DNA from: Gracilimonas mengyeensis
Lineage (GTDB): Bacteria; Bacteroidota; Rhodothermia; Balneolales; Balneolaceae
Assembly (NCBI RefSeq): GCF_900182705.1
Contig: NZ_FXTP01000016.1
Coordinates: forward strand, 1-64,000
Direction of reading: 5' to 3'
DNA length: 64,000 nucleotides
The notes below the pieces were generated by a model. That model did no database searches and had not been told where the DNA came from. It saw only the letters and a program-made list of their open reading frames with translations. This document shows positions 1-64,000 of this stretch, one piece after another (positions within the stretch are counted from its first letter, which is position 1; each line of letters starts with the position of its first letter). A program made the translations under genes and the position numbers.

Positions 1-639
1 CAGGCAGAGAGTAAAGATCAAAAGCTACTTATACAACCTTTTGCCTGTTGGTAAATGTTACTCCCTCTAACATATGAGACCACTTCTTGCTTAGCAGTAC
101 GGCTTGCTTAATAGAGCTATACCAATGATCCAAACGGTTGCTTCTATATCAGTGGTCGGACGAGTTTGATCCTCTCTTTTAAGCCCCTTAGTTCGTCCGA
201 CGACTCCAGCTCACCTGACGATTGAATCTTGCAAAATGCTTTTTTGGCAATACCCCCATCATATATCATGAAAGTTATTTTTATATAACCGGATTAGTGA
301 GATGAATACAGGCCAGAAAATTGTCCCTCTTCAGCCTGCTCCGAGCATTCGGAGGAGAGGATGTGCGGAATGAGCTTGCTCATAAAGCGAGGTAGAGGGA
401 AGCCAAGGCCTCGAAGCGTGCCTTAAAAAAAGATATAACCACTGGCACTACCCTCTCTACGGGGGCTGCTTACAAACCGGTCTCTCCAAAGAGACAGAGG
501 GTATGGAGCGATGGAAAACTAAGATGTACATAATTTTAACCTTTCGGACGCTATTGGCTCTAAACACGATTTTATTTTGAAAGGGATGCTGTTTTAACTA
601 CTATTCGTATAGACACTAACAAATTGACGGAGGTGTCTT
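1..639. other. intergenic region, no gene seen
   Basis: No convincing coding frame is present. The stretch around 310-400 contains a small palindrome (an 'aatgagcttgctcat' dyad) and remnants similar to the AGAGGGA-type intergenic palindromes seen again near 42390-42520, so it is probably a decayed repeat array. A good ribosome binding site (ggaggtg, 629-635) just before 640 belongs to the following lipoprotein gene. Confidence 0.5.
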
Positions 640-1263
640 ATGCGATACACAACACAACTGCTACTCACCATCTCGCTGTTGTTGTTTGCAGCCTGCTCAT
701 CTACTAAAAATACGGCCGTCAAAACCGTCTTCCCGTTTACCTATCAAAATGGTGATTACACCATCACTAGTATTGTAATGCCCGAAGGAGACGGGGTTAA
801 TATGCTGGCCTATTATGAAGGTGACAACCTGGTATTCCGGGCCCGGGATAACGACATGGATGGCCTCATGGATTATGTAATAAACGGAGAAGCATCCATT
901 GCAGAAATCAATGAAATCTACCAATATGGCATTCGAGAAGCTATACGGCTGGATAAATTCAAAACACTCAAATCACTGCGTAAATATGAATTCGCAGCCA
1001 ATGGAAACCGGTTCACTATACATACTTATGGTTTCCTTAATGATGAGGTGTATAATGAATTTACCATTGCTGATACCACCGGTATAACCCTTGCCATTTG
1101 GTTAGACATCCAGGCCAACGGGGAATTGACCGATATCAAATTTGGAGAATTCCCATGGGATCAGGCCCAAAAATTCTACACCCTTGTGCTTAATAGCGGA
1201 TTACAAGCCGATAGAATTACTGCAGCCAACGATAAGATGGTGGTGAAACGAACCAAACCTTAA
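640..1263 (+). CDS. hypothetical outer-membrane or periplasmic lipoprotein
   Basis: The 207-residue product begins with a lipoprotein signal: hydrophobic stretch at residues 6-17 followed by the lipobox FAAC, giving a lipidated cysteine at about residue 19. The rest is soluble, mixed alpha/beta with many acidic residues, and I recognise no family. The ATG at 640 is supported by a strong ggaggtg 5-11 bases upstream, unusual for this window. The gene stands alone: a non-coding stretch precedes it and an intrinsic terminator (1273-1308) follows directly. The segment DNDMDGLMDYVING looks like an acidic calcium-binding-type loop, but that is only a resemblance. Function unknown; lipoprotein assignment is confident. 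Confidence 0.75.
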   Translation: MRYTTQLLLTISLLLFAACSSTKNTAVKTVFPFTYQNGDYTITSIVMPEGDGVNMLAYYEGDNLVFRARDNDMDGLMDYVINGEASIAEINEIYQYGIREAIRLDKFKTLKSLRKYEFAANGNRFTIHTYGFLNDEVYNEFTIADTTGITLAIWLDIQANGELTDIKFGEFPWDQAQKFYTLVLNSGLQADRITAANDKMVVKRTKP

Positions 1264-1272
1264 AAGCTAACG

Positions 1273-1308
1273 AAAGCCCGGTTGTATTGAGCATCCGGGC
1301 TTTCTTAT
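1273..1308 (+). terminator. intrinsic terminator after lipoprotein gene
   Basis: A perfect 9-bp stem, aaagcccgg (1273-1281) with ccgggcttt (1295-1303), is followed by a T-rich tail, ten bases after the lipoprotein stop codon. Confidence 0.8.
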
Positions 1309-1391
1309 TTTGATTGTGCGGAAGGCTTACTCATCCAGGATGAAGATTTAAAGACAAAAGTGGGTTTTTTCAAAAATCTACCCAACGTTTG

Positions 1392-1560
1392 GTCATTGCG
1401 AGGGCTGCAGCGATAGCACAGCCCGTGGCAATCTTTTTAATCTTAGCAACTCCTTCTCCAACGCCCCGTTGTTACATATCCCAAGCGGTTTTAAAGAGAT
1501 TGCCGCGTCGTTACGCAACCCAAACTTACCTTATGCATCATAATCTCCTCGCAAAGACGG
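1392..1560. repeat. dispersed palindromic repeat, family A copy 1
   Basis: The element starts with gtcattgcgaggg and ends with cctcgcaaagacgg, so its ends are inverted copies. Inside it carries the words 'gtggcaatct', 'ttagcaactcctt', 'gagattgccgcgtcgtt' and 'ttatgcat'. The same words in the same order occur at 36572-36756, and related ones at 10165-10368 and 20016-20180. The remainder of the 1310-1819 gap shows no gene. Confidence 0.8.
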
Positions 1561-1819
1561 TGTTTTTTACTTGATAAAAGTGGTATTCAAAAATTCACCC
1601 GACGCCCGGTCTGCCCATCACAGAGCTGTCAGCTTCTTCATGGTGTTGCCCGCTTTTGGGCAAACTAATGGCTCAGAATAACTCTATATATGAATAATAG
1701 ATTTTTTAGAAATACTGAAATTCCGCACACCCTTCCCTTTCATTTAAGTTTTTATTTTCGATTAAAACTGTGATTTACTTATACTCATGCTCGGGATTTA
1801 ACAATTAATAAACCGGGTT

Positions 1820-2710
1820 ATGAAACTTACGCTTTCCAATATTTCTAAAACGTATAAGAACGGGGTAAAAGCCCTTGACGATGTTACCATCGAAATTGAA
1901 TCGGGCATGTTTGGGCTTTTGGGCCCCAACGGCGCCGGGAAATCTACACTGATGCGTACCATTGCCACTCTTCAGGCTCCCGATACGGGTTCTGCCTTTC
2001 TGGATGACATCAACATTCTTGAAGACAAACAAAGTCTTCGAAAAGTGCTGGGGTATTTGCCGCAGGAATTTGGGGTGTATCCCAAAATGTCGGCCGAAGA
2101 CCTGCTGCATTATTTTGCCCGGTTGAAAGGAATTGCCAACAGTGCTCAGCGTACGGAAATGGTGAACACCGCCCTCGAAGTCACCAACTTACTCGAAGTA
2201 AAAAACAAAAGCGTAGCCGGATATTCGGGAGGAATGAAGCAGCGTTTTGGAATCGCCCAGTTGTTGCTGAACGACCCAAAACTCATCATCGTAGATGAAC
2301 CCACGGCCGGACTCGATCCCTCCGAGCGCCATCGCTTTCTGAATGTATTGCGGGAAATTGGGACCAATCACATCGTCATTTTTTCTACTCATATTGTGGA
2401 TGATGTGAAAGAACTCTGTACCGATATGGCCATCATGAATGGCGGGCGGATTCTGAGTCATCACACCCCAAAAGAAGCGGTAGAAGCACTGGACGGACAA
2501 ATCTGGACGAAGGTCATCCAGCGGGATGAACTGGAAGCTTACGAGAAACAATTTAACCTCATCTCTTCCAACTTCAACCAGGATAACACACTGAATATTC
2601 GTGTGCACGGAACCGAGCAGCCGGATGAAACCTTCGAAGCCAAGGCACCCGATCTGGCGGATGTATATTTCGTGACCCTTCGCGAAGAGAAAGAAGTTGT
2701 AGCTGCTTAA
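1820..2710 (+). CDS. ABC transporter ATP-binding protein
   Basis: This 296-residue protein is the nucleotide-binding subunit of an ABC transporter and hydrolyses ATP on the cytoplasmic face. Walker A GPNGAGKST is at residues 35-43, the ABC signature YSGGMKQR at 135-142, and Walker B LIIVDEPTAGLDP at 155-167; the switch His is in FSTHIVDD. The ~80-residue tail after the core domain is typical of ABC-2-type exporters' ATPases. It lies 18 bases upstream of a permease-peptidase fusion on the same strand, so the two almost certainly form one operon and one transporter. The substrate is unknown. Start chosen at the ATG that gives the normal beta-strand beginning of the domain. Confidence 0.93.
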   Translation: MKLTLSNISKTYKNGVKALDDVTIEIESGMFGLLGPNGAGKSTLMRTIATLQAPDTGSAFLDDINILEDKQSLRKVLGYLPQEFGVYPKMSAEDLLHYFARLKGIANSAQRTEMVNTALEVTNLLEVKNKSVAGYSGGMKQRFGIAQLLLNDPKLIIVDEPTAGLDPSERHRFLNVLREIGTNHIVIFSTHIVDDVKELCTDMAIMNGGRILSHHTPKEAVEALDGQIWTKVIQRDELEAYEKQFNLISSNFNQDNTLNIRVHGTEQPDETFEAKAPDLADVYFVTLREEKEVVAA

Positions 2711-2728
2711 TCCATCATTTCGTTCACT

Positions 2729-5700
2729 ATGTTTTATTCCATTTTTTCTTTTGAGATTCGGTACTGGCTACGCCAAACTTCCTTTTATGTATATGCCGGA
2801 TTCATGTTTGCCCTCTCCTATTTTGTGATGATCAGCGCGGCGGGCATTTTTGAAAGCCTCACAGTTAGCATTAATACGCTCACCATTGTTAATTCTCCGA
2901 TTGCCATCAACGGCTTACTGAACGAGATGGGCATTATTCTCTATTTCTTCCTGCCGGCCCTGATTGGCGGAACCATCTACCGCGATTACAAACACCACAT
3001 GCACTCGGTGTTGTATTCCTATCCCTTCACCAAGTGGGAATATTTATTGGGTAAGTTTATGGCCGGACTTACGGTTTCTACCCTGGTGATGATGGCTGCG
3101 GCTTTAGGCATTATTCTCGGAACCATTACCCCGGGCACCAATCCTGATCTCCTCGGCCCTTTTAACCTGATGAATTATGTACAGCCGTTTTTGTATTACC
3201 TGATTCCCAACATGATCTTTTTCGGGGCGATGGTATTTGCGATCGTTGCCTTTACCCGGAATGTCAACGTGGCCTTTATTATAATCCTGACTTTCTTCCT
3301 GATCCAGATTTTTGCGCAAAACCTAACATCTGATCTGGATAATAAATACCTGGCGGCCCTGCTCGATCCGTACGGAGGTGAGGCAAATGCCTACTATACC
3401 GAATACTGGACCGTTTTTGAACAGAATGAAAATCCGCTCCCCTGGGGTGAAGTGATCCTCTACAACCGCCTCATTTGGGGCGGACTCGGACTCGTTATCT
3501 TTGGCCTGGTCTACTGGGGATTCAGTTTCACACAACAAGCGTTCAGCTTCAACTTCTTCAAAAAGAAAAAGGGAGAGGCCGTTACGAAGAAGAACTTCGG
3601 CAGCATCCTCACGGTGAACATGCCTAAAATAGACATGAATTTCTCCTTTGTTGAGAACCTGAAGTTATCGTGGCAACTCGCCAAGGTTGATTTCAAATAC
3701 ATCGTAAGTGGCTGGGCATTCATCATTATTGCACTGATCGGCTTGCTAATCTCGCTGACTGTAATCTTAATTGGAGGTGAAATTTATGGCACTGATACCC
3801 TCCCCGTCACCTGGCAAATGCTTGAATTGCCCGGTACCTTCTTTAGTCTGTTCATTAACATTTTGACTTTTTTATACGCCGGAATGCTCATTCATCGTAG
3901 TCGCGGCGAGAACATGGATCAGCTGATTCACGTAACTCCCACCGCCAATTGGACCATCTTGTTTTCCAAATTCCTGGCGCTCGTGCTCATGCAGATGGCC
4001 CTGCTTTCTATCATAATGATTGCCGGACTCGGAGTGCAGATCTTCAATGGATATTACAATTTCGAGATCGGGCAATACCTCTTTGATCTCTATGCCATTT
4101 CACTGATCCACGTGGTCATCTGGGGACTCTTCTCTATTTTCATGCACAGCCTGTTCAAGAATTACTACATCGGGTTTATTCTGTTGCTGGTGATTTCCAT
4201 CGGCATTACCTTTTTGGGTGAAATTGGGATTGAGCAAACGGTCTTCAAATTCAACCAAGCACCGGGCACAGGCTATTCTGATATGAACGGATACGGACGG
4301 TCACTGGCTCCGTACTTTGTGTATAAAGGCTATTGGCTGCTGCTCTCTATTGCACTTTATGTGCTTGCGATTGTGCTGTTCCGAAGAGGATTACCGGGAA
4401 ATTTCAAAGAGCGCATTCAGAATGCCAAAGAAGCCTTCACCCCGAAACTGAAGCTTATTTTCACGATCTCACTGATTGGATTTTTGGGCATGGGTACCTG
4501 GATTTATTACGTGAATAACATCAAACACGAATATATTTCATCCCAGGAATGGGAAAAACGAACGGCTGATTTTGAGAAGAACTACGGCCACTTCCGGGAT
4601 ATTCCACAACCCCGCATTGTATCCAGCACTATCGACCTGGACCTGTATCCGGAAACCCGGAATTTTGAAGTGGCCGGAACGTACATCCTGGAAAATAAAA
4701 CCTCCTTCCCGATCGACTCCATCCATATCGACCATAACAATTATATCAGTGTGTTTGATTTTGATCGGGATTTCGAGCTAGTGCTGGAAGATGATTCCAT
4801 GAATTACGACATCTACCAACTGGCCGAACCGCTTATGCCCGGTGACTCGGTGTTGTTTACCTTCGCACTTTCAAATGAAGAAAACGAGATCCTGGAAAAT
4901 GAGTCGCCCGTGCGATATAACGGGACCTTCATCAACAACTCTATTTTCCCGAGAATTGGCTATCAGGAATCTGCGGAATTGAGTGGCCGTGAAGCCCGGG
5001 ATCGCTACGGATTGCCCGAGAAACCGCGCATGCCCGCCATTACCGACAGCGCCGCCCGCATGGATAATTACATCTCCAGCGATGCCGACTGGATCGATTT
5101 TGAGGCCACGATTTCCACTTCCCCGGAACAAACGGCCATTGCTCCCGGCTATCTTCAGGATGAATGGGAAGAGGACGGACGGCGCTATTTCCATTACAAA
5201 ATGGACAGCACCATCGTGAATTTCTATTCCTTTATTTCTGCGGAGTATGAGATAATGCAGGACACCTGGAATGATGTAAATATCCAGATCTTCTATCATC
5301 CCGACCACACCTACAACCTGGATTACATGATGGAAGGCGTGAAGAAGTCGCTGGATTATTACACCGAAAACTTCAGTCCGTACCAGTTCCGGCAGCTGCG
5401 CATCATCGAGTTTCCACGAACCGGAGGAAGTTTTGCGCAGTCGTTTGCCAACACGGTTCCTTATTCTGAAGCCGTGGGTTTCATCGCCGATGTGGATACG
5501 ACCGCCGAAGATGCGGTGAATTATCCGTTTAGCATAACCGCTCATGAGGTGGCGCATCAGTGGTGGGCGCACCAGGTGATTGGCGCGAATGTGCAGGGTG
5601 CCACCATGTTGTCTGAAAGTCTCTCGGAATACAGCGCGCTGAAAGTGTTGGAAAAGGAATATGGCGTGCACCAAATGCGGTATTTCCTGAAGGATGCACT

Positions 5701-6391
5701 GGATAGCTACCTGACTGGCCGCACCATGGAATCGCAGCGTGAACTGCCGCTGATCTACAACGAAAATCAGCAATACATTCATTACAACAAAGGCTCGCTG
5801 GTGTTTTATGCGCTGGGTGATTATATCGGAGACGACAAACTCAATGCCGCCCTCAGCGATTACATTGACGATGTCGGGTTTCAGGAGCCGCCGTACACCA
5901 CCTCCCTGGAGTTGCTGGAATACCTGAAAGCTGCCACGCCGGATTCGTTGCAATACCTTATCACCGATATGTTTGAGACCATCACGCTGTACGACAATCG
6001 CGTGGAAGATGCATCCTATACGGAAGTAAACGACAGCACTTATGAAGTCAACATGACATTGCAGGCTGCGAAATACCGAACGGGAGAAACGGGGGAACGT
6101 ATTTACAAGAATGAGGCGGGTGACAGTCTTTCCGTAGAAATTGAAGGCCGCCGCCGGCCGGTGCAATCCCTCCCGCTTCGCGACTGGATTGAGGTAGGCG
6201 TATTCGGCACCGATTCCCTGGGCAACGAAACCGTGCTCTATCTCGAAAAACGAAAATTCACGGACATCCTGAACGAAATTACCATCACGGTAGATAAGAA
6301 ACCGACGTCCATTGGCATCGATCCATATAACAAACTGATTGATACGATTTCTAATGATAACCGGAGACCGCCTTCGCGGGGAGATGAGTAG
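2729..6391 (+). CDS. ABC-2 permease fused to M1-family metallopeptidase
   Basis: The 1220-residue product joins two membrane modules to an extracytoplasmic peptidase. Residues about 1-265 and 305-560 each contain about six hydrophobic helices of ABC-2 permease type, a further helix lies near 570-590, and residues about 600-1220 are soluble. That part carries the gluzincin motif HEVAH (His939, Glu940, His943) followed by the SES motif with Glu963, and a downstream YIHYNKGSLVFYAL block as in M1 aminopeptidases. The spacing from HEVAH to Glu963 is 19 residues by my count rather than the classical 18. With the preceding ATPase it forms a two-gene operon. Bacteroidota encode similar fusions annotated as ABC transporter permease/M1 aminopeptidase; substrate unknown. 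The peptidase is inferred to face the periplasm. Confidence 0.9.
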   Translation: MFYSIFSFEIRYWLRQTSFYVYAGFMFALSYFVMISAAGIFESLTVSINTLTIVNSPIAINGLLNEMGIILYFFLPALIGGTIYRDYKHHMHSVLYSYPFTKWEYLLGKFMAGLTVSTLVMMAAALGIILGTITPGTNPDLLGPFNLMNYVQPFLYYLIPNMIFFGAMVFAIVAFTRNVNVAFIIILTFFLIQIFAQNLTSDLDNKYLAALLDPYGGEANAYYTEYWTVFEQNENPLPWGEVILYNRLIWGGLGLVIFGLVYWGFSFTQQAFSFNFFKKKKGEAVTKKNFGSILTVNMPKIDMNFSFVENLKLSWQLAKVDFKYIVSGWAFIIIALIGLLISLTVILIGGEIYGTDTLPVTWQMLELPGTFFSLFINILTFLYAGMLIHRSRGENMDQLIHVTPTANWTILFSKFLALVLMQMALLSIIMIAGLGVQIFNGYYNFEIGQYLFDLYAISLIHVVIWGLFSIFMHSLFKNYYIGFILLLVISIGITFLGEIGIEQTVFKFNQAPGTGYSDMNGYGRSLAPYFVYKGYWLLLSIALYVLAIVLFRRGLPGNFKERIQNAKEAFTPKLKLIFTISLIGFLGMGTWIYYVNNIKHEYISSQEWEKRTADFEKNYGHFRDIPQPRIVSSTIDLDLYPETRNFEVAGTYILENKTSFPIDSIHIDHNNYISVFDFDRDFELVLEDDSMNYDIYQLAEPLMPGDSVLFTFALSNEENEILENESPVRYNGTFINNSIFPRIGYQESAELSGREARDRYGLPEKPRMPAITDSAARMDNYISSDADWIDFEATISTSPEQTAIAPGYLQDEWEEDGRRYFHYKMDSTIVNFYSFISAEYEIMQDTWNDVNIQIFYHPDHTYNLDYMMEGVKKSLDYYTENFSPYQFRQLRIIEFPRTGGSFAQSFANTVPYSEAVGFIADVDTTAEDAVNYPFSITAHEVAHQWWAHQVIGANVQGATMLSESLSEYSALKVLEKEYGVHQMRYFLKDALDSYLTGRTMESQRELPLIYNENQQYIHYNKGSLVFYALGDYIGDDKLNAALSDYIDDVGFQEPPYTTSLELLEYLKAATPDSLQYLITDMFETITLYDNRVEDASYTEVNDSTYEVNMTLQAAKYRTGETGERIYKNEAGDSLSVEIEGRRRPVQSLPLRDWIEVGVFGTDSLGNETVLYLEKRKFTDILNEITITVDKKPTSIGIDPYNKLIDTISNDNRRPPSRGDE

Positions 6392-6425
6392 GTGAATCTG
6401 ATTCGGTGGGATATAATACGAACCG

Positions 6426-6537
6426 CTTAGGCGAACGATGGTTGGGGTAAAATCTCAAAAAAATCACATTATGCGAATAAGAAGGTGCGAGGAAAGGTGT
6501 TTTTGGCTCGTTCGCCTTAATAATACCATCGTTTGAA
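6426..6537. repeat. imperfect inverted repeat between operon and accessory gene
   Basis: The words ttaggcgaacg (6427-6437) and cgatggt recur inverted as cgttcgccttaa (6509-6520) and accatcg (6525-6531). This gives a roughly 110-bp imperfect dyad at the left edge of the accessory island. No second copy was seen in the window. Confidence 0.35.
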
Positions 6538-6581
6538 TAATATTATGTTAGCTGTAAAACTAAATTCATCTAGAAACAAAT

Positions 6582-7493
6582 ATGGAAATTGGGTATAGCA
6601 TTCTTTTAAGAGAAACACTTAACGCTGAAGGAATAGAATACAAAGATTGCGAATATTTTCAGGTTGTCTGTCCAATTTGTAAAGAGCCAGTATTTAAGGT
6701 GACGAGAGAGTTAGAAGAAAAGACAACTCATTATTTGTCACATTATAAAGAAGATTCAGAAGAAATTGATGAAGAAAGGTGTGAACTGAGAGTTAAAAAG
6801 CTTACGGAAGAAAAAATTAAGACCCAAAATTCTAATTCTAGAGATCAAAAGCTCAAGTTTTTTCTTTCCGTTTTAAGAGAAACTATTGAGGAAAATGAAT
6901 ATCAGGGAAATGACCCCAAAAAAGTTACCCGATTGTTCTTGAAATTAGAGAAATCCAAACCACTCAATTTCTTAAGAGAGCAAACTTATGATTATTCCTC
7001 TGAAAATTTAGGAACTTTGTCAAAAGAGGAAATGATGGGCTTTTTTGATGATTATGTAAATGATTTTAAAGAAATATCAGGTGGCTTTCCCGAAACATTA
7101 TTTTCAATAAAATTACAAAAAGAAATTTCTTACGATATTTGGAAGCATCTTCTTTCAAAAAAAGCAGAAGAAAACTACTATTTTTTATTTAATCACTCCT
7201 ATTTTTTCTTGATGAATAGATTGGAAAATGCAAGGAACACCAGAGGTTTACATGAATGGGAGAATGTTTTACTAAATAACATGGATAGACTTATTGAGGC
7301 CAGTCGATCCAAATCAGAAAAAATATTTCGCCAGTTAATGGAATATGATGTTTCACAGCCTTTTGCTATTGAAAACTCAAAGCTTTTTAGCAAAATGGTT
7401 TCAGAAATCACTCATGAAATGTTAGGTACATTATTACGTGTACCATATTTTGAACTCTTAAAAGAAGGGTACAAAAAGTCTGCCACTAATTAA
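6582..7493 (+). CDS. unknown AT-rich accessory gene with N-terminal zinc-finger-like motif
   Basis: I do not recognise a family for this 303-residue protein. Residues about 28-70 hold a CPIC pair followed by HYLSHY and a later RCELR cysteine, an arrangement resembling the small zinc-binding modules at the N terminus of CoiA-like and other DNA-related proteins; that is a resemblance only. The rest is charged and helical (Lys/Glu rich) with no signal peptide or membrane segment, so it is probably cytoplasmic. Base composition is clearly more AT-rich than the neighbouring genes, and it stands between an imperfect inverted repeat and a toxin-antitoxin cluster, which suggests horizontal acquisition. 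A defence role is possible but unproven. Confidence 0.7.
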   Translation: MEIGYSILLRETLNAEGIEYKDCEYFQVVCPICKEPVFKVTRELEEKTTHYLSHYKEDSEEIDEERCELRVKKLTEEKIKTQNSNSRDQKLKFFLSVLRETIEENEYQGNDPKKVTRLFLKLEKSKPLNFLREQTYDYSSENLGTLSKEEMMGFFDDYVNDFKEISGGFPETLFSIKLQKEISYDIWKHLLSKKAEENYYFLFNHSYFFLMNRLENARNTRGLHEWENVLLNNMDRLIEASRSKSEKIFRQLMEYDVSQPFAIENSKLFSKMVSEITHEMLGTLLRVPYFELLKEGYKKSATN

Positions 7494-7602
7494 TCAAAGA
7501 TTTTACATCTAACCCGCGCATTAAGCGGACACGCCTCGCCAGGACTTGCTTCTTTCTGGCTTTTTAACTCTCCGTTCATTATTTAATAAATTAACTTTTC
7601 TA

Positions 7603-7641
7603 CTCGTTACGGCGCTCCGCTCCGTAATGCCAACCGGAGGC
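7603..7641. repeat. palindromic repeat family D, copy 1 (short)
   Basis: The hairpin word cgttacggcgctccgctccgtaatg, followed by ccaaccggaggc, lies just before the first toxin-antitoxin pair. Two longer copies occur at 8284-8359 and 9146-9221, each in a gap between toxin-antitoxin modules. This copy diverges after 7641. Confidence 0.75.
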
Positions 7642-7739
7642 CAGCTTCGCGCGAGGATGAGTAATCGAGATCAGCGTTCAAAGATTGCTTTAGAGATTCT
7701 TTTTGTTCAAATTGTTGAGCCTAATTAAATGCAATAATC

Positions 7740-7952
7740 ATGGAAGACACGCTGATTAAAGAAATATCGCGCCTCAATAAGAATGAGAAAATAAAGTTGG
7801 TAGAAGCCCTGTGGGATTCAATAGCTTCTGACCCTGAGGATGTTGCGGTTCCGGAACATCACAAAAGTATTCTGGAAGAACGATTGAAAACCCTTGATGA
7901 AGATACAGCAAATGGAAAACCATGGGATCAAATCCGAACAGAATACCTGTAG
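7740..7952 (+). CDS. addiction module antitoxin (ParE/RelE-partner, TIGR02574-like)
   Basis: The 70-residue product matches the short addiction-module component family: an N-terminal helix ISRLNKNEKIKLVEALWDSI, then the conserved ALWDSI and a C-terminal E.RLK....D...GKPWD.I pattern. Such antitoxins bind and neutralise a ParE/RelE-type toxin encoded immediately downstream and usually repress their own operon. Here the downstream toxin frame begins 3 bases after the stop codon but is frameshifted, so this antitoxin may be orphaned in the sequenced cell. Length is normal for the family and the ATG is the only sensible start. Confidence 0.85.
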   Translation: MEDTLIKEISRLNKNEKIKLVEALWDSIASDPEDVAVPEHHKSILEERLKTLDEDTANGKPWDQIRTEYL

Positions 7953-7955
7953 ATC

Positions 7956-8257
7956 GTGGATAAAACACTCATTCTTACCCCACGGGCAGAGAGAGAGACT
8001 TCAAGGATGCTCATGATTGGTACGAAGATCAGAATCCTGGATTGGGGAAAGAATTTGCCCGATGTGTAGATGTAAAGTTAAATTCCGTTTTTCGTACTCC
8101 TCACCACCACCAAGTTGTTTATAAAGATATAGTGCGAAGGGCTTTAGTCGACAGATTTCCTTTTTCGATTTATTTTGTAGATCAAAAAGATGCTATTTCG
8201 GTGTTTGCAATTTTACATCAGCATCGAAACCCTGAATCTTGGAAATCGCGTGTGTAA
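7956..8257 (+). pseudogene. ParE/RelE-type toxin, frameshifted in a GA repeat
   Basis: Reading from the GTG at 7956 gives VDKTLILTPRAERE and then leaves the expected frame. Removing one GA from the run of five GA units at 7989-7998 restores a continuous product of about 99 residues: TPRAERDFKDAHDWYED, then GLGKEFARCVD, and finally FPFSIYF and FAILHQHRNPESW. This is the complete ParE-family pattern including the C-terminal H.r.p..W motif. The two halves are in frames that differ by exactly two bases. Either this is an inactivated toxin, a slippage-switchable allele, or a sequencing error in a simple repeat. Position three bases after the antitoxin stop fits a two-gene module. Confidence 0.85.
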
Positions 8258-8283
8258 ATTTCCGGGCTGCGAATGTCTTGCAG

Positions 8284-8359
8284 TCGTTACGGTGCCCTAC
8301 TACGTAATGCCAACCGGGGGCTCTTCCTCAAACTATTTGCCTGATCTGAACTTTTAGCC
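8284..8359. repeat. palindromic repeat family D, copy 2
   Basis: The copy consists of cgttacgg...cgtaatgccaaccggggg followed by ctcaaactatttgcctg and tctgaacttttagcc. Copy 3 at 9146-9221 has the same words at the same spacing with only a few substitutions. It lies between the ParE remnant and the VapBC-like pair. Confidence 0.85.
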
Positions 8360-8419
8360 ATTATACTCCTCCCCTTCTCCTTTCGTTTTAAAAGTGTCCC
8401 AGATTAAGTACATTCAAGC

Positions 8420-8659
8420 ATGTCTGAAAAAGAACTCATAAAAAAAATCAAGAAACTTCCCTCTGAAGCACAACAAGAAGCGGCGGATTTTGTCGAATTT
8501 CTAACTAAAAAGTATCTTCAACAATCAGAAGAAACTGATTTATCTGAAAAAAAATCCATTCTGGAAAGTTCATTTCGGGGAATGTGGAAAGATCGGGAAG
8601 ACATGCAGGATAGCACAAAATGGGTTCGGGAACTTAGGAAAAGCCGTTTTTCTGACTGA
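8420..8659 (+). CDS. DUF2281/VapB-type antitoxin
   Basis: The 79-residue product begins EKELIKKIKKLPSEAQQEAADFVEFLTKKY, which is the helix pair of the DUF2281 antitoxin family, and ends with the Arg/Asp-rich F.G.WKDREDM tail characteristic of those proteins. It should bind the PIN-domain toxin encoded 8 bases downstream and repress the shared promoter. Family D repeat copy 2 lies 60 bases upstream. There is no signal peptide. The gene is intact and of normal length. Confidence 0.85.
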   Translation: MSEKELIKKIKKLPSEAQQEAADFVEFLTKKYLQQSEETDLSEKKSILESSFRGMWKDREDMQDSTKWVRELRKSRFSD

Positions 8660-8667
8660 CCTGTTCT

Positions 8668-9069
8668 ATGGCTACACTCATACTTATTGACACAGACATT
8701 CTCATCGACTTTAGCTTGGACAAGCCTGCTGCTATTCAAACAATGGCCAATCTTGAAGATAAATTCTTACTCAGCATAAGCGTTATTACCGCCATGGAAC
8801 TGTATTCCGGATGCAGAAGCAAGAAAGACTTAAAGAAAGTGGATGAATTACTTTCAGATATTCACGTAGAATTTGTTACTAAACCGATCTCCCAAACAGC
8901 ATTTGAGCTGATGAAAATGTTTAGATCCAGTCATGGGGTGGAGATAAATGATATGCTGATCGCCGCCACTTCTTTAGACTTGGAAGCAAAAATAATCAGT
9001 AAAAACCAAAAGCATTATAAGTTCTTACCAAATATAGATCTTCTCGAATATTCGTTAATCGGAGTATAA
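8668..9069 (+). CDS. VapC-type PIN-domain ribonuclease toxin
   Basis: PIN-domain toxins of this family cleave RNA, usually tRNA or rRNA, with a Mg-dependent acidic site. The acidic residues are visible: Asp8 in LIDTDILID, Glu44 in AMELYSG and Asp95 in INDMLIAA; the fourth position is taken by the SKNQKHY segment near residue 113. The length of 133 residues is normal. It follows its DUF2281 antitoxin by 8 bases and is the second of three toxin-antitoxin modules in this island. All conserved positions look intact, so the module is probably functional. Confidence 0.9.
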   Translation: MATLILIDTDILIDFSLDKPAAIQTMANLEDKFLLSISVITAMELYSGCRSKKDLKKVDELLSDIHVEFVTKPISQTAFELMKMFRSSHGVEINDMLIAATSLDLEAKIISKNQKHYKFLPNIDLLEYSLIGV

Positions 9070-9145
9070 TCTCTTTAAAACAATTAAGAAACCAATCTAC
9101 CTCTAATGGATTGGACGGCTCTGTGACCTTCTCCGGTGCTTATCC

Positions 9146-9221
9146 TCGTTACGGCGCTTTGCTCCATAATGCCAACCGGAGGCTCTGCCTCAAACTATTT
9201 GCTTGGTCTGAACTTTTAGCC
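9146..9221. repeat. palindromic repeat family D, copy 3
   Basis: This copy shares tcgttacggcgct, cataatgccaaccggaggctc, cctcaaactatttgc and tctgaacttttagcc with copy 2. It lies between the VapC gene and the Phd/YoeB pair. Confidence 0.85.
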
Positions 9222-9326
9222 TCATCACTTGTGCCAAGCCCATTATGCTACCTATTCCAAAAACTTGATAATATGTACGGAATGGCGTACGTTTTTAATG
9301 AGTGATTAACCAACCAATTTTTCACC

Positions 9327-9569
9327 ATGAAAACATTAACAGCTACTCAAGCTCGCAAAGATATATATAAATTATTGGACGAAGCGTCTGATACGCACGA
9401 ACCAATCCAAATTACCGGAAAACGATCGAATGCTGTTTTGATCAGTGAAGATGATTGGCGGTCTATTCAAGAAACGCTCTACCTTAGTTCCATTCCCGGA
9501 ATGCAAGAATCTATTGTTGAAGGAATGAATACACCTCTTGAAGAAACCGAAGACGATCTCGACTGGTGA
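9327..9569 (+). CDS. Phd/YefM-family antitoxin
   Basis: The 80-residue product starts MKTLTATQARKDIYKLLDEA and continues with PIQITGKRSNAVLISEDDWRSIQETLYL, the standard Phd/YefM fold that binds operator DNA through its N-terminal half. Its acidic C-terminal tail (from about residue 60) is the segment that wraps and inhibits the toxin. The stop codon overlaps the GTG start of the YoeB toxin gene (GTGA overlap), so translation of the pair is coupled. Gene length and sequence are normal. Confidence 0.92.
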   Translation: MKTLTATQARKDIYKLLDEASDTHEPIQITGKRSNAVLISEDDWRSIQETLYLSSIPGMQESIVEGMNTPLEETEDDLDW

Positions 9570-9832
9570 GCAGGTACAAACTCGTTTATACTAAACAAGC
9601 AAAAAAGGATGCCAGGAAAGCCGCTTCCTCCGGTTTAAAACCCAAGATCGAAGACTTGTTGGAGATTATTAAAGAAAATCCTTTTGAAGAATATCCTCCT
9701 TATGAAAAATTGGTCGGTAAGTTGGAAGGAGCTTACTCGCGGAGAATCAATATCCAGCATCGCTTAGTGTATCAAGTCTATGAAAAAGAGAAAGTTGTCA
9801 AAGTAATCAGAATGTGGACTCATTACGATTAA
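9566..9832 (+). CDS. yoeB: Txe/YoeB-family mRNA interferase toxin
   Basis: YoeB-type toxins cleave mRNA in the ribosomal A site. The 88-residue product has the family pattern: the N-terminal YKLVYTKQAKKDARKA helix, NPFEEYPPYEKL with Glu47, the core YSRRINIQHRLVYQV with Arg59/Arg60 and Arg66, and the C-terminal MWTHYD with His86 and Tyr87. These correspond to the catalytic Glu, Arg and His-Tyr of the E. coli enzyme. The GTG at 9566 overlaps the antitoxin stop by four bases and gives the right N terminus. The module appears intact. Confidence 0.92.
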   Translation: MSRYKLVYTKQAKKDARKAASSGLKPKIEDLLEIIKENPFEEYPPYEKLVGKLEGAYSRRINIQHRLVYQVYEKEKVVKVIRMWTHYD

Positions 9833-9851
9833 TCGGTAGCTTAATCAAACC

Positions 9852-9900
9852 GTTTTAACCTCGTTCCCAACCACCCGGTTGGGAATGCCTTAGTGGACCA
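9852..9900. repeat. palindromic repeat family E, copy 1
   Basis: The stem ttcccaacc (9858-9866) pairs with ggttgggaa (9870-9878), flanked by ctcg and tgcc. The sequence ends with a second dyad ggaccacccggtcc. A related hairpin, ttccaacgcagagcgtaggaa, is at 38161-38181. Confidence 0.6.
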
Positions 9901-10164
9901 CCCGGTCCGAGTAGATGATCGTTGATCTATCGGCAACTTACACGGCATTTAACAGGGAGGCTGACATACTGTTGGTTCCTGAAAGGCGTGGTCTCCAACT
10001 TTCCCTCCTTACATTGACCCTGAATGTCTAACCACGGAAATAACGCCCCGAAAAAACTACTTTCAAGGCACTGACAAGCCTCCTGTTTCTCCTTCCGTAT
10101 TCATTTCAATGATAGTATATTTTGTGTTTAGGTATCTCTTATAAGATGAGATTAGTATGTAACA

Positions 10165-10368
10165 TAACGTGAGTTCGATATAAAACCCGTCATTGCGAGG
10201 TATTCAGCGACCGTATGGGAGCAAATACCGTGGCAATCTCCCGGATAATGCCTCTGAGCGTTGGTGGGAGATCGCTTCGTCGGTACGCATAATAATCTTA
10301 TGCACATAAATGGGCTCCTCGCGATGACCAGCCTTTTTTTGCGTAATTCTTATGTCGAACTCACGTTA
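10165..10368. repeat. family A repeat copy 2 with perfect 14-bp terminal inverted repeats
   Basis: The left end taacgtgagttcga (10165-10178) is the exact reverse complement of tcgaactcacgtta (10355-10368). Just inside are cccgtcattgcgagg on the left and ctcctcgcgatgacc on the right. The interior holds 'gtggcaatctccc' and its inverted partner 'gggagatcgcttcgtcgg'. This is the layout of a small non-coding mobile element. No transposase is present. Confidence 0.85.
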
Positions 10369-10460
10369 ACATAGATTACCTTTTCAAACGAAACGGAGTC
10401 ATTTAAGATATCCCACCTCACACAAACATTATTTTCAGCCTAAGTTATAATTTGTGATTT

Positions 10461-13400
10461 ATGAATCCATTGAACGCAGCTTTCAGATCTCTACCTGTTT
10501 TCCTTGTCCTCTCACTAATGATGATCCTGTCCGGAATGGGGGAACATGCATTGCATGCCCAACAAAACACCGAAGGTCCCGACTGGGAGAATCCGTCGGT
10601 GATCAACATCAACACGGAGCCTCCTCGTACTGAACTGACGCCCTACGCTTCTTTTGAGCAGGCACAAAAGGAAGGTGCTTCAAGCCTGGTGCGCTCCCTG
10701 AACGGGAAGTGGCGGTTTAACTGGTCGCCAACCCCGGAGGAGCGTCCGATCGATTTTTATACACCTTCCTTTGATGTGAGCAGCTGGAATCATATCCAGG
10801 TGCCCGGCAACTGGCAAACCCAGGGCTTCGGCAAAGCGATTTATACCAATATCACCTACCCTTTTGCGGTGGATACGCCTAAGGTGACCTCCGAACCGCA
10901 CGTCCAGTATACCAGCTTTGAGCTGCGTAATCCCGTGGGCAGCTACCGCCGCACGTTTTCCATCCCCAACCACTGGGACGGTAAACAGGTTTACCTACAT
11001 TTCGGCGGCGTGAAGTCAGCGATGTATGTGTGGGTGAACGGGGAAAAAGTGGGCTACAGTCAGGGCAGCTTTACCCCGGCTGAGTTTGACATCACCGAGT
11101 ATCTACAGGAAGGAGAAAACACGCTGGCCGTGGAAGTCTACCGATGGTCGGACGGCAGCTACCTCGAGGATCAGGATATGTGGCGGCTGAGCGGTATCTT
11201 CCGGGATGTTGACCTCATTGCACGCAACCAGACCCACCTGCATGACTCCTTCCTAAAAACAGATCTGGATGAAAACTACGAGGATGCCACCCTCGAGATC
11301 GATTATACCCTGCGAAACACCGGCAGCGGAAATGCCCGGAATTACAAGATCGAAACCCTGGTATATGATCCCGAAGGCAACTTGCTGCAGAATAGTGAAT
11401 CGGGATTGCGCGCAGAAGTAGGCCGGCTGGCTGCGGGAGAGATAACGACTGTCACCCGGAGTTTGCAGGTCGAAAGTCCCGAACTTTGGACCGATGAAAC
11501 ACCGACACTGTACCAGGCAGTCATCCGTGTACTCGATGGGAAAGACAACCTGATTGAAGCCATACCCTGGCAGTTTGGATTCCGTGAGGTGGAAAAGAAA
11601 AATCAGCGCCTGTTTGTAAATGGACAGGAAGTGAAGGTAAAAGGCATGAACCGGCATGAGCATCATCCACACATGGGGCGTTATGTGGACCGGGCCACGA
11701 TGATCAAGGATATCAAGCTGATGAAACAGGCCAACATCAACCTGGTGCGTACCGCTCACTATCCCAACCGAACCGAGTTTTACCGGCTCGCCGATCAGTA
11801 TGGCCTGTACGTGATGGATGAAGCCAACCAGGAATCGCACCACTTCGGTCATGGCAACGAGATGATGGGCGTGCCTCCCATGTGGAAAAAGGCGCATGTT
11901 GACCGCGGCGTGTCGATGGTAGAGCGCGACAAGAACTACAGCAGTATCATTATGTGGTCGATGGGTAACGAAGGCGGCGCGGGCCCCAACCTGAGGGCCA
12001 TGCGTGAGGCGATGGAGGCGATCGATGACACTCGAATAATCTACTACCACGAGCAATCGGATGTTTCCGATATGCTGGATGTCGATTATCCCTATCCCGA
12101 AACGCTGAAGGAAGCAGCCGAAAACAACCCCAACGAGAGTATTTTGGTGCGTGAATATGCGCATATGATGGGGAACTCCGGCGGTAATATGAAGGAGTAT
12201 ATGGAGGTTATTTACGATAAGCCGAACGTCATGGGTGCGGCCGTCTGGGACTTGGTAGACCAGGCGCTGGCAAAAAAGAAAACAGGGCGCCCTCTTCATT
12301 ATGCAGGAGACCCCACGCGCCTGACCCTGAATGACAACGAAACCTGGGCCTACGGCGGTGATTTCGGTGACGTACCCAACGATGGAAATTTCAGTCTTAA
12401 CGGTTTGGTCGGTGCCGACAGGGTACCGCATCCGCATTACTACGAATTGAAGTACGCTTACCAGGATGTCTGGTTCGAGGGTGAGGATCTCCAGCAGGGC
12501 CGTGTTGAGCTGATCAACCGCTACGATTTCACGAATCTGGACCAATTTGAGTTCCGGTGGCAACTAAGCCAAAACGGGCAAAGCTTTGCAGGTGGCGTGA
12601 TCGATGACCTGAGATTGGAACCCCATGAGCGTGCTGTAATCGATGTCCCATATCCTGCAAACTGGCAAGACCGGGAAGGCGAAATAACCCTGGAGCTGTC
12701 GGTGCATCTGAAAGAGGACAAACAATGGGCAGAGTCGGGTTTTGCGGTAGCTGAGGATCAGTTTGTGGTTCGTGAATATGATTATCCGGAGCTTGGTGCT
12801 ACCGGAGAAAACGAAATTGAGATGGAGGAAACCGACTCCCGGATTTCACTGACGCTACCTGATGTTGAGCTTACCTTCGACCGCACCAACGGATCGCTAA
12901 CAAGCTATCGCGTCAAAGGCGAGGAGTACCTGGAGCATGCCCTCGAGCCCTACTTTTGGAAGCTGCCCAATGACAACCAGAAAGGGAGTCAGTATATCCA
13001 GCGGCTGGGTGCGTGGAAATATGCGGCTCAGAACCGAACGCTTAAAGACGTCTCCGTCAATGAATCGGATAGCCGCTTGGAACTCGTATTTGATTTTACC
13101 TTACCGGTAGGGAATGCGGACTATCAGCTCCGATACGTACTTAGCAATGAGGGTGCGCTGCAGGTTCAGGCCGATTACCAGCCGGGCGAAGGGGAAACTC
13201 CGCTGATACCAAAGTTCGGTATGCGATTGGCACTGTCAAAAGATTATGATACGATTGAGTGGTACGGGCGTGGCCCAATCGAAAATTACCAGGATCGAAA
13301 GCATGCGTCACATCTCGGCATCTACCAGCTGGCCCTGGATGAGTTTGTGGTTCCGTATATCGCTCCTCAGGATAATGCAAACCGTACCGATACTCGTTGG

Positions 13401-13670
13401 ATCGTCTTCAAGAACAGCAGCGGGAAGGGGCTGAAAGTTAAGGGTTTGCAGGCCCTCTCATTCCGTGCCTGGCCCTATATGGAACAGGATCTGGAGCGAG
13501 CTGAACATAACCACGAACTGCCCGACAGCGACTTTATCAACGTGAACCTTGACCTGAAAGTCCACGGCGTGGGTGGGGTCAACAGCTGGGGCAAGCGCAC
13601 CCTGCCGCAGTATACCATCGACGGCAACCAGCCTTATAATTATGGGTTTATTCTAGAGCCGGTTGAGTAG
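10461..13670 (+). CDS. secreted GH2 beta-galactosidase (LacZ type)
   Basis: The 1069-residue enzyme hydrolyses terminal beta-galactosides. A signal peptide occupies residues 1-34, ending ALHAQQ, so the enzyme is periplasmic or exported. Domains follow the LacZ order: sugar-binding jelly roll about 60-250, immunoglobulin-like about 255-370, TIM barrel about 375-680 and beta-galactosidase small-chain domain about 780-1065. The acid/base is Glu504 in WSMGNEGG and the nucleophile Glu565 in VREYAHMMGNS. IEWYGRGPIENYQDR in the last domain is a strong LacZ signature. No SusC/SusD pair or other glycosidase is adjacent, so it does not sit in a polysaccharide utilisation locus here. Base composition is more GC-rich than the preceding island. 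Confidence 0.95.
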   Translation: MNPLNAAFRSLPVFLVLSLMMILSGMGEHALHAQQNTEGPDWENPSVININTEPPRTELTPYASFEQAQKEGASSLVRSLNGKWRFNWSPTPEERPIDFYTPSFDVSSWNHIQVPGNWQTQGFGKAIYTNITYPFAVDTPKVTSEPHVQYTSFELRNPVGSYRRTFSIPNHWDGKQVYLHFGGVKSAMYVWVNGEKVGYSQGSFTPAEFDITEYLQEGENTLAVEVYRWSDGSYLEDQDMWRLSGIFRDVDLIARNQTHLHDSFLKTDLDENYEDATLEIDYTLRNTGSGNARNYKIETLVYDPEGNLLQNSESGLRAEVGRLAAGEITTVTRSLQVESPELWTDETPTLYQAVIRVLDGKDNLIEAIPWQFGFREVEKKNQRLFVNGQEVKVKGMNRHEHHPHMGRYVDRATMIKDIKLMKQANINLVRTAHYPNRTEFYRLADQYGLYVMDEANQESHHFGHGNEMMGVPPMWKKAHVDRGVSMVERDKNYSSIIMWSMGNEGGAGPNLRAMREAMEAIDDTRIIYYHEQSDVSDMLDVDYPYPETLKEAAENNPNESILVREYAHMMGNSGGNMKEYMEVIYDKPNVMGAAVWDLVDQALAKKKTGRPLHYAGDPTRLTLNDNETWAYGGDFGDVPNDGNFSLNGLVGADRVPHPHYYELKYAYQDVWFEGEDLQQGRVELINRYDFTNLDQFEFRWQLSQNGQSFAGGVIDDLRLEPHERAVIDVPYPANWQDREGEITLELSVHLKEDKQWAESGFAVAEDQFVVREYDYPELGATGENEIEMEETDSRISLTLPDVELTFDRTNGSLTSYRVKGEEYLEHALEPYFWKLPNDNQKGSQYIQRLGAWKYAAQNRTLKDVSVNESDSRLELVFDFTLPVGNADYQLRYVLSNEGALQVQADYQPGEGETPLIPKFGMRLALSKDYDTIEWYGRGPIENYQDRKHASHLGIYQLALDEFVVPYIAPQDNANRTDTRWIVFKNSSGKGLKVKGLQALSFRAWPYMEQDLERAEHNHELPDSDFINVNLDLKVHGVGGVNSWGKRTLPQYTIDGNQPYNYGFILEPVE

Positions 13671-14275
13671 CGGTTATTCGCAAATCGTTAATCGAAAATC
13701 GGTCTATCGAAATTCTATTGGAATCAGCATTCAGCTGATTCAAGGTTTCTATGAGTTGTAAGTGAAGAGTCTTTTGAGGCAGAGAGATAATATTCTGCAG
13801 ATTGTTGATTGACCGGTTAGCGATCTGCGAGCGGCGAACTAAATAATCCTGCTAATCCTAAAATCCCGTTAATCATGGTTCAAACAGAATAAACTTAAGC
13901 GACTTTACAACGGACCCTATCTCTGCTCCTTTCCCTCCGGCTCACTTATAACGCATTTTTTCTTTGGCCGCGCCGCAGGGCAAGGGGACGCTTTGGTGAC
14001 AATCTCCTTCTAATTCAAAAATCTTCCGTTTGCGGTGAAGAACTCTTTCTTCCGAGCTGATAAGCGGTAACCAACAGATAGACGATTAATCGATAGACCG
14101 ATTTGCGAGTGGCGATTATTAATTCCTGTTTCAACCTCATTCCGGAGCCAGGTAAAGTGTTAAAAATGGCCTTCGAATTTCCTACCCTCTACAATCCTGC
14201 ACCAGATACTCCCTAAATGTTGCCTAAGCCCGAATTTCCGTTATATTGATGGTATAACATCCTAACGGTATAGCT
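13671..14275. other. intergenic region with repeat fragments
   Basis: There is no gene in these 605 bases. The word 'tcgcaaatcg...aatcggtctatcga' near 13678-13714 returns inverted as 'tcgatagaccgatttgcga' near 14090-14108, which makes the gap a large imperfect dyad. It encloses the phrase 'aatcccgttaatcatggttcaaac' (13862-13885; a related word is at 30477-30492) and family C copy 1 (13912-14000). The last 60 bases probably carry the promoter of the redox operon. Confidence 0.6.
13912..14000. repeat. dispersed repeat family C, copy 1
   Basis: The element begins ggaccctatctctgctcctttccct and ends gggcaaggggacgctttggtga. The same opening and closing words appear at 30151-30283 and 37906-38030. 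The ends are partly complementary (tttccct with agggca/aggg). Confidence 0.75.
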
Positions 14276-14755
14276 ATGAAATTCTTCCTTGCCTTCCTGA
14301 TATTTCTCTCATCAGCCGCAATTACGGGTCCTGAAGTGTATAACTTCAAGCTCAAAAACCTGGATAACCAGACCGTTTCCTATGAAGAATTAAAGGGCGA
14401 AAAGCTTACGGTGATTGACTTCTGGGCGACCTGGTGTAAACCCTGCATCAAATCTATCCCCAAATTAGTGGAAATGAATGATCGTCTGGCTGCACAGGGT
14501 GTACAGTTTATTGGCATTAGCGTAGATGGACCAAGAAATCTCTCCAAGGTAAAACCCTTCGCTAAATCCATGGGGGTAGATTACCCCATTCTTTTGGATA
14601 CCGATAACAACGTGATGTCTCGCCTGCGTGTGTATGCCGTGCCTACCCTTTTGATTGTAAACAGTGACGACGAAGTGGTGTACTTCCATGAAGGCTACAC
14701 GCCCGGGGATGAGAGAATGATTGAGGCTGAAATCTCCAAACTTTTAAAAGAATGA
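14276..14755 (+). CDS. TlpA-like periplasmic thiol:disulfide oxidoreductase
   Basis: A 159-residue thioredoxin-fold protein with an N-terminal export signal (residues 1-15) and the redox motif WCKPC with Cys54 and Cys57. The cis-proline loop AVPTLLIV near residue 122 completes the site. TlpA/ResA proteins of this size act in the periplasm, reducing disulfides of client proteins such as cytochromes or metal-transport proteins. The stop overlaps the ATG of the DUF6029 barrel gene (ATGA), so the two are translationally coupled. It opens a three-gene operon that includes a second redoxin. The client is unknown; the neighbouring receptor with a CxxC plug is a candidate. Confidence 0.9.
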   Translation: MKFFLAFLIFLSSAAITGPEVYNFKLKNLDNQTVSYEELKGEKLTVIDFWATWCKPCIKSIPKLVEMNDRLAAQGVQFIGISVDGPRNLSKVKPFAKSMGVDYPILLDTDNNVMSRLRVYAVPTLLIVNSDDEVVYFHEGYTPGDERMIEAEISKLLKE

Positions 14756-16260
14756 AGTGGGCCGTCATTGCCATAGTATTTGGGCTAATCGCCTGGAATT
14801 CCTCTTCCGCCTGGGCGCAGCTGTATGGCACCAACCTGTTTGAGTTTCAATACGGAAACCTGCCTTTTGAAGGAAACACCGATCTCACTACCTCTTACGA
14901 TCGGCTAAACCTTTTTTATGATCAGGAAAATATAAGCGTGTACGGCCGGTTTGAATCCTTCATGACGCCCTATAACGATCGCAATTACTTTTCGATGACC
15001 CAAAAACGCCTGCAGTACCAGGATGAAAGCTTTAACATCCGCATCGGAAATTTCTACGAAACGCTGGGCCGAGGCCTGTTGCTGCGCAGTTATGAAATTC
15101 CCGGCTCAGTGTACGAGGATGATTTTTACCGCACCCGCTATGCTTTTAACAGAGATCAGGAAGGCGTGGCTATTGGCTACAGTAATGACTGGGCAGAAGT
15201 TACTGCGCTACGGGCCCGGCCGTTGTATAACCCGCTGCCTCCAAACTTTAAACCGGATAGTGCGCGCCGCCCCGACTTGATTGAGGCGGTAGAATCTAAT
15301 TTTAATCTCACCGATGATCTTAGTTTTGGCGGAACCTTCATGAGAAGCCATTCAGATGGAGAAAGCATCTACCGGGAATTCGCTTCCCTCATGTACAACT
15401 ACAACACGCCATTCAACCTTCAGCTATACGGCGAATATGCTTTTGACACTGATTTCGCGTTGTTTCAATTCAGGGAAGAAGATTCTTATGCCCTCTATAG
15501 CGGACTCAACTATTTCTATGAGTCGTTTGGCGTTAGTGTTGAATACAAAAACTACCACAACTTTCGTCTGGGTGCCGGCTATAACGATCCTCCTTCTCTA
15601 ATCAAAGAACACACATACCCGGTACTCAACCGAAGTACGCATGTGCTGCAAACGCGGGACGAATCAGGATTCCAGTTTGAAGTTTTTTACACCTTTGAGG
15701 GCGGACATTCTTTAACCGCCAATTACACCCGTGCCGTCAATGATATTTCGCAAGCCTACCAATTCAGAGAGTATTTTTTGGAAGGCACCTACCTGTTAAA
15801 TGACTTCCTTTCCTTTAAATCATTTCTGGATTATGCCACCGATGAATTGCAGGGAGAAGAACACAGGGTTTCCGGCGGGTTGATTGTAGACAAGAGCTTC
15901 AACTACGAGTGGAATCTCACAGTAGATCTACAATTTCAGCAGTTTGACCGAAGCTTCAATCCCGATAAAATCAGAAACTACTATGGTTCTGCTTCGGTAG
16001 GCTTCCCGCCTGATCTAACCATCAGTGCCGTGTTTGAAGCCAGTAATGACTTGAATCTTACAGACAACCCCAACACCCTGGAAATTGAAGGCGACACCCG
16101 GTTTTGGCTGGGTGGCAATCTCCGCTACAAGATTAACCGCTCCCATACGTTAGATCTTTTTGGAGGGAAGCGACGCGGGGGGACTGCGTGTACCTCCGGC
16201 ATTTGTTATGAAATTTTAGACTTTGAAGGCGTTGAAATGAGATTCACTACCCGTTTTTAA
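14752..16260 (+). CDS. DUF6029-like outer-membrane beta-barrel protein
   Basis: The 502-residue product has a signal peptide ending SSAWAQ (about residue 23). The rest is a succession of short amphipathic aromatic strands ending in the C-terminal aromatic MRFTTRF, a normal outer-membrane barrel terminus. The segment IRIGNFYETLGRGLLLRSYE is characteristic of DUF6029 proteins in Bacteroidota and relatives. Function is unknown; it lies between two thioredoxin-fold genes, overlapping the first by four bases and leaving 18 before the second. Two cysteines close to the C terminus (GGTACTSGICYE) are unusual in a barrel and could be a thiol substrate of its neighbours. Confidence 0.85.
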   Translation: MKWAVIAIVFGLIAWNSSSAWAQLYGTNLFEFQYGNLPFEGNTDLTTSYDRLNLFYDQENISVYGRFESFMTPYNDRNYFSMTQKRLQYQDESFNIRIGNFYETLGRGLLLRSYEIPGSVYEDDFYRTRYAFNRDQEGVAIGYSNDWAEVTALRARPLYNPLPPNFKPDSARRPDLIEAVESNFNLTDDLSFGGTFMRSHSDGESIYREFASLMYNYNTPFNLQLYGEYAFDTDFALFQFREEDSYALYSGLNYFYESFGVSVEYKNYHNFRLGAGYNDPPSLIKEHTYPVLNRSTHVLQTRDESGFQFEVFYTFEGGHSLTANYTRAVNDISQAYQFREYFLEGTYLLNDFLSFKSFLDYATDELQGEEHRVSGGLIVDKSFNYEWNLTVDLQFQQFDRSFNPDKIRNYYGSASVGFPPDLTISAVFEASNDLNLTDNPNTLEIEGDTRFWLGGNLRYKINRSHTLDLFGGKRRGGTACTSGICYEILDFEGVEMRFTTRF

Positions 16261-16278
16261 CCAATAAGAGGATGCCCT

Positions 16279-17097
16279 ATGAAAAAAGCATTCACCATTT
16301 TATCCCTGTTCCTGATAACACAAACCGCCCTGATGGCGCAAGTAGAAGTTGGAGAAAAAGCGCCGGATTTCACCTACAACTCCCTGGATCATGGCGAAAT
16401 ATCCCTCTCCGATTATGAGGGCAAAGTGGTGTATCTGTTTTTCTTTGGGGCTACCTGTCCGCTTTGCCGAGGAGCCGCGCCTACTATACGCGATGACATA
16501 CACGCTATGTTTGCTTCCAATCCCAATTTTGTAGCGCTGGGTATAGAAGTATGGAATGACCCGGTATCGGCTGTTGAAACCTTTAAGAGTGATTTTAACC
16601 TGACTTTCCCGTTATTGCTAATGGCCAAACAGACTTCCGTAGATTATTACGGCAAAACCGAATATGACAACTCCCTTGTGGTTAATGCAGATGGCACCCT
16701 CATTTTCAAGAGTGCGGACAACTCCTCGGCCGACAACAACATTTCTGAAATTCAGCAAACCATTGAAGAAGCCCTTTCCGGTATCACCACCTCTACGGAA
16801 CAGCCCGAAAACCTGCCCAACAAAATCACCCTTCAGCAAAACTATCCCAACCCCTTCAATCCCAGTACGACCATACGTTATACCCTCAACAAGCCCTCAC
16901 AGGTAACACTTAAGGTGTATAATGTGCTGGGTGCTGAAGTAGCCACCCTGGTAAACGAACGTCAATCTGCCGGAGAGAAAACCGTTACCTGGAATGCGCT
17001 AAGCTCCTCCGGCCAGGCCCTGCCATCCGGTCTGTACATGTATCAACTCAAAGCCGAAAACCAGGTACTTACCAAGAAGATGACGCTAATTAAATGA
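16279..17097 (+). CDS. redoxin with T9SS type A C-terminal sorting domain
   Basis: The 272-residue protein has a signal peptide (1-20), a peroxiredoxin/TlpA-type redoxin domain at about 22-165 with the motif GATCPLCRG (Cys60, Cys63), and a type A sorting domain from about 187. The latter contains LQQNYPNPFNPSTTIRYTL and ends SGLYMYQLKAENQVLTKKM. That domain directs passage through the type IX secretion system, so this oxidoreductase should be surface-attached or released. It is the third gene of the operon starting at 14276, with a convergent thioredoxin gene 36 bases beyond its stop. A redoxin exported by T9SS is less usual than a periplasmic one. Confidence 0.92.
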   Translation: MKKAFTILSLFLITQTALMAQVEVGEKAPDFTYNSLDHGEISLSDYEGKVVYLFFFGATCPLCRGAAPTIRDDIHAMFASNPNFVALGIEVWNDPVSAVETFKSDFNLTFPLLLMAKQTSVDYYGKTEYDNSLVVNADGTLIFKSADNSSADNNISEIQQTIEEALSGITTSTEQPENLPNKITLQQNYPNPFNPSTTIRYTLNKPSQVTLKVYNVLGAEVATLVNERQSAGEKTVTWNALSSSGQALPSGLYMYQLKAENQVLTKKMTLIK

Positions 17098-17133
17098 TGT
17101 GAATGTCGAATAAAATTTCTTCCCAAGCCAAGG

Positions 17134-17601
17134 TCAATACTTAGCGGCAACAGCTTCTAACAACGGCTCAAGTTCTTCAGGCTGTACAAACCCGGTTATA
17201 TGAAAAAGATATTCGCCCTCCTCTGAAAGCATCACAATAGCAGGCACGGATTGCACCTGTAGCTTTTGTGCCAAACGCAGCGGGGTTAACGAATAATGCT
17301 GGAAATGCTTTTTGGTTTCGTTGTCATCCCGGTTTAAATGGGTGAGAATAAATTTCTTGTTTAAGGTATTTGATAACTCCGGGTACACCTCTTTTTGCAT
17401 TTTCTTGCACCAACCACACCAGGGAGCCCAAACATCCACCAGAATTGGCTTGTCTTCCTTTTTCGCAAGTTCCATGGCTTCTTCAAAAGATGCCCAGTTC
17501 AGTTCTTTTTCCTGGGCTAAGACCGAATCTACAGCAATCAACCCAACCAGAATTACAATGCAGGGAGCCAACCACTTAAAGGATAATTTTTTGTGATACA
17601 T
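17134..17601 (-). CDS. periplasmic thioredoxin-family protein
   Basis: The 155-residue product has a signal peptide (about residues 1-30, ending SVLAQ) and the active site WAPWCGWCKKMQ with Cys62 and Cys65, followed by the cis-proline loop VQSVPAIVM. This WCGWCK variant is typical of DUF255/SoxW/thioredoxin-7-like periplasmic reductases. It begins nine bases after the stop of the TonB-dependent receptor gene on the same strand, so it is cotranscribed with the receptor and probably under the same metal-dependent control. A role in keeping receptor or substrate thiols reduced is an inference. Confidence 0.9.
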   Translation of the reverse strand: MYHKKLSFKWLAPCIVILVGLIAVDSVLAQEKELNWASFEEAMELAKKEDKPILVDVWAPWCGWCKKMQKEVYPELSNTLNKKFILTHLNRDDNETKKHFQHYSLTPLRLAQKLQVQSVPAIVMLSEEGEYLFHITGFVQPEELEPLLEAVAAKY

Positions 17602-17610
17602 GGATATCCT

Positions 17611-19848
17611 CTACCTAAGATTTAATCGGGCACCAATAGAGAGGGTACGCCCTAAAATAGGACCCCAGGTGTAAATCGTGTCAAAATCCGGGCCAAAGGG
17701 ATTACCGGCATCCACCAGCGGACTTCCCTGTGTGTAATTGAAAATATTTTCAGCCGACAGGTACGCTTCAAAACCAACACCATTTGCACTGTTCACATTG
17801 GTAAACTCTTTGGTGATTTTAAGGTCGTGGGTAGTGTAAGCCGGCGACCACTGGTCACGACCAAAATGCTCCACATATCCATCGGGCATGCGCTTGGAGC
17901 CCACCAAATTGCCACTGTAGCCGAGCGAAATATCTAACGAACGGATATCATAGCTCGCACCAAATACACCGGTATATTCCGGGGCATAGGTCAAGGCTTG
18001 CCTCCTCCCTGCTTCTTGCGTGTACACATCCATGATGGTCACACTGGCATTGTACCTAAATGGCAAGGCCGTGAAGTTCTGCTCTAATCCCACCGAAAAG
18101 CCACGTGTTACGGAAAAGCCATCCAGGTTTTCGTATACAATCAGGTTAGGATCCTGTTCGTAATCGGGGATAATTTTATTGGTGAAATGAGTATAGAACC
18201 CATCCAGGCTGACGGTCATTGGATTGGTTCCAAAGGGAATTATCTGTTCCAGACTGGCGGTGATACTTCTGGATTCTTCTGGTTCCAGATCTTCATTAAA
18301 AACGACCTCCCGCGAGCCAGTAAGTGCGGCATGATCTTCCGTAAACACATTCACCACCCGAAATCCCGTTCCGGCACTAGCACGAAATGTGGTTAATTCT
18401 GATGGACTGAATTTGGTTGATAACCTCGGGGAAGTAACAAAACCATGTTCGGAGTGATGATCTACCCTAAGGCCTCCCAAAAAGCTAAAATCTCCAGCTC
18501 TAAGTTCAGCCTGCGTAAACATTCCGGGAATCCACCGCTGGTCCGCACCGTCTGAAGTTGCGGGCGTGTTATCATTGTAGGTTTCATATCTGATAGTGGA
18601 ACCGGCCAATAGCTGGAAATCATTGCCAACGGGCTGATCCCAGGTAGCCTGACCAAACACAATTCCCTGCTGTGCATCGTACCAATCGGTTCCATAGTAG
18701 CTGTCCTGTTTGTGGTAGGTGACGGCCCCATTGAAGCGCAATTGCTCATTCAGTCCCGCCGGGCGGTACTCGGTCATAAGCTCAAAGCGGTTGGTATAAA
18801 TAGATTCGCCATACACCTGATCGGAGCCTCGCATATCATCTTTAAAAGCTTCTACGCCTCCGGTTCGGTCTTCCGAATAATATTTTGCCGCTACATTTAA
18901 CCGCTGTTCCATGTTTTTGCCAAGCAAGCTTCCTTTCCCAAACAAAGAAATACGAGACTGCTTCACCAAGTCATTGAAACTATCTCCGTTTTTATCAAAA
19001 TAATTTTCGAGCCGGACGAGGTTTCCACTTATAAATCCTTCAAATCGTCCAAATTTTGGTGAAAAAGCAATATTTACGTTTCCCTCTTCCGTACTCTTGG
19101 CATACACATCAGCAGAAAAAGCCGGAGTCAAAGCCGGGTTTTTGGTGATGATATTCACCACCCCGCCCAGCGCCTGTGTTCCGTAAAGAGTAGACTGCGG
19201 ACCTTTAATCACTTCTACCTGATCAATGACAGAGGGACTTATTCCATTCAAACCATACACCGAAGCCAATGCGCCCATGATGGGCATGCCGTCAATCAAC
19301 ACCGCCGTATTGGGACCTTCCACCCCATTTATGCGTATAGCATTGGTGCCGCACACACCACAGTTCAATTGGGTAGATAAACCATTCACTCCGCCGATTA
19401 AATCCATGATGTTGGCACTGGTTTTTCCCTGCTGTAGCTGTCCGGCCTTCACAACCTCTACCTTTACCGGTGAGTCTTTTACATGGGTTTTCCGCATGGT
19501 CCCGGTTACCACCATCTGTTCAAGTTCCAGCATAGATTTCATGAACTCAATATTTATCTCTGTGGTTTGTCCGGCTTTCACCTTAACTGCTATTGTTACC
19601 TTCTCAAACCCTAGCGCCGAAGCCTGTAATGAATAATTTCCCGTCGGTACTTGCTTTATAATGAACTTGCCCTCAGTATCCGTTGCACTTCCTTTTTGTA
19701 ATGAAAGAATACCCACATTTGCGCCAACTATGACTTCCCCTTGGGAGCTAACGGTTCCAATTACAGTACCTGTTTTCTCTTGGGCTATTGCAGAGACGGA
19801 CAGGTAACCCATCACAATAAAAACGCTCAAAACTGTTTTGATATTCAT
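17611..19848 (-). CDS. TonB-dependent receptor with CGVCG plug motif
   Basis: A 745-residue outer-membrane receptor for an unidentified ligand. Signal peptide 1-22; carboxypeptidase-regulatory-like domain about 25-105; plug domain about 115-240; 22-strand barrel to the end, closing with TLSIGARLNLR. The plug contains STQLNCGVCGTNAIRINGVEG with Cys163 and Cys166, a CxxC pair in an apical plug position that could bind a metal or form a disulfide. Two dyads resembling a DtxR/MntR box stand 28-43 and 85-100 bases upstream, and the MntR-type repressor gene is the next gene on the same strand. A thioredoxin follows downstream. Metal or metal-complex uptake is therefore the best guess. Confidence 0.92.
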   Translation of the reverse strand: MNIKTVLSVFIVMGYLSVSAIAQEKTGTVIGTVSSQGEVIVGANVGILSLQKGSATDTEGKFIIKQVPTGNYSLQASALGFEKVTIAVKVKAGQTTEINIEFMKSMLELEQMVVTGTMRKTHVKDSPVKVEVVKAGQLQQGKTSANIMDLIGGVNGLSTQLNCGVCGTNAIRINGVEGPNTAVLIDGMPIMGALASVYGLNGISPSVIDQVEVIKGPQSTLYGTQALGGVVNIITKNPALTPAFSADVYAKSTEEGNVNIAFSPKFGRFEGFISGNLVRLENYFDKNGDSFNDLVKQSRISLFGKGSLLGKNMEQRLNVAAKYYSEDRTGGVEAFKDDMRGSDQVYGESIYTNRFELMTEYRPAGLNEQLRFNGAVTYHKQDSYYGTDWYDAQQGIVFGQATWDQPVGNDFQLLAGSTIRYETYNDNTPATSDGADQRWIPGMFTQAELRAGDFSFLGGLRVDHHSEHGFVTSPRLSTKFSPSELTTFRASAGTGFRVVNVFTEDHAALTGSREVVFNEDLEPEESRSITASLEQIIPFGTNPMTVSLDGFYTHFTNKIIPDYEQDPNLIVYENLDGFSVTRGFSVGLEQNFTALPFRYNASVTIMDVYTQEAGRRQALTYAPEYTGVFGASYDIRSLDISLGYSGNLVGSKRMPDGYVEHFGRDQWSPAYTTHDLKITKEFTNVNSANGVGFEAYLSAENIFNYTQGSPLVDAGNPFGPDFDTIYTWGPILGRTLSIGARLNLR

Positions 19849-19875
19849 ATAATATTTTTTTCAGCAAATTATTTA

Positions 19876-19891
19876 TTTAGCTAAGACTAAA
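19876..19891. promoter_or_regulatory. candidate MntR/DtxR operator 1
   Basis: tttagctaagactaaa is a TTTAG-N6-CTAAA dyad, 28 bases upstream of the TonB receptor start codon. It matches 14 of 16 positions of the second site at 19933-19948. The TTAG...CTAA half-sites are those of DtxR-family boxes. Confidence 0.6.
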
Positions 19892-19932
19892 TTATATAAT
19901 TCGAAAACCTATATCAACCGGCTAAAATAATT

Positions 19933-19948
19933 TTTAGTTAAAACTAAA
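19933..19948. promoter_or_regulatory. candidate MntR/DtxR operator 2
   Basis: tttagttaaaactaaa is a near-perfect dyad (TTTAGTT, two-base centre, AACTAAA). It lies 57 bases from operator 1, upstream of the receptor gene. Confidence 0.6.
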
Positions 19949-20015
19949 TATTATAAGGATTAGATGAGCCATCAATAACTTTATATATTTGATAACTAAG
20001 CTTTTAGGTGTGTAA

Positions 20016-20180
20016 TTAACGTGAGTTCATGATGAGAATGACGTAAAAAAAGGCGGACTATCGTCCCGAAAAATCGGAACTAAGCGATCTCCCAGACAAC
20101 CCATAGAGACATTACCCGGGAGATTGCCACAGGCTGTGCTCCCTGCGGCCAGGACAGCCTTCGCAATGACGGGCTTTATA
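20016..20180. repeat. dispersed palindromic repeat family A, copy 3
   Basis: The copy carries the end word ttaacgtgagttc (20016-20028) seen at both ends of copy 2, then gcgatctccc, gggagattgccacagg and cttcgcaatgacggg. Its other terminal repeat is not preserved. It lies between the receptor and its putative repressor. Confidence 0.8.
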
Positions 20181-20238
20181 GCAAACTGCTAATTCGCATC
20201 TTATAAAAACGAGGAGCTAGTATCCGATGTGTGGTATT

Positions 20239-20904
20239 TTAAACTTGCGGAGCATCTACCAGGTATACCTCGCTGGCCACGGCATGCCCTATAACCTGTT
20301 CTTCTTCTTCAAGCTTAACCTTTACCGGGCCGTTAAATGGCGTCTTTTCCAGAATCTTAATTTTTACACCGGGTAAAACGCCTATTTTTTCCAGATATCG
20401 AAGCAGCTCTGGGTCTTGATCTTTTACGCGGCCAATGATGTATGGGGTGTCTTCATCTGCTTCGGAAATTGACAAACTTGCCATTTTTGGCATTACTCCG
20501 TCTTTGGTTGGGATGGGGTCTCCGTGAGGATCGTGCGTTGGGTGATTGAGCAGTTCTGCGATGCGCTCTTCAAACTGCTCGGAGATATGATGTTCCAGAT
20601 TTTCAGCCTCCTCGTGTACTTCATCCCATGAATATCCCATCACTTCTTTCAGGTAAAGCTCCAACAACCGGTGATGCCGCAGAATCTCCAGGGCAATTTT
20701 CTTGCCTGCATTGGTGAGGGTAGCCCCCTGGTAAGATTTATATTCAAGCAGGTTCATCTTTGCCAGTCTTTTCAGCATATTGGTCACTGAAGCAGATGAT
20801 ACGCTCAATGCTTTTGCAATTCTGGTAGTAGTGGCTGATTTTCCCTCAGACTGAAGGACATAAATAGCTTTTAAATAATCTTCGACAGACTGGCTGAGTC
20901 CCAT
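20239..20904 (-). CDS. mntR: MntR/DtxR-family metal-dependent repressor
   Basis: The 221-residue protein has an N-terminal winged helix (SVEDYLKAIYVLQSEG...SSASVTNMLKRLAKMNLL), a metal-binding dimerisation domain and a C-terminal FeoA-like SH3 domain. The metal residues align with DtxR with a one-residue offset: His78, Glu82, His97, Glu104, His105. At the two discriminating positions it has Asp9 and Glu101, where DtxR has Met10 and Cys102; this is the manganese-type arrangement of MntR. The ATG at 20904 is preferred over an upstream TTG because it gives the usual N terminus. A degenerate operator-like dyad upstream suggests autoregulation. The receptor operon next to it is the likely target. 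Confidence 0.9.
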   Translation of the reverse strand: MGLSQSVEDYLKAIYVLQSEGKSATTTRIAKALSVSSASVTNMLKRLAKMNLLEYKSYQGATLTNAGKKIALEILRHHRLLELYLKEVMGYSWDEVHEEAENLEHHISEQFEERIAELLNHPTHDPHGDPIPTKDGVMPKMASLSISEADEDTPYIIGRVKDQDPELLRYLEKIGVLPGVKIKILEKTPFNGPVKVKLEEEEQVIGHAVASEVYLVDAPQV

Positions 20905-20966
20905 AAACAAAAAATTTGGTGAAGTTCTAACATCATATCAAGGCCGACAAGATAATTAAGCTATGA

Positions 20967-20982
20967 TTTAGTTGTAACAAAA
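20967..20982. promoter_or_regulatory. weaker candidate MntR box upstream of the repressor gene
   Basis: tttagttgtaacaaaa matches 13 of 16 positions of the operator at 19933-19948. It lies about 60 bases upstream of the repressor's start codon and is consistent with autoregulation. Confidence 0.35.
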
Positions 20983-21186
20983 TCTTTAAATAGATCATAA
21001 ATGATATAAGGCTAAGTGAATCCTGCTGCAGCATTTTGGAGGCCATTTTATCAAGCAGTAAATCACCGTTGTTATGAAATGGTTTTTCTATAGGAAACGT
21101 AACTGAACCTGCTTAGGTTTTAAGTGCTAACCGAGGAGCTCAGGAATATATTCATCTTAATAACATTCTACGATAACCAGCAGCCA

Positions 21187-21957
21187 ATGTGTTTAATCAC
21201 TTTTGCCAACAACGCTCATCCTAAATACCAACTGGTCTTTGCCGGTAACCGTGATGAATTTTACGAACGCCCTACCCGTAAAGCCCAATTCTGGACCGAA
21301 GAAGGCCATCCTAATATTTTAGCAGGCAAGGACATACAAGGCGGCGGAACCTGGCTGGGAGTACACAAAGACGGCCGCTGGGCTACTCTCACAAATTATA
21401 GAGACCTAAGTGACATCAAAGAGGATGCGCCTACCCGCGGCGATTTACCCCTTGAGTTCCTGAAAAACTCCCGATCCGCAGTTGATTATCTTGATGAACT
21501 CAAGCAAACCGCCCATCAGTATAACGGCTTCAACCTGTTGCTTTCCGATGAATCCGGCATTTTTCACTTTTCCAATCAGGATAACAAAATCACGGAGGTG
21601 GCACCCGGTGTCCATGGATTGAGTAATGCATTGCTGGATACCTCCTGGCCCAAAACAGAGCGCGCAAAAGCAGGCCTAACTAAAGTTTTGCAACATGAAG
21701 AGATGGACAAGGAAGCTCTTTTCAGCCTGTTGACAGACGAGATGAAAGCTCCGGATTCTGAACTTCCCGAAACCGGCTTGTCTCAAAAAATGGAGCGACT
21801 GGTGTCTTCCATTTTCATCAAGTCGGAAGATTATGGCACCCGTTGCTCCACCGTCTTCTTAATTGACCGTGATGGAAATATTGATTTTACGGAGAGAACG
21901 TTTGAACCCGGAAGTACCTCTGTAAAAGAAGAACAGCATTTCAGTTTCAATGGTTAA
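21187..21957 (+). CDS. NRDE-family protein (TANGO2-like)
   Basis: The protein of 256 residues from the ATG at 21187 begins MCLITFANN with the conserved second-position cysteine, followed by VFAGNRDEFYERPT, AGKDIQGGGTWLGV and GRWATLTNYRD, which define the NRDE/TANGO2 family. Members have an N-terminal-nucleophile-hydrolase-like layout with Cys2 exposed if Met is removed; the eukaryotic relative TANGO2 has been linked to haem and lipid handling, but the bacterial role is unsettled. An in-frame GTG at 21124 would add 21 residues and bury Cys2, so the later start is preferred. It is monocistronic, convergent with the next small lipoprotein gene. Confidence 0.9.
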   Translation: MCLITFANNAHPKYQLVFAGNRDEFYERPTRKAQFWTEEGHPNILAGKDIQGGGTWLGVHKDGRWATLTNYRDLSDIKEDAPTRGDLPLEFLKNSRSAVDYLDELKQTAHQYNGFNLLLSDESGIFHFSNQDNKITEVAPGVHGLSNALLDTSWPKTERAKAGLTKVLQHEEMDKEALFSLLTDEMKAPDSELPETGLSQKMERLVSSIFIKSEDYGTRCSTVFLIDRDGNIDFTERTFEPGSTSVKEEQHFSFNG

Positions 21958-21963
21958 AAAAAA

Positions 21964-22359
21964 TCACTTTCTTTTAAAGTAGTAGACAGGCACATCGGTA
22001 CAACGTGCCGATGGCAGGTGTAATTCATTTATTTCCGGGTGATGATCTATTCTAAAACCACAGTCTACCTTCGTCGTATCCCCATTCAGGTGATACATAA
22101 CTAATCTTCCTCTTGTGTCTTCCCTAATGGCATACTTCTGTACGAGTGTTCCATTTCTAAACCAGTCCGCCCATTTTTGGTTGTATATTTTAAGGGTTAT
22201 GTCGTATCCGGCCGTATCGGCCTCAATATGTGTGCCCCATCCTCCAGAGGTTAAATACCATTCCCACTCCCCGGAAATTCCATCGGATGCATTTTCTTCG
22301 TTACCAAACAAACTGCACCCGTTTAGCAATACAATTAATGATAAGGCTATAATTCTCAT
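21964..22359 (-). CDS. small lipoprotein of unknown function
   Basis: The 131-residue product starts MRIIALSLIVLLNGCSLFG, a compact lipoprotein signal with the lipobox LNGC. The mature part contains several Trp/Tyr residues (SGEWEWYLTSGGWG) and reads like a lipocalin-type or beta-sandwich fragment such as the META/copper-resistance-like small lipoproteins, but I cannot assign it. The ATG at 22359 is preferred to the upstream TTG. It converges on the NRDE gene with six bases between stops. Confidence 0.7.
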   Translation of the reverse strand: MRIIALSLIVLLNGCSLFGNEENASDGISGEWEWYLTSGGWGTHIEADTAGYDITLKIYNQKWADWFRNGTLVQKYAIREDTRGRLVMYHLNGDTTKVDCGFRIDHHPEINELHLPSARCTDVPVYYFKRK

Positions 22360-22700
22360 GACCAAGCAATTAATCTTCTCTCGTAATGCAATGTATTATT
22401 AACAGAGCTATTCTGCAACGCACACAAAACCTCATTGACCTTTCATTAAATTGATCATTACAGAAAACGCCTATTGTTCGAAGTAACCTTTGGTAAAGAA
22501 ACAGTACTATAACCCTGGCTTCTGATTGTCTCCCATTCTACATTCTCCAAAAGTTTGGTACCAGGCCATTTTTGCGCTGATATTCAACAAAGCGTAAAAT
22601 TTTTTAGTCCCGCTTAATTTTTATCCAATATTTCATTAAATATGCCTCCCGTTAATTATTTACTATCTTAGCGCCTCGAATAAAACCCAAACCTCCGTTT
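22360..22700. other. intergenic region, divergent promoters likely
   Basis: The 341-base gap separates two divergently transcribed genes. It is AT-rich with no coding frame and no recognised repeat. The word tatcttag (22664-22671), about 30 bases before the antiporter start, is close to the Bacteroidota TAnnTTTG -7 element, but no clear -33 partner was found. Confidence 0.4.
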
Positions 22701-24182
22701 ATGACTTATAAATATACCAAGCCAAGTTTAGTACAGGCTTTTATTCCCATCATTTTTCTAATTATTGCGCTGTTCATAAATGTGAGAATCTTCGGGGATG
22801 ATTCCCTCTCCGGCTCCAACCAAATTATCCTGATGCTTTCCGCCGGCGTAGCCAGCCTGGTAGCCCTGCGATTGGGATTCAAGTGGAAAGAAATCAGAAA
22901 TGGCATCGTAAAAAGTATTAGTTCTGCGATGTCATCCATTATCATTTTATTATTGATTGGTTCGCTGGCTGGCACCTGGCTACTCAGCGGTATTGTTCCG
23001 GCAATGATTTATTACGGGTTGATGATTCTTAACCCCACCATATTTCTGTTTGCGGCCTGTGTGGTTTGTGCTATTGTTTCCATTGCCACCGGTTCGTCCT
23101 GGACTACAGCCGCCACAGTTGGTATTGCGTTAGTGGGTATAGGAACCGCACTTGGGTTGAATCCAGGTATGGTTGCGGGTGCTATTATTTCAGGTGCTTA
23201 TTTCGGGGATAAGATGTCTCCCCTTTCTGATACCACCAACCTCGCTCCGGCTATGGCAGGCACCGATCTTTTTACCCACATCCGCTACATGGCCTACACA
23301 ACGGTTCCATCTATTACCATTTCTTTGATTTTGTTTTTGATTCTCGGCTTCATGTACGGCGGAGATGCACAGCCCATGAGTAATGAGCAAATCCTAAGTG
23401 CTATTGACGGCGCTTTTAATATCAACGGCTGGTTGTTTATCGTGCCAGTGCTTGTGGTAATATTAATTGTAAAAAAGATACCGGCCATTCCTTCTATTTT
23501 AGCCGGAGCCCTTTTAGGGGCCATATTTGCACTCATTTTTCAACCCGAAGCCGTGCATGCTGTTTCCGGTTACGAAGAAGCTTCCTGGGAATCCAGTTAT
23601 GTTGGTTTGATGATGGCCATGTATGGAGACATCAGCATTGTTACCGGCAATGAAATTGTAGACGACTTGCTAACCTCCGGAGGGATGTATGGCATGTTGG
23701 GTACCGTTTGGCTTATTATGTCGGCCATGATATTTGGCGGAGTGATGGAAGCCAGCGGCATGCTCAAGCGCATTGCCGAAGCGGTTATTTCCGTAGTTAA
23801 TTCTACCGGCTCACTCATTGCTTCTACCGTAGGAACCTGTGTATTCTTCAACGTCACCGCCTCCGATCAATACCTGGCTATTGTGGTACCCGGACGCATG
23901 TACACCGATACCTTTGAAAGCAAGGATTTGGCTCCTGAAAACCTAAGCCGAACCCTTGAAGACTCAGGTACAGTTACTTCAGTACTCATTCCCTGGAACA
24001 CCTGCGGAGCTTATCATTCCAATGTTCTGGGCGTATCCACTTTTGCGTACTTCCCATTCGCCTTCTTCAACCTGATTAGTCCTTTCATGACTATCTTTTT
24101 TGCTTATGCCGGCATCAAGATCCGGAGCCTGGCTGAAGCAGAAGGCAATGCTATTACCGAAGATGACTTGGATAATCCCTAA
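22701..24182 (+). CDS. nhaC: NhaC-family Na+/H+ antiporter
   Basis: A 493-residue inner-membrane protein with about eleven hydrophobic helices, including the NhaC hallmarks ATGSSWTTAATVGIALVGIG, GAYFGDKMSPLSDTTNLAP and, in the second half, a symmetrical LIPWNTCGAYHS motif. It exchanges protons for sodium across the cytoplasmic membrane, which is fitting for a marine or halophilic host. NhaC-like proteins can also carry malate/lactate (MleN), so the exact substrate is open. It is monocistronic. The ATG start gives a standard short cytoplasmic N terminus. Confidence 0.93.
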   Translation: MTYKYTKPSLVQAFIPIIFLIIALFINVRIFGDDSLSGSNQIILMLSAGVASLVALRLGFKWKEIRNGIVKSISSAMSSIIILLLIGSLAGTWLLSGIVPAMIYYGLMILNPTIFLFAACVVCAIVSIATGSSWTTAATVGIALVGIGTALGLNPGMVAGAIISGAYFGDKMSPLSDTTNLAPAMAGTDLFTHIRYMAYTTVPSITISLILFLILGFMYGGDAQPMSNEQILSAIDGAFNINGWLFIVPVLVVILIVKKIPAIPSILAGALLGAIFALIFQPEAVHAVSGYEEASWESSYVGLMMAMYGDISIVTGNEIVDDLLTSGGMYGMLGTVWLIMSAMIFGGVMEASGMLKRIAEAVISVVNSTGSLIASTVGTCVFFNVTASDQYLAIVVPGRMYTDTFESKDLAPENLSRTLEDSGTVTSVLIPWNTCGAYHSNVLGVSTFAYFPFAFFNLISPFMTIFFAYAGIKIRSLAEAEGNAITEDDLDNP

Positions 24183-24226
24183 TTGGTAACAGCATTCACC
24201 TTCAGAGCTACTACTGCGATTTAAAT

Positions 24227-26074
24227 TCAGGCAAGTTCCAGTTCCCTGCTTTCCGTTTTTACATTGCGTGAACTTTGTTTGTTTTTGCCTTTAGTGAACC
24301 CATTTTTAACAAGTGGCTTTGGCTGTGATGACTTATTTACAGTTCCAGGTGTACTATTAATTTTGTTTTGCTCTCCATAGATAACTTCTTCCAGGCTTCT
24401 AACTCCAGTCAACATATTTGCAGCCTGGGCATCCAGTTCCTCTGAAGAAGCCGCAGACTCCTCTGCATTAGAAGCGATCATTTGTGTGGTCTGATCGATA
24501 TGCACCACTGAAGTGTTTACTTGCTCTACGGCCAGCATCTGTTCTCGAGTGGCATGCTCTACTTCATCCACCAGGCTCCCCATCTTATCTACAATCTCAA
24601 TATTCCCATTTACCACATTCATCAGTTCCTCGCTGTATTGGTAGGAGTGATCTATTTTTTGATTGGAATTATCGATCAATGTTGCCGTTTGCTTGGCTGC
24701 TTCTGCTGCCCGCTGTGCCAGATTCCTTACTTCCTCTGCCACCACGGCAAAACCTTTTCCAGCCTCGCCCGCACGCGCCGCTTCTACGGCCGCATTTAGT
24801 GCCAGCAGATTGGTTTGGAAAGCAATATCATCGATATCTTTGATGATTTTAGCCGTGTCCTTACTGGCTTCTACCGCCTGGTTCAGGATATCTTTGGTTT
24901 GGTTGATTTGTTTCATCATCTCCCCAAAACTTGGCTCCAGCTCGGCTTTCATTAAGTTGTTAACCTGCTTAACCCGGGTGCCATTTTCTTTATTCATGGA
25001 TGTAATCTCTTCCAGGCTCGCGCTGGCTTCCTCCATCGACGAAGCTTGTTCTGTCGCCCCTCCCGCCAGTTCCTGGCTGGCCGAAGCCACCTGTCCTGAT
25101 GCCGATGAAATTTCTTCAGAACCTCTTTTCAGGTCGTCAATCAATCCTTCAATAGGTCGCGTCACTTTTTTACTGATCCATACCACACTGCCAACAAGCA
25201 CTACAAATGTTATGAAACCAAGTGTCAGTATCCATCGGCTCAGGGATGCCACGGGAGCCAACAAATCATCCAAACTGGCAGTAGCCGCTATCACCCAACC
25301 TGTTTGTGGAATCGTACTAAATGAGGCCACTTTATCATCGCCATCGAACTTATAATCAATCATCCCTTTTTGTTGGGCAATCATGGGTTTTCCGAAGTCA
25401 TACTCCTCTGCAATGTTTAAGGTCAACGGCAAGCTTTTATCGGGGTGAGCTATGATAAGCCCCTCGTCGTCAATCATATAGATGTATCCATACTCCCCAA
25501 TTTTGATATTAGTGATATACTCATTGGTGTAGGAGTTCATATCAATGACCGCCACTAAAGCACCCTCCCCATTACCCGTATCCATCCATTTGGCAATAGT
25601 AAAAATCGGGTTTCCGCTTAGCCTACTTTCTATCAATTCAGAAATAGAAGTACTCTTAGATCGTGCCTCTGAAAAATACTCCCTGTCCCCTAAATGCAAA
25701 TCCCTGCTTTCAGCATAATTACTACCGGCAATAACCTGACCTGTATCGTCCGTAATGAGTAATGCTTCCAGATAATCTGACTGTTCGGCATAGGTATCTA
25801 ATAGTTGATTGGCTTCGTAAGGAGATTGCTTAATCGTACCAATATCATTTAACACAGCAATATTTGTCCATACCTCAACGGTTTGGTCCACACTCTCAAA
25901 CCAGGCCGTCATCTTGTGTTCAGCTTGTTCAACCAGCACATCTAAACTGGTTCGTATTTGATCTTCCATTGAAGTGCTAGACTTGTATATAGACACACCG
26001 ACAATACTGCCTATACCTAAAACCGACATAATGATGGTTGGGATTAAAAACTTTTGGCTTAAACTCATCTTCAT
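24227..26074 (-). CDS. methyl-accepting chemotaxis protein with dCache sensor
   Basis: The 615-residue chemoreceptor has a first transmembrane helix at about 8-28, a periplasmic double-Cache domain about 35-275 ([16 protein letters not shown] near 200), a second helix about 280-302 and a cytoplasmic signalling domain. The hairpin tip is intact: [22 protein letters not shown] with [17 protein letters not shown]. It signals to CheA/CheW and should respond to a small ligand bound by the Cache domain. There are no other chemotaxis genes in the window. The C terminus is Lys/Ser-rich and lacks the NWETF CheR-docking motif. Confidence 0.94.
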
Positions 26075-26570
26075 GATTATTTCCTCTCTGTTTATTTGGG
26101 AAACCGGAACTGATTACTTCTCTATTTCAACCTCCCGGCTGTTTTTCTTGCTCATTTTATCGAACCCTAAGCCAAATATCTTTATACACTAAAGCGGATC
26201 AATCAGAAAAAATAAAGTCTTGCGTTCATGAAAAATTCATATTTTTATAAGGCATTAAATTCTAAATGACAATCACTGCTTTCTAAATGAATTTCTTCCG
26301 GAATACTCCCAAAAAATCTACGAATAGTACCTTCCCTGTAAAATATTTTTAAAAATTTATACTATTCATTTGATAGATTCTTGTGCGCAACGCCTTGTTT
26401 TGTCTATCTAATATTCTTCAAGACATTCGCCCCCCCTCCAAAGATCAAAAGACAAAATTTTGCTACACACAAAAACCTGACTCATTTATGAGTCAGGTTT
26501 TAAGTCGAAATTAGAAAAGCTCTTTAAGCTACCGCAATCCTTTAGATTCATTCCACAGAAATGGAATAAA
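26075..26570. other. intergenic region between chemoreceptor and GAF protein genes
   Basis: No coding frame is supported in this 496-base AT-rich stretch. It should contain the chemoreceptor promoter (right of 26075) and, at 26472-26501, the terminator of the GAF-protein gene. Confidence 0.5.
26472..26501 (-). terminator. intrinsic terminator of the GAF-protein gene
   Basis: A perfect 13-bp stem aaaacctgactca / tgagtcaggtttt with a ttta loop lies 70 bases beyond the stop of the minus-strand gene. The stem itself supplies the terminal T run in both directions. Confidence 0.7.
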
Positions 26571-27707
26571 CTAAACAGGACACCGCACGGTAACCGTTGT
26601 TCCCCGGTCTTCATTTTCACGAACAGACAGATCCGCATTCAAGCGTCGGGCCAACGTATATAATACTTTGCCCATAGCTACATCGGTTTGGTGTTCTGCC
26701 TTTTCAATATCTATACCCTCTCCATTATCAGAAATATCAATAGTTATGTATTCATCTCCCATCTGCGCTGCCTTTATCGTTATAAATCCTTGTTTCTGAT
26801 TTTCAAACGCAAATCGAAATAACAGAATCAGCACCTCATTTACCAACAATCCCAGTGGCAACGAAGATTGTACCGGCAGTGTGATTTTCTCTGCCTCAAG
26901 ACGCACCTTTATTTGTTTGGCATCTTCTTCGAAAACCGTTGAGGTATAGGCAAAAAGCTCATTAATGAACGCCCCTAATTCAATATTTGACAGGTGCTCA
27001 TCATCTCGCAACAATAGGTGAGCGTTCGAAATGGTAAATACCCGTGCAGCAGCCGACCTCAGAGCTTTTTCAGCATTTGCATGAGACATGGTTTCTGCCT
27101 CAATTTGCAATAACGACGCAATACCTTGCAGTTCTTCCCTCAATTGCTCGTGCACTTTTTTTAAGCCTTCTTCCCTGGCCTCCATCTTCCGGTTTAGCTC
27201 ATCAACCTCCCGCACTTTTTCTATGGCACTTGCTACATGGAAAGCAAAAAGTTGTAGCAGGTTGATGTCGGCTTCTGTAAAATCTTCCCCGTTCTCTCTG
27301 TTCAGTACCTGCAATACCCCCATGGCCTCTTTGTGAGAGTTCAGTAGAGGTACACATAAGATATTCTTCGTCTCAAAGTCATCCGACAGGTCTTTCCAAA
27401 ATTTCTCACTCTTTGCCGGGTTATTGGAAAAGTAAGGCTCCCTGTTTTCTAACACCCAGCTGCTGATACCCTTGCCTTTGGGGATAGTCATCCCCTTTAT
27501 TTTGGAACCCACCGGACCCACCGGAATACTCACATTCAACTCACCGGTCATACGATCTATGAGCATCAGGGAACTGGCATTGGCCCGCATCAATTCCTGA
27601 GCCGCTTCCATGCTTTTTGCCAGTAAGGACTTTAACTCCAACGTACGGCTCACCCCTTCAATCGCATGGAGCAGTAATTGTCTATTGTGTTTGTGAGAAT
27701 CAGACAT
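26571..27707 (-). CDS. GAF-domain protein with degenerate histidine-kinase core
   Basis: A 378-residue cytoplasmic protein with a GAF domain (about 15-165), a helical linker and a HisKA_2/HATPase_c-like region. The expected HRVKNNLQ-type phosphoacceptor block is EQLREELQ here: Glu187 stands where the histidine belongs, although His186 is adjacent. In the ATPase domain the N-box reads NEVLILLFRFAF (290-301), with Leu at the usual Mg-binding asparagine position, while the G1 box DNGEG (327-331) and the GTTVTV strand are kept. It may bind nucleotide without kinase activity, or use His186. There is no receiver or partner regulator adjacent. The GAF ligand is unknown. Confidence 0.8.
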   Translation of the reverse strand: MSDSHKHNRQLLLHAIEGVSRTLELKSLLAKSMEAAQELMRANASSLMLIDRMTGELNVSIPVGPVGSKIKGMTIPKGKGISSWVLENREPYFSNNPAKSEKFWKDLSDDFETKNILCVPLLNSHKEAMGVLQVLNRENGEDFTEADINLLQLFAFHVASAIEKVREVDELNRKMEAREEGLKKVHEQLREELQGIASLLQIEAETMSHANAEKALRSAAARVFTISNAHLLLRDDEHLSNIELGAFINELFAYTSTVFEEDAKQIKVRLEAEKITLPVQSSLPLGLLVNEVLILLFRFAFENQKQGFITIKAAQMGDEYITIDISDNGEGIDIEKAEHQTDVAMGKVLYTLARRLNADLSVRENEDRGTTVTVRCPV

Positions 27708-27802
27708 AGCAAACGACCTGATTAATGAGTATTCAAAAAGGTAACTCTTTAGCTATAAAATACAACTCAAGAAATCAGCCGCTTGCTACCTGATACGGTA
27801 AG

Positions 27803-29281
27803 TTATAAGCGCTCCAAAGCGATATCAATTCGGCGCAGGACTTCTTCTTTGCCGATAAGTTCCAAAGCAGGTGTCAGGTCCGGACCAAATCCCTGACCAC
27901 TAACGGCAACGCGGAGTGGCATCATCAGCTTACCAAATCCGACATCATGTTCTTCAATGGTTTCTTTGATTTTGTCTTTCAGCGTTACAGCCTCAAACTC
28001 TTCTTCCGGTAACTCCTCGATTTTATCACGATAGGCTTTCAGGATAACCGGGCTGTCATCTTTCCACTTTTTCAGGGCTTTTTCGTCGTACTCTTCGGGA
28101 GCTTCAAAGAAGAATGCGCCCATACTCACGAATTCATCGATTTTGGATACGCGCTCCTGCAACAGTTCAATCACCTTGGTCAGGAATTCATCAGAGGGGA
28201 TTTCATATCCTTCTTCCCTTAGCAGAGCTTCCACACGGGGCTTCAATTCTTCAACCGAATGCTCACGAATGTAATTCTCGTTGTACCACATCAGCTTTTT
28301 GTAATTGAAAACCGCTCCGCCTTTGGATACCCGATCCAGCGTAAACAGTTCGCAAAGCTCCTTCAGATCATGAATTTCAGAATCGTCGCCGGGGCTCCAT
28401 CCCAAATAGGCCAGGAAATTCACCAGTGCATCAGGCTCGTAATTGCCTTTGATGTAATCCTTGGTATTCACCGGTATGCCTTCGCTCTCGGCCTTACGTT
28501 TGGACAGCTTTCCGCCGCTTGGACTCATAATCAACGGCAGATGTGCCATTTTTGGAGCTTCCCAACCAAACGCATCATACAGCAGAATGTGCTTGGGCGT
28601 ACTGCTCAGCCATTCTTCCCCGCGAATCACATGCGTAATCTCCATGGTGTGATCGTCCACTACATTGGCCAGGTGATAGGTAGGCATACCGTCGGATTTG
28701 AGTAGCACTTGGTCATCCAGTCCCTCGGTATCAAAGGATACGTGCCCGCGAATTTCATCCTCAAAACGGATGGTTTCTTTTCGAGGCACTTTCAGGCGAA
28801 CCACATATTCGTCGCCGTCTTCAAGCCTTTTTTCCACTTCATCTTGTGGAAGGGTGAGGCTGTTTTTCATAGACTGACGCGTAATGGCATCGTACTTCGG
28901 AGATGGATTTCCTGATTTCTTAAGCCGCTCCCGCATCTCGTCAATTTCATCCACGGTATCAAATGCGTAATACGCCTGCCCCTGTTCAATCAGTTGCTCG
29001 GCATATTTATGATAGATGTCTTTGCGTTCGCTCTGTCGGTACGGGCCAAAATCACCGCCTTTGCCGGGACCTTCATCAATTTCCATTCCAGTCCATTCCA
29101 GTGAATCGATGATATCCTGCTCGGCTCCCTCTACATATCGGGACTGATCGGTGTCCTCAATACGGAGCACAAAGGTTCCATCGTGATGACGGGCAAATAA
29201 GTAATTATACAATGCGGTCCGGAGTCCGCCAATGTGTAAAAATCCGGTGGGTGAAGGCGCAAATCGTACGCGAACTGACAT
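27803..29281 (-). CDS. gltX: glutamyl-tRNA synthetase
   Basis: The 492-residue class I synthetase attaches glutamate to tRNA-Glu (and possibly tRNA-Gln where a GatCAB pathway exists). The HIGH-type motif FLHIGG is at 15-19 after RFAPSPTG, and the KMSKS-type motif KLSKR is at 258-262. IEDTDQSRYVEG and the DDHTMEITHVIRGEEW block are characteristic. The length is normal, and the C-terminal anticodon-binding half is complete. The gene is monocistronic; the WbqC-like gene is divergent. Essential housekeeping function, intact. Confidence 0.97.
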   Translation of the reverse strand: MSVRVRFAPSPTGFLHIGGLRTALYNYLFARHHDGTFVLRIEDTDQSRYVEGAEQDIIDSLEWTGMEIDEGPGKGGDFGPYRQSERKDIYHKYAEQLIEQGQAYYAFDTVDEIDEMRERLKKSGNPSPKYDAITRQSMKNSLTLPQDEVEKRLEDGDEYVVRLKVPRKETIRFEDEIRGHVSFDTEGLDDQVLLKSDGMPTYHLANVVDDHTMEITHVIRGEEWLSSTPKHILLYDAFGWEAPKMAHLPLIMSPSGGKLSKRKAESEGIPVNTKDYIKGNYEPDALVNFLAYLGWSPGDDSEIHDLKELCELFTLDRVSKGGAVFNYKKLMWYNENYIREHSVEELKPRVEALLREEGYEIPSDEFLTKVIELLQERVSKIDEFVSMGAFFFEAPEEYDEKALKKWKDDSPVILKAYRDKIEELPEEEFEAVTLKDKIKETIEEHDVGFGKLMMPLRVAVSGQGFGPDLTPALELIGKEEVLRRIDIALERL

Positions 29282-29384
29282 ATATTTATTTTGTTTTGAT
29301 GATTTCTTCTATTTTCAGCTTCCAAAGATAAGGAATTTAAATCACGTTATTTACCGTTGATTCAGAATGCATTACTGTAACACG

Positions 29385-29428
29385 ATAACACCGTAACACC
29401 ATTTAGTGTTAAAGTGTTACGGTGTTAT
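29385..29428. repeat. perfect 15-bp hairpin between gltX and WbqC gene
   Basis: ataacaccgtaacac (29385-29399) is exactly complementary to gtgttacggtgttat (29414-29428), with a 14-base loop, followed by a T run. It sits between two divergent genes, 26 bases before the WbqC start, where a terminator makes little sense. A direct-repeat word, 'gtaacac', also lies just to its left. It is either a mobile palindrome or a leader hairpin of the WbqC transcript. Confidence 0.7.
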
Positions 29429-29453
29429 AGTTTTTTAAAATATACTATCAAGT

Positions 29454-30122
29454 ATGAAAGTAGCCCTCCTTCAACCCCAATTTGCTCCCAACCTTTACGA
29501 CTTGGCCGCCATGCTGAAAGCCGACCTTGTAGTATGGAATGATCTGGAGCAATGGCACCGAAAGGGACGCACCCACCGTGCCGCCATAAAGGGGGATAAC
29601 GGACAGCAGTGGATCAATATCCCCGTAAAAACCGAAGACCGTAAGAAACCCATCCGGGAAGTGCGCATTGAGCAAAACGAGGAATGGATTGAGCCCTTTT
29701 GGAATGCACTGCACCACAGCTACTCCGAAGCCACGTGGTATGATTTTTTTGCGGATGAGCTGGAAGCCGATATCAGCAAGTTTTCGGAATTTAAGCTTCT
29801 GTCAGAACTAAACACCTGGTTTTTCGGAAGACTCATGAAATACCTCGAATTCGGTGTAGACTACAAACTCGCCAGCCAGCTACCGGATTTCGATCCCAAT
29901 CCCGATGTATTCACTCAGCAAGTTGGAGCTGATGTATTATACCAGGAACACGACTCCCGCCATTACCAGTGGCGCAGTGATGAAGCAATTGAGGCGCAAC
30001 CAAAGCACCCGGAATATTCCCAGCTTGGCAATGACTTTATACCAGAACTGAGCTTGTTTGATTTACTCTTTAACGAAGGCAAAGAAAGCTTTCGGGTATT
30101 TGAGAAGTTGGTGCGGGAGTGA
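29454..30122 (+). CDS. WbqC-family protein
   Basis: The 222-residue product begins MKVALLQPQFAPNLYDLAAM and contains WHRKGRTHRAAIKG and WINIPVK, which are the conserved blocks of the WbqC family. WbqC-like proteins are found in O-antigen and other glycan biosynthesis loci, where they are thought to act on sugar-nucleotide-linked substrates, but the reaction is poorly defined. Here the gene is alone, not in a glycan cluster, and a perfect hairpin lies just upstream of its start. Family assignment is confident; function is not. Confidence 0.88.
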   Translation: MKVALLQPQFAPNLYDLAAMLKADLVVWNDLEQWHRKGRTHRAAIKGDNGQQWINIPVKTEDRKKPIREVRIEQNEEWIEPFWNALHHSYSEATWYDFFADELEADISKFSEFKLLSELNTWFFGRLMKYLEFGVDYKLASQLPDFDPNPDVFTQQVGADVLYQEHDSRHYQWRSDEAIEAQPKHPEYSQLGNDFIPELSLFDLLFNEGKESFRVFEKLVRE

Positions 30123-30150
30123 TTTAAAAATTGGTTGCCATTGCGCATAA

Positions 30151-30283
30151 GACCCTATCTCTGTCTCTTTCCCTAACGCACTTTCATAATCTATTCTCGC
30201 TACTTCAATGGTATTATCTGCAAAAGTACTACCAGCCATTTCAATATCTATGCGCAAAGGGAAAGAAGACGCTTTGGTGAAAA
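30151..30283. repeat. dispersed repeat family C, copy 2
   Basis: It opens gaccctatctctgtctctttccctaacgcac and closes gcgcaaagggaaagaagacgctttggtg-like words (split here for length: gaccctatctctgtctcttt, then aaagggaaagaagacgcttt). The ends ctctttccct and agggaaagaag are inverted. The middle is unique. Confidence 0.75.
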
Positions 30284-30360
30284 TAATTGACCATTAATAT
30301 ATATAGGCTACATTACTGCTCCCAATGGTTCATTGATAATCAATCACCCAAAATATCTTA

Positions 30361-30418
30361 TAGGCGTCTCCTTCCTTGGCGGACTTGTCCGTTAGGGAAG
30401 GAACAAGGAAGGGTTTCG
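30361..30418. repeat. hairpin repeat family B, copy 1
   Basis: cgtctccttccttggc, then the inner dyad ggac-tt-gtcc, then gttagggaaggaac. The outer words recur at 37804-37857 and 43998-44077, but the inner dyad has a different sequence in each. Confidence 0.85.
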
Positions 30419-30693
30419 GAGGAAAGGGCAAGATCGTTGTATACACCTACAAAAATCAGGCTAATCCAACTATCTTTTAATCATGGTTCAAACTGGAAAT
30501 ATGAAATTGCTTAAAAAAACAGCTTGATCTCTGGCCACAAAACCCACCTCTCAATCTCCTCCCAGGAGGAGAAGCTCCTTAGTTATAAATCAGGCAAAAC
30601 TTAGACTCCAGTTACTTCAAAATTCAATGTTGAATGTTCAATGTTCGATATTCACCGAATTGGATGTTCACCGCACATTTCCTATCATCGGGC

Positions 30694-30822
30694 ATGCAAG
30701 AAAAAACGACCGAACAGGATATAGAACCCAAGTGGATTAAGGAATACACCATTTCCGCGGTACTTGGCGTACTGTTTATTTTGCTCTTCTGGCTGTTCAC
30801 CTCAACCTTCAATCTGCCCTGA
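30694..30822 (+). CDS. small single-span membrane protein upstream of symporter
   Basis: The 42-residue product starts MQEKTTEQDIEPKWIKEY and continues with one transmembrane helix (about residues 19-39, rich in Leu, Ile and Phe). It ends TSTFNLP. The stop codon is three bases before the ATG of the sodium:solute symporter, so the two are cotranscribed. Several SSS-family transporters have small membrane companions (for instance the DUF485 partner of acetate permease), which is the likely analogy; the sequence itself is not of that family as far as I can see. An in-frame upstream start would add an implausible N terminus. Confidence 0.7.
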   Translation: MQEKTTEQDIEPKWIKEYTISAVLGVLFILLFWLFTSTFNLP

Positions 30823-30825
30823 TCT

Positions 30826-32553
30826 ATGAGCTGGATTGACTGGTTGGTTTTGATCGCTTTTTTGGCCTACACCATATGGGATGGTACGCGCCGGGGTAAA
30901 GACTCAGATACCATTGAAGGCTACCTGCTTGCCAATCGCTCCATGCCCTGGTGGGCGGCGGGACTTTCCGTGATGGCCACCCAAGCCTCTGCTATTACGT
31001 TTATAGGCACTACCGGCATCGCATACGTTGAGGATATGCGTTTCGTGCAGACCTACCTGGCCATCCCCTTCGCAATGATTTTCATCTGCATGTTCCTCGT
31101 TCCCTTTTTCAATAAGATGCAGAATTTTACGGCTTACGAGGTACTTGAAGAACGCTTTGGGCTCAAAACCCGCCTCACCACCTCCGGCCTGTTCTTGATT
31201 TCGCGGGGCCTGGCTTTGGGCGTGGTCATTGCTGCTCCTTCTTACGTACTCTCACTGCTGCTCGGACTTCCCCTGAACATCACCATTCTGATCATCGGCA
31301 TCATTGCTACCTTGTACACCACGGTGGGCGGTATCGCCGGCGTCATCAATACCGATGTGAAGCAGATGATTGTGATGATGTTTGGTCTCGTATTTTGCTT
31401 TGGGTTGATCTGGATGTACCTGCCCGAAGAGGTGGGATTTGATGGGGCCCTCTACCTGGCCGGAAGCCTGGACAAACTCACCGCGCTCGACCTGAATTTT
31501 GATCTCACCGAAAAATACAATGTGTGGAGCGGAGTGATCGCCGCCTTCTTCCTGATGGTATCTTACTTTGGCACCGACCAAACCCAGGTTCAACGCTACC
31601 TCACCACAGATTCTGTTAAAAACGCCCGAAAATCTCTGTTGCTTACGGCCTACGCCAAGGTGCCTATGCAGTTCTTCATTTTGCTGCTTGGGGTGATGTT
31701 GTACGTCTTTTTCATCTTTAACAGCGCCCCGGCTTCCTTCCGGGCTTCCGAACCCGTAGCTCAAACCGAACAACAAGTGCAATCGGAGCAGCAAATCCTG
31801 CAACAATATGAGACGGCCCACCAGGCCCGCAAGGAAGCCGCCCTTGAAGCCGTTCAAAGCCGAAACGAATCTACCCAACAGCTTTTTGTAGAAACCGATG
31901 CGGAAATGAATGAGGCACGTGATGCCGAACTGGCCTTGCAGGCAGAAATTCGTCAGGCCGACGTCAACGACACCAACTACATCTTTCCTTATTTCATCCT
32001 CAATTACGTTCCGGTAGGTGTTATTGGCCTGATCGTAGCTGGGATTTTTGCTGCCGCCCTCAGCTCCATCGACAGCGAACTCAATGCACTAACCACTGTC
32101 TCTATTGTAGACTGGTACCAGCGGCTGATTGGTGATGTGCATGACGAGGCGTATTATGTGAAATCTTCTCGTGGTGTTACTTTTTTCTGGGGAGCACTGG
32201 CCACCGGCTCCGCATTGCTGATGGGTGAAACCCGCTCTATCATCGAACTGGTAAATCAAATCGGGAGTTATTTTTACGGCTCAATATTAGGCGTTTTTAT
32301 CCTGCTGCTCTGGGTAAAACGCGCAACCGGAACCGGAGCTTTAGTCGGCTTATTATCCGGAATGCTATCCGTATTCATCTTCGACCGACTTTTCTACAAC
32401 GCCACCTCTGGCGATTATTCTTTTTTCCTGCCATGGAGTACCGTCCCCGAAAGCTATACTAAGGCCATCGAATTCTTATGGTTAAATCCGGTTGGAACCA
32501 CTGTTGTAGTGTGTGTCGGTGTAATCATCAGTTTTATCCATAACAAAGAATAG
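30826..32553 (+). CDS. sodium:solute symporter (SSS family)
   Basis: A 575-residue Na+-coupled transporter with about thirteen hydrophobic helices. SSS features are ANRSMPWWAAGLSVMATQASAITF at about 37-60, GGIAGVINTDVKQM near 168-182 and the SYFGTDQTQVQRYLTT block near 246-262. Residues about 305-383 form a long polar Gln/Glu/Ala-rich insertion with heptad character between two helices, predicted to be a coiled coil. The substrate cannot be read from sequence; sugar, myo-inositol, sialic-acid-like or amino-acid transport are all possible for this subgroup. It follows a 42-residue membrane protein gene by three bases. Confidence 0.92.
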   Translation: MSWIDWLVLIAFLAYTIWDGTRRGKDSDTIEGYLLANRSMPWWAAGLSVMATQASAITFIGTTGIAYVEDMRFVQTYLAIPFAMIFICMFLVPFFNKMQNFTAYEVLEERFGLKTRLTTSGLFLISRGLALGVVIAAPSYVLSLLLGLPLNITILIIGIIATLYTTVGGIAGVINTDVKQMIVMMFGLVFCFGLIWMYLPEEVGFDGALYLAGSLDKLTALDLNFDLTEKYNVWSGVIAAFFLMVSYFGTDQTQVQRYLTTDSVKNARKSLLLTAYAKVPMQFFILLLGVMLYVFFIFNSAPASFRASEPVAQTEQQVQSEQQILQQYETAHQARKEAALEAVQSRNESTQQLFVETDAEMNEARDAELALQAEIRQADVNDTNYIFPYFILNYVPVGVIGLIVAGIFAAALSSIDSELNALTTVSIVDWYQRLIGDVHDEAYYVKSSRGVTFFWGALATGSALLMGETRSIIELVNQIGSYFYGSILGVFILLLWVKRATGTGALVGLLSGMLSVFIFDRLFYNATSGDYSFFLPWSTVPESYTKAIEFLWLNPVGTTVVVCVGVIISFIHNKE

Positions 32554-32614
32554 AATTTTCTATTCTAATTAGTTGGAATCCCACCAAAGCCACACTTTCA
32601 TTTCGATTAAAAAT

Positions 32615-32660
32615 TGCGTAGATAAATGACTACACAATTATATGTAGCTGAATAGCTACA
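32615..32660. promoter_or_regulatory. twin dyads upstream of ArsR-family gene
   Basis: Two GTAG-N8-CTAC dyads are present: tgcgtagataaatgactaca (32615-32634) and tgtagctgaatagctaca (32643-32660). Their centres are 26 bases apart, and the second is a perfect inverted repeat. They lie 21 bases before the ArsR-family start codon, a typical place for autoregulatory operators. Confidence 0.6.
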
Positions 32661-32680
32661 GAATTTATAAACAGGCTACC

Positions 32681-33007
32681 ATGGACTTACGGCGAGATGT
32701 ATTTCAGGCGATTGCTGACCCCACACGGCGAAAAATAATCCGTTTATTGGCTGAAAAGCCTCTTACCGCGGGTTCTATTGCATCTAATTTCGAGAGCTCA
32801 CGGCCTACCATCTCAAAACATGTTCAAATACTAACGGAATGTGAGCTACTCGAAAAAGACCAGAGGGGAAGAAAAATCTATTATCATTTAAATCCCAAAA
32901 AACTGAAAGAAGTAGCCAACTTCCTCGAGCCCTTTCAAAACACATGGAAAACCAAATCCAACAAATTTGAGGATGCCATTCAAAAGTTTAAATCTGATAC
33001 GAAATAG
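32681..33007 (+). CDS. ArsR/SmtB-family transcriptional regulator
   Basis: The 108-residue product is one winged-helix domain: FQAIADPTRRKIIRLLAEKPLTAGSIASNF then SSRPTISKHVQILTECELLEKDQRGRKIYYHLNP, the ArsR pattern closest to the SdpR/YbzH-type branch without the metal-binding cysteines. It therefore probably responds to a protein or non-metal cue. It binds DNA as a dimer; twin inverted dyads just upstream suggest autorepression. It stands alone between the symporter and a DUF5916 gene, either of which may be a target. The C-terminal region after about residue 85 is a charged helix. Confidence 0.9.
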   Translation: MDLRRDVFQAIADPTRRKIIRLLAEKPLTAGSIASNFESSRPTISKHVQILTECELLEKDQRGRKIYYHLNPKKLKEVANFLEPFQNTWKTKSNKFEDAIQKFKSDTK

Positions 33008-33136
33008 CCGGTACTGAATTCTAATCTCTGGTCTTATTTAAATTTTAGTCTGTAACCATTCTTCAACTCCATCGTGTCACAGCTATGAAATTAACATTTC
33101 CATTTCCTTGGCAAACCCTCACCAAGCTTAGTTGTG

Positions 33137-35725
33137 ATGAATCTAAAATACCTGACCTTTCTGTTATGTGGCCTTCTTGTTTCTCAAATTTCTTTTGCCC
33201 AATCTTCTCAAGAAGTAAAAACCTACACCACCCTCAAAGTAAACGGCAATACTCCTAAAATAGACGGCACGATTGACGAACCCGCATGGCAGGATGTGGA
33301 GTGGTCGGGCGATTTCACCCAGCGTAGCCCGGATGACGGAGCCAAGCCTTCTCAGAAAACGGCTTTTAAAATTCTGTATGATGATGAAAACCTGTACGTA
33401 GCTATTCGCGCCTACGATGAGGAGCCCGACAAAATTGTACAGCGACTTTCGCGCCGTGATGGTTTTGAAGGCGATTGGGTGGAAATCAATATCGACAGCT
33501 ACTTTGATAAGCGAACGGCTTACTCTTTTACCGCTTCGGTTTCCGGGGTGAAGGGTGACGAAGCCATCACCAATGATGGTGACAACTGGGATACCACCTG
33601 GGATCCGCTTTGGGATTTAAGCACCAGCATTGACAATGAGGGCTGGATTGCGGAAATGCGCATTCCACTTACCCAATTACGGTTTAATGCCAATGCACAA
33701 CAAGTATGGGGCATCCAGTTAACGCGGCGGCTGTACCGCAATGAAGAACGATCCGTTTGGAGTTATGCGCCACAGGAAGAGTCTGGTTGGGTGCGCCACT
33801 TTGGGGAGTTGCGTGGCATCAATGGCATCACCCCAAAAAAACAAGTTGAGATAGCCCCTTACACGGTAGCCAAAATGGAACGGTATGAAGCAGATGCGGA
33901 CAACCCCTTTTTTGATGGAACCGATGAAAACCTGAGCTTTGGTCTGGATGGTAAGGTGGGTATTTCCAATGATTTTATCCTCGATTTCACCATCAACCCC
34001 GATTTCGGTCAGGTTGAGGCGGATCCATCCGAAGTGAATCTCACTGCTTTTGAAACCTTTTTCCAGGAAAAGCGGCCTTTCTTTATTGAGGGACGAAACA
34101 TCACCAGCTTCCAGATTTCAGGCGGAGGCAACAATTACTCTTCTGATAACCTCTTTTATTCACGCCGTATCGGCCGCTCTCCCCATAATTACCCCGATGT
34201 AGACAGCGATGAAAATGAATATGCACGTGTACCAGAGAGTACTAACATCATCGGTGCGGTTAAGCTTACAGGTAAAACCCGCAACGGTCTTTCTGTTGGG
34301 GTGATGGAAAGTGTGACCGCACCCGAAAAAGCCGACGTATTCCGTGACGGCTCCCACAGCAAAGAACTGGTTGAACCCACCACCAACTATTTTTTGGGCA
34401 GTGTTCAAAAGGAACTGAATGACAATAATACCATTTTGGGCGGGATGTTTACGTCTACGCATCGCTTTACCGACAATCCGAACCTTAACAATTTGAATGA
34501 AAGCGCCTACAGTGGCGGGGTTGAATTCCAGCAGTTTTGGAATGATAAAAAATACTACCTGAGCACCAACCTGGTAATGAGCCAGATTAATGGCACATCC
34601 GAAGCGATTCAGGAACAACAGGAATCTTCCCGCAGATATTTTCAGCGGCCGGATAACGATTACACGACCTACGACACCACCCGAACCAGCCTGACCGGTC
34701 ATGGCGGAATTTTCGAATTTGGCAGGCAAGGCAGCAGCGGTTTCCGGTTTGTGAATTGGGTTACCTGGCGATCGCCCGGACTGGAGCTTAATGACGTTGG
34801 GTACCTTCGACAGGGCGACTCCATCTTCCAGGTATTTTGGGCCAGCTACCGGTTTTCCAATCCCTTTAGCATTTTCAGGTACATGAACCTTAATTTCAAC
34901 CAGTGGACCGGCTGGGACTTTGGGGGAACAAACAATTTTAAAGGAACAAACGTGAATTTCAGCACCCAGTTTACCAATCACTGGTATCTGAACGGCGGGG
35001 TTAATGTAGATGGCGATGAGGTTTCTAACACCTTATTGCGGGGTGGCCCATCATTCCGTTTGCCCGGCGGCTGGAATTACTGGGTAAATGTAGAAACGGA
35101 TGACCGAAAGAAACTCACTTTTGGCCTTTATCATAATCAACGCTGGGGTTTTAGTGATGCTTCAGACCGGCAATATTATGGTATTTACGCCCGCTACCAA
35201 CCTACGGATGGGCTCCGGTTGTCTCTGCAGCCTAATCTCACGAACCGCTTCAATAGCCTACAATATATAACTACGGAAACCTACCAAACCGAAGACCGAT
35301 ATATTTTCGGTTCTATAGACCAGGTAACGGTAGACCTCACCATGCGCATGGACCTGACCCTTTCACCCAATCTAACCATTCAGTATTATGGAGCACCATT
35401 TGTCAGTGCCGTAGACTACTATGATCCCAAGTACGTCACCAATCCCCATGCTGATGATTATTATGACCGGTTTAGTGAAGATGTCTCTTTCTCTGACGAG
35501 GATTTCGAAAATGGCTACGACTTCAACTTTCGTCAATTCCGTTCTAACCTGGTGCTGAGATGGGAATACCGACCCGGCTCTCTTTTATACTTGGTTTGGA
35601 CGCAAGGTCGCACCGAAGAAGCTGAAACCGGAAATTTCTCTTATGGCTCTGATGTGAATGATTTGTTCTCAGCCCATCCGCATAACGTGTTTTTGGTGAA
35701 GCTGTCGTATTTATTTGGGGGATAG
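33137..35725 (+). CDS. DUF5916 protein with carbohydrate-binding-like N-terminal domain
   Basis: The 862-residue secreted protein has a signal peptide (about 1-23, ending ISFAQ), a CBM9-like domain at about 35-215 (PKIDGTIDEPAWQDV, YDDENLYVAIRAYDEEPD) and a long DUF5916 barrel-like region to the C terminus, ending in the aromatic LSYLFGG. Such proteins are abundant in Bacteroidota and relatives, often near peptidases or TonB receptors. They are probably outer-membrane barrels, but the function is unknown. ATG at 33137 is preferred to the adjacent in-frame GTG at 33134. Confidence 0.88.
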   Translation: MNLKYLTFLLCGLLVSQISFAQSSQEVKTYTTLKVNGNTPKIDGTIDEPAWQDVEWSGDFTQRSPDDGAKPSQKTAFKILYDDENLYVAIRAYDEEPDKIVQRLSRRDGFEGDWVEINIDSYFDKRTAYSFTASVSGVKGDEAITNDGDNWDTTWDPLWDLSTSIDNEGWIAEMRIPLTQLRFNANAQQVWGIQLTRRLYRNEERSVWSYAPQEESGWVRHFGELRGINGITPKKQVEIAPYTVAKMERYEADADNPFFDGTDENLSFGLDGKVGISNDFILDFTINPDFGQVEADPSEVNLTAFETFFQEKRPFFIEGRNITSFQISGGGNNYSSDNLFYSRRIGRSPHNYPDVDSDENEYARVPESTNIIGAVKLTGKTRNGLSVGVMESVTAPEKADVFRDGSHSKELVEPTTNYFLGSVQKELNDNNTILGGMFTSTHRFTDNPNLNNLNESAYSGGVEFQQFWNDKKYYLSTNLVMSQINGTSEAIQEQQESSRRYFQRPDNDYTTYDTTRTSLTGHGGIFEFGRQGSSGFRFVNWVTWRSPGLELNDVGYLRQGDSIFQVFWASYRFSNPFSIFRYMNLNFNQWTGWDFGGTNNFKGTNVNFSTQFTNHWYLNGGVNVDGDEVSNTLLRGGPSFRLPGGWNYWVNVETDDRKKLTFGLYHNQRWGFSDASDRQYYGIYARYQPTDGLRLSLQPNLTNRFNSLQYITTETYQTEDRYIFGSIDQVTVDLTMRMDLTLSPNLTIQYYGAPFVSAVDYYDPKYVTNPHADDYYDRFSEDVSFSDEDFENGYDFNFRQFRSNLVLRWEYRPGSLLYLVWTQGRTEEAETGNFSYGSDVNDLFSAHPHNVFLVKLSYLFGG

Positions 35726-35887
35726 GAAATTGGGAATTTTGGATTATGAATTCTAAATCCTGCAAACAAATTCAAAATTCATCATTTACAATTTCCCTGC
35801 ACTTCTTTCACTATCACGAATAATAAAGATTGTGTAACAGCAGTTAAATCATTACACTATTTTCGTGTACACAAAATTCGTGGAATT

Positions 35888-36106
35888 ATGAAAAACATCA
35901 CCTTCAGCGCCGACGAAAAACTAATCGAAAAGGCCCGGCTCAAAGCTGCCAAAGAAAAAACTACGCTTAATAAACGGTTCAGGGAGTGGCTTGCCAATTA
36001 TGCGAAGCAGGGAGACTTGGGAAACAACTATGACAAACTGATGCAAGAACTTAATCATATTGATTCCGGTGGAAAGTTCACAAGGGATGAGATGAATGAG
36101 CGATAA
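35888..36106 (+). CDS. ribbon-helix-helix-like antitoxin (VapB type)
   Basis: The 72-residue protein starts MKNITFSADEKLIEKARLKAAKEKTTLNKRFREWL, an N-terminal strand plus helix-turn-helix pattern of CopG/Arc-type antitoxins, with a polar C-terminal tail that would wrap the toxin. Its final codons overlap the start of the PIN-domain toxin gene by 11 bases. This is a second, separate VapBC locus, 26 kb from the first. A dyad or operator upstream was not evident. Confidence 0.82.
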   Translation: MKNITFSADEKLIEKARLKAAKEKTTLNKRFREWLANYAKQGDLGNNYDKLMQELNHIDSGGKFTRDEMNER

Positions 36107-36524
36107 AGTTTTCTTAGATACCAACATCTTTGCTTACGCTTTTGACCGCACAGATGTGGCAAAACAAGAAAAAGCTTCAGAACTAATAAAAACTCATTTA
36201 GAGAACGGATCTGGCATCATTAGCTACCAGATTGTACAGGAGTTCATCAACGTTTCTTACAGAAAATTCAAAAACCCAATGACTCTTCGGGAGCTCGAGC
36301 AGTATATCGAGAATGTTCTATCCCATATGTGGGAAGTGTATGCCAGTAAAGACCTCATTTATTCAGCCATTGGTATTAAAGAACAATTCAAGTATTCCTT
36401 CTACGACTCCCTCATCATTGCTGCCGCATTAGAGGCAGGCTGCACTACCCTCTACTCCGAAGATTTGCAACACGAGCAGAAAGTTTATTCCGTACAAATC
36501 GTTGATCCATTCGTGGTTGGTTAA
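36096..36524 (+). CDS. PIN-domain (VapC-type) ribonuclease toxin
   Basis: A 142-residue PIN-domain protein with the conserved acidic residues Asp8 (FLDTNIFAYAFD), Glu49 (IVQEFINV), Asp104 (SFYDSLIIAAAL) and Asp123 (YSEDLQ), arranged as in Mg-dependent VapC ribonucleases. Its start overlaps the end of the antitoxin gene by 11 bases, so translation is coupled. Length and all acidic positions look normal, so the module is probably active. Confidence 0.9.
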   Translation: MSDKVFLDTNIFAYAFDRTDVAKQEKASELIKTHLENGSGIISYQIVQEFINVSYRKFKNPMTLRELEQYIENVLSHMWEVYASKDLIYSAIGIKEQFKYSFYDSLIIAAALEAGCTTLYSEDLQHEQKVYSVQIVDPFVVG

Positions 36525-36571
36525 TGGTTATTACCTGAGTTTGATTGAAATTTATCACAAAATCAGAGCGG

Positions 36572-36756
36572 TCATCGCGAGGAGACAAATTGCACACACT
36601 CTGGCTTTATAGTTGCTGACGTGGCGATCTGTTGAATCATAGCAACTCCTTTCCCAAAGTTTCGTTGATATATATCCCAAACGGTATTATGGAGATTGCC
36701 GCGTCGTTGCGCATCTTAAACCTATTTTATTCATTATGAGCTCCTCGCAAGGACGG
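36572..36756. repeat. dispersed palindromic repeat family A, copy 4
   Basis: It starts gtcatcgcgaggagac and ends gctcctcgcaaggacgg. Inside it matches copy 1 in order: 'gtggcgatctgttgaatca', 'tagcaactcctttccc', 'atatatcccaaacggt' and 'gagattgccgcgtcgttgcg'. It fills most of the 308-base gap after the VapC gene. Confidence 0.85.
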
Positions 36757-36832
36757 ATTTTTATGGGATGGTTGATCGTTTTAAAAAAAACATAAAGTGC
36801 ATGCAGGCAAGGCCACAATTAACAAATACCCA

Positions 36833-37708
36833 TTAACCATTCTCCCTCCTGGAAACCTCAATCTCCTCATCATCCCCAAACTTGGCTCCTACCGGCGGAC
36901 GATAAGCCTGGAACGGAATCTTCAACAAATTGCCCAAATCATCATTTTCCTTGGGATCCATGTGGGTATCGATCCCGTATTTCAGCTGCGAGGTATCCTC
37001 AACCTGGGCAAAGGTGCCAAACAGGCGATCCCACACAGCAAAAATGTTCCCGTAATTGGTATCCGTTAGCGGCTGGGTGTAGTGGTGGTGTACTTTGTGC
37101 ATTAGCGGGGTGATGAAGATCCACGATAACGCCCGGTCCATTTTTCGGGGCATATTAATATTTGCGTGCGTCAGATGGGCAAAAAGTGCTGAGATGCTTT
37201 GGTATAGAAACACAATCCAAATAGGCGCTCCAACCGCAATAACCCCAATAATAGTAAATATCATACGGAAAACGGCTTCACCGGGATGATGCCGCAGGCC
37301 GGTTGTCACATCCACGGTAGTATCGCTGTGGTGCACCAGGTGAAACTTCCACATCCACACTACCTTGTGTTCAATCCAGTGGATCAGGTAGGCACCGAAA
37401 AAGTCGAGTAGCATCACCCCAACAATAGCCTGTAGCCAGAATGGCATTTCCACCCACTGCAACACTCCAAATTCATTGGTGGTTACATAATCGGACGACC
37501 AAACCAGCAAGCCGGCAAAAGCCAGCCCAATCACTACAAAAAAGCCGTTTAGCACAAGGTTGATAGCAGCGTGACGTACTTTTTTGTATCCAAATTCAAA
37601 GAGTGGAAAAACGCCCTCAATCACCCAAAATAAAAAGATACCACCGATTAAAATACCGGCCCTGAAGGTAGTGGGTACGTCTTCAAAAAAGTCGATTAGT
37701 GATTCCAT
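36833..37708 (-). CDS. sterol desaturase/fatty acid hydroxylase family protein
   Basis: The 291-residue membrane protein carries the histidine clusters of the di-iron hydroxylase superfamily: HWIEH (110-114), HLVHH (123-127), a later HLTHANI and HKVHHHY near residue 205. These coordinate two irons for oxygen-dependent hydroxylation or desaturation of a lipid. About four hydrophobic helices are present. It is monocistronic in a repeat-rich neighbourhood. The substrate (fatty acid, carotenoid or hopanoid-type lipid) cannot be read from the sequence. Confidence 0.9.
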   Translation of the reverse strand: MESLIDFFEDVPTTFRAGILIGGIFLFWVIEGVFPLFEFGYKKVRHAAINLVLNGFFVVIGLAFAGLLVWSSDYVTTNEFGVLQWVEMPFWLQAIVGVMLLDFFGAYLIHWIEHKVVWMWKFHLVHHSDTTVDVTTGLRHHPGEAVFRMIFTIIGVIAVGAPIWIVFLYQSISALFAHLTHANINMPRKMDRALSWIFITPLMHKVHHHYTQPLTDTNYGNIFAVWDRLFGTFAQVEDTSQLKYGIDTHMDPKENDDLGNLLKIPFQAYRPPVGAKFGDDEEIEVSRRENG

Positions 37709-37803
37709 AGCTTTATATTCTTTTATTCCTCATCAATTGCACACTACTTTTCCCCATTATTTTTTTCAGATGATGGGTTATTGTATACCTCATAACTATA
37801 AAA

Positions 37804-37857
37804 GCGTCTCCTTCCTTGGCGCCCCTGGGCGTTAGGGAAGGAACGAGGATGGGTTTT
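37804..37857. repeat. hairpin repeat family B, copy 2
   Basis: gcgtctccttccttgg, inner dyad cgccc-ct-gggcg, then ttagggaaggaacgagg and atgggttt. The outer stem and flanks match copies 1 and 3, while the inner stem is different but self-complementary. Confidence 0.85.
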
Positions 37858-37905
37858 GTTTTAAAAGTTTATGAAGTTTGTAACTGCTTGCTTCCCTTCG
37901 CAACA

Positions 37906-38030
37906 CGACCCTATCTCTGTCTCTTTCCCTAATGCACTTAAACCAAAAGTAATGAACAACTCCAACAAATCAATATGTAGCTACCACTTTGCTAATTAAT
38001 ACCTCATGCATCTAGGGAAAGAGGACTCGA
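37906..38030. repeat. dispersed repeat family C, copy 3
   Basis: It opens gaccctatctctgtctcttt then ccctaatgcactta and closes ctagggaaagaggactcgatgg. It matches copy 2 at both ends with a unique middle. Confidence 0.75.
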
Positions 38031-38157
38031 TGGTTATTTTATAAATAACTCTACTTTTTAATCTTGAAAAAATACAGAAACGCATTTAGATGAATACATT
38101 ACCATTTTTGGACAAATCAATCAAACTATGGCTATATGGTGCTCAATAAAGCAACAT

Positions 38158-38190
38158 TTCGTTCCAACGCAGAGCGTAGGAACGAGGATT
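38158..38190. repeat. palindromic repeat family E, copy 2
   Basis: cgttccaacgc / gcgtaggaacg form an imperfect hairpin around 'aga', followed by agg. The plan is that of copy 1 at 9852-9900. Confidence 0.55.
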
Positions 38191-38219
38191 AATAAAGGAA
38201 TAAAGTATACATCACCATA

Positions 38220-39248
38220 TCACTTTTCACTGGAAGCCGCCTCATAAATCCGCTCAATGATACTCACTACTTTCATTCCTTCGTATGCATTTGCAGTCGC
38301 TTCACTCAACCCGTTTAAAGTTTCCACCACGTTTTCGATCACATAATGATGATTGGCTGCACTGCCTTTAAAGGGGCCATAGTCGTTGGGCGGATTCGTC
38401 GGCTCCAGCTCGGGCATCTCGTAGTCTTCGATGTGGCAGTACTCAATTTCATTCATGTATTGCCCGCCTACTTTGAAGCTCCCTTTGGTGCCCACCACGG
38501 TGATACTGCTTTCCATATTGGTATCCCAGCAAGAAGTAGAGTAATTGATACTTCCAATGCCGCCTTTAACAAATTCGAACTGCGCAAAACCGGAATCGTC
38601 GAAATCTTTGAGGTCTGGATGGGTGAAGTTTTTCACGATAGATTTGGGTTGCTTCACATCCCCAAACACCCAAAACATAATGTCAATAAAATGACTGAAT
38701 TGAGTATATAAGGCTCCGCCGTCCATATCTTTGGTGCCTCGCCAGGTAGTTCCGCCGTAATATCGATCATCGCGGTTCCAGTAACAGTTTACTTGTACCA
38801 TTAATACGTCACCGATCAGACCTTCATCAATCACCTGTTTCATCCAGACCGATGGCGGACTGTATCGGTTTTGTTTTACCACAAATACTCTTTTCCCGGA
38901 TGATTCCTGTGCGCTTATTACATCCAAACAGGCTTCTTTGGTAATGCCCATGGGTTTTTCAATCACCACATGGTAGCCGGCATTTAACACTTTGATAGCA
39001 TATTCGGTGTGCCAGCCATTGGGTGTACAGATGCAAACCACATCACTTTGGTTGTTATCCTTCTCCAAAAACTCTTCAATGTCGTTGTATGAAGTTGCTT
39101 CTATCCCCAGCTCGTCTGCCTTTTCCAAACTCTCCGGATCAATATCGGTGATGGAAACCAACTCCGAATGGGCGTATTCATGAATGATCTTGGAGTGACG
39201 GCGGCCTATTCTTCCAAAGCCGATAACGGAGAATTTCTTGGACTGCAT
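38220..39248 (-). CDS. Gfo/Idh/MocA oxidoreductase, WlbA/WbpB-like
   Basis: The 342-residue NAD(P)-dependent dehydrogenase starts MQSKKFSVIGFGRIGRRHSK with the Rossmann GFGRIGRRH motif. CTPNGWHTEYAI, HVVIEKPMG with the catalytic lysine, NRYSPPSVWMK and YWNRDDRYYGGTTWRGT strongly resemble WlbA/WbpB, which oxidises UDP-N-acetylglucosaminuronate in the pathway to diaminomannuronic acids of O-antigen. The other Wbp pathway genes are not in the window. The ATG at 39248 is preferred to an in-frame GTG at 39299, which would add a non-conserved leader. Subfamily call is by recalled motif resemblance. Confidence 0.85.
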   Translation of the reverse strand: MQSKKFSVIGFGRIGRRHSKIIHEYAHSELVSITDIDPESLEKADELGIEATSYNDIEEFLEKDNNQSDVVCICTPNGWHTEYAIKVLNAGYHVVIEKPMGITKEACLDVISAQESSGKRVFVVKQNRYSPPSVWMKQVIDEGLIGDVLMVQVNCYWNRDDRYYGGTTWRGTKDMDGGALYTQFSHFIDIMFWVFGDVKQPKSIVKNFTHPDLKDFDDSGFAQFEFVKGGIGSINYSTSCWDTNMESSITVVGTKGSFKVGGQYMNEIEYCHIEDYEMPELEPTNPPNDYGPFKGSAANHHYVIENVVETLNGLSEATANAYEGMKVVSIIERIYEAASSEK

Positions 39249-39436
39249 AAAAAGCTTTTTTAGACTGAAAATTTCTGGTTCTGAAGGTACGTAAATCACT
39301 AAACGGAAGCGAACCAGAACAGCTCATGTGATGATCCATTCTTAGATAGCTTCGCACTATCATAACAAGTTCACTATCAATCGTTAATTAGATATATTGG
39401 TCCTCAAAACGGCCATTTAATCTGCACTTACAACCA

Positions 39437-40045
39437 ATGAGCTCCGTTATGCAAGATTTTTGGAATGATCGCTTTGCCGACAAGGACTTTGTATATGGCA
39501 AAGCTCCCAACGATTTCTTCCGTCAGGAGATTGACAAACTTTCACCGGGCAAGCTCCTGCTTCCGGCAGATGGCGAAGGACGTAATGCCGTATACGCAGC
39601 TAAAAATGGCTGGGAGGTTACGGCTGTTGATTACAGCACCTCCGCCCGACAAAAAGCCCTGCAACTGGCCAAAGAGTTTAACACCGATATCAACTACGAA
39701 CTGGGGAATTTGGCTGAGCATGATTTTGGGGTGAACCGTTTTGATGCTGCCGCTTTCATCTATGTACATCTGCCCCGCTCTATCATCAGTGATGTGTATC
39801 AAAACGTTATTCGAAGCCTCAAAACAGGCGGACATATCATCGTTGAAGTGTACTCAGTGAATCAACTGGGGCGGGATTCCGGCGGCCCCAAAGATAAGCG
39901 TGTGCTTTATACCGAAGAACGACTTCGCAACTTGTTGAGTGGAACCAAAATCCACCAATTAGAAGAAACCGAAATTGACCTCAGCGAAGGAAAATTCCAT
40001 AACGGTAAAGCCATGGTGATTCGGGCACTGGCTACTGTTTTATAA
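39437..40045 (+). CDS. class I SAM-dependent methyltransferase
   Basis: The 202-residue protein shows the TehB/thiopurine-like methyltransferase pattern: FWNDRFADKDFVYGKAPNDFF at the N terminus, LLLPADGEGRNAVYAAKNGW as the SAM-binding motif I and VTAVDYSTSARQKALQLA as motif II. The substrate is not identifiable; proteins of this type are often annotated as tellurite resistance methyltransferases. It is divergent from the sugar dehydrogenase and precedes the nfeD-slipin pair by 101 bases. Confidence 0.88.
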   Translation: MSSVMQDFWNDRFADKDFVYGKAPNDFFRQEIDKLSPGKLLLPADGEGRNAVYAAKNGWEVTAVDYSTSARQKALQLAKEFNTDINYELGNLAEHDFGVNRFDAAAFIYVHLPRSIISDVYQNVIRSLKTGGHIIVEVYSVNQLGRDSGGPKDKRVLYTEERLRNLLSGTKIHQLEETEIDLSEGKFHNGKAMVIRALATVL

Positions 40046-40146
40046 GGCTAAGGGATGTACGAATAAGGCTCCATTTCTTTTTAAAATTCCCTCCGATTGT
40101 TTACTATGAAGGGGAACCTTTTCTATCTGGGATTAATTTTGATAGT

Positions 40147-41505
40147 ATGACGATGAAATGGATACAAAACATATCGCTATCGCTATTTTTAATCGGGGCC
40201 CTGTTGGTTTCTACCTCCAGCTTTGGAAGTGCTTTACAGGTTGATTCTACTGACACAGCATCTGGGAATTCAGTGACGGTAATTTCGGTAGAAGGTGCTA
40301 TTGGTCCAACAACTACTAATTATATCCGGCGGGGATTGGAAACCTCTATTGAGCGAAATGCCGAGGCACTGATTATTGAAATGGATACGCCCGGAGGTTT
40401 ACTCACTTCCACCCAGGACATTGTGCAACTGATGCTTGCTTCTGAAATGCCCATAGCCGTATATGTAACCCCCTCCGGTGGAAATGCCGGAAGCGCCGGT
40501 ACTTTCATCACTCTGGCCGGACATATTGCAGCAATGGCACCTACTACCACCATTGGAGCAGCTTCACCGGTGTCGATGGGCGGCGGACAGCAGGATACGG
40601 TGATGCAGAAAAAGATTTTTAACTACTCCGAAAGCTTCATCGAAAATATCGCCAAGGAACGAGATCGGAATGCCGAATGGGCACGCTCGGCCGTACGCGA
40701 CGGAGAAGCCATCACCGAAACAGAAGCGCTGGAGCTCAATGTGATTGATTTTATTTCCCGGGATTTGGACGAACTGTTAGTTCAAATGGATGGGATGGAA
40801 GTAGAAGGCGAGCCGCTTCAGACGGCTCAAGCCAGTATTGAGCGACTGGAAGAAAGCTTTGCAGAGAAGTTTTTCAGCTTCATCATGCGCCCGGAAATTA
40901 TGCTGATTCTAACCATGGTGGCCATTTATGGCATCGTGGGCGAGGTGACCAATCCCGGCGCTATCGTACCCGGTGTGGCCGGTGTTATAGCACTGATTTT
41001 ATTGTTGTACGGTTCAGCTTCCATGCCCATCAACGTAGCAGGCTTTGTGCTCATTGGCCTGGCTATTGTACTGTTTGTGATTGAAGCTTTTACGCCCACT
41101 TTTGGGATCTTGATAACCGGTGGAGCCGTCTCCTTTTTCCTGGGAGCTCTGATGCTGTTCCAGGAGTTCCCGGCCGAAATGCAGCTCTCATGGTATTGGC
41201 TGGTACCAGCCACTATTCTCACCGTTATCTTTTTTGGATGGATCGCCACCTCGGGCATCAAAATACAATTTACTGAACACCGAACCGGTCTTGAATCGCT
41301 CATCGGCAAAAAAGCCAAAGTGGTGGATACCATTGATCAAAACGGTGGGCGCATCATGATTTCCGGCGAATACTGGAATGCCGTTACCGAAAGCGACGAA
41401 AAAATTAAATCTAACCAATGGTGCGAGATTGTCCGTTTTGAAGGACTCACCGTAACTGTTAAACCTCACAAACCAAATAAGGAGATTGACCATGGAGTCA
41501 ACTGA
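40147..41505 (+). CDS. nfeD: NfeD-family membrane serine protease (ClpP-class)
   Basis: A 452-residue protein with a signal/anchor (about 10-28), a ClpP/crotonase-like protease domain (about 42-215) with the serine motif GGNAGSAGTF (Ser116) and a Lys near 155-156 as the dyad partner, four C-terminal membrane helices (about 245-360) and a soluble NfeD OB-fold domain (about 380-452). The archaeal homologue PH1510 cleaves the tail of stomatin, and here the stomatin-like gene follows with a 14-base overlap. The pair is a conserved membrane-quality-control unit. The word taattttg at 40134-40141 resembles a Bacteroidota -7 element just before the start. Confidence 0.92.
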   Translation: MTMKWIQNISLSLFLIGALLVSTSSFGSALQVDSTDTASGNSVTVISVEGAIGPTTTNYIRRGLETSIERNAEALIIEMDTPGGLLTSTQDIVQLMLASEMPIAVYVTPSGGNAGSAGTFITLAGHIAAMAPTTTIGAASPVSMGGGQQDTVMQKKIFNYSESFIENIAKERDRNAEWARSAVRDGEAITETEALELNVIDFISRDLDELLVQMDGMEVEGEPLQTAQASIERLEESFAEKFFSFIMRPEIMLILTMVAIYGIVGEVTNPGAIVPGVAGVIALILLLYGSASMPINVAGFVLIGLAIVLFVIEAFTPTFGILITGGAVSFFLGALMLFQEFPAEMQLSWYWLVPATILTVIFFGWIATSGIKIQFTEHRTGLESLIGKKAKVVDTIDQNGGRIMISGEYWNAVTESDEKIKSNQWCEIVRFEGLTVTVKPHKPNKEIDHGVN

Positions 41506-42292
41506 AATCTTTTCAGGCTACATTACCTGGATTATAACACTGGTAGTATTTCTTGTGTTATTAGCCCCGCAAATTTTTAAAATTCTGCGTGAATATGAAC
41601 GGGCCGTAGTCTTTAGGCTGGGTAAATTTCAAAGTGTGAAAGGCCCCGGGCTGATAGTACTGATTCCGTTTATTGATAAAGTGGAACGCGTTGACTTACG
41701 TGTGCTTACCATCAACGTAGACCGTCAGGAAGTAATCACCAAAGACAACGTGACCGTAAACGTGGATGCCATCACCTTTTTCCGTGTGGTAGATGCCGAG
41801 GCCGCTGTGATTCAGGTAGAACGCTACATCCACGCAACCTCTATGCTGGCTCAAACCACACTGCGTAGCATTATTGGACAGGTGGAGCTGGACGAACTAC
41901 TGGCGAACCGTGAGAAAATTAACAAACAGATTCAGCAAAACATTGATACCCAAACCGATCCCTGGGGTATTAAGGTAGTTTCGGTGGAGGTTCGTGACGT
42001 AGTACTTCCCGAAAATATGAAACGTGCTATGGCCCGTCAGGCTGAAACCGAGCGTGATCGTCGTGCTAAAGTGATTAATGCCGAAGGTGAATTCCAGGCT
42101 GCCGAACGGTTAGTGGATGCTGCCAAGATGATTGAAACAGCACCGGCTGCCTTACAGCTGCGCTTTCTGCAAACCATGAATGAAATCAGCGAGGAAAACG
42201 CGACCTTTGCCTTCCTCCCGCTGCCTATGGATTTCCTGGAAGCGTTCCGGAAAATGAATGGGGGCGATAGCAGTTCCGACAAGAAAGAATAA
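41492..42292 (+). CDS. slipin/stomatin-like SPFH protein
   Basis: The 266-residue product has an N-terminal membrane hairpin or helix (about 8-28) and an SPFH/band-7 domain: REYERAVVFRLGKFQSVKGPGL, VDLRVLTINVDRQEVITKDN and the RAKVINAEGEFQAAERL coiled tail. Slipins form membrane scaffolds cleaved by NfeD proteases. The ATG at 41492 is favoured by ggag 8-11 bases upstream (41481-41484) and by the conserved beginning; a TTG six bases earlier is less likely. A terminator follows at 42324-42353. Confidence 0.92.
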   Translation: MESTEIFSGYITWIITLVVFLVLLAPQIFKILREYERAVVFRLGKFQSVKGPGLIVLIPFIDKVERVDLRVLTINVDRQEVITKDNVTVNVDAITFFRVVDAEAAVIQVERYIHATSMLAQTTLRSIIGQVELDELLANREKINKQIQQNIDTQTDPWGIKVVSVEVRDVVLPENMKRAMARQAETERDRRAKVINAEGEFQAAERLVDAAKMIETAPAALQLRFLQTMNEISEENATFAFLPLPMDFLEAFRKMNGGDSSSDKKE

Positions 42293-42323
42293 GCAAGCTT
42301 AACGACGTAGAAAGACGATATGA

Positions 42324-42353
42324 AGCCCCGGTGATTGCTCATCGGGGTTTTTA
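42324..42353 (+). terminator. intrinsic terminator after nfeD-slipin operon
   Basis: agccccggtga (42324-42334) pairs with tcatcggggtt (42339-42349) apart from one mismatch, and T residues follow. Confidence 0.8.
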
Positions 42354-42629
42354 TTTAGATGCCTATTCGAACATCTCACATCCCCCTGCAAATGAGCAAG
42401 CTCATTTCCGGTCCCTCTTCAAAGAGGGACTTCTCCTTAGTTATTTAGGATGTAATTCTAACACCTAAACTTGCTTATGTTTTAGCTCTCTTTTAAAAGA
42501 ATTCTCCCTTTGAAGGGAGACCGCTTTGATGCTTCAGCATCAAAGCAGAGTATGTGGTATTAGGGTAACACAGCGTAATTCAAACTCTTTGCTCTTCTTA
42601 TTACATACGGCTCAGCAAGTCGAGGCACA
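42354..42629. repeat. intergenic palindromes
   Basis: The gap contains small hairpins: aatgagcaagctcatt (42391-42406), gtccctcttcaaagagggac (42411-42430) and ttctccctttgaagggaga (42501-42519), plus 'gatgcttcagcatc' (42528-42541). The 'ctccttagttat' word recurs near 30570, and the first dyad resembles one near 366-384. No gene is present. Confidence 0.6.
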
Positions 42630-43895
42630 TCACTCCTCAATAGCATCTTGCTGGTAATACTGCATGGCCTTCCAAAAACAAATCGTAGCCAGCACTCCGC
42701 AAACCGTAAACACAAGCAACAGTGCTTTGGAAGGACCATATGTGCCCGTAAAAACATGATCAATCATCCAGCCGGTGGCGGGTGGACCAATTCCAAAACC
42801 CACAATGCTAATCACAAATAGATACACGGCACCGGCCATTCCGCGCATGTCAGGTTTCACAAAATATTGGATGAGCGCCGCAGCCACGCCGTTATAGGAG
42901 GAAGAAATCACATTGGCCGTTCCCACTAATAAAAATGCCACCAGGGCCGACTCAGCCATCAACCCGAAAAAATAGAAGGGCAGTCCGCCCAGTGCGGCAA
43001 CCATACCCATCACAAATCGTTTTTCTGGGCCCCATTTTGTAGCCAGTTTATCTGCCAGCCAGCCGGATGCATTGACACTCAACCCGGTTAAAAACATAAA
43101 CCAGCCGTATTGCGCAATGAGCGAGGGAGTTTGAAAGGTGTCGTTCAGCACCGTGCCGATAAAAGCCAGAATGGTATACCCACTTAAGGCCAGCAAAGAA
43201 AATCCCGCCAAGTGATACTGAACAGCTTGTTTTCGCAGGATGAATTTCAGCACTTCAAAAAAGCGTAATGCCTGCACTCCCTCCCCTTTCTTTTTTCGGG
43301 AAGGTTCACGGATCAATAAAAACCCAATGATAGCCAAGAAAATACCGGGCCAGCCTACGGTTTTCATAGCCTGGCGCCAGTCGTAGGCTTCGGCCACGGA
43401 GCCGCCAATCAAAAAAGAACATCCCACCCCAATAAAAATCCCCGAAGCATAGACCGAAAACACCCGTGCCCTTTTTTCGGGGTGAAAATAATCGGCCAGC
43501 AATGAATACACGGCGGGACTTAAAGCAGACTGGCTCACTCCTACAAACAATCGCGCAGTCACCAAAAAGGCAAAAGAACTGGCGAAACCGCTGGCTACTG
43601 TCATCAGGCTCCAGATGAGCAATCCGGAAAGAATAATGCGCTTGCGGGAAAAGCGATCGGCGAACCATCCCATAAAAATGCCGCAGATGGCGTAGATGAG
43701 GGAGAACGCAGGTCCGTATAATACTCCGATTTGGGTATTGGTGAAACCCAGGTCATCCCGGATGGCCGTCCCCAAAACCGCTACGATCTGGCGATCTACA
43801 AAGCTGGTGATATAAATGAAAAATAGAAGCGCCAGCACCAGCCAGGCGTACCACTGCGGGAATTTGTTTTCAAATTTGCCGTAGAAAAATTTCAT
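42630..43895 (-). CDS. MFS transporter
   Basis: The 421-residue inner-membrane protein has twelve predicted helices and MFS signatures: YGPAFSLIYAICGIFMGWFADRFSRKRII in loop 2-3, containing the G...DR..RK pattern, and FVDRQIVAVLGT in helix 1. It resembles the spinster-like/hexuronate transporter branch, but the substrate is not readable. It is monocistronic. The start is the ATG giving the normal cytoplasmic N terminus before helix 1. Confidence 0.9.
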   Translation of the reverse strand: MKFFYGKFENKFPQWYAWLVLALLFFIYITSFVDRQIVAVLGTAIRDDLGFTNTQIGVLYGPAFSLIYAICGIFMGWFADRFSRKRIILSGLLIWSLMTVASGFASSFAFLVTARLFVGVSQSALSPAVYSLLADYFHPEKRARVFSVYASGIFIGVGCSFLIGGSVAEAYDWRQAMKTVGWPGIFLAIIGFLLIREPSRKKKGEGVQALRFFEVLKFILRKQAVQYHLAGFSLLALSGYTILAFIGTVLNDTFQTPSLIAQYGWFMFLTGLSVNASGWLADKLATKWGPEKRFVMGMVAALGGLPFYFFGLMAESALVAFLLVGTANVISSSYNGVAAALIQYFVKPDMRGMAGAVYLFVISIVGFGIGPPATGWMIDHVFTGTYGPSKALLLVFTVCGVLATICFWKAMQYYQQDAIEE

Positions 43896-43997
43896 GGCTC
43901 AAAGATAGAATACTGATGGCTGGGATTGAAGAATCTTTTTTGATATGGTGATTAGGTGATATGGTAATTTTCTGATAAAGTAATTTAATGTTTTACA

Positions 43998-44077
43998 AAC
44001 GTCTCCTTCCTTGGCGCTCCGAACCACCGGAGGCGTTAGGGAAGCCCCGAAATCGGGATAAAGTCAGGATGGGTTTA
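43998..44077. repeat. hairpin repeat family B, copy 3
   Basis: aacgtctccttccttggc, inner dyad gctccg-aaccac-cggag, gcgttagggaag, then an extra dyad ccccgaaatcggg and aggatgggttt. The inner stem differs from copies 1 and 2 but is again self-complementary. Confidence 0.85.
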
Positions 44078-44111
44078 GAGCGAAAGGCTTTATGATTTTA
44101 ACAGCAAATAC

Positions 44112-44261
44112 AAGATCTTTTCAAGTTGTACTTGAAAAGCGCAAGTAATTAAAGGCTTAGCCTTCAGTCGGATGTAAAGATGGAACGTGGCATAGTTGAT
44201 ATGAATGCAAGGCACAGCCTTGCCGGACTTTTACTTTTGAAGTACAACTTCAAAAGATCTT
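44112..44261. repeat. 150-bp element with long terminal inverted repeats
   Basis: The left end aagatcttttcaagttgtac (44112-44131) is the reverse complement of gtacaacttcaaaagatctt (44242-44261) except for one position. The pairing extends inward through cttgaaaag / cttttgaag and an 'aaggctTAGCCTT' versus 'AAGGCacAGCCTT' pair. The layout is of a MITE or long-stem palindrome; no target duplication is obvious. Confidence 0.8.
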
Positions 44262-44384
44262 ATTGGATCATTTTTTAGCTTATTCACCAATCAAAAATTT
44301 CCTTGAGAAAAATTCTACATGAACGTGCCGAAATGTTTATTTTTTAGGCTCACTAAATTTTAAGTAAACACTCACTCATAAATC

Positions 44385-45434
44385 ATGAAAGTTGGAATTC
44401 TTGGCGCAACAGGCGCCGTTGGACAAAAATTTATTCGCTTACTTCAGGGACATCCCTGGTTTGAAATTGAAGCGCTGGGCGCTTCAGAACGGTCTGCAGG
44501 GAAAAAATATAAACAGGCTGCCAACTGGATTGAAGACGTAGTGTTGCCGGATTACATCAAGGAAAAGACGGTTAAAAATTGCGATCCTGCTGAGTTTGAA
44601 GGCGTAGATTTTGTATTCTCCGGGCTCGATTCTTCCGTAGCCGGTGAAATTGAAAAAGCTTTTGCCGAAGCCGGATTTCCGGTAATTTCCAATGCCAAAA
44701 ATTACCGTCAGGACCCTACGGTTCCCCTATTGGTTCCTGAAATCAACCCGGACCATATTGAACTCATCAAAACACAAAGCTTCAGCAAAGACGGCAGCGG
44801 CTGGATTGTAACCAATCCAAACTGCGTAGCAGTTCCCTTGTCGCTTTCCCTGAAACCACTGTATGATGCCTTTGGAATCGAAGCATTGATTCTTACCACC
44901 ATGCAGGCTGTTTCTGGTGCGGGTTATCCCGGCGTTGCCAGTTTGGATATCCTCGGGAATGTGGTCCCTTATATTTCTGGTGAAGAACCTAAAGTAGGCC
45001 CCGAGACCCGCAAATTGCTGAGTGCGCTGAATGGCACCGATTTAGAATTACCGGAATTTCCCGTGCAGGCAACAGCCACACGTGTGCCTTCCATCAACGG
45101 ACACATGATTTCGGTTACAGCCAAGCTGGAAAATCCTCCCGCTGATGTGGAAGAGCTTAAAGCGGCCTATCAGAATTGGAAAAACCCGATTGCTGATCTG
45201 GAACTGCCATTTGCACCAAAAAGCCTGTACAAGCTGCATGAGGAAGAAAAATATCCTCAGCCACGCTTACATGCCGACTGGGAAAACGGAATGCAACTGC
45301 ATCTTGGCCGTATGAGAAAAGCCGAAGTGTTTGACGTTAGCTTCATTGCCATGGCGCACAACACCATCCGTGGTGCCGCCGGCGGAGCTATCCTGAACGC
45401 CGAACTACTGGTGAAGAAAGGATTTTTAGGTTAA
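44385..45434 (+). CDS. asd: aspartate-semialdehyde dehydrogenase
   Basis: The 349-residue enzyme reduces aspartyl phosphate to aspartate semialdehyde in lysine, threonine, methionine and diaminopimelate synthesis. The Rossmann motif GATGAVGQ (7-14), the nucleophile Cys147 in TNPNCVAVPLS and the AVSGAGYPGV block are intact. The TNPNC form and overall sequence match the archaeal/fungal-like class of the enzyme rather than the E. coli class. It is monocistronic with a terminator at 45476-45505. Confidence 0.95.
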   Translation: MKVGILGATGAVGQKFIRLLQGHPWFEIEALGASERSAGKKYKQAANWIEDVVLPDYIKEKTVKNCDPAEFEGVDFVFSGLDSSVAGEIEKAFAEAGFPVISNAKNYRQDPTVPLLVPEINPDHIELIKTQSFSKDGSGWIVTNPNCVAVPLSLSLKPLYDAFGIEALILTTMQAVSGAGYPGVASLDILGNVVPYISGEEPKVGPETRKLLSALNGTDLELPEFPVQATATRVPSINGHMISVTAKLENPPADVEELKAAYQNWKNPIADLELPFAPKSLYKLHEEEKYPQPRLHADWENGMQLHLGRMRKAEVFDVSFIAMAHNTIRGAAGGAILNAELLVKKGFLG

Positions 45435-45475
45435 CTAACTGGTTACTGGTAAAATCTTTCTTTGTCTCAAAATTC

Positions 45476-45505
45476 AAAAGGGCGCAGTTATTGCGTCCTT
45501 TTTTT
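45476..45505 (+). terminator. intrinsic terminator after asd
   Basis: aaaagggcgca / ttgcgtcctttt around gtta with one mismatch, followed by a seven-T run. It also faces the convergent unknown gene that ends at 45541. Confidence 0.85.
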
Positions 45506-45540
45506 ATTCAGAATTCTGAGTCCTGATTTCTGAATTCTTT

Positions 45541-45936
45541 CTACTCATCCTCCATATCATCCAGGCGCTGTTGCGACATGTAGAGATTGATCCTGGTCGA
45601 AAAACGAATAGCCTCGTTACGGTCGCGCCTTTTTATTTTTAGGGTGATTTTTCCTTGGTCACTTCCCGGCAAAGGCTCGAAAAAAGCCCACTGGTTAGCC
45701 ACCAGAATGAGCTTTCCTCCGGTAAACAAGAAGCCTTTCTTGAATTGTATTCTTTTGATGTTATCTAACTGGATAGCAAATTTTGAAAGATTACTGATGC
45801 CGTTACCGTACATATCATACACTTTATACTCAAAAAGCAGCTCGGCATCCTGCACACTAATGACGCCCTTCACCTCTTTGACTTTCATCTCCAAATCAGA
45901 ACTTTCATACATGGAATAGTGATAGGGAATACTCAT
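45541..45936 (-). CDS. unknown protein, paralogue of its upstream neighbour
   Basis: The 131-residue product is not recognised. It shares with the 125-residue neighbour the pattern LLFEYKVYD, then IQFKKGFLFTGGKLILVAN, F..LPGSDQGKITLKIKRRDRNEAI and INLYMSQQRLDDMED. It is predicted mostly beta with a helical C terminus and looks like a small PH- or bPH-like sandwich domain; that fold guess is weak. No signal peptide or membrane segment is seen. It starts two bases after the stop of the neighbour, so they form an operon derived from tandem duplication. Confidence 0.7.
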   Translation of the reverse strand: MSIPYHYSMYESSDLEMKVKEVKGVISVQDAELLFEYKVYDMYGNGISNLSKFAIQLDNIKRIQFKKGFLFTGGKLILVANQWAFFEPLPGSDQGKITLKIKRRDRNEAIRFSTRINLYMSQQRLDDMEDE

Positions 45937-45938
45937 AA

Positions 45939-46316
45939 TTAGTCATCCAGCTCTTTAAGTTTTTGTTCTGATAATTGCAGATTCAGGTTCGACGAGATAT
46001 CCGCTGCGATGTTCCGGTGTTTGCACTTCACTTTCAATACGCGTTCCGTCAAATCCTCGCCGGGTAAATCCCCAAAAGACCTGGCACTTTTACCATGCAG
46101 TATCAGCTTTCCGCTGAACCAGCCTTTCTTAAATTCCAGCATATCCAGCTCTTTTAAAGGTACTCTTTCCGTTCTCAAATCGGATTGATACGCCTCCACT
46201 ACGGCGTCCTTTTTTTTGTATTCGAACACCAGTTCTTCTCCTTCCACGCGCAGGATTCCTTCCAATTTCATAAATCCGCCGTTCAAATTTTGTATGCTAA
46301 AAGGAAGACTCCTCAT
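45939..46316 (-). CDS. unknown protein, first of a paralogous pair
   Basis: The 125-residue product contains GILRVEGEELVFEYKKKDAV, LEFKKGWFSGKLILHGKSA, FGDLPGEDLTERVLKVKCKHRN and LNLQLSEQKLKELDD. The same segments occur in the same order in the next gene, so the two are clear duplicates. I do not know the family. It is soluble and cytoplasmic, with no cysteine or histidine clusters. It is the promoter-proximal gene of the pair and is divergent from the large lamin-tail gene. Confidence 0.7.
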   Translation of the reverse strand: MRSLPFSIQNLNGGFMKLEGILRVEGEELVFEYKKKDAVVEAYQSDLRTERVPLKELDMLEFKKGWFSGKLILHGKSARSFGDLPGEDLTERVLKVKCKHRNIAADISSNLNLQLSEQKLKELDD

Positions 46317-46451
46317 ATTGGTCCCTGATTTTTAAGAAGTTAGTGAGTGATTGAAAAACTTATAAAAAAGTACAAAAAATCTGTAAGGACTTCCCATCTC
46401 ATCGCTCTAACTAAACAGCTAACTAAAGATAGATAACTAATCATTGCCTTG

Positions 46452-46527
46452 AGAGTGCGAGTATTCGCATTCTTAATGTCCTTCCAGGGGTAAAAGGTGG
46501 AATATCCTTTTGCCCTCTTTTTTTATC
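46452..46527 (+). ncRNA. candidate small RNA or leader ending in an orphan terminator
   Basis: Two consecutive hairpins lie in the gap between divergent genes: agagtgcga / tcgcattct around gtat (46452-46474) and gggtaaaagg / ccttttgccc (46489-46516) followed directly by a tctttttttat tail. The second is an intrinsic terminator on the plus strand, but no plus-strand gene precedes it. Either a small RNA ends here, or the lamin-tail mRNA has a premature-termination leader. Transcription start is not determined. Confidence 0.4.
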
Positions 46528-46598
46528 TGTGATTTTTTCCTTCCTGCCAGACTGCAAAAAGCAGTTGATTTAATGGCTCCATAAAACTATTCTGAAGT

Positions 46599-49500
46599 AT
46601 GAGAGCTTTTTGGGTACTGATACTATTTGCCATTCCGGGGATGGCAATCGCCCAAAGTGCCAATTTTGAAGATGGGTTTTCTGATAAAGATATTTCGGAT
46701 TGGCTCGGGGATACCGGCGATTTCACCTTCACCGAAGAAAATGGAAACGTGCTGCTCCAGCAGGATGCAGACGGTTCTGGAAGTTCGTCCTTAAGTATCG
46801 CATCTGACCAGGTTACAGGCTATTGGGATTTTTTCATCCGGATGGACTTTGCGCCTTCCGCCAGCAATAAAACGGAAATCTATCTAATGAGTGATCGCCC
46901 CGATCTTTCTGGTGCATTAAATGGTTATAAACTGACGGGCGGAGAGAATGGCAGTGATGATGTATTTCGTCTATTCCGTGTAGATGGAGGGGCTGAATCA
47001 GAAGAAATTATAACTGGCATCACCAACATCAGCGCCGGTGGCGACTTTCTCGTAAAGGTAACCCGCAATTCTTCAGGCGACTGGTCTTTGGAAGTTGGTG
47101 AAGGATATGCCGGCATCTTAACACCCAATGGTTCCGGTACCGACAACACCTACAACTCTGCTTCCCATCTTGGATTTACCACGAGCTACACCTCCACCCG
47201 CGCCAATCTTTTTGCTTTTGATTTTAAGATTGAAATCCCACCACTCACAATTTCTTCTGTTGCCCTTTTTGACCCGTCCACTCTTGACGTGACTTTCTCG
47301 CGTGCAATCAATCACAGCACGGCATCTTCCGCTAATTTCACAGTTAATCCCGGCAACTCATCTCCCAGCTCGGTTTCCGAAGCGTCCGCATCCGTAGCCC
47401 GACTTTCCTTTCCATCCACTTTTGAAGGAGGAAGCTATCAACTTGAAATAAGCGGGATTGAAGACGCCGCCAACCAAACGACATTAGCTGACACCACTGT
47501 AAGTTTCGTAGTTTTTAATGAACCCCAACCAGACGATATCATTATCAATGAATTTATGAAAGATCCGCCGGATGGTGCTGCCGAGTATATCGAATTGAAA
47601 AATATATCTTCCCGCTACATCAATCTAAAAGACTGGCTTATCGGAGATAACAATTCCTTAACCAGTATTTCTACCACAGATCAACCAATACTGCCCGATG
47701 GATTTGTAGTGCTCAGTTCCGATACCTCTGCATTAAGCTCCTTTTTTGGAGAAGTTACCTATATCGATCTCTCGCTTCCGGCTCTCAATAATACCTCCGA
47801 TCAAATACGATTATATGACAGTGAAGGCGTTATAGCAGATTCTCTGGCTTATACACCAGATTGGGGTGGATCGAATGTAGCGCTGGAGCGACGCAGTGCC
47901 AGTGTTTCAGCTACTTTTAAAGAGAATTGGGGTGAATCTCCTGCGGTCAATTTTGGTACTCCGGGATTCGAGAATCAGGTTTTTCCCGATGAAACTCCTC
48001 CGGAAATCATTGAGTTACTCATTCCCGATAACCAACGCTTGTTACTTAAGCTCTCAGAGCGGGTTGATGTAATGAGTGCTAAGAATGAGGATAACTACCA
48101 ACTTAGTCAACAACCCGAGCCTGGCGTAAACCCGCCTCCATTGCCCTCCATTTCGTCAGTTCAGTTTTTATCACCCGATACTCTTCAAATTAGCCTGAGC
48201 CAGCCGTTACAAGAATATTCTGGTAGCTGGCAACTGCAGGCCGCTAACCTGACCGATATTTTTGGCAATGCCACACAAGAAGTAATTTCATTCAACTACT
48301 TTGATGTTTTCGAAGCCGAAACCGGACAAGTAGCAATTAATGAATTTGCATACGATCCTCCGCCTGGCTTTTCCGAATTTATTGAGTTGTATAACCATTC
48401 GGATAGCTCTTTCAATCTGCAGGGGTGGACCTTAAATGACAATACCGGGAACCGCCGAACCATTACGGATTCCCGCCGAATCATCCCCAAAAATAGTTTT
48501 ATTCTCCTGGCACCCGACAGCACTCTTACCGAACTCTATCCTAGTCTACCGCTCGTTGATATGGGTAGCCGTTTTCCCGCCCTTAACAACAGCACCGATG
48601 CCATTGTAATACGAAATGCTAAGAGCGCAGTCATTGACTCCATCACCTATTTCTCAAGCTGGGGCGGCCGGGAAGCATCTTTGGAACGAAGAGAACCAAG
48701 CATATCGGGCAATTATGCAGAAAACTGGGGCAACTCTCCCGCACCAGAAAGTGCAACACCCGGAATAGCTAATGAAATTGAACTTGACCCGTTTCCGCCC
48801 TCTATTACAGCACTCAACGTTCTTGATCAGCAATCCCTGGAGGTGATACTCAGTGAACGTATTCAGGAAACGGAAGCTTTGGACAAAACCAATTATTCAC
48901 TTACCACAGCCAGTAATTTTACTCCTCCCCCACTTGATCGAATAACTTTTTTCCCACCCGATACGGTTCTGCTTTCTTACTCAAACCCCTTCCCAAAGGC
49001 TTCTGTTGGTACTGAATATGAACTGCGTATTGAAAACCAAGCTGACGTATTTGGTAACCGGGCTTCTGCCTTAATGAAAAGCTTTTTGGCCATAGATATC
49101 GCCGAAGCAGATTCTGCAGAAGTTGTGATTAATGAATTTATGAATGATCCTCCCGAAGCCTACACAGAATTCATTGAGCTCCGAAATACGTCCGGTTTCA
49201 ATTTTGATCTCCAAGACTGGACCTTGAATGATAACACGGGGAATCGCCAAGTTATTAGCGACAGCAGCTTCATTCTGCGCACCCAATCCTTTGCCTTGTT
49301 GCTGCCTGATAGTGCTTTACTAGAGCAATTCCCGGGCTTACCGGCCATTGTAATGGGCAACCGTTTCCCCTCCCTAAATAACAGTACCGATGCCATTGCC
49401 ATCCGTAACAGCATGGGAGTGATTGTTGATTCTCTAACATATTTATCAGCATGGGGAGGAGACGAAGTGTCTTTGGAGCGCAGAAGTGCTGCACATAATC

Positions 49501-52319
49501 CCAATTTCAGTGAAAATTGGGGAGATAGTCCTGCCACTAAATTTGCCACACCCGGAACAGAGAATCAGATCGCCCCGGATACCAAAGCCCCACAATTGCT
49601 TTCTATTTCCACAACTGATGCTGATCAAATTAGACTCATATTTGATGAACGTTTGCTCCCCGGAGAAGCAGAGACTTTTGACAATTATCAACTCACTGCG
49701 GATATCCCTCCGAGCGAAATTCCCGGAATAACCTCTATTGAGTGGCTTCCTCCGGACACTGTATTTATCAATTTTAGATCGGAGCTTCCCCGTCGACCAG
49801 AAGGCACCTGGTACCAGCTTCAAATTACCAATCAAACGGACATTTTTGGAAATGTAGCCTCAATGATTACCGATTCACTGTTGATTATTGACTATACCGC
49901 TCCTACTGCCGGAATGCTTTTCATTACTGAGTTTATGTATGATCCTCCGGATGGGTCTACGGAATTCATTGAACTGTACAATGCCTCCGATAGCACACTC
50001 AATCTTCGGGGATTAACCTATAACGATCAATCATCAACCCGCAGGATTATCAGCGAAACTGATTTTGGCTTAGCTCCAAAAAGCTACGTAGTTCTCGCAA
50101 CTGACAGTAGCTTACTAGAACAATTTCCAGATATGTCGTTACTTGCTTTGGGAAGTCGCTTTGCCTCCCTAAATAACACAACTGATGCCATCGTACTCCG
50201 AGGTCAGCAGGGATTGCTTTTAGATTCACTGACGTACTACTCGGATTGGGGTGGAAATAGTGTTTCCCTTGAACGTCGAAGTATCGCTCATAGTCCCAAT
50301 TACAAAGCGAATTGGGGCAATTCTCCGGCGGCGTCTCTTGCCACCCCTGGATCTGCTAATGCTATCGAACCTGATACCAAGCCACCTACTGTATTATCCA
50401 GCCAAATCCTTTCCAGCAATTCGATTCAGCTGATCTTTAGCGAGCGAATTGATTCTGTTCAGGCTTTTCTTTTCCCTAATTATACTTTTGATCCAATGCT
50501 TGAAATGGAGGCCATCGAATACAAAGTAGACACGCTCGTGATCAATTTTAAAGGCTCCTTTGAAGACGGCCAAAGCTATCAACTCACTATTTCTAACCAA
50601 CAGGACATTTTTGGTAATACCCTGGAAGAGACTGTAGAAACATTCACATTTACCCAGTTCTCGCCAGCTGTTGAATATGACCTGATTATTAATGAAATCC
50701 TTTACCGCAGAAAGCGGGCCGATTCTGAAGAGTTTGTGGAACTTTATAACCGTTCCGGTAAAAACATTAACCTCAGTGGCTGGACTATCTCGGATGCTAC
50801 CGCCTCCACGACGATCCCTTCTGGAACTCAGCTAAGAAGCAACGAGTATCTGGTTTTCACGGATCATGAAAACTTTGCTCAATCTGGCGAAAACAGAATT
50901 CATCTTCCGGGTTTTCCATCTTTGAATGACGACGGAGATGCCATCACTTTGAAAACAACCGAAGGGGTACGTATAGATAGTTTATTCTACCTTGATGATG
51001 TTTGGGGCCCGGCAGAACAGGGTATTTCCCTGGAACGAAAACACCCGGATTCCCCCTCTAACGACGCCGCCAACTGGATGCTAAGCAACTCTGCTAACGG
51101 ACATAGTGCAGGAATTCAAAATACTGCTTTTCAGCTTGATGAAAGTCCCCCTGAAGTTTTATTCGCCCGTTCTCAACCTAACCAGAAAATCTTTGTGGTA
51201 TTTTCGGAGTTTGTTCAGCTTGATCATGCCGTATTTACTCTAAATGGCCAAACTGCTTCGCTTGAATCCTATCAACAAAATAATGCCAACATTGCGGTTA
51301 TTTCAGGGGTAGACATTCCCGATCAGGAGGCCTTACAGTTGGCAATAACCAACATCTCTGATTTTGCCGGTAATCAGGTGAACCAACTTGCCATGGAAGT
51401 TGCACAACAGGTTGAACCCGGCCACCTCATCATCAACGAGATTCTATTCGACCCAATAGCCAATACCGATGACAACCTTCCCGATCAAGCCGAATACATT
51501 GAGTTGTACAACCCAAGAGATTATGCGATTTCCCTGGAAGGTGTTTTTTTGCATGATGAACCCGATGAGAATGATGAGGTACGCTCTATCTTCCCAGAAA
51601 ATACTCAGTATCGGTGGATCCCGGCTAAGGGGTATGTTGTAATGTATGCTGAAGAGGAAAACCGGCAATTCTTAGACAGTAAACTGGCCCGGTACTTCGA
51701 GCTTTCAGGAGAGGATGAACATTTCTTCATGCTGATTAACCGTTCAAGCCTCAGCCTTTCCAGTACCGATGACGCCATTTACATCGCAGATAGTTCAGGA
51801 ACCATTATCGATTCCGTTTTCTATGATGAAAGCTGGCACAATCCCAACTTGTATGATACAAAGGGAGTCTCCCTGGAACGCATAGATCCGGATAGCCCGG
51901 ACAACAGTTCGTCAAACTGGAGCTCAAGTACCAGTGTAAGAGGAGGCACTCCTGGTGCACAGAATTCAATTTTTCAGCAAGCTGGGGCAACTCCCGAAAC
52001 ACAAGGACTTTCATTTACCCCCAATCCCTTTTCTCCGGATGAGGACGGTTTTGAAGATCACCTGTTTATGAATTATAGCCTGGAAAAGCCGGATTATCTT
52101 TTGAGGGTACGTATTTTTGACCGGTATGGGCGATTGGTCTGTACCTTAGCTGATGGACAACAAGCGGGCTTTGAAGGCTCACTGATCTGGGATGGGCTCA
52201 CTGATGATCGCAAGAAAAACAGGGTAGGTATTTATATTATTTTATTTGAAGCTTACAACAGTGCAGAAGGTAAAAATGTAACTTTTAAAAAAACGATCGT
52301 ATTGGCACGTAAATTCTGA
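46599..52319 (+). CDS. giant secreted protein with six lamin-tail-domain repeats
   Basis: The 1906-residue product has a signal peptide (1-19, ending MAIAQ), an N-terminal concanavalin-like domain (about 20-205), then alternating Ig-like strands and lamin-tail domains. The lamin-tail starts (IINEF...DPP....E[FY]IEL.N) fall near residues 313, 577, 840, 1106, 1361 and 1609, a period of about 250-265 residues. Each contains the LNN[ST]TDAI and SLERR...NWG.SPA...TPG motifs. The C-terminal FTPNPFSPDEDG...VRIFDRYGRLV...WDG domain is a T9SS/CHU-C-like sorting domain. It is predicted to be a cell-surface adhesin or nuclease-associated scaffold; the exact role is unknown. Confidence 0.93.
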   Translation: MRAFWVLILFAIPGMAIAQSANFEDGFSDKDISDWLGDTGDFTFTEENGNVLLQQDADGSGSSSLSIASDQVTGYWDFFIRMDFAPSASNKTEIYLMSDRPDLSGALNGYKLTGGENGSDDVFRLFRVDGGAESEEIITGITNISAGGDFLVKVTRNSSGDWSLEVGEGYAGILTPNGSGTDNTYNSASHLGFTTSYTSTRANLFAFDFKIEIPPLTISSVALFDPSTLDVTFSRAINHSTASSANFTVNPGNSSPSSVSEASASVARLSFPSTFEGGSYQLEISGIEDAANQTTLADTTVSFVVFNEPQPDDIIINEFMKDPPDGAAEYIELKNISSRYINLKDWLIGDNNSLTSISTTDQPILPDGFVVLSSDTSALSSFFGEVTYIDLSLPALNNTSDQIRLYDSEGVIADSLAYTPDWGGSNVALERRSASVSATFKENWGESPAVNFGTPGFENQVFPDETPPEIIELLIPDNQRLLLKLSERVDVMSAKNEDNYQLSQQPEPGVNPPPLPSISSVQFLSPDTLQISLSQPLQEYSGSWQLQAANLTDIFGNATQEVISFNYFDVFEAETGQVAINEFAYDPPPGFSEFIELYNHSDSSFNLQGWTLNDNTGNRRTITDSRRIIPKNSFILLAPDSTLTELYPSLPLVDMGSRFPALNNSTDAIVIRNAKSAVIDSITYFSSWGGREASLERREPSISGNYAENWGNSPAPESATPGIANEIELDPFPPSITALNVLDQQSLEVILSERIQETEALDKTNYSLTTASNFTPPPLDRITFFPPDTVLLSYSNPFPKASVGTEYELRIENQADVFGNRASALMKSFLAIDIAEADSAEVVINEFMNDPPEAYTEFIELRNTSGFNFDLQDWTLNDNTGNRQVISDSSFILRTQSFALLLPDSALLEQFPGLPAIVMGNRFPSLNNSTDAIAIRNSMGVIVDSLTYLSAWGGDEVSLERRSAAHNPNFSENWGDSPATKFATPGTENQIAPDTKAPQLLSISTTDADQIRLIFDERLLPGEAETFDNYQLTADIPPSEIPGITSIEWLPPDTVFINFRSELPRRPEGTWYQLQITNQTDIFGNVASMITDSLLIIDYTAPTAGMLFITEFMYDPPDGSTEFIELYNASDSTLNLRGLTYNDQSSTRRIISETDFGLAPKSYVVLATDSSLLEQFPDMSLLALGSRFASLNNTTDAIVLRGQQGLLLDSLTYYSDWGGNSVSLERRSIAHSPNYKANWGNSPAASLATPGSANAIEPDTKPPTVLSSQILSSNSIQLIFSERIDSVQAFLFPNYTFDPMLEMEAIEYKVDTLVINFKGSFEDGQSYQLTISNQQDIFGNTLEETVETFTFTQFSPAVEYDLIINEILYRRKRADSEEFVELYNRSGKNINLSGWTISDATASTTIPSGTQLRSNEYLVFTDHENFAQSGENRIHLPGFPSLNDDGDAITLKTTEGVRIDSLFYLDDVWGPAEQGISLERKHPDSPSNDAANWMLSNSANGHSAGIQNTAFQLDESPPEVLFARSQPNQKIFVVFSEFVQLDHAVFTLNGQTASLESYQQNNANIAVISGVDIPDQEALQLAITNISDFAGNQVNQLAMEVAQQVEPGHLIINEILFDPIANTDDNLPDQAEYIELYNPRDYAISLEGVFLHDEPDENDEVRSIFPENTQYRWIPAKGYVVMYAEEENRQFLDSKLARYFELSGEDEHFFMLINRSSLSLSSTDDAIYIADSSGTIIDSVFYDESWHNPNLYDTKGVSLERIDPDSPDNSSSNWSSSTSVRGGTPGAQNSIFQQAGATPETQGLSFTPNPFSPDEDGFEDHLFMNYSLEKPDYLLRVRIFDRYGRLVCTLADGQQAGFEGSLIWDGLTDDRKKNRVGIYIILFEAYNSAEGKNVTFKKTIVLARKF

Positions 52320-52397
52320 AAAGATGTTATCTTAACCTTGGTTTGGAATTATCTGCAGTTCCTGCGAAGTTTAGCCAATAATTAATCGAACCTGATT

Positions 52398-53306
52398 GTG
52401 CAAAAACACAAAGAATTCTGGAAGCGAGTATTGAAGCTGGCTGGAAAGAAGGACATTTTTTTTAATGCCTCTGCCATCACCTTCAATTTATTTATCTGTG
52501 CTATTCCCTTTATCCTGATATTAATTTCCATCATTGGGTACGTACTCTCTATAGACGAAGCCTTCAACGAAATTGTACGTTACGGGCGTGAGTTTTTCCC
52601 AAGCTTCACCTACGAAACACAGACCAACGATATTTTCAGGGGAGCTATCACCATAGAAACCTTTTTACGTCCCCTGGTAGGCGCACGCCAGCTTTTTGGG
52701 ATTATTGGTATTATTGTACTCATCTTTTTCACTCAGGGATTGCTCCATAGCCTTAAGCACGTGCTTTTTGATGTTTTTGATATCAAGGAACGTAAGCATC
52801 CCGTCATCGATGTGATTTATAACTTTTTCGGTTTTACGTTGATAGGTACCGTCTTCATCTTTTTTAGCTTGGCTATTTCCACTGTTTCTCTCTTTAACCT
52901 GAGTCAAATAGCTATTCCTTTTACCGAAATTGTAATTGAACTCCCCTGGATTTACGATTTCCTGAATCTTCTCCTTCCTATTATTGTAGCCTTTTTTGTG
53001 CTTTATGTGGTATTCCGCTTTGTAAGTGAGCGCCGGATTAAGCCCAAAGTTGCCCTCATGGCCGCACTCACCTATACCGTATTATTCGAGATAGCTAAAT
53101 TTGGTATAAGCATGTATCTGGAATACGCTTTTGCCACCTACCGGTACTTTTATCAGGGATACACTATTCTCATCCTTTTGGGTATTTGGACCTTTTACAC
53201 GGCCCTGCTATTTGTGATAAGCGCAATTATGGCCCGGGCCTACAAAGATGTTTTCCTCAAGAAAGAGCCTTCATTTGAAGAAAATCCCTACACTGCCATA
53301 TCCTGA
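52398..53306 (+). CDS. YihY/BrkB-family membrane protein
   Basis: The 302-residue product, starting at a GTG, begins with a cytoplasmic helix (FWKRVLKLAGKKDIFFNASAIT) followed by about six membrane helices. The pattern A..F...L...P.IL....IGY and the later RFVSERRIKPKVALMAALTYTVLFE and TYRYFYQGYTILILLGIWTFYTALLF are characteristic of YihY/UPF0761 proteins. The function of the family is undefined (despite the old label ribonuclease BN). Its stop codon overlaps the ATG of the glycosylase gene (TGATG), so the two are coupled. Confidence 0.9.
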   Translation: MQKHKEFWKRVLKLAGKKDIFFNASAITFNLFICAIPFILILISIIGYVLSIDEAFNEIVRYGREFFPSFTYETQTNDIFRGAITIETFLRPLVGARQLFGIIGIIVLIFFTQGLLHSLKHVLFDVFDIKERKHPVIDVIYNFFGFTLIGTVFIFFSLAISTVSLFNLSQIAIPFTEIVIELPWIYDFLNLLLPIIVAFFVLYVVFRFVSERRIKPKVALMAALTYTVLFEIAKFGISMYLEYAFATYRYFYQGYTILILLGIWTFYTALLFVISAIMARAYKDVFLKKEPSFEENPYTAIS

Positions 53307-53905
53307 TGCCAAAAAAATTGCCCCGCTCTTTTTATGAACGTGACGATGTGGTACAGATCAGCCGTGAGTTAATCGGCAAAGTACTATGTACAAATTTTGA
53401 TGGCGTTGTAACCTCGGGGATCATAACTGAAACAGAAGCCTATAACGGGCGCACTGATCGCGCATGTCATGCCTATCCCGAAGTACGCACAAAGCGCACC
53501 GAGACGATGTACGGAGCTCCCGGACACGCCTACGTATATCTTTGTTATGGTATTCATCATCTTTTCAACATAGTCACTAATCAGGAAGGCCTGGCCGATG
53601 CCATTTTAGTTCGGTCTTTACAACCTGTTGAAGGGATAGATAAGATGCTTGAACGCCGAAACAAGGAAAAAGCAGCTCCGGTGATTACAAATGGCCCGGG
53701 CAAATTGTCTCAGGCACTTGGCATCACCACTGACTATGATAAAACCGATTTAGGCGGAGATACTATTTGGATTGAAGACCGTGGGCTTGAGCAAGACAGT
53801 CAAGCTATAGAGGCAAGTACACGAATTGGAGTAGATTACGCCGGCGAACATGCTAAACTACCCTGGCGTTTTACCCTGAAAAACTCGGATTGGATTAGTA
53901 AATAA
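53306..53905 (+). CDS. mpg: 3-methyladenine DNA glycosylase (AAG/MPG type)
   Basis: The 199-residue enzyme excises alkylated purines during base excision repair. The AAG family blocks are complete: FYERDDVVQISRELIGKVLC, IITETEAYNGRTDRACHAY, ETMYGAPGHAYVYLCYGIHHLFN, NGPGKLSQALGIT and a final GEHAKLPWRF. The catalytic glutamate lies in ETEAY. It overlaps the YihY gene and ends near a hairpin (53919-53939) that belongs to the convergent gene. Confidence 0.95.
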   Translation: MPKKLPRSFYERDDVVQISRELIGKVLCTNFDGVVTSGIITETEAYNGRTDRACHAYPEVRTKRTETMYGAPGHAYVYLCYGIHHLFNIVTNQEGLADAILVRSLQPVEGIDKMLERRNKEKAAPVITNGPGKLSQALGITTDYDKTDLGGDTIWIEDRGLEQDSQAIEASTRIGVDYAGEHAKLPWRFTLKNSDWISK

Positions 53906-53910
53906 CGGGC

Positions 53911-53939
53911 ATAAAAAAACCCGGTAATAAATACCGGGT
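53911..53939 (-). terminator. terminator of the DUF4168 gene
   Basis: acccggta (53919-53926) pairs with taccgggt (53932-53939). On the minus strand the hairpin is followed by seven T residues; the plus-strand side lacks a T tract, so the hairpin serves the minus-strand gene. It may terminate the glycosylase message weakly. Confidence 0.75.
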
Positions 53940-53968
53940 CGTAAATTCAACATCAAAGGGATGGATAG

Positions 53969-54481
53969 TTAATTCTCAGAACCGCCTTCTTCGCCTTCGC
54001 CGTTAATTTCTTCGAAGCGTTCAGCTACTTCAGGATGTGCTTGAATAGATTGTGCTACGCGTTGAAAACGCTGTACAGTCATTCCTTCTTCCTGGATAGT
54101 TTGCATGTATTGTTGCTGAGCTTCTTGTCCAACCTTCATCAGTTCCGGTTGTACTGTTTCCAATTTCTTTTGCTCTTCTTCAGTAATGTTTACTTGTCCA
54201 GCCATTTGTGGATTTCGCTGTGCCATGGCAATTTGCTGAAAGCGAGAAAATTCCATCCCTTGTTCTTCCACAATAGCTCTCACTTTTTCATCAGCTTCCT
54301 GCTGAATGCTCTGTGCAGCTGTAGAAATATCTGATACCATCTGCAGATCTTCATCAGAAACCTCTTCTGGACTCAAAGGTTGAGGTTGTTGTGGCATTTG
54401 TTGTTGCTGGGCAAAGACTGAGGCTGTACCAAAAACGACTCCCAACGCAATTACGAATGTATATCGCAGTAAATTTTTCAT
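53969..54481 (-). CDS. DUF4168-family exported protein
   Basis: The 170-residue product has a signal peptide (about 1-24, ending SVFAQ), a Gln/Pro-rich linker and a helical DUF4168 domain. Two internal segments are alike, QGMEFSRFQQIAMAQRNPQM and EEGMTVQRFQRVAQSIQAHPEV, so the domain is an internal duplication. It ends in an acidic Glu/Gly tail. The family is envelope-located and of unknown function. It is divergent from yceI. Confidence 0.85.
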   Translation of the reverse strand: MKNLLRYTFVIALGVVFGTASVFAQQQQMPQQPQPLSPEEVSDEDLQMVSDISTAAQSIQQEADEKVRAIVEEQGMEFSRFQQIAMAQRNPQMAGQVNITEEEQKKLETVQPELMKVGQEAQQQYMQTIQEEGMTVQRFQRVAQSIQAHPEVAERFEEINGEGEEGGSEN

Positions 54482-54786
54482 GATTTATAGTCAAAATATT
54501 TAAGTGTAAGATTTATACCGATGTAACTAACATCCTTTTCTGTACTAATGCAAACTTAAATTCGGCCGGAATGTTCTATTTTTTTTCATCTTTAACAGCT
54601 TGTTACAATAAAAAGGCCCTTTTCATCCCTCCGGATTTCTCTTGTACTGCCCATTGTCGCTTCTGTTAAATAAAAGAAATCAAAAAAGCTTTAATATTAA
54701 ATGAATTTTTTATTCTTGCCGATTGTTGTCCCGATAACTTTCGTCAATTAAATAAATCAAAAATTAAACAGAAGTACATCAAGAAC
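54482..54786. other. intergenic region with divergent promoters
   Basis: AT-rich, 305 bases, no coding frame or recognised repeat. It must contain the promoters of the DUF4168 and yceI genes. Confidence 0.5.
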
Positions 54787-55392
54787 ATGAAAGTATTAAA
54801 TCGAATTACATCTATTTTAGCTATTGGTATTTTTGCCATTTCAACTATGGCTGTTGCCAAATTTGCTGCAACCTCCTGGGACATTGACAAGGCACATAGT
54901 GCTATCAATTTTGAAGTGACCCACTTTTTCACCCCGGTAAACGGAACATTTGAAAGCTACAATAGCACAATCAACTTTGATCCTGAGAACCTCGAGGAAA
55001 GCTCTATTAATGTTGAAATTGATGTGAGCAGCATCAATACAAGAAATGAGCGACGTGACAACCACTTGCGCTCTGCAGATTTTTTCAACGCTGAGAAATG
55101 GCCACACATTACTTTCACCAGCAACACCATTGAGAAAACTGGTGAGAATGAATTTGTAGCCAAAGGCACACTCACAATTAAAGAAACAGAACAAGAAATT
55201 GAGCTCCCATTTACACTCCTGGGTATCACCGATAACCCAATGAAAGAAAACACTTTGGTAGCGGGTATCACTGCTTCCACCATGGTAAATCGTGGAGATT
55301 ATGAGGTAGGTACCGGCGACTGGGCTTCTGACACCGTTATTGGTGATGAAGTAACCGTTGATCTGAATCTGGAGCTGAACGCGGAAAAATAA
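54787..55392 (+). CDS. YceI-family periplasmic lipid-binding protein
   Basis: The 201-residue product has a signal peptide (about 1-24) and the YceI lipocalin-like barrel: TSWDIDKAHSAINFEVTHFFTPVNGTF, SINTRNERRDNHLRSADFFNAEKWPHITF and LTIKETEQEIELPFTLLGI. YceI proteins bind isoprenoid or other amphiphilic lipids in the periplasm, and some respond to stress. It is followed by a strong terminator. Confidence 0.93.
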   Translation: MKVLNRITSILAIGIFAISTMAVAKFAATSWDIDKAHSAINFEVTHFFTPVNGTFESYNSTINFDPENLEESSINVEIDVSSINTRNERRDNHLRSADFFNAEKWPHITFTSNTIEKTGENEFVAKGTLTIKETEQEIELPFTLLGITDNPMKENTLVAGITASTMVNRGDYEVGTGDWASDTVIGDEVTVDLNLELNAEK

Positions 55393-55414
55393 TTCCAAAA
55401 TTCACCTAATTTTT

Positions 55415-55450
55415 AAAAAAGCATCGTTTCATTGAGACGATGCTTTTTTT
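55415..55450 (+). terminator. intrinsic terminator after yceI
   Basis: aaaaaagcatcgtttc / gagacgatgctttttt with a four-base loop forms a long stem ending in a T run. Confidence 0.88.
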
Positions 55451-55486
55451 ATTTTAACAACTCATACAAAGCACCTACCAAAGACC

Positions 55487-56047
55487 ATGAAAAATAAACG
55501 ATTCTTAGTTCTATCCGGATTCATAGTAATAGCAGCACTCTCACGGATCGTACCCCATCCTTATAACTTTGCTCCCATTGGAGCAATGTCTATTTTCGGA
55601 GCAGCTTATTTTACTGATAAAAAATTCTCCTTTTTGCTGCCACTTGCCGCTATGTTTGTGAGTGACTTGCTGGTTAACAACCTCCTATATGCTAATTTCT
55701 ATGGAGGATTTGTTCTATTCACTCCCGGTTTTTGGTGGATGTATGGCTCTATCGCCTTAATTGTATTGGCAGGCATTTTCATTCTCAAAAAAGTAAATAC
55801 CAAAACTGTGATTGCTGGTAGCCTCAGTGCTTCCATCATCTTTTTCCTGGTTACCAACTTTGGAGCCTGGTTAGGAAACCCTATCTACCCGCAAGGACTT
55901 GAAGGACTCTTTATGAGTTACGCCGCAGGTATTCCCTTTTTCCATTATACCGTTTTAGGTGATCTGGTATACTCTGGCGTGATGTTTGGAGCTTTCGAAT
56001 ATGCCCGTAGTAAAACCCCGGCCCTGCAAACGGTTTCCACCCGATAG
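55487..56047 (+). CDS. DUF6580-family membrane protein (putative ECF-type S component)
   Basis: The 186-residue protein has about five hydrophobic helices and the N-terminal LVLSGFIVIAALSRIVPHPYNFAPIGAMSIFGAAYFT region that defines DUF6580. The small size and helix pattern resemble substrate-binding S components of ECF transporters; this role is suggested by topology, and no ECF ATPase or T component lies nearby. The ligand is unknown. Confidence 0.82.
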   Translation: MKNKRFLVLSGFIVIAALSRIVPHPYNFAPIGAMSIFGAAYFTDKKFSFLLPLAAMFVSDLLVNNLLYANFYGGFVLFTPGFWWMYGSIALIVLAGIFILKKVNTKTVIAGSLSASIIFFLVTNFGAWLGNPIYPQGLEGLFMSYAAGIPFFHYTVLGDLVYSGVMFGAFEYARSKTPALQTVSTR

Positions 56048-56090
56048 TACCGGGCTGTTGGTCTTCTGAATCAGAATTCCACCCTCTGTC

Positions 56091-56810
56091 ATGAAAAAGA
56101 TACTTATTACCGGAGCAACCTCAGGTATCGGAAGAGAACTGGCTCTGCAATATGCCCAACAGGGGCATAAAGTAGCGATGGTAGGTCGCCGTACGGAGCG
56201 TCTGGAGGAATTAAAAGATCAGATTGGGGATCAGGCATTCATTCATACCCTGGACGTTACAGACCACGAGAAGGCTGAACAAGTGTACCAACAGTTGATT
56301 GACGAAATGGGTGGCCTGGATGTGATGATACTGAATGCAGGTATGGGGCGCATTCAGATGTTGCCACCCTGGGAGTCTGAGTCCAAGCTCATTGAACTCA
56401 ACGCACTGGCTTTTGCCCACGGTTGCCATTTTGCCTTCGATTATTTTAAAAAGCAGGGGCATGGACAGATCGTTGGAATGTCATCCATGGCCGCTTTATT
56501 AGCTCACCACCGCGCAGCTGCTTACACGGCCTCTAAGCATTTTATCGCCAACTATATGACCAGCTATCGCCAAAAGGCAAAGCGGGTACCTGCTGACATT
56601 ACGGTAACTGAGATCAGGGCAGGCTATATTTGGACAGAAATGACTGAGCGGGCCAGAGGCATGTTTTGGGTGGCATCAACGGAAAAAGCAGCCGAACAGA
56701 TGATCAAGGGGATAGAGAAGGGAAAAAACATCTTTTACGTAACAAAACGCTGGCGAATATTGGCCTGGGTGGCCAAACTTGTTCCTGAATGGATTTGGAA
56801 CCGTATTTGA
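56091..56810 (+). CDS. short-chain dehydrogenase/reductase
   Basis: The 239-residue classical SDR has the cofactor motif TGATSGIG (7-14), LNAGM (81-85), the catalytic Ser131/Ser132, and Tyr145 with Lys149 in YTASK. The VGRR segment after the second strand suggests NADP preference. Its substrate is unknown. The stop codon directly abuts the stop codon of the DUF2256 gene on the other strand. Confidence 0.92.
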   Translation: MKKILITGATSGIGRELALQYAQQGHKVAMVGRRTERLEELKDQIGDQAFIHTLDVTDHEKAEQVYQQLIDEMGGLDVMILNAGMGRIQMLPPWESESKLIELNALAFAHGCHFAFDYFKKQGHGQIVGMSSMAALLAHHRAAAYTASKHFIANYMTSYRQKAKRVPADITVTEIRAGYIWTEMTERARGMFWVASTEKAAEQMIKGIEKGKNIFYVTKRWRILAWVAKLVPEWIWNRI

Positions 56811-56951
56811 CTATTTATTCCGTCGGCAACGCTCACTGCAGTATTTCAGATTTTTCCATTCTTTTTCCCATTTTTTTCGCCATTTAAATGGACGTTTACA
56901 CACCGGACAAATCTTCTCCAGAAGATCTGATTTTTTGACGGTCTTGGCCAT
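56811..56951 (-). CDS. DUF2256 zinc-knuckle small protein
   Basis: The minus strand encodes 46 residues beginning [18 protein letters not shown], with CPVC (Cys15, Cys18), the aromatic-basic stretch [18 protein letters not shown] and CSERC (Cys38, Cys42). This is the DUF2256 pattern, a small four-cysteine protein that presumably binds zinc. DUF2256 genes commonly accompany cryptochrome/photolyase genes, and here it lies downstream of a DUF3253-cryptochrome DASH pair on the same strand. Function is unknown. Confidence 0.88.
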
Positions 56952-56991
56952 GAGTTTATTACGCTGAAACCTCTCTTAATCAAAAAATTTT

Positions 56992-57261
56992 CTACTTCCT
57001 TTCATCCACAATGGAAAGCCGGATGGGCCCCTTTGCTTTATCCAGTTTGATTTCTTTTCCTTTTTGAGTGATACTGATGAGCCTTTCACTTTGCAACTCC
57101 CCTGCCGCTGTTCGTACGTCGTCCACATGATCTTTCCATACATCAGAAAATAAGTCTTTAGTGACTTCTGAAGGACATACTGATTTTTCCGGACCTCTTT
57201 TTTTTGTGAAGGTCAGGATGCGATTTTTAATCTCTTGTTTTGATTTCTTCATAACTTTCAT
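56992..57261 (-). CDS. DUF3253 protein
   Basis: The 89-residue product contains KNRILTFTKKRGPEKSVCPSEV, DHVDDVRTAAGELQ and LISITQKGKEIKLDKAKGPIRL, which are the conserved blocks of DUF3253, a small winged-helix-like domain. Its start overlaps the 3' end of the cryptochrome gene by 35 bases, so the two are translationally linked. An alternative ATG nine bases downstream is possible. Function is unknown; the context points to the photolyase system. Confidence 0.85.
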   Translation of the reverse strand: MKVMKKSKQEIKNRILTFTKKRGPEKSVCPSEVTKDLFSDVWKDHVDDVRTAAGELQSERLISITQKGKEIKLDKAKGPIRLSIVDERK

Positions 57262-58651
57262 CCAGGTTTATCATAGGTTTTGGGTATTCATCTCCAATCT
57301 TTACGTCAAATAACGTCTGTTGTTCGGGGGTCATTTTATGGGGTTCGTGAATGAATTCATCCGGCACACCTTCCAACTCCGAGACCCAGGTACGCACATA
57401 GTCTCCGTCCGAATCATATTTCTGAGCCTGATTGACGATGTTGAAATACCGATTACGGGGATCATGTCCAACCGTCGCATTGTAAGCCCAATTTCCATAA
57501 TTGCTACAGGGATCATAATCCAACAGCAGAGATTCGAAGTATTCAGCTCCCATCCGCCAGTCAATATTTAAGTTTTGAGCCAGGAAACTCGCAACATTCT
57601 GCCGCCCCCTGTTGCTCATATACCCGGTGGCATTGAGCTCTCTCATGTTAGCATCAATAAAAGGAATTCCTGTATTACCTTCAGCCCATTTTTTAAATCG
57701 ATCTTTATCATGAGACCAATCTCTTTGCTTAGCCTGGATTCCGGAAGGCCAAAATATCTTATCTCCATGCTTCCAGGCTGAGAATCGGAAATAGTCTCGC
57801 CATATTAATTCAAAGATCATCCAGTATGTAGATACATTCTTTTTGCGCTGTTCCTCGTACTTATTAACCTCCCAGTAGATTCTGCGTGGCGAAAGGCTGC
57901 CATTAGCCAGCCATGGAGAAAATTTTGAGGAATAATCCGCACCTAATAAACCATTCCGAGTAAACTTGTAATTCTTGAGATGATCTCCTTCCCAAAAATA
58001 TTCTTGTAACCGTTCCAGCGCGGCTTTCTCCCCGCCTTTAAAATCAAGCACAGCCCGGTCATCCTGTTCTTTTTCAGACAACCCCAGTTCTTTCAGGCTG
58101 GGAATATCACCAACCTCTATGCCATCCACCAATTTAGCTTTAGTTGGTTGCTCATATTCTTTCCGGACTTTAGCTTCTTTTTCTGTCTTTTTGCGATAGT
58201 TAGTAAAAACATCCGGTATCTCGTTTTTTGAATATGGAATATCATTGATATGAAATAATGTACTCTCCCAGGTAAAACTCAACTTGTCACCAAGCCGGCT
58301 TTTTAGCTTTTCCTCAATATCAATTTCTTCACGGGTGATCTCTTTAGGAATGAATACTACATCAACATCATACTTCTCAACCAAGTCCGGGATAACTTCT
58401 TCGGGCTTATCCCTGCGTACTACCAAGTCGCACCCAATATCTTGCAAACTTGATTTAAGATCCTCAAGAGACTCAATCAAAAACTGAGCCCGAAGGGAAC
58501 CTGTTTTTGGGAAACCAAATGAGGTGTTACCAAAATGCCTTGGGTCTACGCAGTATAGCGGGATCATCTCATCTGCCTGGCATGCCTTGATTAAGGACTC
58601 ATTATCATGAATCCGTAAATTATTTCGAAACCAAATTATCGCTCGTGTCAT
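57227..58651 (-). CDS. cryptochrome DASH / photolyase-family flavoprotein
   Basis: The 474-residue flavoprotein has the N-terminal photolyase domain (AIIWFRNNLRIHDNESL) and the DASH-type FGFPKTGSLRAQFLIESLEDL. The C-terminal FAD domain shows RGRQNVASFLAQNLNIDWR, followed by DYDPCSNYGNWAYNATVGHDPRNRYFNI. DASH proteins repair cyclobutane dimers in single-stranded DNA using FAD and an antenna such as MTHF. The gene starts the cluster with DUF3253 and DUF2256. Confidence 0.93.
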   Translation of the reverse strand: MTRAIIWFRNNLRIHDNESLIKACQADEMIPLYCVDPRHFGNTSFGFPKTGSLRAQFLIESLEDLKSSLQDIGCDLVVRRDKPEEVIPDLVEKYDVDVVFIPKEITREEIDIEEKLKSRLGDKLSFTWESTLFHINDIPYSKNEIPDVFTNYRKKTEKEAKVRKEYEQPTKAKLVDGIEVGDIPSLKELGLSEKEQDDRAVLDFKGGEKAALERLQEYFWEGDHLKNYKFTRNGLLGADYSSKFSPWLANGSLSPRRIYWEVNKYEEQRKKNVSTYWMIFELIWRDYFRFSAWKHGDKIFWPSGIQAKQRDWSHDKDRFKKWAEGNTGIPFIDANMRELNATGYMSNRGRQNVASFLAQNLNIDWRMGAEYFESLLLDYDPCSNYGNWAYNATVGHDPRNRYFNIVNQAQKYDSDGDYVRTWVSELEGVPDEFIHEPHKMTPEQQTLFDVKIGDEYPKPMINLDESYEEIKTRD

Positions 58652-58832
58652 ATATAACTCCTTTGCAGATGGAAGTTATTTCAAAGAGGATTCATTCCCG
58701 GAATCAGAAATTTGAAAACTTCAGTATTCATTCCTCAAGCTGAATAAAACCGCTTTTGGCAGGCATCACATTTGGATTACAAAATCAATATATTTAGCAC
58801 TAATAAACCTAAAGCGCTAAACAAATCTTTGC

Positions 58833-59843
58833 ATGAAAAACGTTGTGTTAATTCCCGGTGATGGGATTGGATCTGAAATCACGAATTCTGTAACAACCAT
58901 ACTTGAAAAAGCCGGTGCAGAAGTAAATTGGGTTGAAAAGTCAGCTGGCTTGAAAGCCTATGAGGAAACAGATAATCCCCTCCCGGATGATACTGTAGAG
59001 GCCATAGATGAACATAGAATTGCTCTAAAAGGCCCGCTTACCACACCTGTTGGTTCCGGTTTCAGATCGGTAAATGTAGCGCTTCGCCAAAAGTTTAACC
59101 TGTATAGCAACATTCGTCCAGCCCGCACGCTCCCAAGTATTGACACCCCTTTCAGAGACGTGGACATGGTTCTTTTCCGCGAAAATACACAGGGACTTTA
59201 TATTGGCAAAGAACAATGGGTTGAAGAAGCAGATAAAGAACGCCACTCTGAAGCCATTGCGGTAGTAACTGAAAAGGCCAGCGAGCAAATTATCCGCGCT
59301 GCATTTGAGTACGCGGTTAGAAATGAGCGTAAGAAAGTTAGTCTCATACACAAGGCCAATATTCTGAAATTAACCACCGGCTTGTTTCTTGAAGTTGGAA
59401 AGCGGGTTGCCGAAGATTATCCGGATATCCAGTTTGAAGACCTGATTGTAGACAACATGGCCATGCAGATGGTGATGCGTCCACAGCAATTTGATGTAGT
59501 GGTAACCACTAACCTTTTCGGTGATATCCTCTCTGACCTGGCTTCTGGCCTCGTAGGCGGACTTGGTGTAACCGGTGCTGCAAATATCGGTGATGACGCC
59601 GCAATGTTTGAAGCCGTTCACGGTTCCGCTCCCGATATTGTAGGCAAAAATATTGCGAATCCCCTGGCCTTGCTGTTTTCTTCTTTGATGATGCTGGAGC
59701 ATATTGATCAGCACCAGGTAGCTGAAAACATTCGAAAAGCTATTTATAAGACACTGGTAGAGAAGAAAGTATACTGCACGCCAGATATTGGTGGTAAAGG
59801 TACCACATCAACCTTTACACAAGCTATTTGTGATAATATCTGA
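58833..59843 (+). CDS. NAD-dependent isocitrate/isopropylmalate dehydrogenase family enzyme
   Basis: The 336-residue decarboxylating dehydrogenase has [10 protein letters not shown] at its start, the substrate loop [30 protein letters not shown], the catalytic Tyr and Lys ([10 protein letters not shown] and HKANILKLT), [19 protein letters not shown] and [16 protein letters not shown]. The [12 protein letters not shown] loop favours isocitrate over isopropylmalate, so it is most likely the TCA-cycle NAD-dependent isocitrate dehydrogenase. It is monocistronic with its own terminator. Confidence 0.92.
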
Positions 59844-59871
59844 TAGCTCATAAGCTTATCAATAATATTAT

Positions 59872-59897
59872 AAAGGCTGCCTTAGAGCAGCCTTTTT
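59872..59897 (+). terminator. intrinsic terminator after isocitrate dehydrogenase
   Basis: aaaggctgc / gcagccttt with a six-base loop and six T residues. Confidence 0.88.
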
Positions 59898-59918
59898 TAT
59901 TGAATAGGATTTTTGCTA

Positions 59919-60248
59919 TCAGCCGAACAATGAAGTAAGAATCCAGCTTATGATTGACATCACCAAGCCAAAAGCCAGCGCCCATCCAAAGCTTTTAACT
60001 TTAAAGGAATCAATTATGGCATCCACAAGCATGATAAGCAAGGCATTTATCACCCATACAAACAATCCAAAGGTGAGAATGGTAATTGGTAAGCTCAGGA
60101 TTACCAGTACCGGTTTTATGAATACATTTACCAGAGCCAACACAGCAGCTACTAAAACCGCACTCCAAAAGTTTTTTACTTCCACGCCATTCAGTAATTT
60201 AGCCGTCACATAAACTGAAACGCTATTTAATATCCAAGCCCAAATCAT
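59919..60248 (-). CDS. phage-holin-superfamily IV 4-TM protein
   Basis: The 109-residue product has four hydrophobic segments and the pattern WILNSVSVYVTAKLLNGVEV, FIKPVLVILSLPITILTFGLFVWVINALLI and FGWALAFGLVMSIISW of the PF04020 family. Despite the family name, these chromosomal proteins are general small membrane proteins of unknown function, and no phage genes are nearby. It is divergent from the GNAT gene. Confidence 0.88.
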   Translation of the reverse strand: MIWAWILNSVSVYVTAKLLNGVEVKNFWSAVLVAAVLALVNVFIKPVLVILSLPITILTFGLFVWVINALLIMLVDAIIDSFKVKSFGWALAFGLVMSIISWILTSLFG

Positions 60249-60321
60249 AGATTCATTATTTAGTTAATGGTCGAAGCACTGTACGATAGTATTTCAAAAA
60301 TGTTTAACACTACCCGAAATC

Positions 60322-60756
60322 ATGGAAATAATATACTCATCCTTCAATGATTTAACATCTCAACAGCTCGAAGATGCCTTTGCCCTCCGGCAGAAGGTAT
60401 TCATCATTGAGCAAGAGTGCTTCTACCCTGATATTGATGGGTACGATGCCCAAGCAACTCACCTGTTCTTTTATGACGACCAAAAGTTAGCAGCTTATTT
60501 GCGGATTTTTAAAAAGGGAATCAAATATGAACAAGAAGCCAGTATCGGCAGAATTGTAGTAGATCCGGAATATCGGAGAACCGGTCTGGGACCAAAACTG
60601 ATAAACAAAGGTATTGAGCTCTGTGGAAAGGAACCTATTCGGATTGAAGCTCAGGCTGCCTTAGTAGATTATTACGGTACTTTAGGTTTTACCCCAAAAG
60701 GTGACGTTTATATTGTGGATGGTATAGACCATATACAAATGACTTATCCGGATTAA
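60322..60756 (+). CDS. ElaA-like GNAT N-acetyltransferase
   Basis: The 144-residue GNAT-fold protein has the ElaA pattern FNDLTSQQLEDAFALRQKVFIIEQEC at its N terminus, the acetyl-CoA loop RIVVDPEYRRTGLGPKLI, and the C-terminal IRIEAQAALVDYYGTLGFTP. It transfers an acetyl group from acetyl-CoA to an unidentified amine. It converges with the Hpt gene, with one base between their stop codons. Confidence 0.92.
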   Translation: MEIIYSSFNDLTSQQLEDAFALRQKVFIIEQECFYPDIDGYDAQATHLFFYDDQKLAAYLRIFKKGIKYEQEASIGRIVVDPEYRRTGLGPKLINKGIELCGKEPIRIEAQAALVDYYGTLGFTPKGDVYIVDGIDHIQMTYPD

Positions 60757-60757
60757 A

Positions 60758-61120
60758 TTAACTTTTTCTGGATATCTCCCGCTTTACCTCATCCAGTTCA
60801 ATCAATGCATCCTCATACCCCTTCTCTATTGCTTTGATGAGAGCAGGAATTTCATCTAAATGTTCTTCGTTCTTTGCATGATCTTCTATTTGCTGGGCTT
60901 TGGCCTTTAATTCTTCCAATCCTACATAAGACAAAGTCGGCTTTATTTTATGAGCTGCTGCTCTAAGTTCAGGAAATTTATCAGCCTCAAAGGCTTGCCG
61001 GATATCACGAAGCTGCCTGGGAGTTTCCTCAATAAATAAATCGATCATTTCCCTGATTACTCCAAAATCCCCGTCTGTAATCTCTGTGAGATACGTAAAG
61101 TCTGTCTGTCTTCTTCTCAT
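60758..61120 (-). CDS. Hpt-domain phosphotransfer protein
   Basis: The 120-residue all-helical protein is a stand-alone histidine phosphotransfer domain with His57 in AAAHKIKPTLSYVGL, the standard site of phosphorylation. It should shuttle phosphate between a hybrid kinase and a response regulator that are not in the window. The chemoreceptor and GAF protein in this window are not evident partners. Confidence 0.9.
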   Translation of the reverse strand: MRRRQTDFTYLTEITDGDFGVIREMIDLFIEETPRQLRDIRQAFEADKFPELRAAAHKIKPTLSYVGLEELKAKAQQIEDHAKNEEHLDEIPALIKAIEKGYEDALIELDEVKREISRKS

Positions 61121-61526
61121 ATTTTTTATGTGATAGTGATACCTCTCAATTCAATAATGATTATAAAATTGAACCCAAAGAGAAGAAATGCGAATTAAAA
61201 TTCCCCAAAAATATATACGAAATGTACACCTCACCACGAGGTTTATAAAATCCAAATTGTAGCGTCGAATATCAGCCTGTAAAAATTACAATACCTACCA
61301 ATACCAATACTACGATTTTAAAGATCAATGCCTTCCAATTTTTCATTGCTATGTATGTTTATTTGCTAACCGTTCTGCAATTGGATAGAACGAAATATTT
61401 TGGAAAGAAGCAAGTTATCCACAACTATTTATTAAAATTTTTTAATCTAAAAACCCTAAAACCCGCAGATACAGCCCCTTTTTTACAATTCATTGCACTT
61501 TTGCACAATTTATCCACATAAAAAGG
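61121..61526. other. intergenic region containing a possible tiny ORF
   Basis: The 406-base AT-rich gap between the Hpt and glmS genes has no repeat. It holds the possible 24-codon membrane peptide at 61272-61346. A 'ttatccaca'-like word occurs at 61414-61422 and again near 61510, resembling DnaA boxes, but without other origin features. Confidence 0.4.
61272..61346 (-). CDS. possible 24-residue transmembrane peptide
   Basis: Reading the minus strand from an ATG at 61346 gives MKNWKALIFKIVVLVLVGIV and then IFTG before a TGA. It has a positive N terminus and a single perfect hydrophobic helix, as small membrane peptides do. No ribosome binding site is visible. It is too short for compositional tests, so this is a hypothesis. 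Confidence 0.4.
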   Translation of the reverse strand: MKNWKALIFKIVVLVLVGIVIFTG

Positions 61527-63359
61527 TTATTCCACCGTAACACTTTTTGCAAGGTTTCTTGGCTGATCAACATTGCATCCACGGTTTACAGCAATGTAAT
61601 AGGAAAGCAGCTGTAATGGGATCACTGAAACAAGCGGTGAAAACACATCCATCGTCTCAGGTATGATGGTTGTGAATTCCGCCAAATCTGCCACTTCGGT
61701 ATTTTCAGAAGTAGAAATGGCAATGATGCGTCCTTTCCGTGCCCTAACCTCTTCGATATTGCTGATCATTTTGTCATTGGTATGATGGGTTGCCGCAATT
61801 ACCACCACAGGCATCATCTCATCAATAAGTGCAATGGGACCGTGCTTCATTTCAGCAGCCGGATATCCTTCAGCATGGATATACGAAATCTCTTTGAGCT
61901 TTAGGGCTCCCTCCAATGCAACAGGGAAGCTGTAGGAGCGTCCCAGGTACAAGAAATTGGGAGCATAGGAAAACAGGTTTGAGATCCTTTGAATTTCTGT
62001 GGTATCCTCTAATACTTCTTCAATTTTAGCAGGGATTCTGGACAGTTCCGTAATTAATTCTGTGGCTCGAGTTTTGGTGATGGTGCCTTTCTCGAGCCCA
62101 AGCTTTATTGCCATCATGGTAAGCACGGTTACCTGAGCCGTAAAGGCTTTGGTGGATGCGACTCCGATCTCAGGCCCTGCGTGAATATAAACCCCCGCAT
62201 CGGTTTCCCGGGCTATGGTTGATCCCACCACATTCACTACACCCAGTACCAATGCGCCACGGGCTTTGGCTTCCCGCAAGGCTGCCAGGGTATCCGCCGT
62301 TTCCCCACTTTGGGAAATGGCAATCATGACGTCTCCCTCTCCAATCAAGGGCTCTTTATATCGAAATTCGGAGGCGTACTCTACTTCAACCGGTACTTTA
62401 GCCAGGTATTCAAATAAATACTCCCCCACTAAGCCTGAGTGCCAGCTGGTTCCACAGGCTGCTATCACCACCCGTTTGGCATTTACCAGTTTATCCATTA
62501 CATCTTCAATGCCACCGAGCGTTATGGTACCATCCTCAGAATTGATGCGTCCCCTCAGACAATCAGATATCGCTTTAGGCTGTTCAAAAATCTCTTTCAG
62601 CATAAAATGATCGTACCCACCTTTCTCGATCTCCTCAAGACTCAAGGCCAGTTCGTGCACTTCTTTTGTAAGCTCTATCTGATTGGCGGATTCAACGGTA
62701 TACCCCTCTTTAGTGATGACGGCTAGCTCTCCGTCATCCAAGTAAACCACCTTGTCGGTGTAAGCGGCAACTGCGGAGGCATCCGAAGCTATAAGCATTT
62801 CGCCTTCACCAACACCAATTAATAATGGAGAGCCTTTTCGAGCCACCACTATTTGATCCGGATAATCCGAATGGACGATCGCTATTCCATAGGTTCCTTC
62901 TACCTGGTGTAGTGCATGCTGCACTGCCTTTTTAAGGGACCTATTATCCTTCACTAAAAAGCTCTCAATTAGCTTTGCTACCACCTCGGTATCGGTTTGG
63001 GAGTAAAACTCGTACCCCTGGTCTGTAAGCTTCTTTTTCAGGGTTCCATAATTCTCAATAATGCCATTGTGCACCAAAGCCATTTTCCCATTCTGGCTGG
63101 TATGCGGATGCGAATTTATATCATTAGGTTCACCATGCGTTGCCCAACGTGTATGGCCTATACCGATTTGTCCGTTCTGAGCGGAGGTCACCATTTTCTC
63201 AAGGTTCGAAACTTTTCCTTTGCCCTTCTTCACTTCAAGTTTGCCGTTCAAAACAGCAATTCCAGCCGAATCATAGCCCCTGTACTCAAGTCGTTTTAAG
63301 CCTTCAATAATAATTTTACTGGCCTGCTGATCACCTATATAACCTACAATTCCACACAT
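61527..63359 (-). CDS. glmS: glutamine-fructose-6-phosphate aminotransferase
   Basis: The 610-residue enzyme makes glucosamine-6-phosphate from fructose-6-phosphate and glutamine, the first step to UDP-GlcNAc. It has the class II glutaminase domain (MCGIVGYIG with nucleophile Cys2; GHTRWATHGEP) and two SIS isomerase domains (ACGTSWHSGLVGEYLFE; SQSGETADTLAALREAK; HAEGYPAAEMKHGP), with the C-terminal NLAKSVTVE. It is divergent from a GlmU-like gene at 93 bases, so both act in UDP-GlcNAc synthesis. No glmS ribozyme was recognised upstream. Confidence 0.97.
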   Translation of the reverse strand: MCGIVGYIGDQQASKIIIEGLKRLEYRGYDSAGIAVLNGKLEVKKGKGKVSNLEKMVTSAQNGQIGIGHTRWATHGEPNDINSHPHTSQNGKMALVHNGIIENYGTLKKKLTDQGYEFYSQTDTEVVAKLIESFLVKDNRSLKKAVQHALHQVEGTYGIAIVHSDYPDQIVVARKGSPLLIGVGEGEMLIASDASAVAAYTDKVVYLDDGELAVITKEGYTVESANQIELTKEVHELALSLEEIEKGGYDHFMLKEIFEQPKAISDCLRGRINSEDGTITLGGIEDVMDKLVNAKRVVIAACGTSWHSGLVGEYLFEYLAKVPVEVEYASEFRYKEPLIGEGDVMIAISQSGETADTLAALREAKARGALVLGVVNVVGSTIARETDAGVYIHAGPEIGVASTKAFTAQVTVLTMMAIKLGLEKGTITKTRATELITELSRIPAKIEEVLEDTTEIQRISNLFSYAPNFLYLGRSYSFPVALEGALKLKEISYIHAEGYPAAEMKHGPIALIDEMMPVVVIAATHHTNDKMISNIEEVRARKGRIIAISTSENTEVADLAEFTTIIPETMDVFSPLVSVIPLQLLSYYIAVNRGCNVDQPRNLAKSVTVE

Positions 63360-63452
63360 GGTTGATTCGCTCTAATATTATTTTTTTTGATTCAGATAAT
63401 GCTTAAATATAATGCCTTGGCAAACGAATAACGATTACGATTTTATCGAGTT

Positions 63453-64000
63453 ATGGCTCATCAAACTGCAAAAACCGTCTGTTTCTTTACCGACCAAAAA
63501 TCTCAAAAGTTCCGTCCATTGACCCTTACCCGGCCAATGGACGACTTAAGGCTTGGTATCTTTACAATCCGCGAAAAATGGATGCGCACTTTGCAAGTAA
63601 ATCGCTATAGCCGGCTCCTTCCTGATCACTTAGATGGTGTTTTCGATATTGGCACTTCTGCCTCTGACGAGGCCTGCTTATGGGTGAACTCCCGGTTTTT
63701 ACCGTCTCAACAACTTCAAGGAGCTATCCTCAAGTTAAAAGAGGGCGAAAAACTCACCTTTAACAACGAAACCATTGCAGCACTGGCAGACAAGAAAACA
63801 TCTGCCATCATGCATAAGAAGAAGTCCTTTAACGATTCTTATTTTACTCCCATAAAATTAAAAGAAGCCATCCACCTGGAACATCTCTGGGATCTGCTGC
63901 CTCTGAACGCATATGAGACCGAGAAAGATCTGGCACTGACTCAGTTACAACCGCTATCCGAAACAAATATTTCATTGCCAGATGTCATAACCAGTCATCC
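63453..64000 (+). CDS. GlmU-like sugar nucleotidyltransferase, partial at right edge
   Basis: The first 182 codons are present and the gene runs off the window. The product begins MAHQTAKTVCFFTDQKSQ then KFRPLTLTRPMDDLRLGIFT followed by IREKWM, the layout of the GlmU-family proteins of Bacteroidota (N-terminal nucleotidyltransferase-like domain usually followed by left-handed hexapeptide repeats). The expected hexapeptide repeats would lie beyond 64000. It is divergent from glmS, consistent with UDP-GlcNAc synthesis. Confidence 0.85.
   Translation, partial: MAHQTAKTVCFFTDQKSQKFRPLTLTRPMDDLRLGIFTIREKWMRTLQVNRYSRLLPDHLDGVFDIGTSASDEACLWVNSRFLPSQQLQGAILKLKEGEKLTFNNETIAALADKKTSAIMHKKKSFNDSYFTPIKLKEAIHLEHLWDLLPLNAYETEKDLALTQLQPLSETNISLPDVITSH

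Follow-up and report, generated by a model that had tools for sequence, protein, structure and literature searches.

A covarying palindromic repeat family of Gracilimonas mengyeensis and its association with stand-alone DUF559 nuclease genes

A family of palindromes with changing, self-paired cores (family B) is found in Gracilimonas mengyeensis, and we consider it probable, with odds of roughly two in three, that it represents one hairpin unit of a REPIN-like selfish doublet whose dedicated gene encodes a stand-alone DUF559 nuclease and not a transposase. Short palindromes of unexplained origin are scattered through the genomes of many bacteria; because a cognate enzyme gene can here be matched by lineage to its repeat, the question of origin becomes directly testable.

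The window, the whole stretch of 64,000 nucleotides that was analysed (contig NZ_FXTP01000016.1 of assembly GCF_900182705.1, positions 1 to 64,000), contains three family-B copies which share one frame around different self-paired cores, and all three are present where an earlier note on this DNA had placed them, at 30361, 37804 and 43998. The 4.67-Mb genome contains five instances of the exact frame, CGTCTCCTTCCTTGG, and three of them fall inside the window. A sequence-only model built from eight genome copies recovers all eight, as it must by construction, with 53-77 bits; a genome search with the same model found no further strong copy, the next match scoring 29.7 bits. The outer frame had been described as fixed. 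Its TTGG/TTAG block is indeed almost invariant, but the frame is itself paired, as a 7-bp stem (TCCTTCC/GGAAGGA), and the tail of the copy at 43998 differs. Some other copies of the family possess wholly different cores. The right unit is half of a head-to-head doublet, an inverted left unit lying within 330 bp upstream of 29 of 41 right units; the doublet consists of two inverted hairpins with GCGTC tags that face each other and tails whose outer ends read GGGTY.

Copy 1 (30361..30416, plus strand), assigned from its sequence and from model and BLAST matches to repeats flanking DUF559 genes in relatives, is the right unit of such a doublet, with the tag GCGTC, the stem TCCTTCC/GGAAGGA, the TTGG/TTAG block, the core CGGAC/GTCCG and the tail GAACAAGGAAGGGTTT. 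Its inverted left unit, with the tags facing, is located at 30151..30274 (minus strand) and was recognised by its sequence and by a match to DUF559-flanking repeats; it comprises the tail GACCCTATCTCTGTC, the arms CTCTTTCCCT and AGGGAAAGAAG and the tag GACGC, and at 30151-30182 its GACCCTATCTCTGTC end agrees with that of repeats next to DUF559 genes (BLAST, 97% over 30 bp). Copy 2 (37801..37856, plus strand; sequence, model and BLAST match, and folding) is a right unit with the core CGCCC/GGGCG. Approximately 50 bp away, and tail-to-tail with it, is a left unit (37907..38031, minus strand), identified by a BLAST match at 37907-37938 (100% over 25 bp) and, near 38012, by the second arm GAGTCCTCTTTCCCT read on the minus strand. 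The two units are ordered as they are when a DUF559 gene separates them, yet the gene is absent here, and 37801-38031 may be a gene-less remnant of a doublet-gene-doublet element. Copy 3 (43996..44080, plus strand; sequence and folding) is a right unit with a longer core, CTCCG/CGGAG, an extra small hairpin, CCCCGAAATCGGG, and a tail, AGTCAGGATGGGTTT, that is unlike those of the other copies; nine same-genus loci give no model match at the equivalent position. Two further stretches on the plus strand resemble repeats of this kind: a partial copy at 13912..14002, similar to the left half of the family-B repeat (71% over 94 bp to a DUF559-flanking repeat in the relative G004; repeats D7 and D11), and a CTCCTCC-type hairpin at 30542..30584 (84% over 43 bp to a repeat that borders a DUF559 gene of G007). 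When folded as single-stranded DNA, the three window copies are moderately better than their shuffles (z = -2.5, -2.9 and -1.7).

The earlier note had also held that the inner stem covaries, and an alignment bears this out. It was 38 columns wide with 11 distinct rows, and drew on seven genomes for its 13 copies, all with the commonest type of core; the copy at 43998, with its longer core, falls outside this set. Paired cells amounted to 97.0%, versus 90.4% in shuffled alignments, changes on both sides were present in 10 cells versus 3.6, and the covariation score was 0.192 versus 0.053, with none of 500 shuffles as high for any of the three; in slid controls the paired fraction was 43-58%. 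The other two of five measures, pairs changed on both sides (331 of 500 shuffles as high) and further pair types (126 of 500), were not significant, because the signal is confined to two base pairs, columns 17/24 (C-G, T-A, G-C) and 18/23 (C-G, G-C, A-T and one G-T). Permutation of whole 3′ arms revealed, for the inner three positions, 37 Watson-Crick pairs out of 39 where 24.9 were expected (p<=1e-5); with the eight distinct cores alone the figures were 22/24 and 13.9 (p=2.6e-4). The pattern used for this permutation missed three same-core copies, one fully paired (L123), one with a single mismatch (L081) and one 3/5 paired (C4:178727), and with these included 44 of 48 pairs were Watson-Crick against an expectation of 30.8 (p<=1e-5). 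The data support the preservation of pairing in family B while the sequence of the core changes. The stronger wording, that pairing and not sequence is selected, calls for caution: few independent events underlie the covariation, whole cores seem to have been exchanged as blocks between left and right hairpins, and hairpin-templated repair could be a selection-free source of complementary changes.

Selection at the level of DNA, for a transposase or a nuclease, or of RNA had been proposed, with a RAYT as the suggested enzyme. In size, extragenic position and head-to-head doublets family B is like a REP family of the usual RAYT-driven kind, and the genome does possess five Y1 transposase (Y1_Tnp) genes. 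However, none of these genes has a family-B hairpin within 1.5 kb, and they carry other flanking repeats (clear for four, weak for one), one of them with a GTAG tag. A RAYT was therefore rejected as the family-B enzyme, and we regard a RAYT-driven REP family as very improbable. It is the nuclease part of the proposal that fits, since a DUF559 gene accompanies the family in relatives. An integron attC reading, raised by the even spacing of about 650 bp between copies in relatives, was dropped because this interval was found to hold the DUF559 gene.

At eight loci in five genomes of the same genus, a DUF559 gene stands between family-B hairpins arranged as direct repeats; two of the eight (L144 and L145) look orthologous. 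With a threshold of E<1e-6, stand-alone DUF559 genes were found to have flanking direct repeats in 32 of 35 cases within the genus, 24/44 in the rest of the family and 1/5 in the rest of the order, leaving 24 stand-alone genes of the wider family and order without detectable direct repeats. None of the 11 fused DUF559 domains in this test has them. Among control ORFs, which are mainly from the same stretches and most of which lie in less roomy intergenic DNA than the DUF559 genes, the counts were 3/91 overall and 2/31 for small ones (Fisher versus DUF559, 5e-23 and 7e-13). In other phyla, 10 of 19 testable stand-alone genes have direct repeats, and 13 of 19 direct or inverted ones, versus 0/7 for fused DUF559; among named plasmid-collection loci with DUF559 the count is 6/10. 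No flanking repeats were found at the DUF559 loci of E. coli, Synechocystis and Azospirillum, and a search of the N. gonorrhoeae DUF559 locus for an ATTCCC...GGGAAT repeat found none. The hairpins that flank the alphaproteobacterial genes are of a CCTCTCC type and so differ from the published CGTC repeats. DUF559 repeats are rich in hairpins, the longest perfect stem measuring 7.9 bp versus 5.2 bp after shuffling, and at 36 of 65 loci the longest stem exceeds that of all 20 shuffles.

The type of repeat follows the lineage of the nuclease. At non-orthologous loci, the repeats were alike in 5 of 1811 pairs when the nucleases were less than 50% identical and in 68 of 250 above that value, including 7/8 at 80-90% identity; one exception is the nuclease G005:C8 (L183), which is 80% identical to the B nuclease but whose right hairpin is of another kind. 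Within a locus, the 5′ doublet and the 3′ doublet are usually mutual nearest relatives (36/54), which simple REPIN insertion would not predict. A unit of approximately 816 bp, doublet-gene-doublet, is present in two species (G001 and G007), and the same gene junction lacks it in G005, G006 and G008 (64, 10 and 15 bp, respectively). Of the two marks of an IS-derived MITE, terminal inverted repeats and a target-site duplication, inverted ends (AGGACCC/GGGTCCT) are seen at one locus; precise insertion boundaries and a duplication are unreadable because the relatives have diverged too far in their intergenic DNA, and in the closest relative a second candidate site (L198) coincides with contig ends.

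The B nuclease matches Pfam DUF559 (PF04480) with 105.7 bits, the cut-off being 20.6. In the 65 repeat-flanked nucleases, the catalytic-type D, E-x-D and D are kept at 100% and the E and H at 98%, and profile matches to solved nucleases include 3hrl (5e-28) and 3r3p, a "mobile intron protein" (1e-6). DUF559 is a Vsr-like (Vsr/EDxHD-like) nuclease, with a PD-(D/E)XK fold as assigned to its family. Vsr nicks CTWGG. A T.G mismatch in the context CTTGG is kept in 35 of 38 hairpins of the B lineage and, by analogy with the nearby Vsr target, is a plausible candidate for the nick site; as a general nick site it was rejected, being unsupported outside this lineage; 17/65 best stems contain any G.T. 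Members of the B lineage are 75-100% identical to the B nuclease, and the DUF559 proteins of G. mengyeensis itself reach at most 43%. This genome lacks a B-lineage nuclease, and the window copies are therefore orphans.

The full element would be doublet, nuclease gene, doublet, from which single doublets and single hairpins might spread as non-autonomous copies. The DNA hairpin may extrude, or form in single-stranded lagging-strand DNA, where the nuclease would recognise its paired shape and fixed frame and nick it; from the free end, host repair might then copy the doublet or the whole element into a new site. A nuclease that reads shape and frame together would account for a constant frame with freely changing, always paired cores. 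The anatomy, the covariation, the link between gene and repeat, the matching by lineage and the presence or absence between species are observed; binding, nicking and mobilisation by the DUF559 nuclease are predictions of the scheme. The same pairing of DUF559 with hairpins is seen in distant bacteria, which suggests a type of very small selfish element that seems not to have been described; a literature search, with preprints outside its scope and few subscription papers within it, found no report of DUF559 paired with palindromic or flanking repeats, the nearest published observations being recombination hotspots in Legionella at segments with transposase and DUF559 genes and a DUF559 gene classed as an EDxHD homing endonuclease. 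More tentatively, and with somewhat less than even odds, we suggest a new kind of mobile element spanning many phyla, in which a Vsr-like nuclease propagates palindromic doublets with neither transposase nor recombinase, by nicking extruded hairpins (in this lineage at the conserved T.G) that host repair then copies.

The nuclease could instead be a homing-type passenger, using as landing or recombination sites repeats that are spread otherwise (by a RAYT in trans, slippage or recombination). The relationship to the mobile-intron nuclease 3r3p, the persistence of family B in this genome without its nuclease, and the possibility of gene loss or gain by recombination between direct repeats are all compatible with such a role. 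One DUF559 gene is termed a member of the EDxHD homing endonuclease family in PMC9403480. A passenger, however, is hard to reconcile with repeat types that track the nuclease lineage at non-orthologous loci, or with the sole readable site, where the whole unit is missing and no lone repeat is left; in addition, different repeats flank the Y1 transposase genes. We consider this explanation unlikely, and prefer the nuclease as the dedicated gene of the doublet.

Another DUF559-associated doublet is present in the window at 42371..42550 (minus strand), where it matches both flanks of the genome's own DUF559 genes C7:202644 and C11:34401. It contains a match to the Rfam family whalefall-1 (RF01762) at 42377-42432 (38.9 bits), the only match to that family in the window. 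At least 24 of 182 whalefall-1 matches are within 1 kb of a DUF559 gene, compared with 0.45 expected, and this orphan RNA belongs to the DUF559-associated repeat class. In PMC2864571 it is described as an RNA, from a whale-fall metagenome only, and rated a "certain RNA" by its authors. This rating lends some weight to the idea that the hairpins act in transcripts (as a small RNA, terminator or mRNA element) with pairing selected in RNA; the TTGG/TTAG block, too, would be a continuous helix with G.U pairs in RNA, and covariation is the signal that RNA finders seek. On the other hand, the three window copies have three different arrangements relative to the adjacent open frames, inverted doublets are found on both flanks of the nuclease gene, the hairpins are present or absent between species, and other DUF559-associated hairpins are often perfectly Watson-Crick. 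Since Rfam gives no match over the family-B copies, identity with a known RNA was rejected, and a structured RNA in general seems improbable to us. Covariation in a hairpin need not mean RNA; it was covariation that led to the listing of whalefall-1 as an RNA.

A pattern scan of 84,980 named genomes returned 72 stretches, only four of which (L041, L044, L065 and L081, all from Balneola/Balneolaceae) continue as family-B hairpins. Those of the others that were inspected had no family-B second arm, and the remainder are therefore read as chance matches.

Should the nuclease reading be true, a function would be gained for DUF559, which occurs very widely and carries the annotation unknown or Vsr-like, the missing enzyme would be supplied for a large part of the transposase-less palindromic repeats, and at least one published "non-coding RNA" (whalefall-1) would be reclassified as mobile-element DNA.

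The system most like the present one is REP/REPIN-RAYT, with which it shares short extragenic palindromes that bear a conserved tag and form head-to-head doublets, as well as a dedicated gene between its own repeats and several families per genome. It differs in that the gene encodes a Vsr-like nuclease in place of the HUH tyrosine transposase (TnpA-REP), has on each flank a complete doublet, the two being directly oriented and often 100-250 bp long, and is accompanied in family B by the tag GCGTC instead of GTAG. CGTC-tagged REPs without a dedicated transposase were described by Di Nocera et al. 2013 (PMC3733652) and resemble family B in an unpaired CGTC (or TGTC, CCTC) at one end and head-to-head dimers, but have AT pairs in stem positions 1-2 and a CCA tail, both lacking in family B. 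The family-B stem starts with TCC, its tail is GAACAAGGATGGGT, and in some copies the base before GTC in the tag varies. EDxHD and other Vsr-like homing endonucleases belong to the same nuclease family as DUF559, but the DUF559 element possesses its own palindromic repeats, with no intron, intein or host-gene target seen. On pSymB of S. meliloti, a DUF559 gene is flanked by a 114-bp inverted repeat of two palindromes, which we take to resemble the rhizobial RIME1. Whalefall-1, although a different sequence family from family B, has the same arrangement of hairpin doublets flanking DUF559 genes in relatives, with one copy in the window.

The three palindromes claimed in an earlier note, which share a common frame around differing paired cores, were found in the window as stated (at 30361, 37804 and 43998). 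The window makes up bases 1-64000 of contig C16, in a 4.67-Mb genome assembled as 33 contigs. This genome carries eight good copies of the family (family B): three in the window, two on contig C1 and single ones on C4, C6 and C12, their model scores being a matter of construction because the same eight built the model. The hairpin comprises an outer stem of 7 bp (TCCTTCC/GGAAGGA), a TTGG/TTAG block that hardly varies, and a core. Its exact 17-base frame occurs in 72 stretches of named genomes, four of which run on as family-B hairpins (three in Balneola sp. EAC52, one in a Balneolaceae MAG).

The note had proposed that the inner stem covaries, and pairing is indeed kept among 13 copies, collected from seven genomes, that share the commonest core type: in the given structure 97.0% of cells are paired, and ten cells changed on both sides vs 3.6 in shuffles, with 0/500 shuffles as high. 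Two of the five covariation measures are unremarkable (331/500 and 126/500 shuffles), because only two base pairs vary. Whole-arm permutation gave 37 of 39 inner pairs vs 24.9 (p≤1e-5), or 44/48 vs 30.8 with three rows dropped by the search pattern restored; the number of independent events is limited by the kinship of the copies. An intermediate core (CGCCC/GCGCG, in genome G009) stands half-way between two fully paired cores. Other copies, outside the commonest type, have quite different cores, and two doublets (pairs of inverted hairpin units) of one locus on G004:C17 differ by the whole core; block exchange therefore contributes.

Within such a doublet the family-B hairpin forms the right unit, and the left unit is its inverted homologue, with the tail GACCCTATCTCTGTC. 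A left unit lies no more than 330 bp upstream of 29 of the 41 collected right-unit hairpins, and the GCGTC tags of the two units face each other. The left unit before the first window copy spans 30151-30274, repeat D7 of the window being its end. At 37801-38031 the tails of a right and a left unit face each other across about 50 bp; units are ordered in this way around a nuclease gene, but here the gene is absent.

That gene was located through the relatives. Searched against 57 of them, the family-B model matched in ten genomes, nine within the genus (ten genomes, own included) and one, weakly, in the family; G005 is the sole genus member without a match. Copies in the relatives lie approximately 640-700 bp apart, and the interval holds a gene for a DUF559 protein (PF04480, 105.7 bits), a Vsr-like nuclease family. 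B hairpins in the same orientation stand on both sides of it at eight loci (L139-L146) in five genomes, the gene at L143 being interrupted. The seven DUF559 proteins of the G. mengyeensis genome reach at most 43% identity to this B nuclease, and none of their genes has a B hairpin within 1.5 kb; the window copies have no cognate nuclease in their own genome (97.5% complete).

The arrangement extends well beyond family B. All PF04480 matches in the 57 genomes (96, 95 with DNA) were surveyed for direct repeats at E<1e-6 between two 700-bp flanks. Such repeats flank stand-alone genes (frames up to 260 aa) at 32/35 loci in the genus, 24/44 in the rest of the family and 1/5 in the rest of the order, and none of 11 fused domains (frames over 400 aa). 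Control ORFs of at least 90 aa were drawn from the window and from 20 retrieved stretches. Of those lying farther than 1.5 kb from any DUF559 gene, three of 91 were positive, or two of 31 at 90-200 aa; nearer to DUF559 genes the figure was 3/10.

A wider sample of 38 genomes, reached via chance frame matches, held DUF559 in 15 (34 matches, 30 with DNA), including Rhizobium, Xanthobacteraceae, Hyphomonas, SAR202, Fimbriimonas, Fibrobacteres and Leptolyngbya. Direct repeats were present at 10 of 19 testable stand-alone genes, with three more inverted only, and at none of seven fused ones; three loci lay at contig ends, and one gene of 286 aa, without a repeat, belonged to neither class. A related protein occurs in 33 plasmid-collection records; ten of these were examined, and six were positive at E<1e-6: N. 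gonorrhoeae, S. meliloti, Picosynechococcus PCC 7002, Sphingomonas, Deinococcus aetherius and Sphingobium, the last counted on an inverted repeat since its stronger direct match looks coding. The Deinococcus NW-56 locus is borderline (3e-6), and no flanking repeats were found at the E. coli, Synechocystis and Azospirillum loci. The gene on a Sphingomonas parapaucimobilis plasmid (L335) lies with hairpins on both sides between sufB and sufC, and those on two Deinococcus plasmids (L338, L341) among hpa genes. NZ_CP119142.1 (2.2 Mb) and NZ_CP141089.1 (4.9 Mb), labelled as N. gonorrhoeae and E. coli plasmids, are of a size that suggests chromosomes.

Repeats follow the nuclease lineage. Among 65 repeat-flanked nucleases, 19 pairs with similar outer flanks excluded, repeats were alike in 5/1811 pairs below 50% nuclease identity, 13/129 at 50-60%, 17/58 at 60-70%, 30/54 at 70-80%, 7/8 at 80-90% and 1/1 above 90%. 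The nuclease at L183 in G005 is an exception: it shares 80% identity with the B nuclease and has a different right hairpin. Of 54 repeats with relatives elsewhere, 36 have their own mate at the locus as nearest relative, the remaining 18 belonging mostly to near-identical loci of sister species. These repeats are rich in hairpins (longest stem 7.9 bp vs 5.2 in shuffles), the stem exceeding all 20 shuffles at 36/65 loci. Both the association and the lineage matching are strong. Nuclease-site residues, mapped to Vsr by motif only after the Caulobacter DUF559 protein VsrA (PMC12907096), are retained in nearly all 65.

The earlier note had suggested looking for a REP-associated tyrosine transposase (RAYT). 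All five Y1 transposase genes of the genome do carry flanking repeats, direct at two and inverted at three (one weak, E 1e-4), a positive control for the flank test; these belong to families other than B, which is evidence against the RAYT reading. The note's observation is confirmed and its interpretation partly supported, redirected to a nuclease-associated repeat class. Three further hairpin repeats (TCGTTACGG...CGTAATGCC; 7598-7641, 8278-8359 and 9140-9221) surround a PIN-domain gene (8668-9069) and resemble inverted hairpins adjoining the Y1 gene at C11:102471 (L023).

An Rfam match to whalefall-1 (RF01762) at 42377-42432 lies inside a 180-bp repeat (42371-42550) that also flanks the genome's DUF559 genes at C7:202644 and C11:34401. 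Whalefall-1 was graded a certain RNA by its authors (PMC2864571). Of 52 DUF559 loci scanned, 12 have a match at E≤0.01 and five have one above the gathering score, the gene at several being matched on either side; a scan of 13 core-gene loci (62 kb) found none. Across the 57 genomes there are 182 matches in 16 genomes. At least 24 of them (four rows being two places matched on both strands) lie no more than 1 kb from a DUF559 match, where 0.45 would be expected, and they involve at least 14 genes. DUF559 occurs in 14 of these 16 genomes vs 31/57 overall (Fisher 0.0025). G031 has its matches in facing pairs, two of which enclose a DUF559 gene (C3:76060-76817). The position of the window match within a DUF559-flanking repeat suggests that this "RNA" is the DNA of a nuclease-associated element. 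Contigs C2 and C5 of G031 hold some 40 matches, many in facing pairs about 30 bp apart, a young and abundant family suited to study.

Other repeats were noted in the window. One with ends like GTCCTTGCGAGGAGC...CGACGCGGCAATCTCC (1424-1566 and 36557-36770) has many genome copies, clustered at C5:216864-218356; a second (44111-44262), partly inverted inside the window, has copies on C11, C12, C22 and C5. The 1906-aa open frame at 46599-52319 has internal repeats about 792 bases apart, suggestive of repeated lamin-tail-type domains.

A doublet-gene-doublet unit of approximately 816 bp is present at one site in G001 and G007 (3.3-kb loci, 94% identical) and absent from it in G005, G006 and G008, where 64, 10 and 15 bp separate the flanking matches; no target duplication is readable there. 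For the window copy at 43996 the model finds no counterpart in the nine corresponding loci of the same genus, one of which (G009) is cut by a contig end. We infer that the nuclease may mobilise the repeats: it would nick the hairpin, and the nicked repeat would be copied by host repair. Were the enzyme to read shape and frame, pairing would be kept while the core changes. Its relatives of solved structure are 3hrl, an endonuclease-like protein (5e-28), and 3r3p, a "mobile intron protein" (1e-6) that is presumably I-Bth0305I. In the B lineage 35 of 38 hairpins have T.G as the first pair inward of the outer stem, in a CTTGG context, and three have C-G there, a feature not general across the DUF559-repeat class; Vsr itself nicks at T.G within CTWGG.
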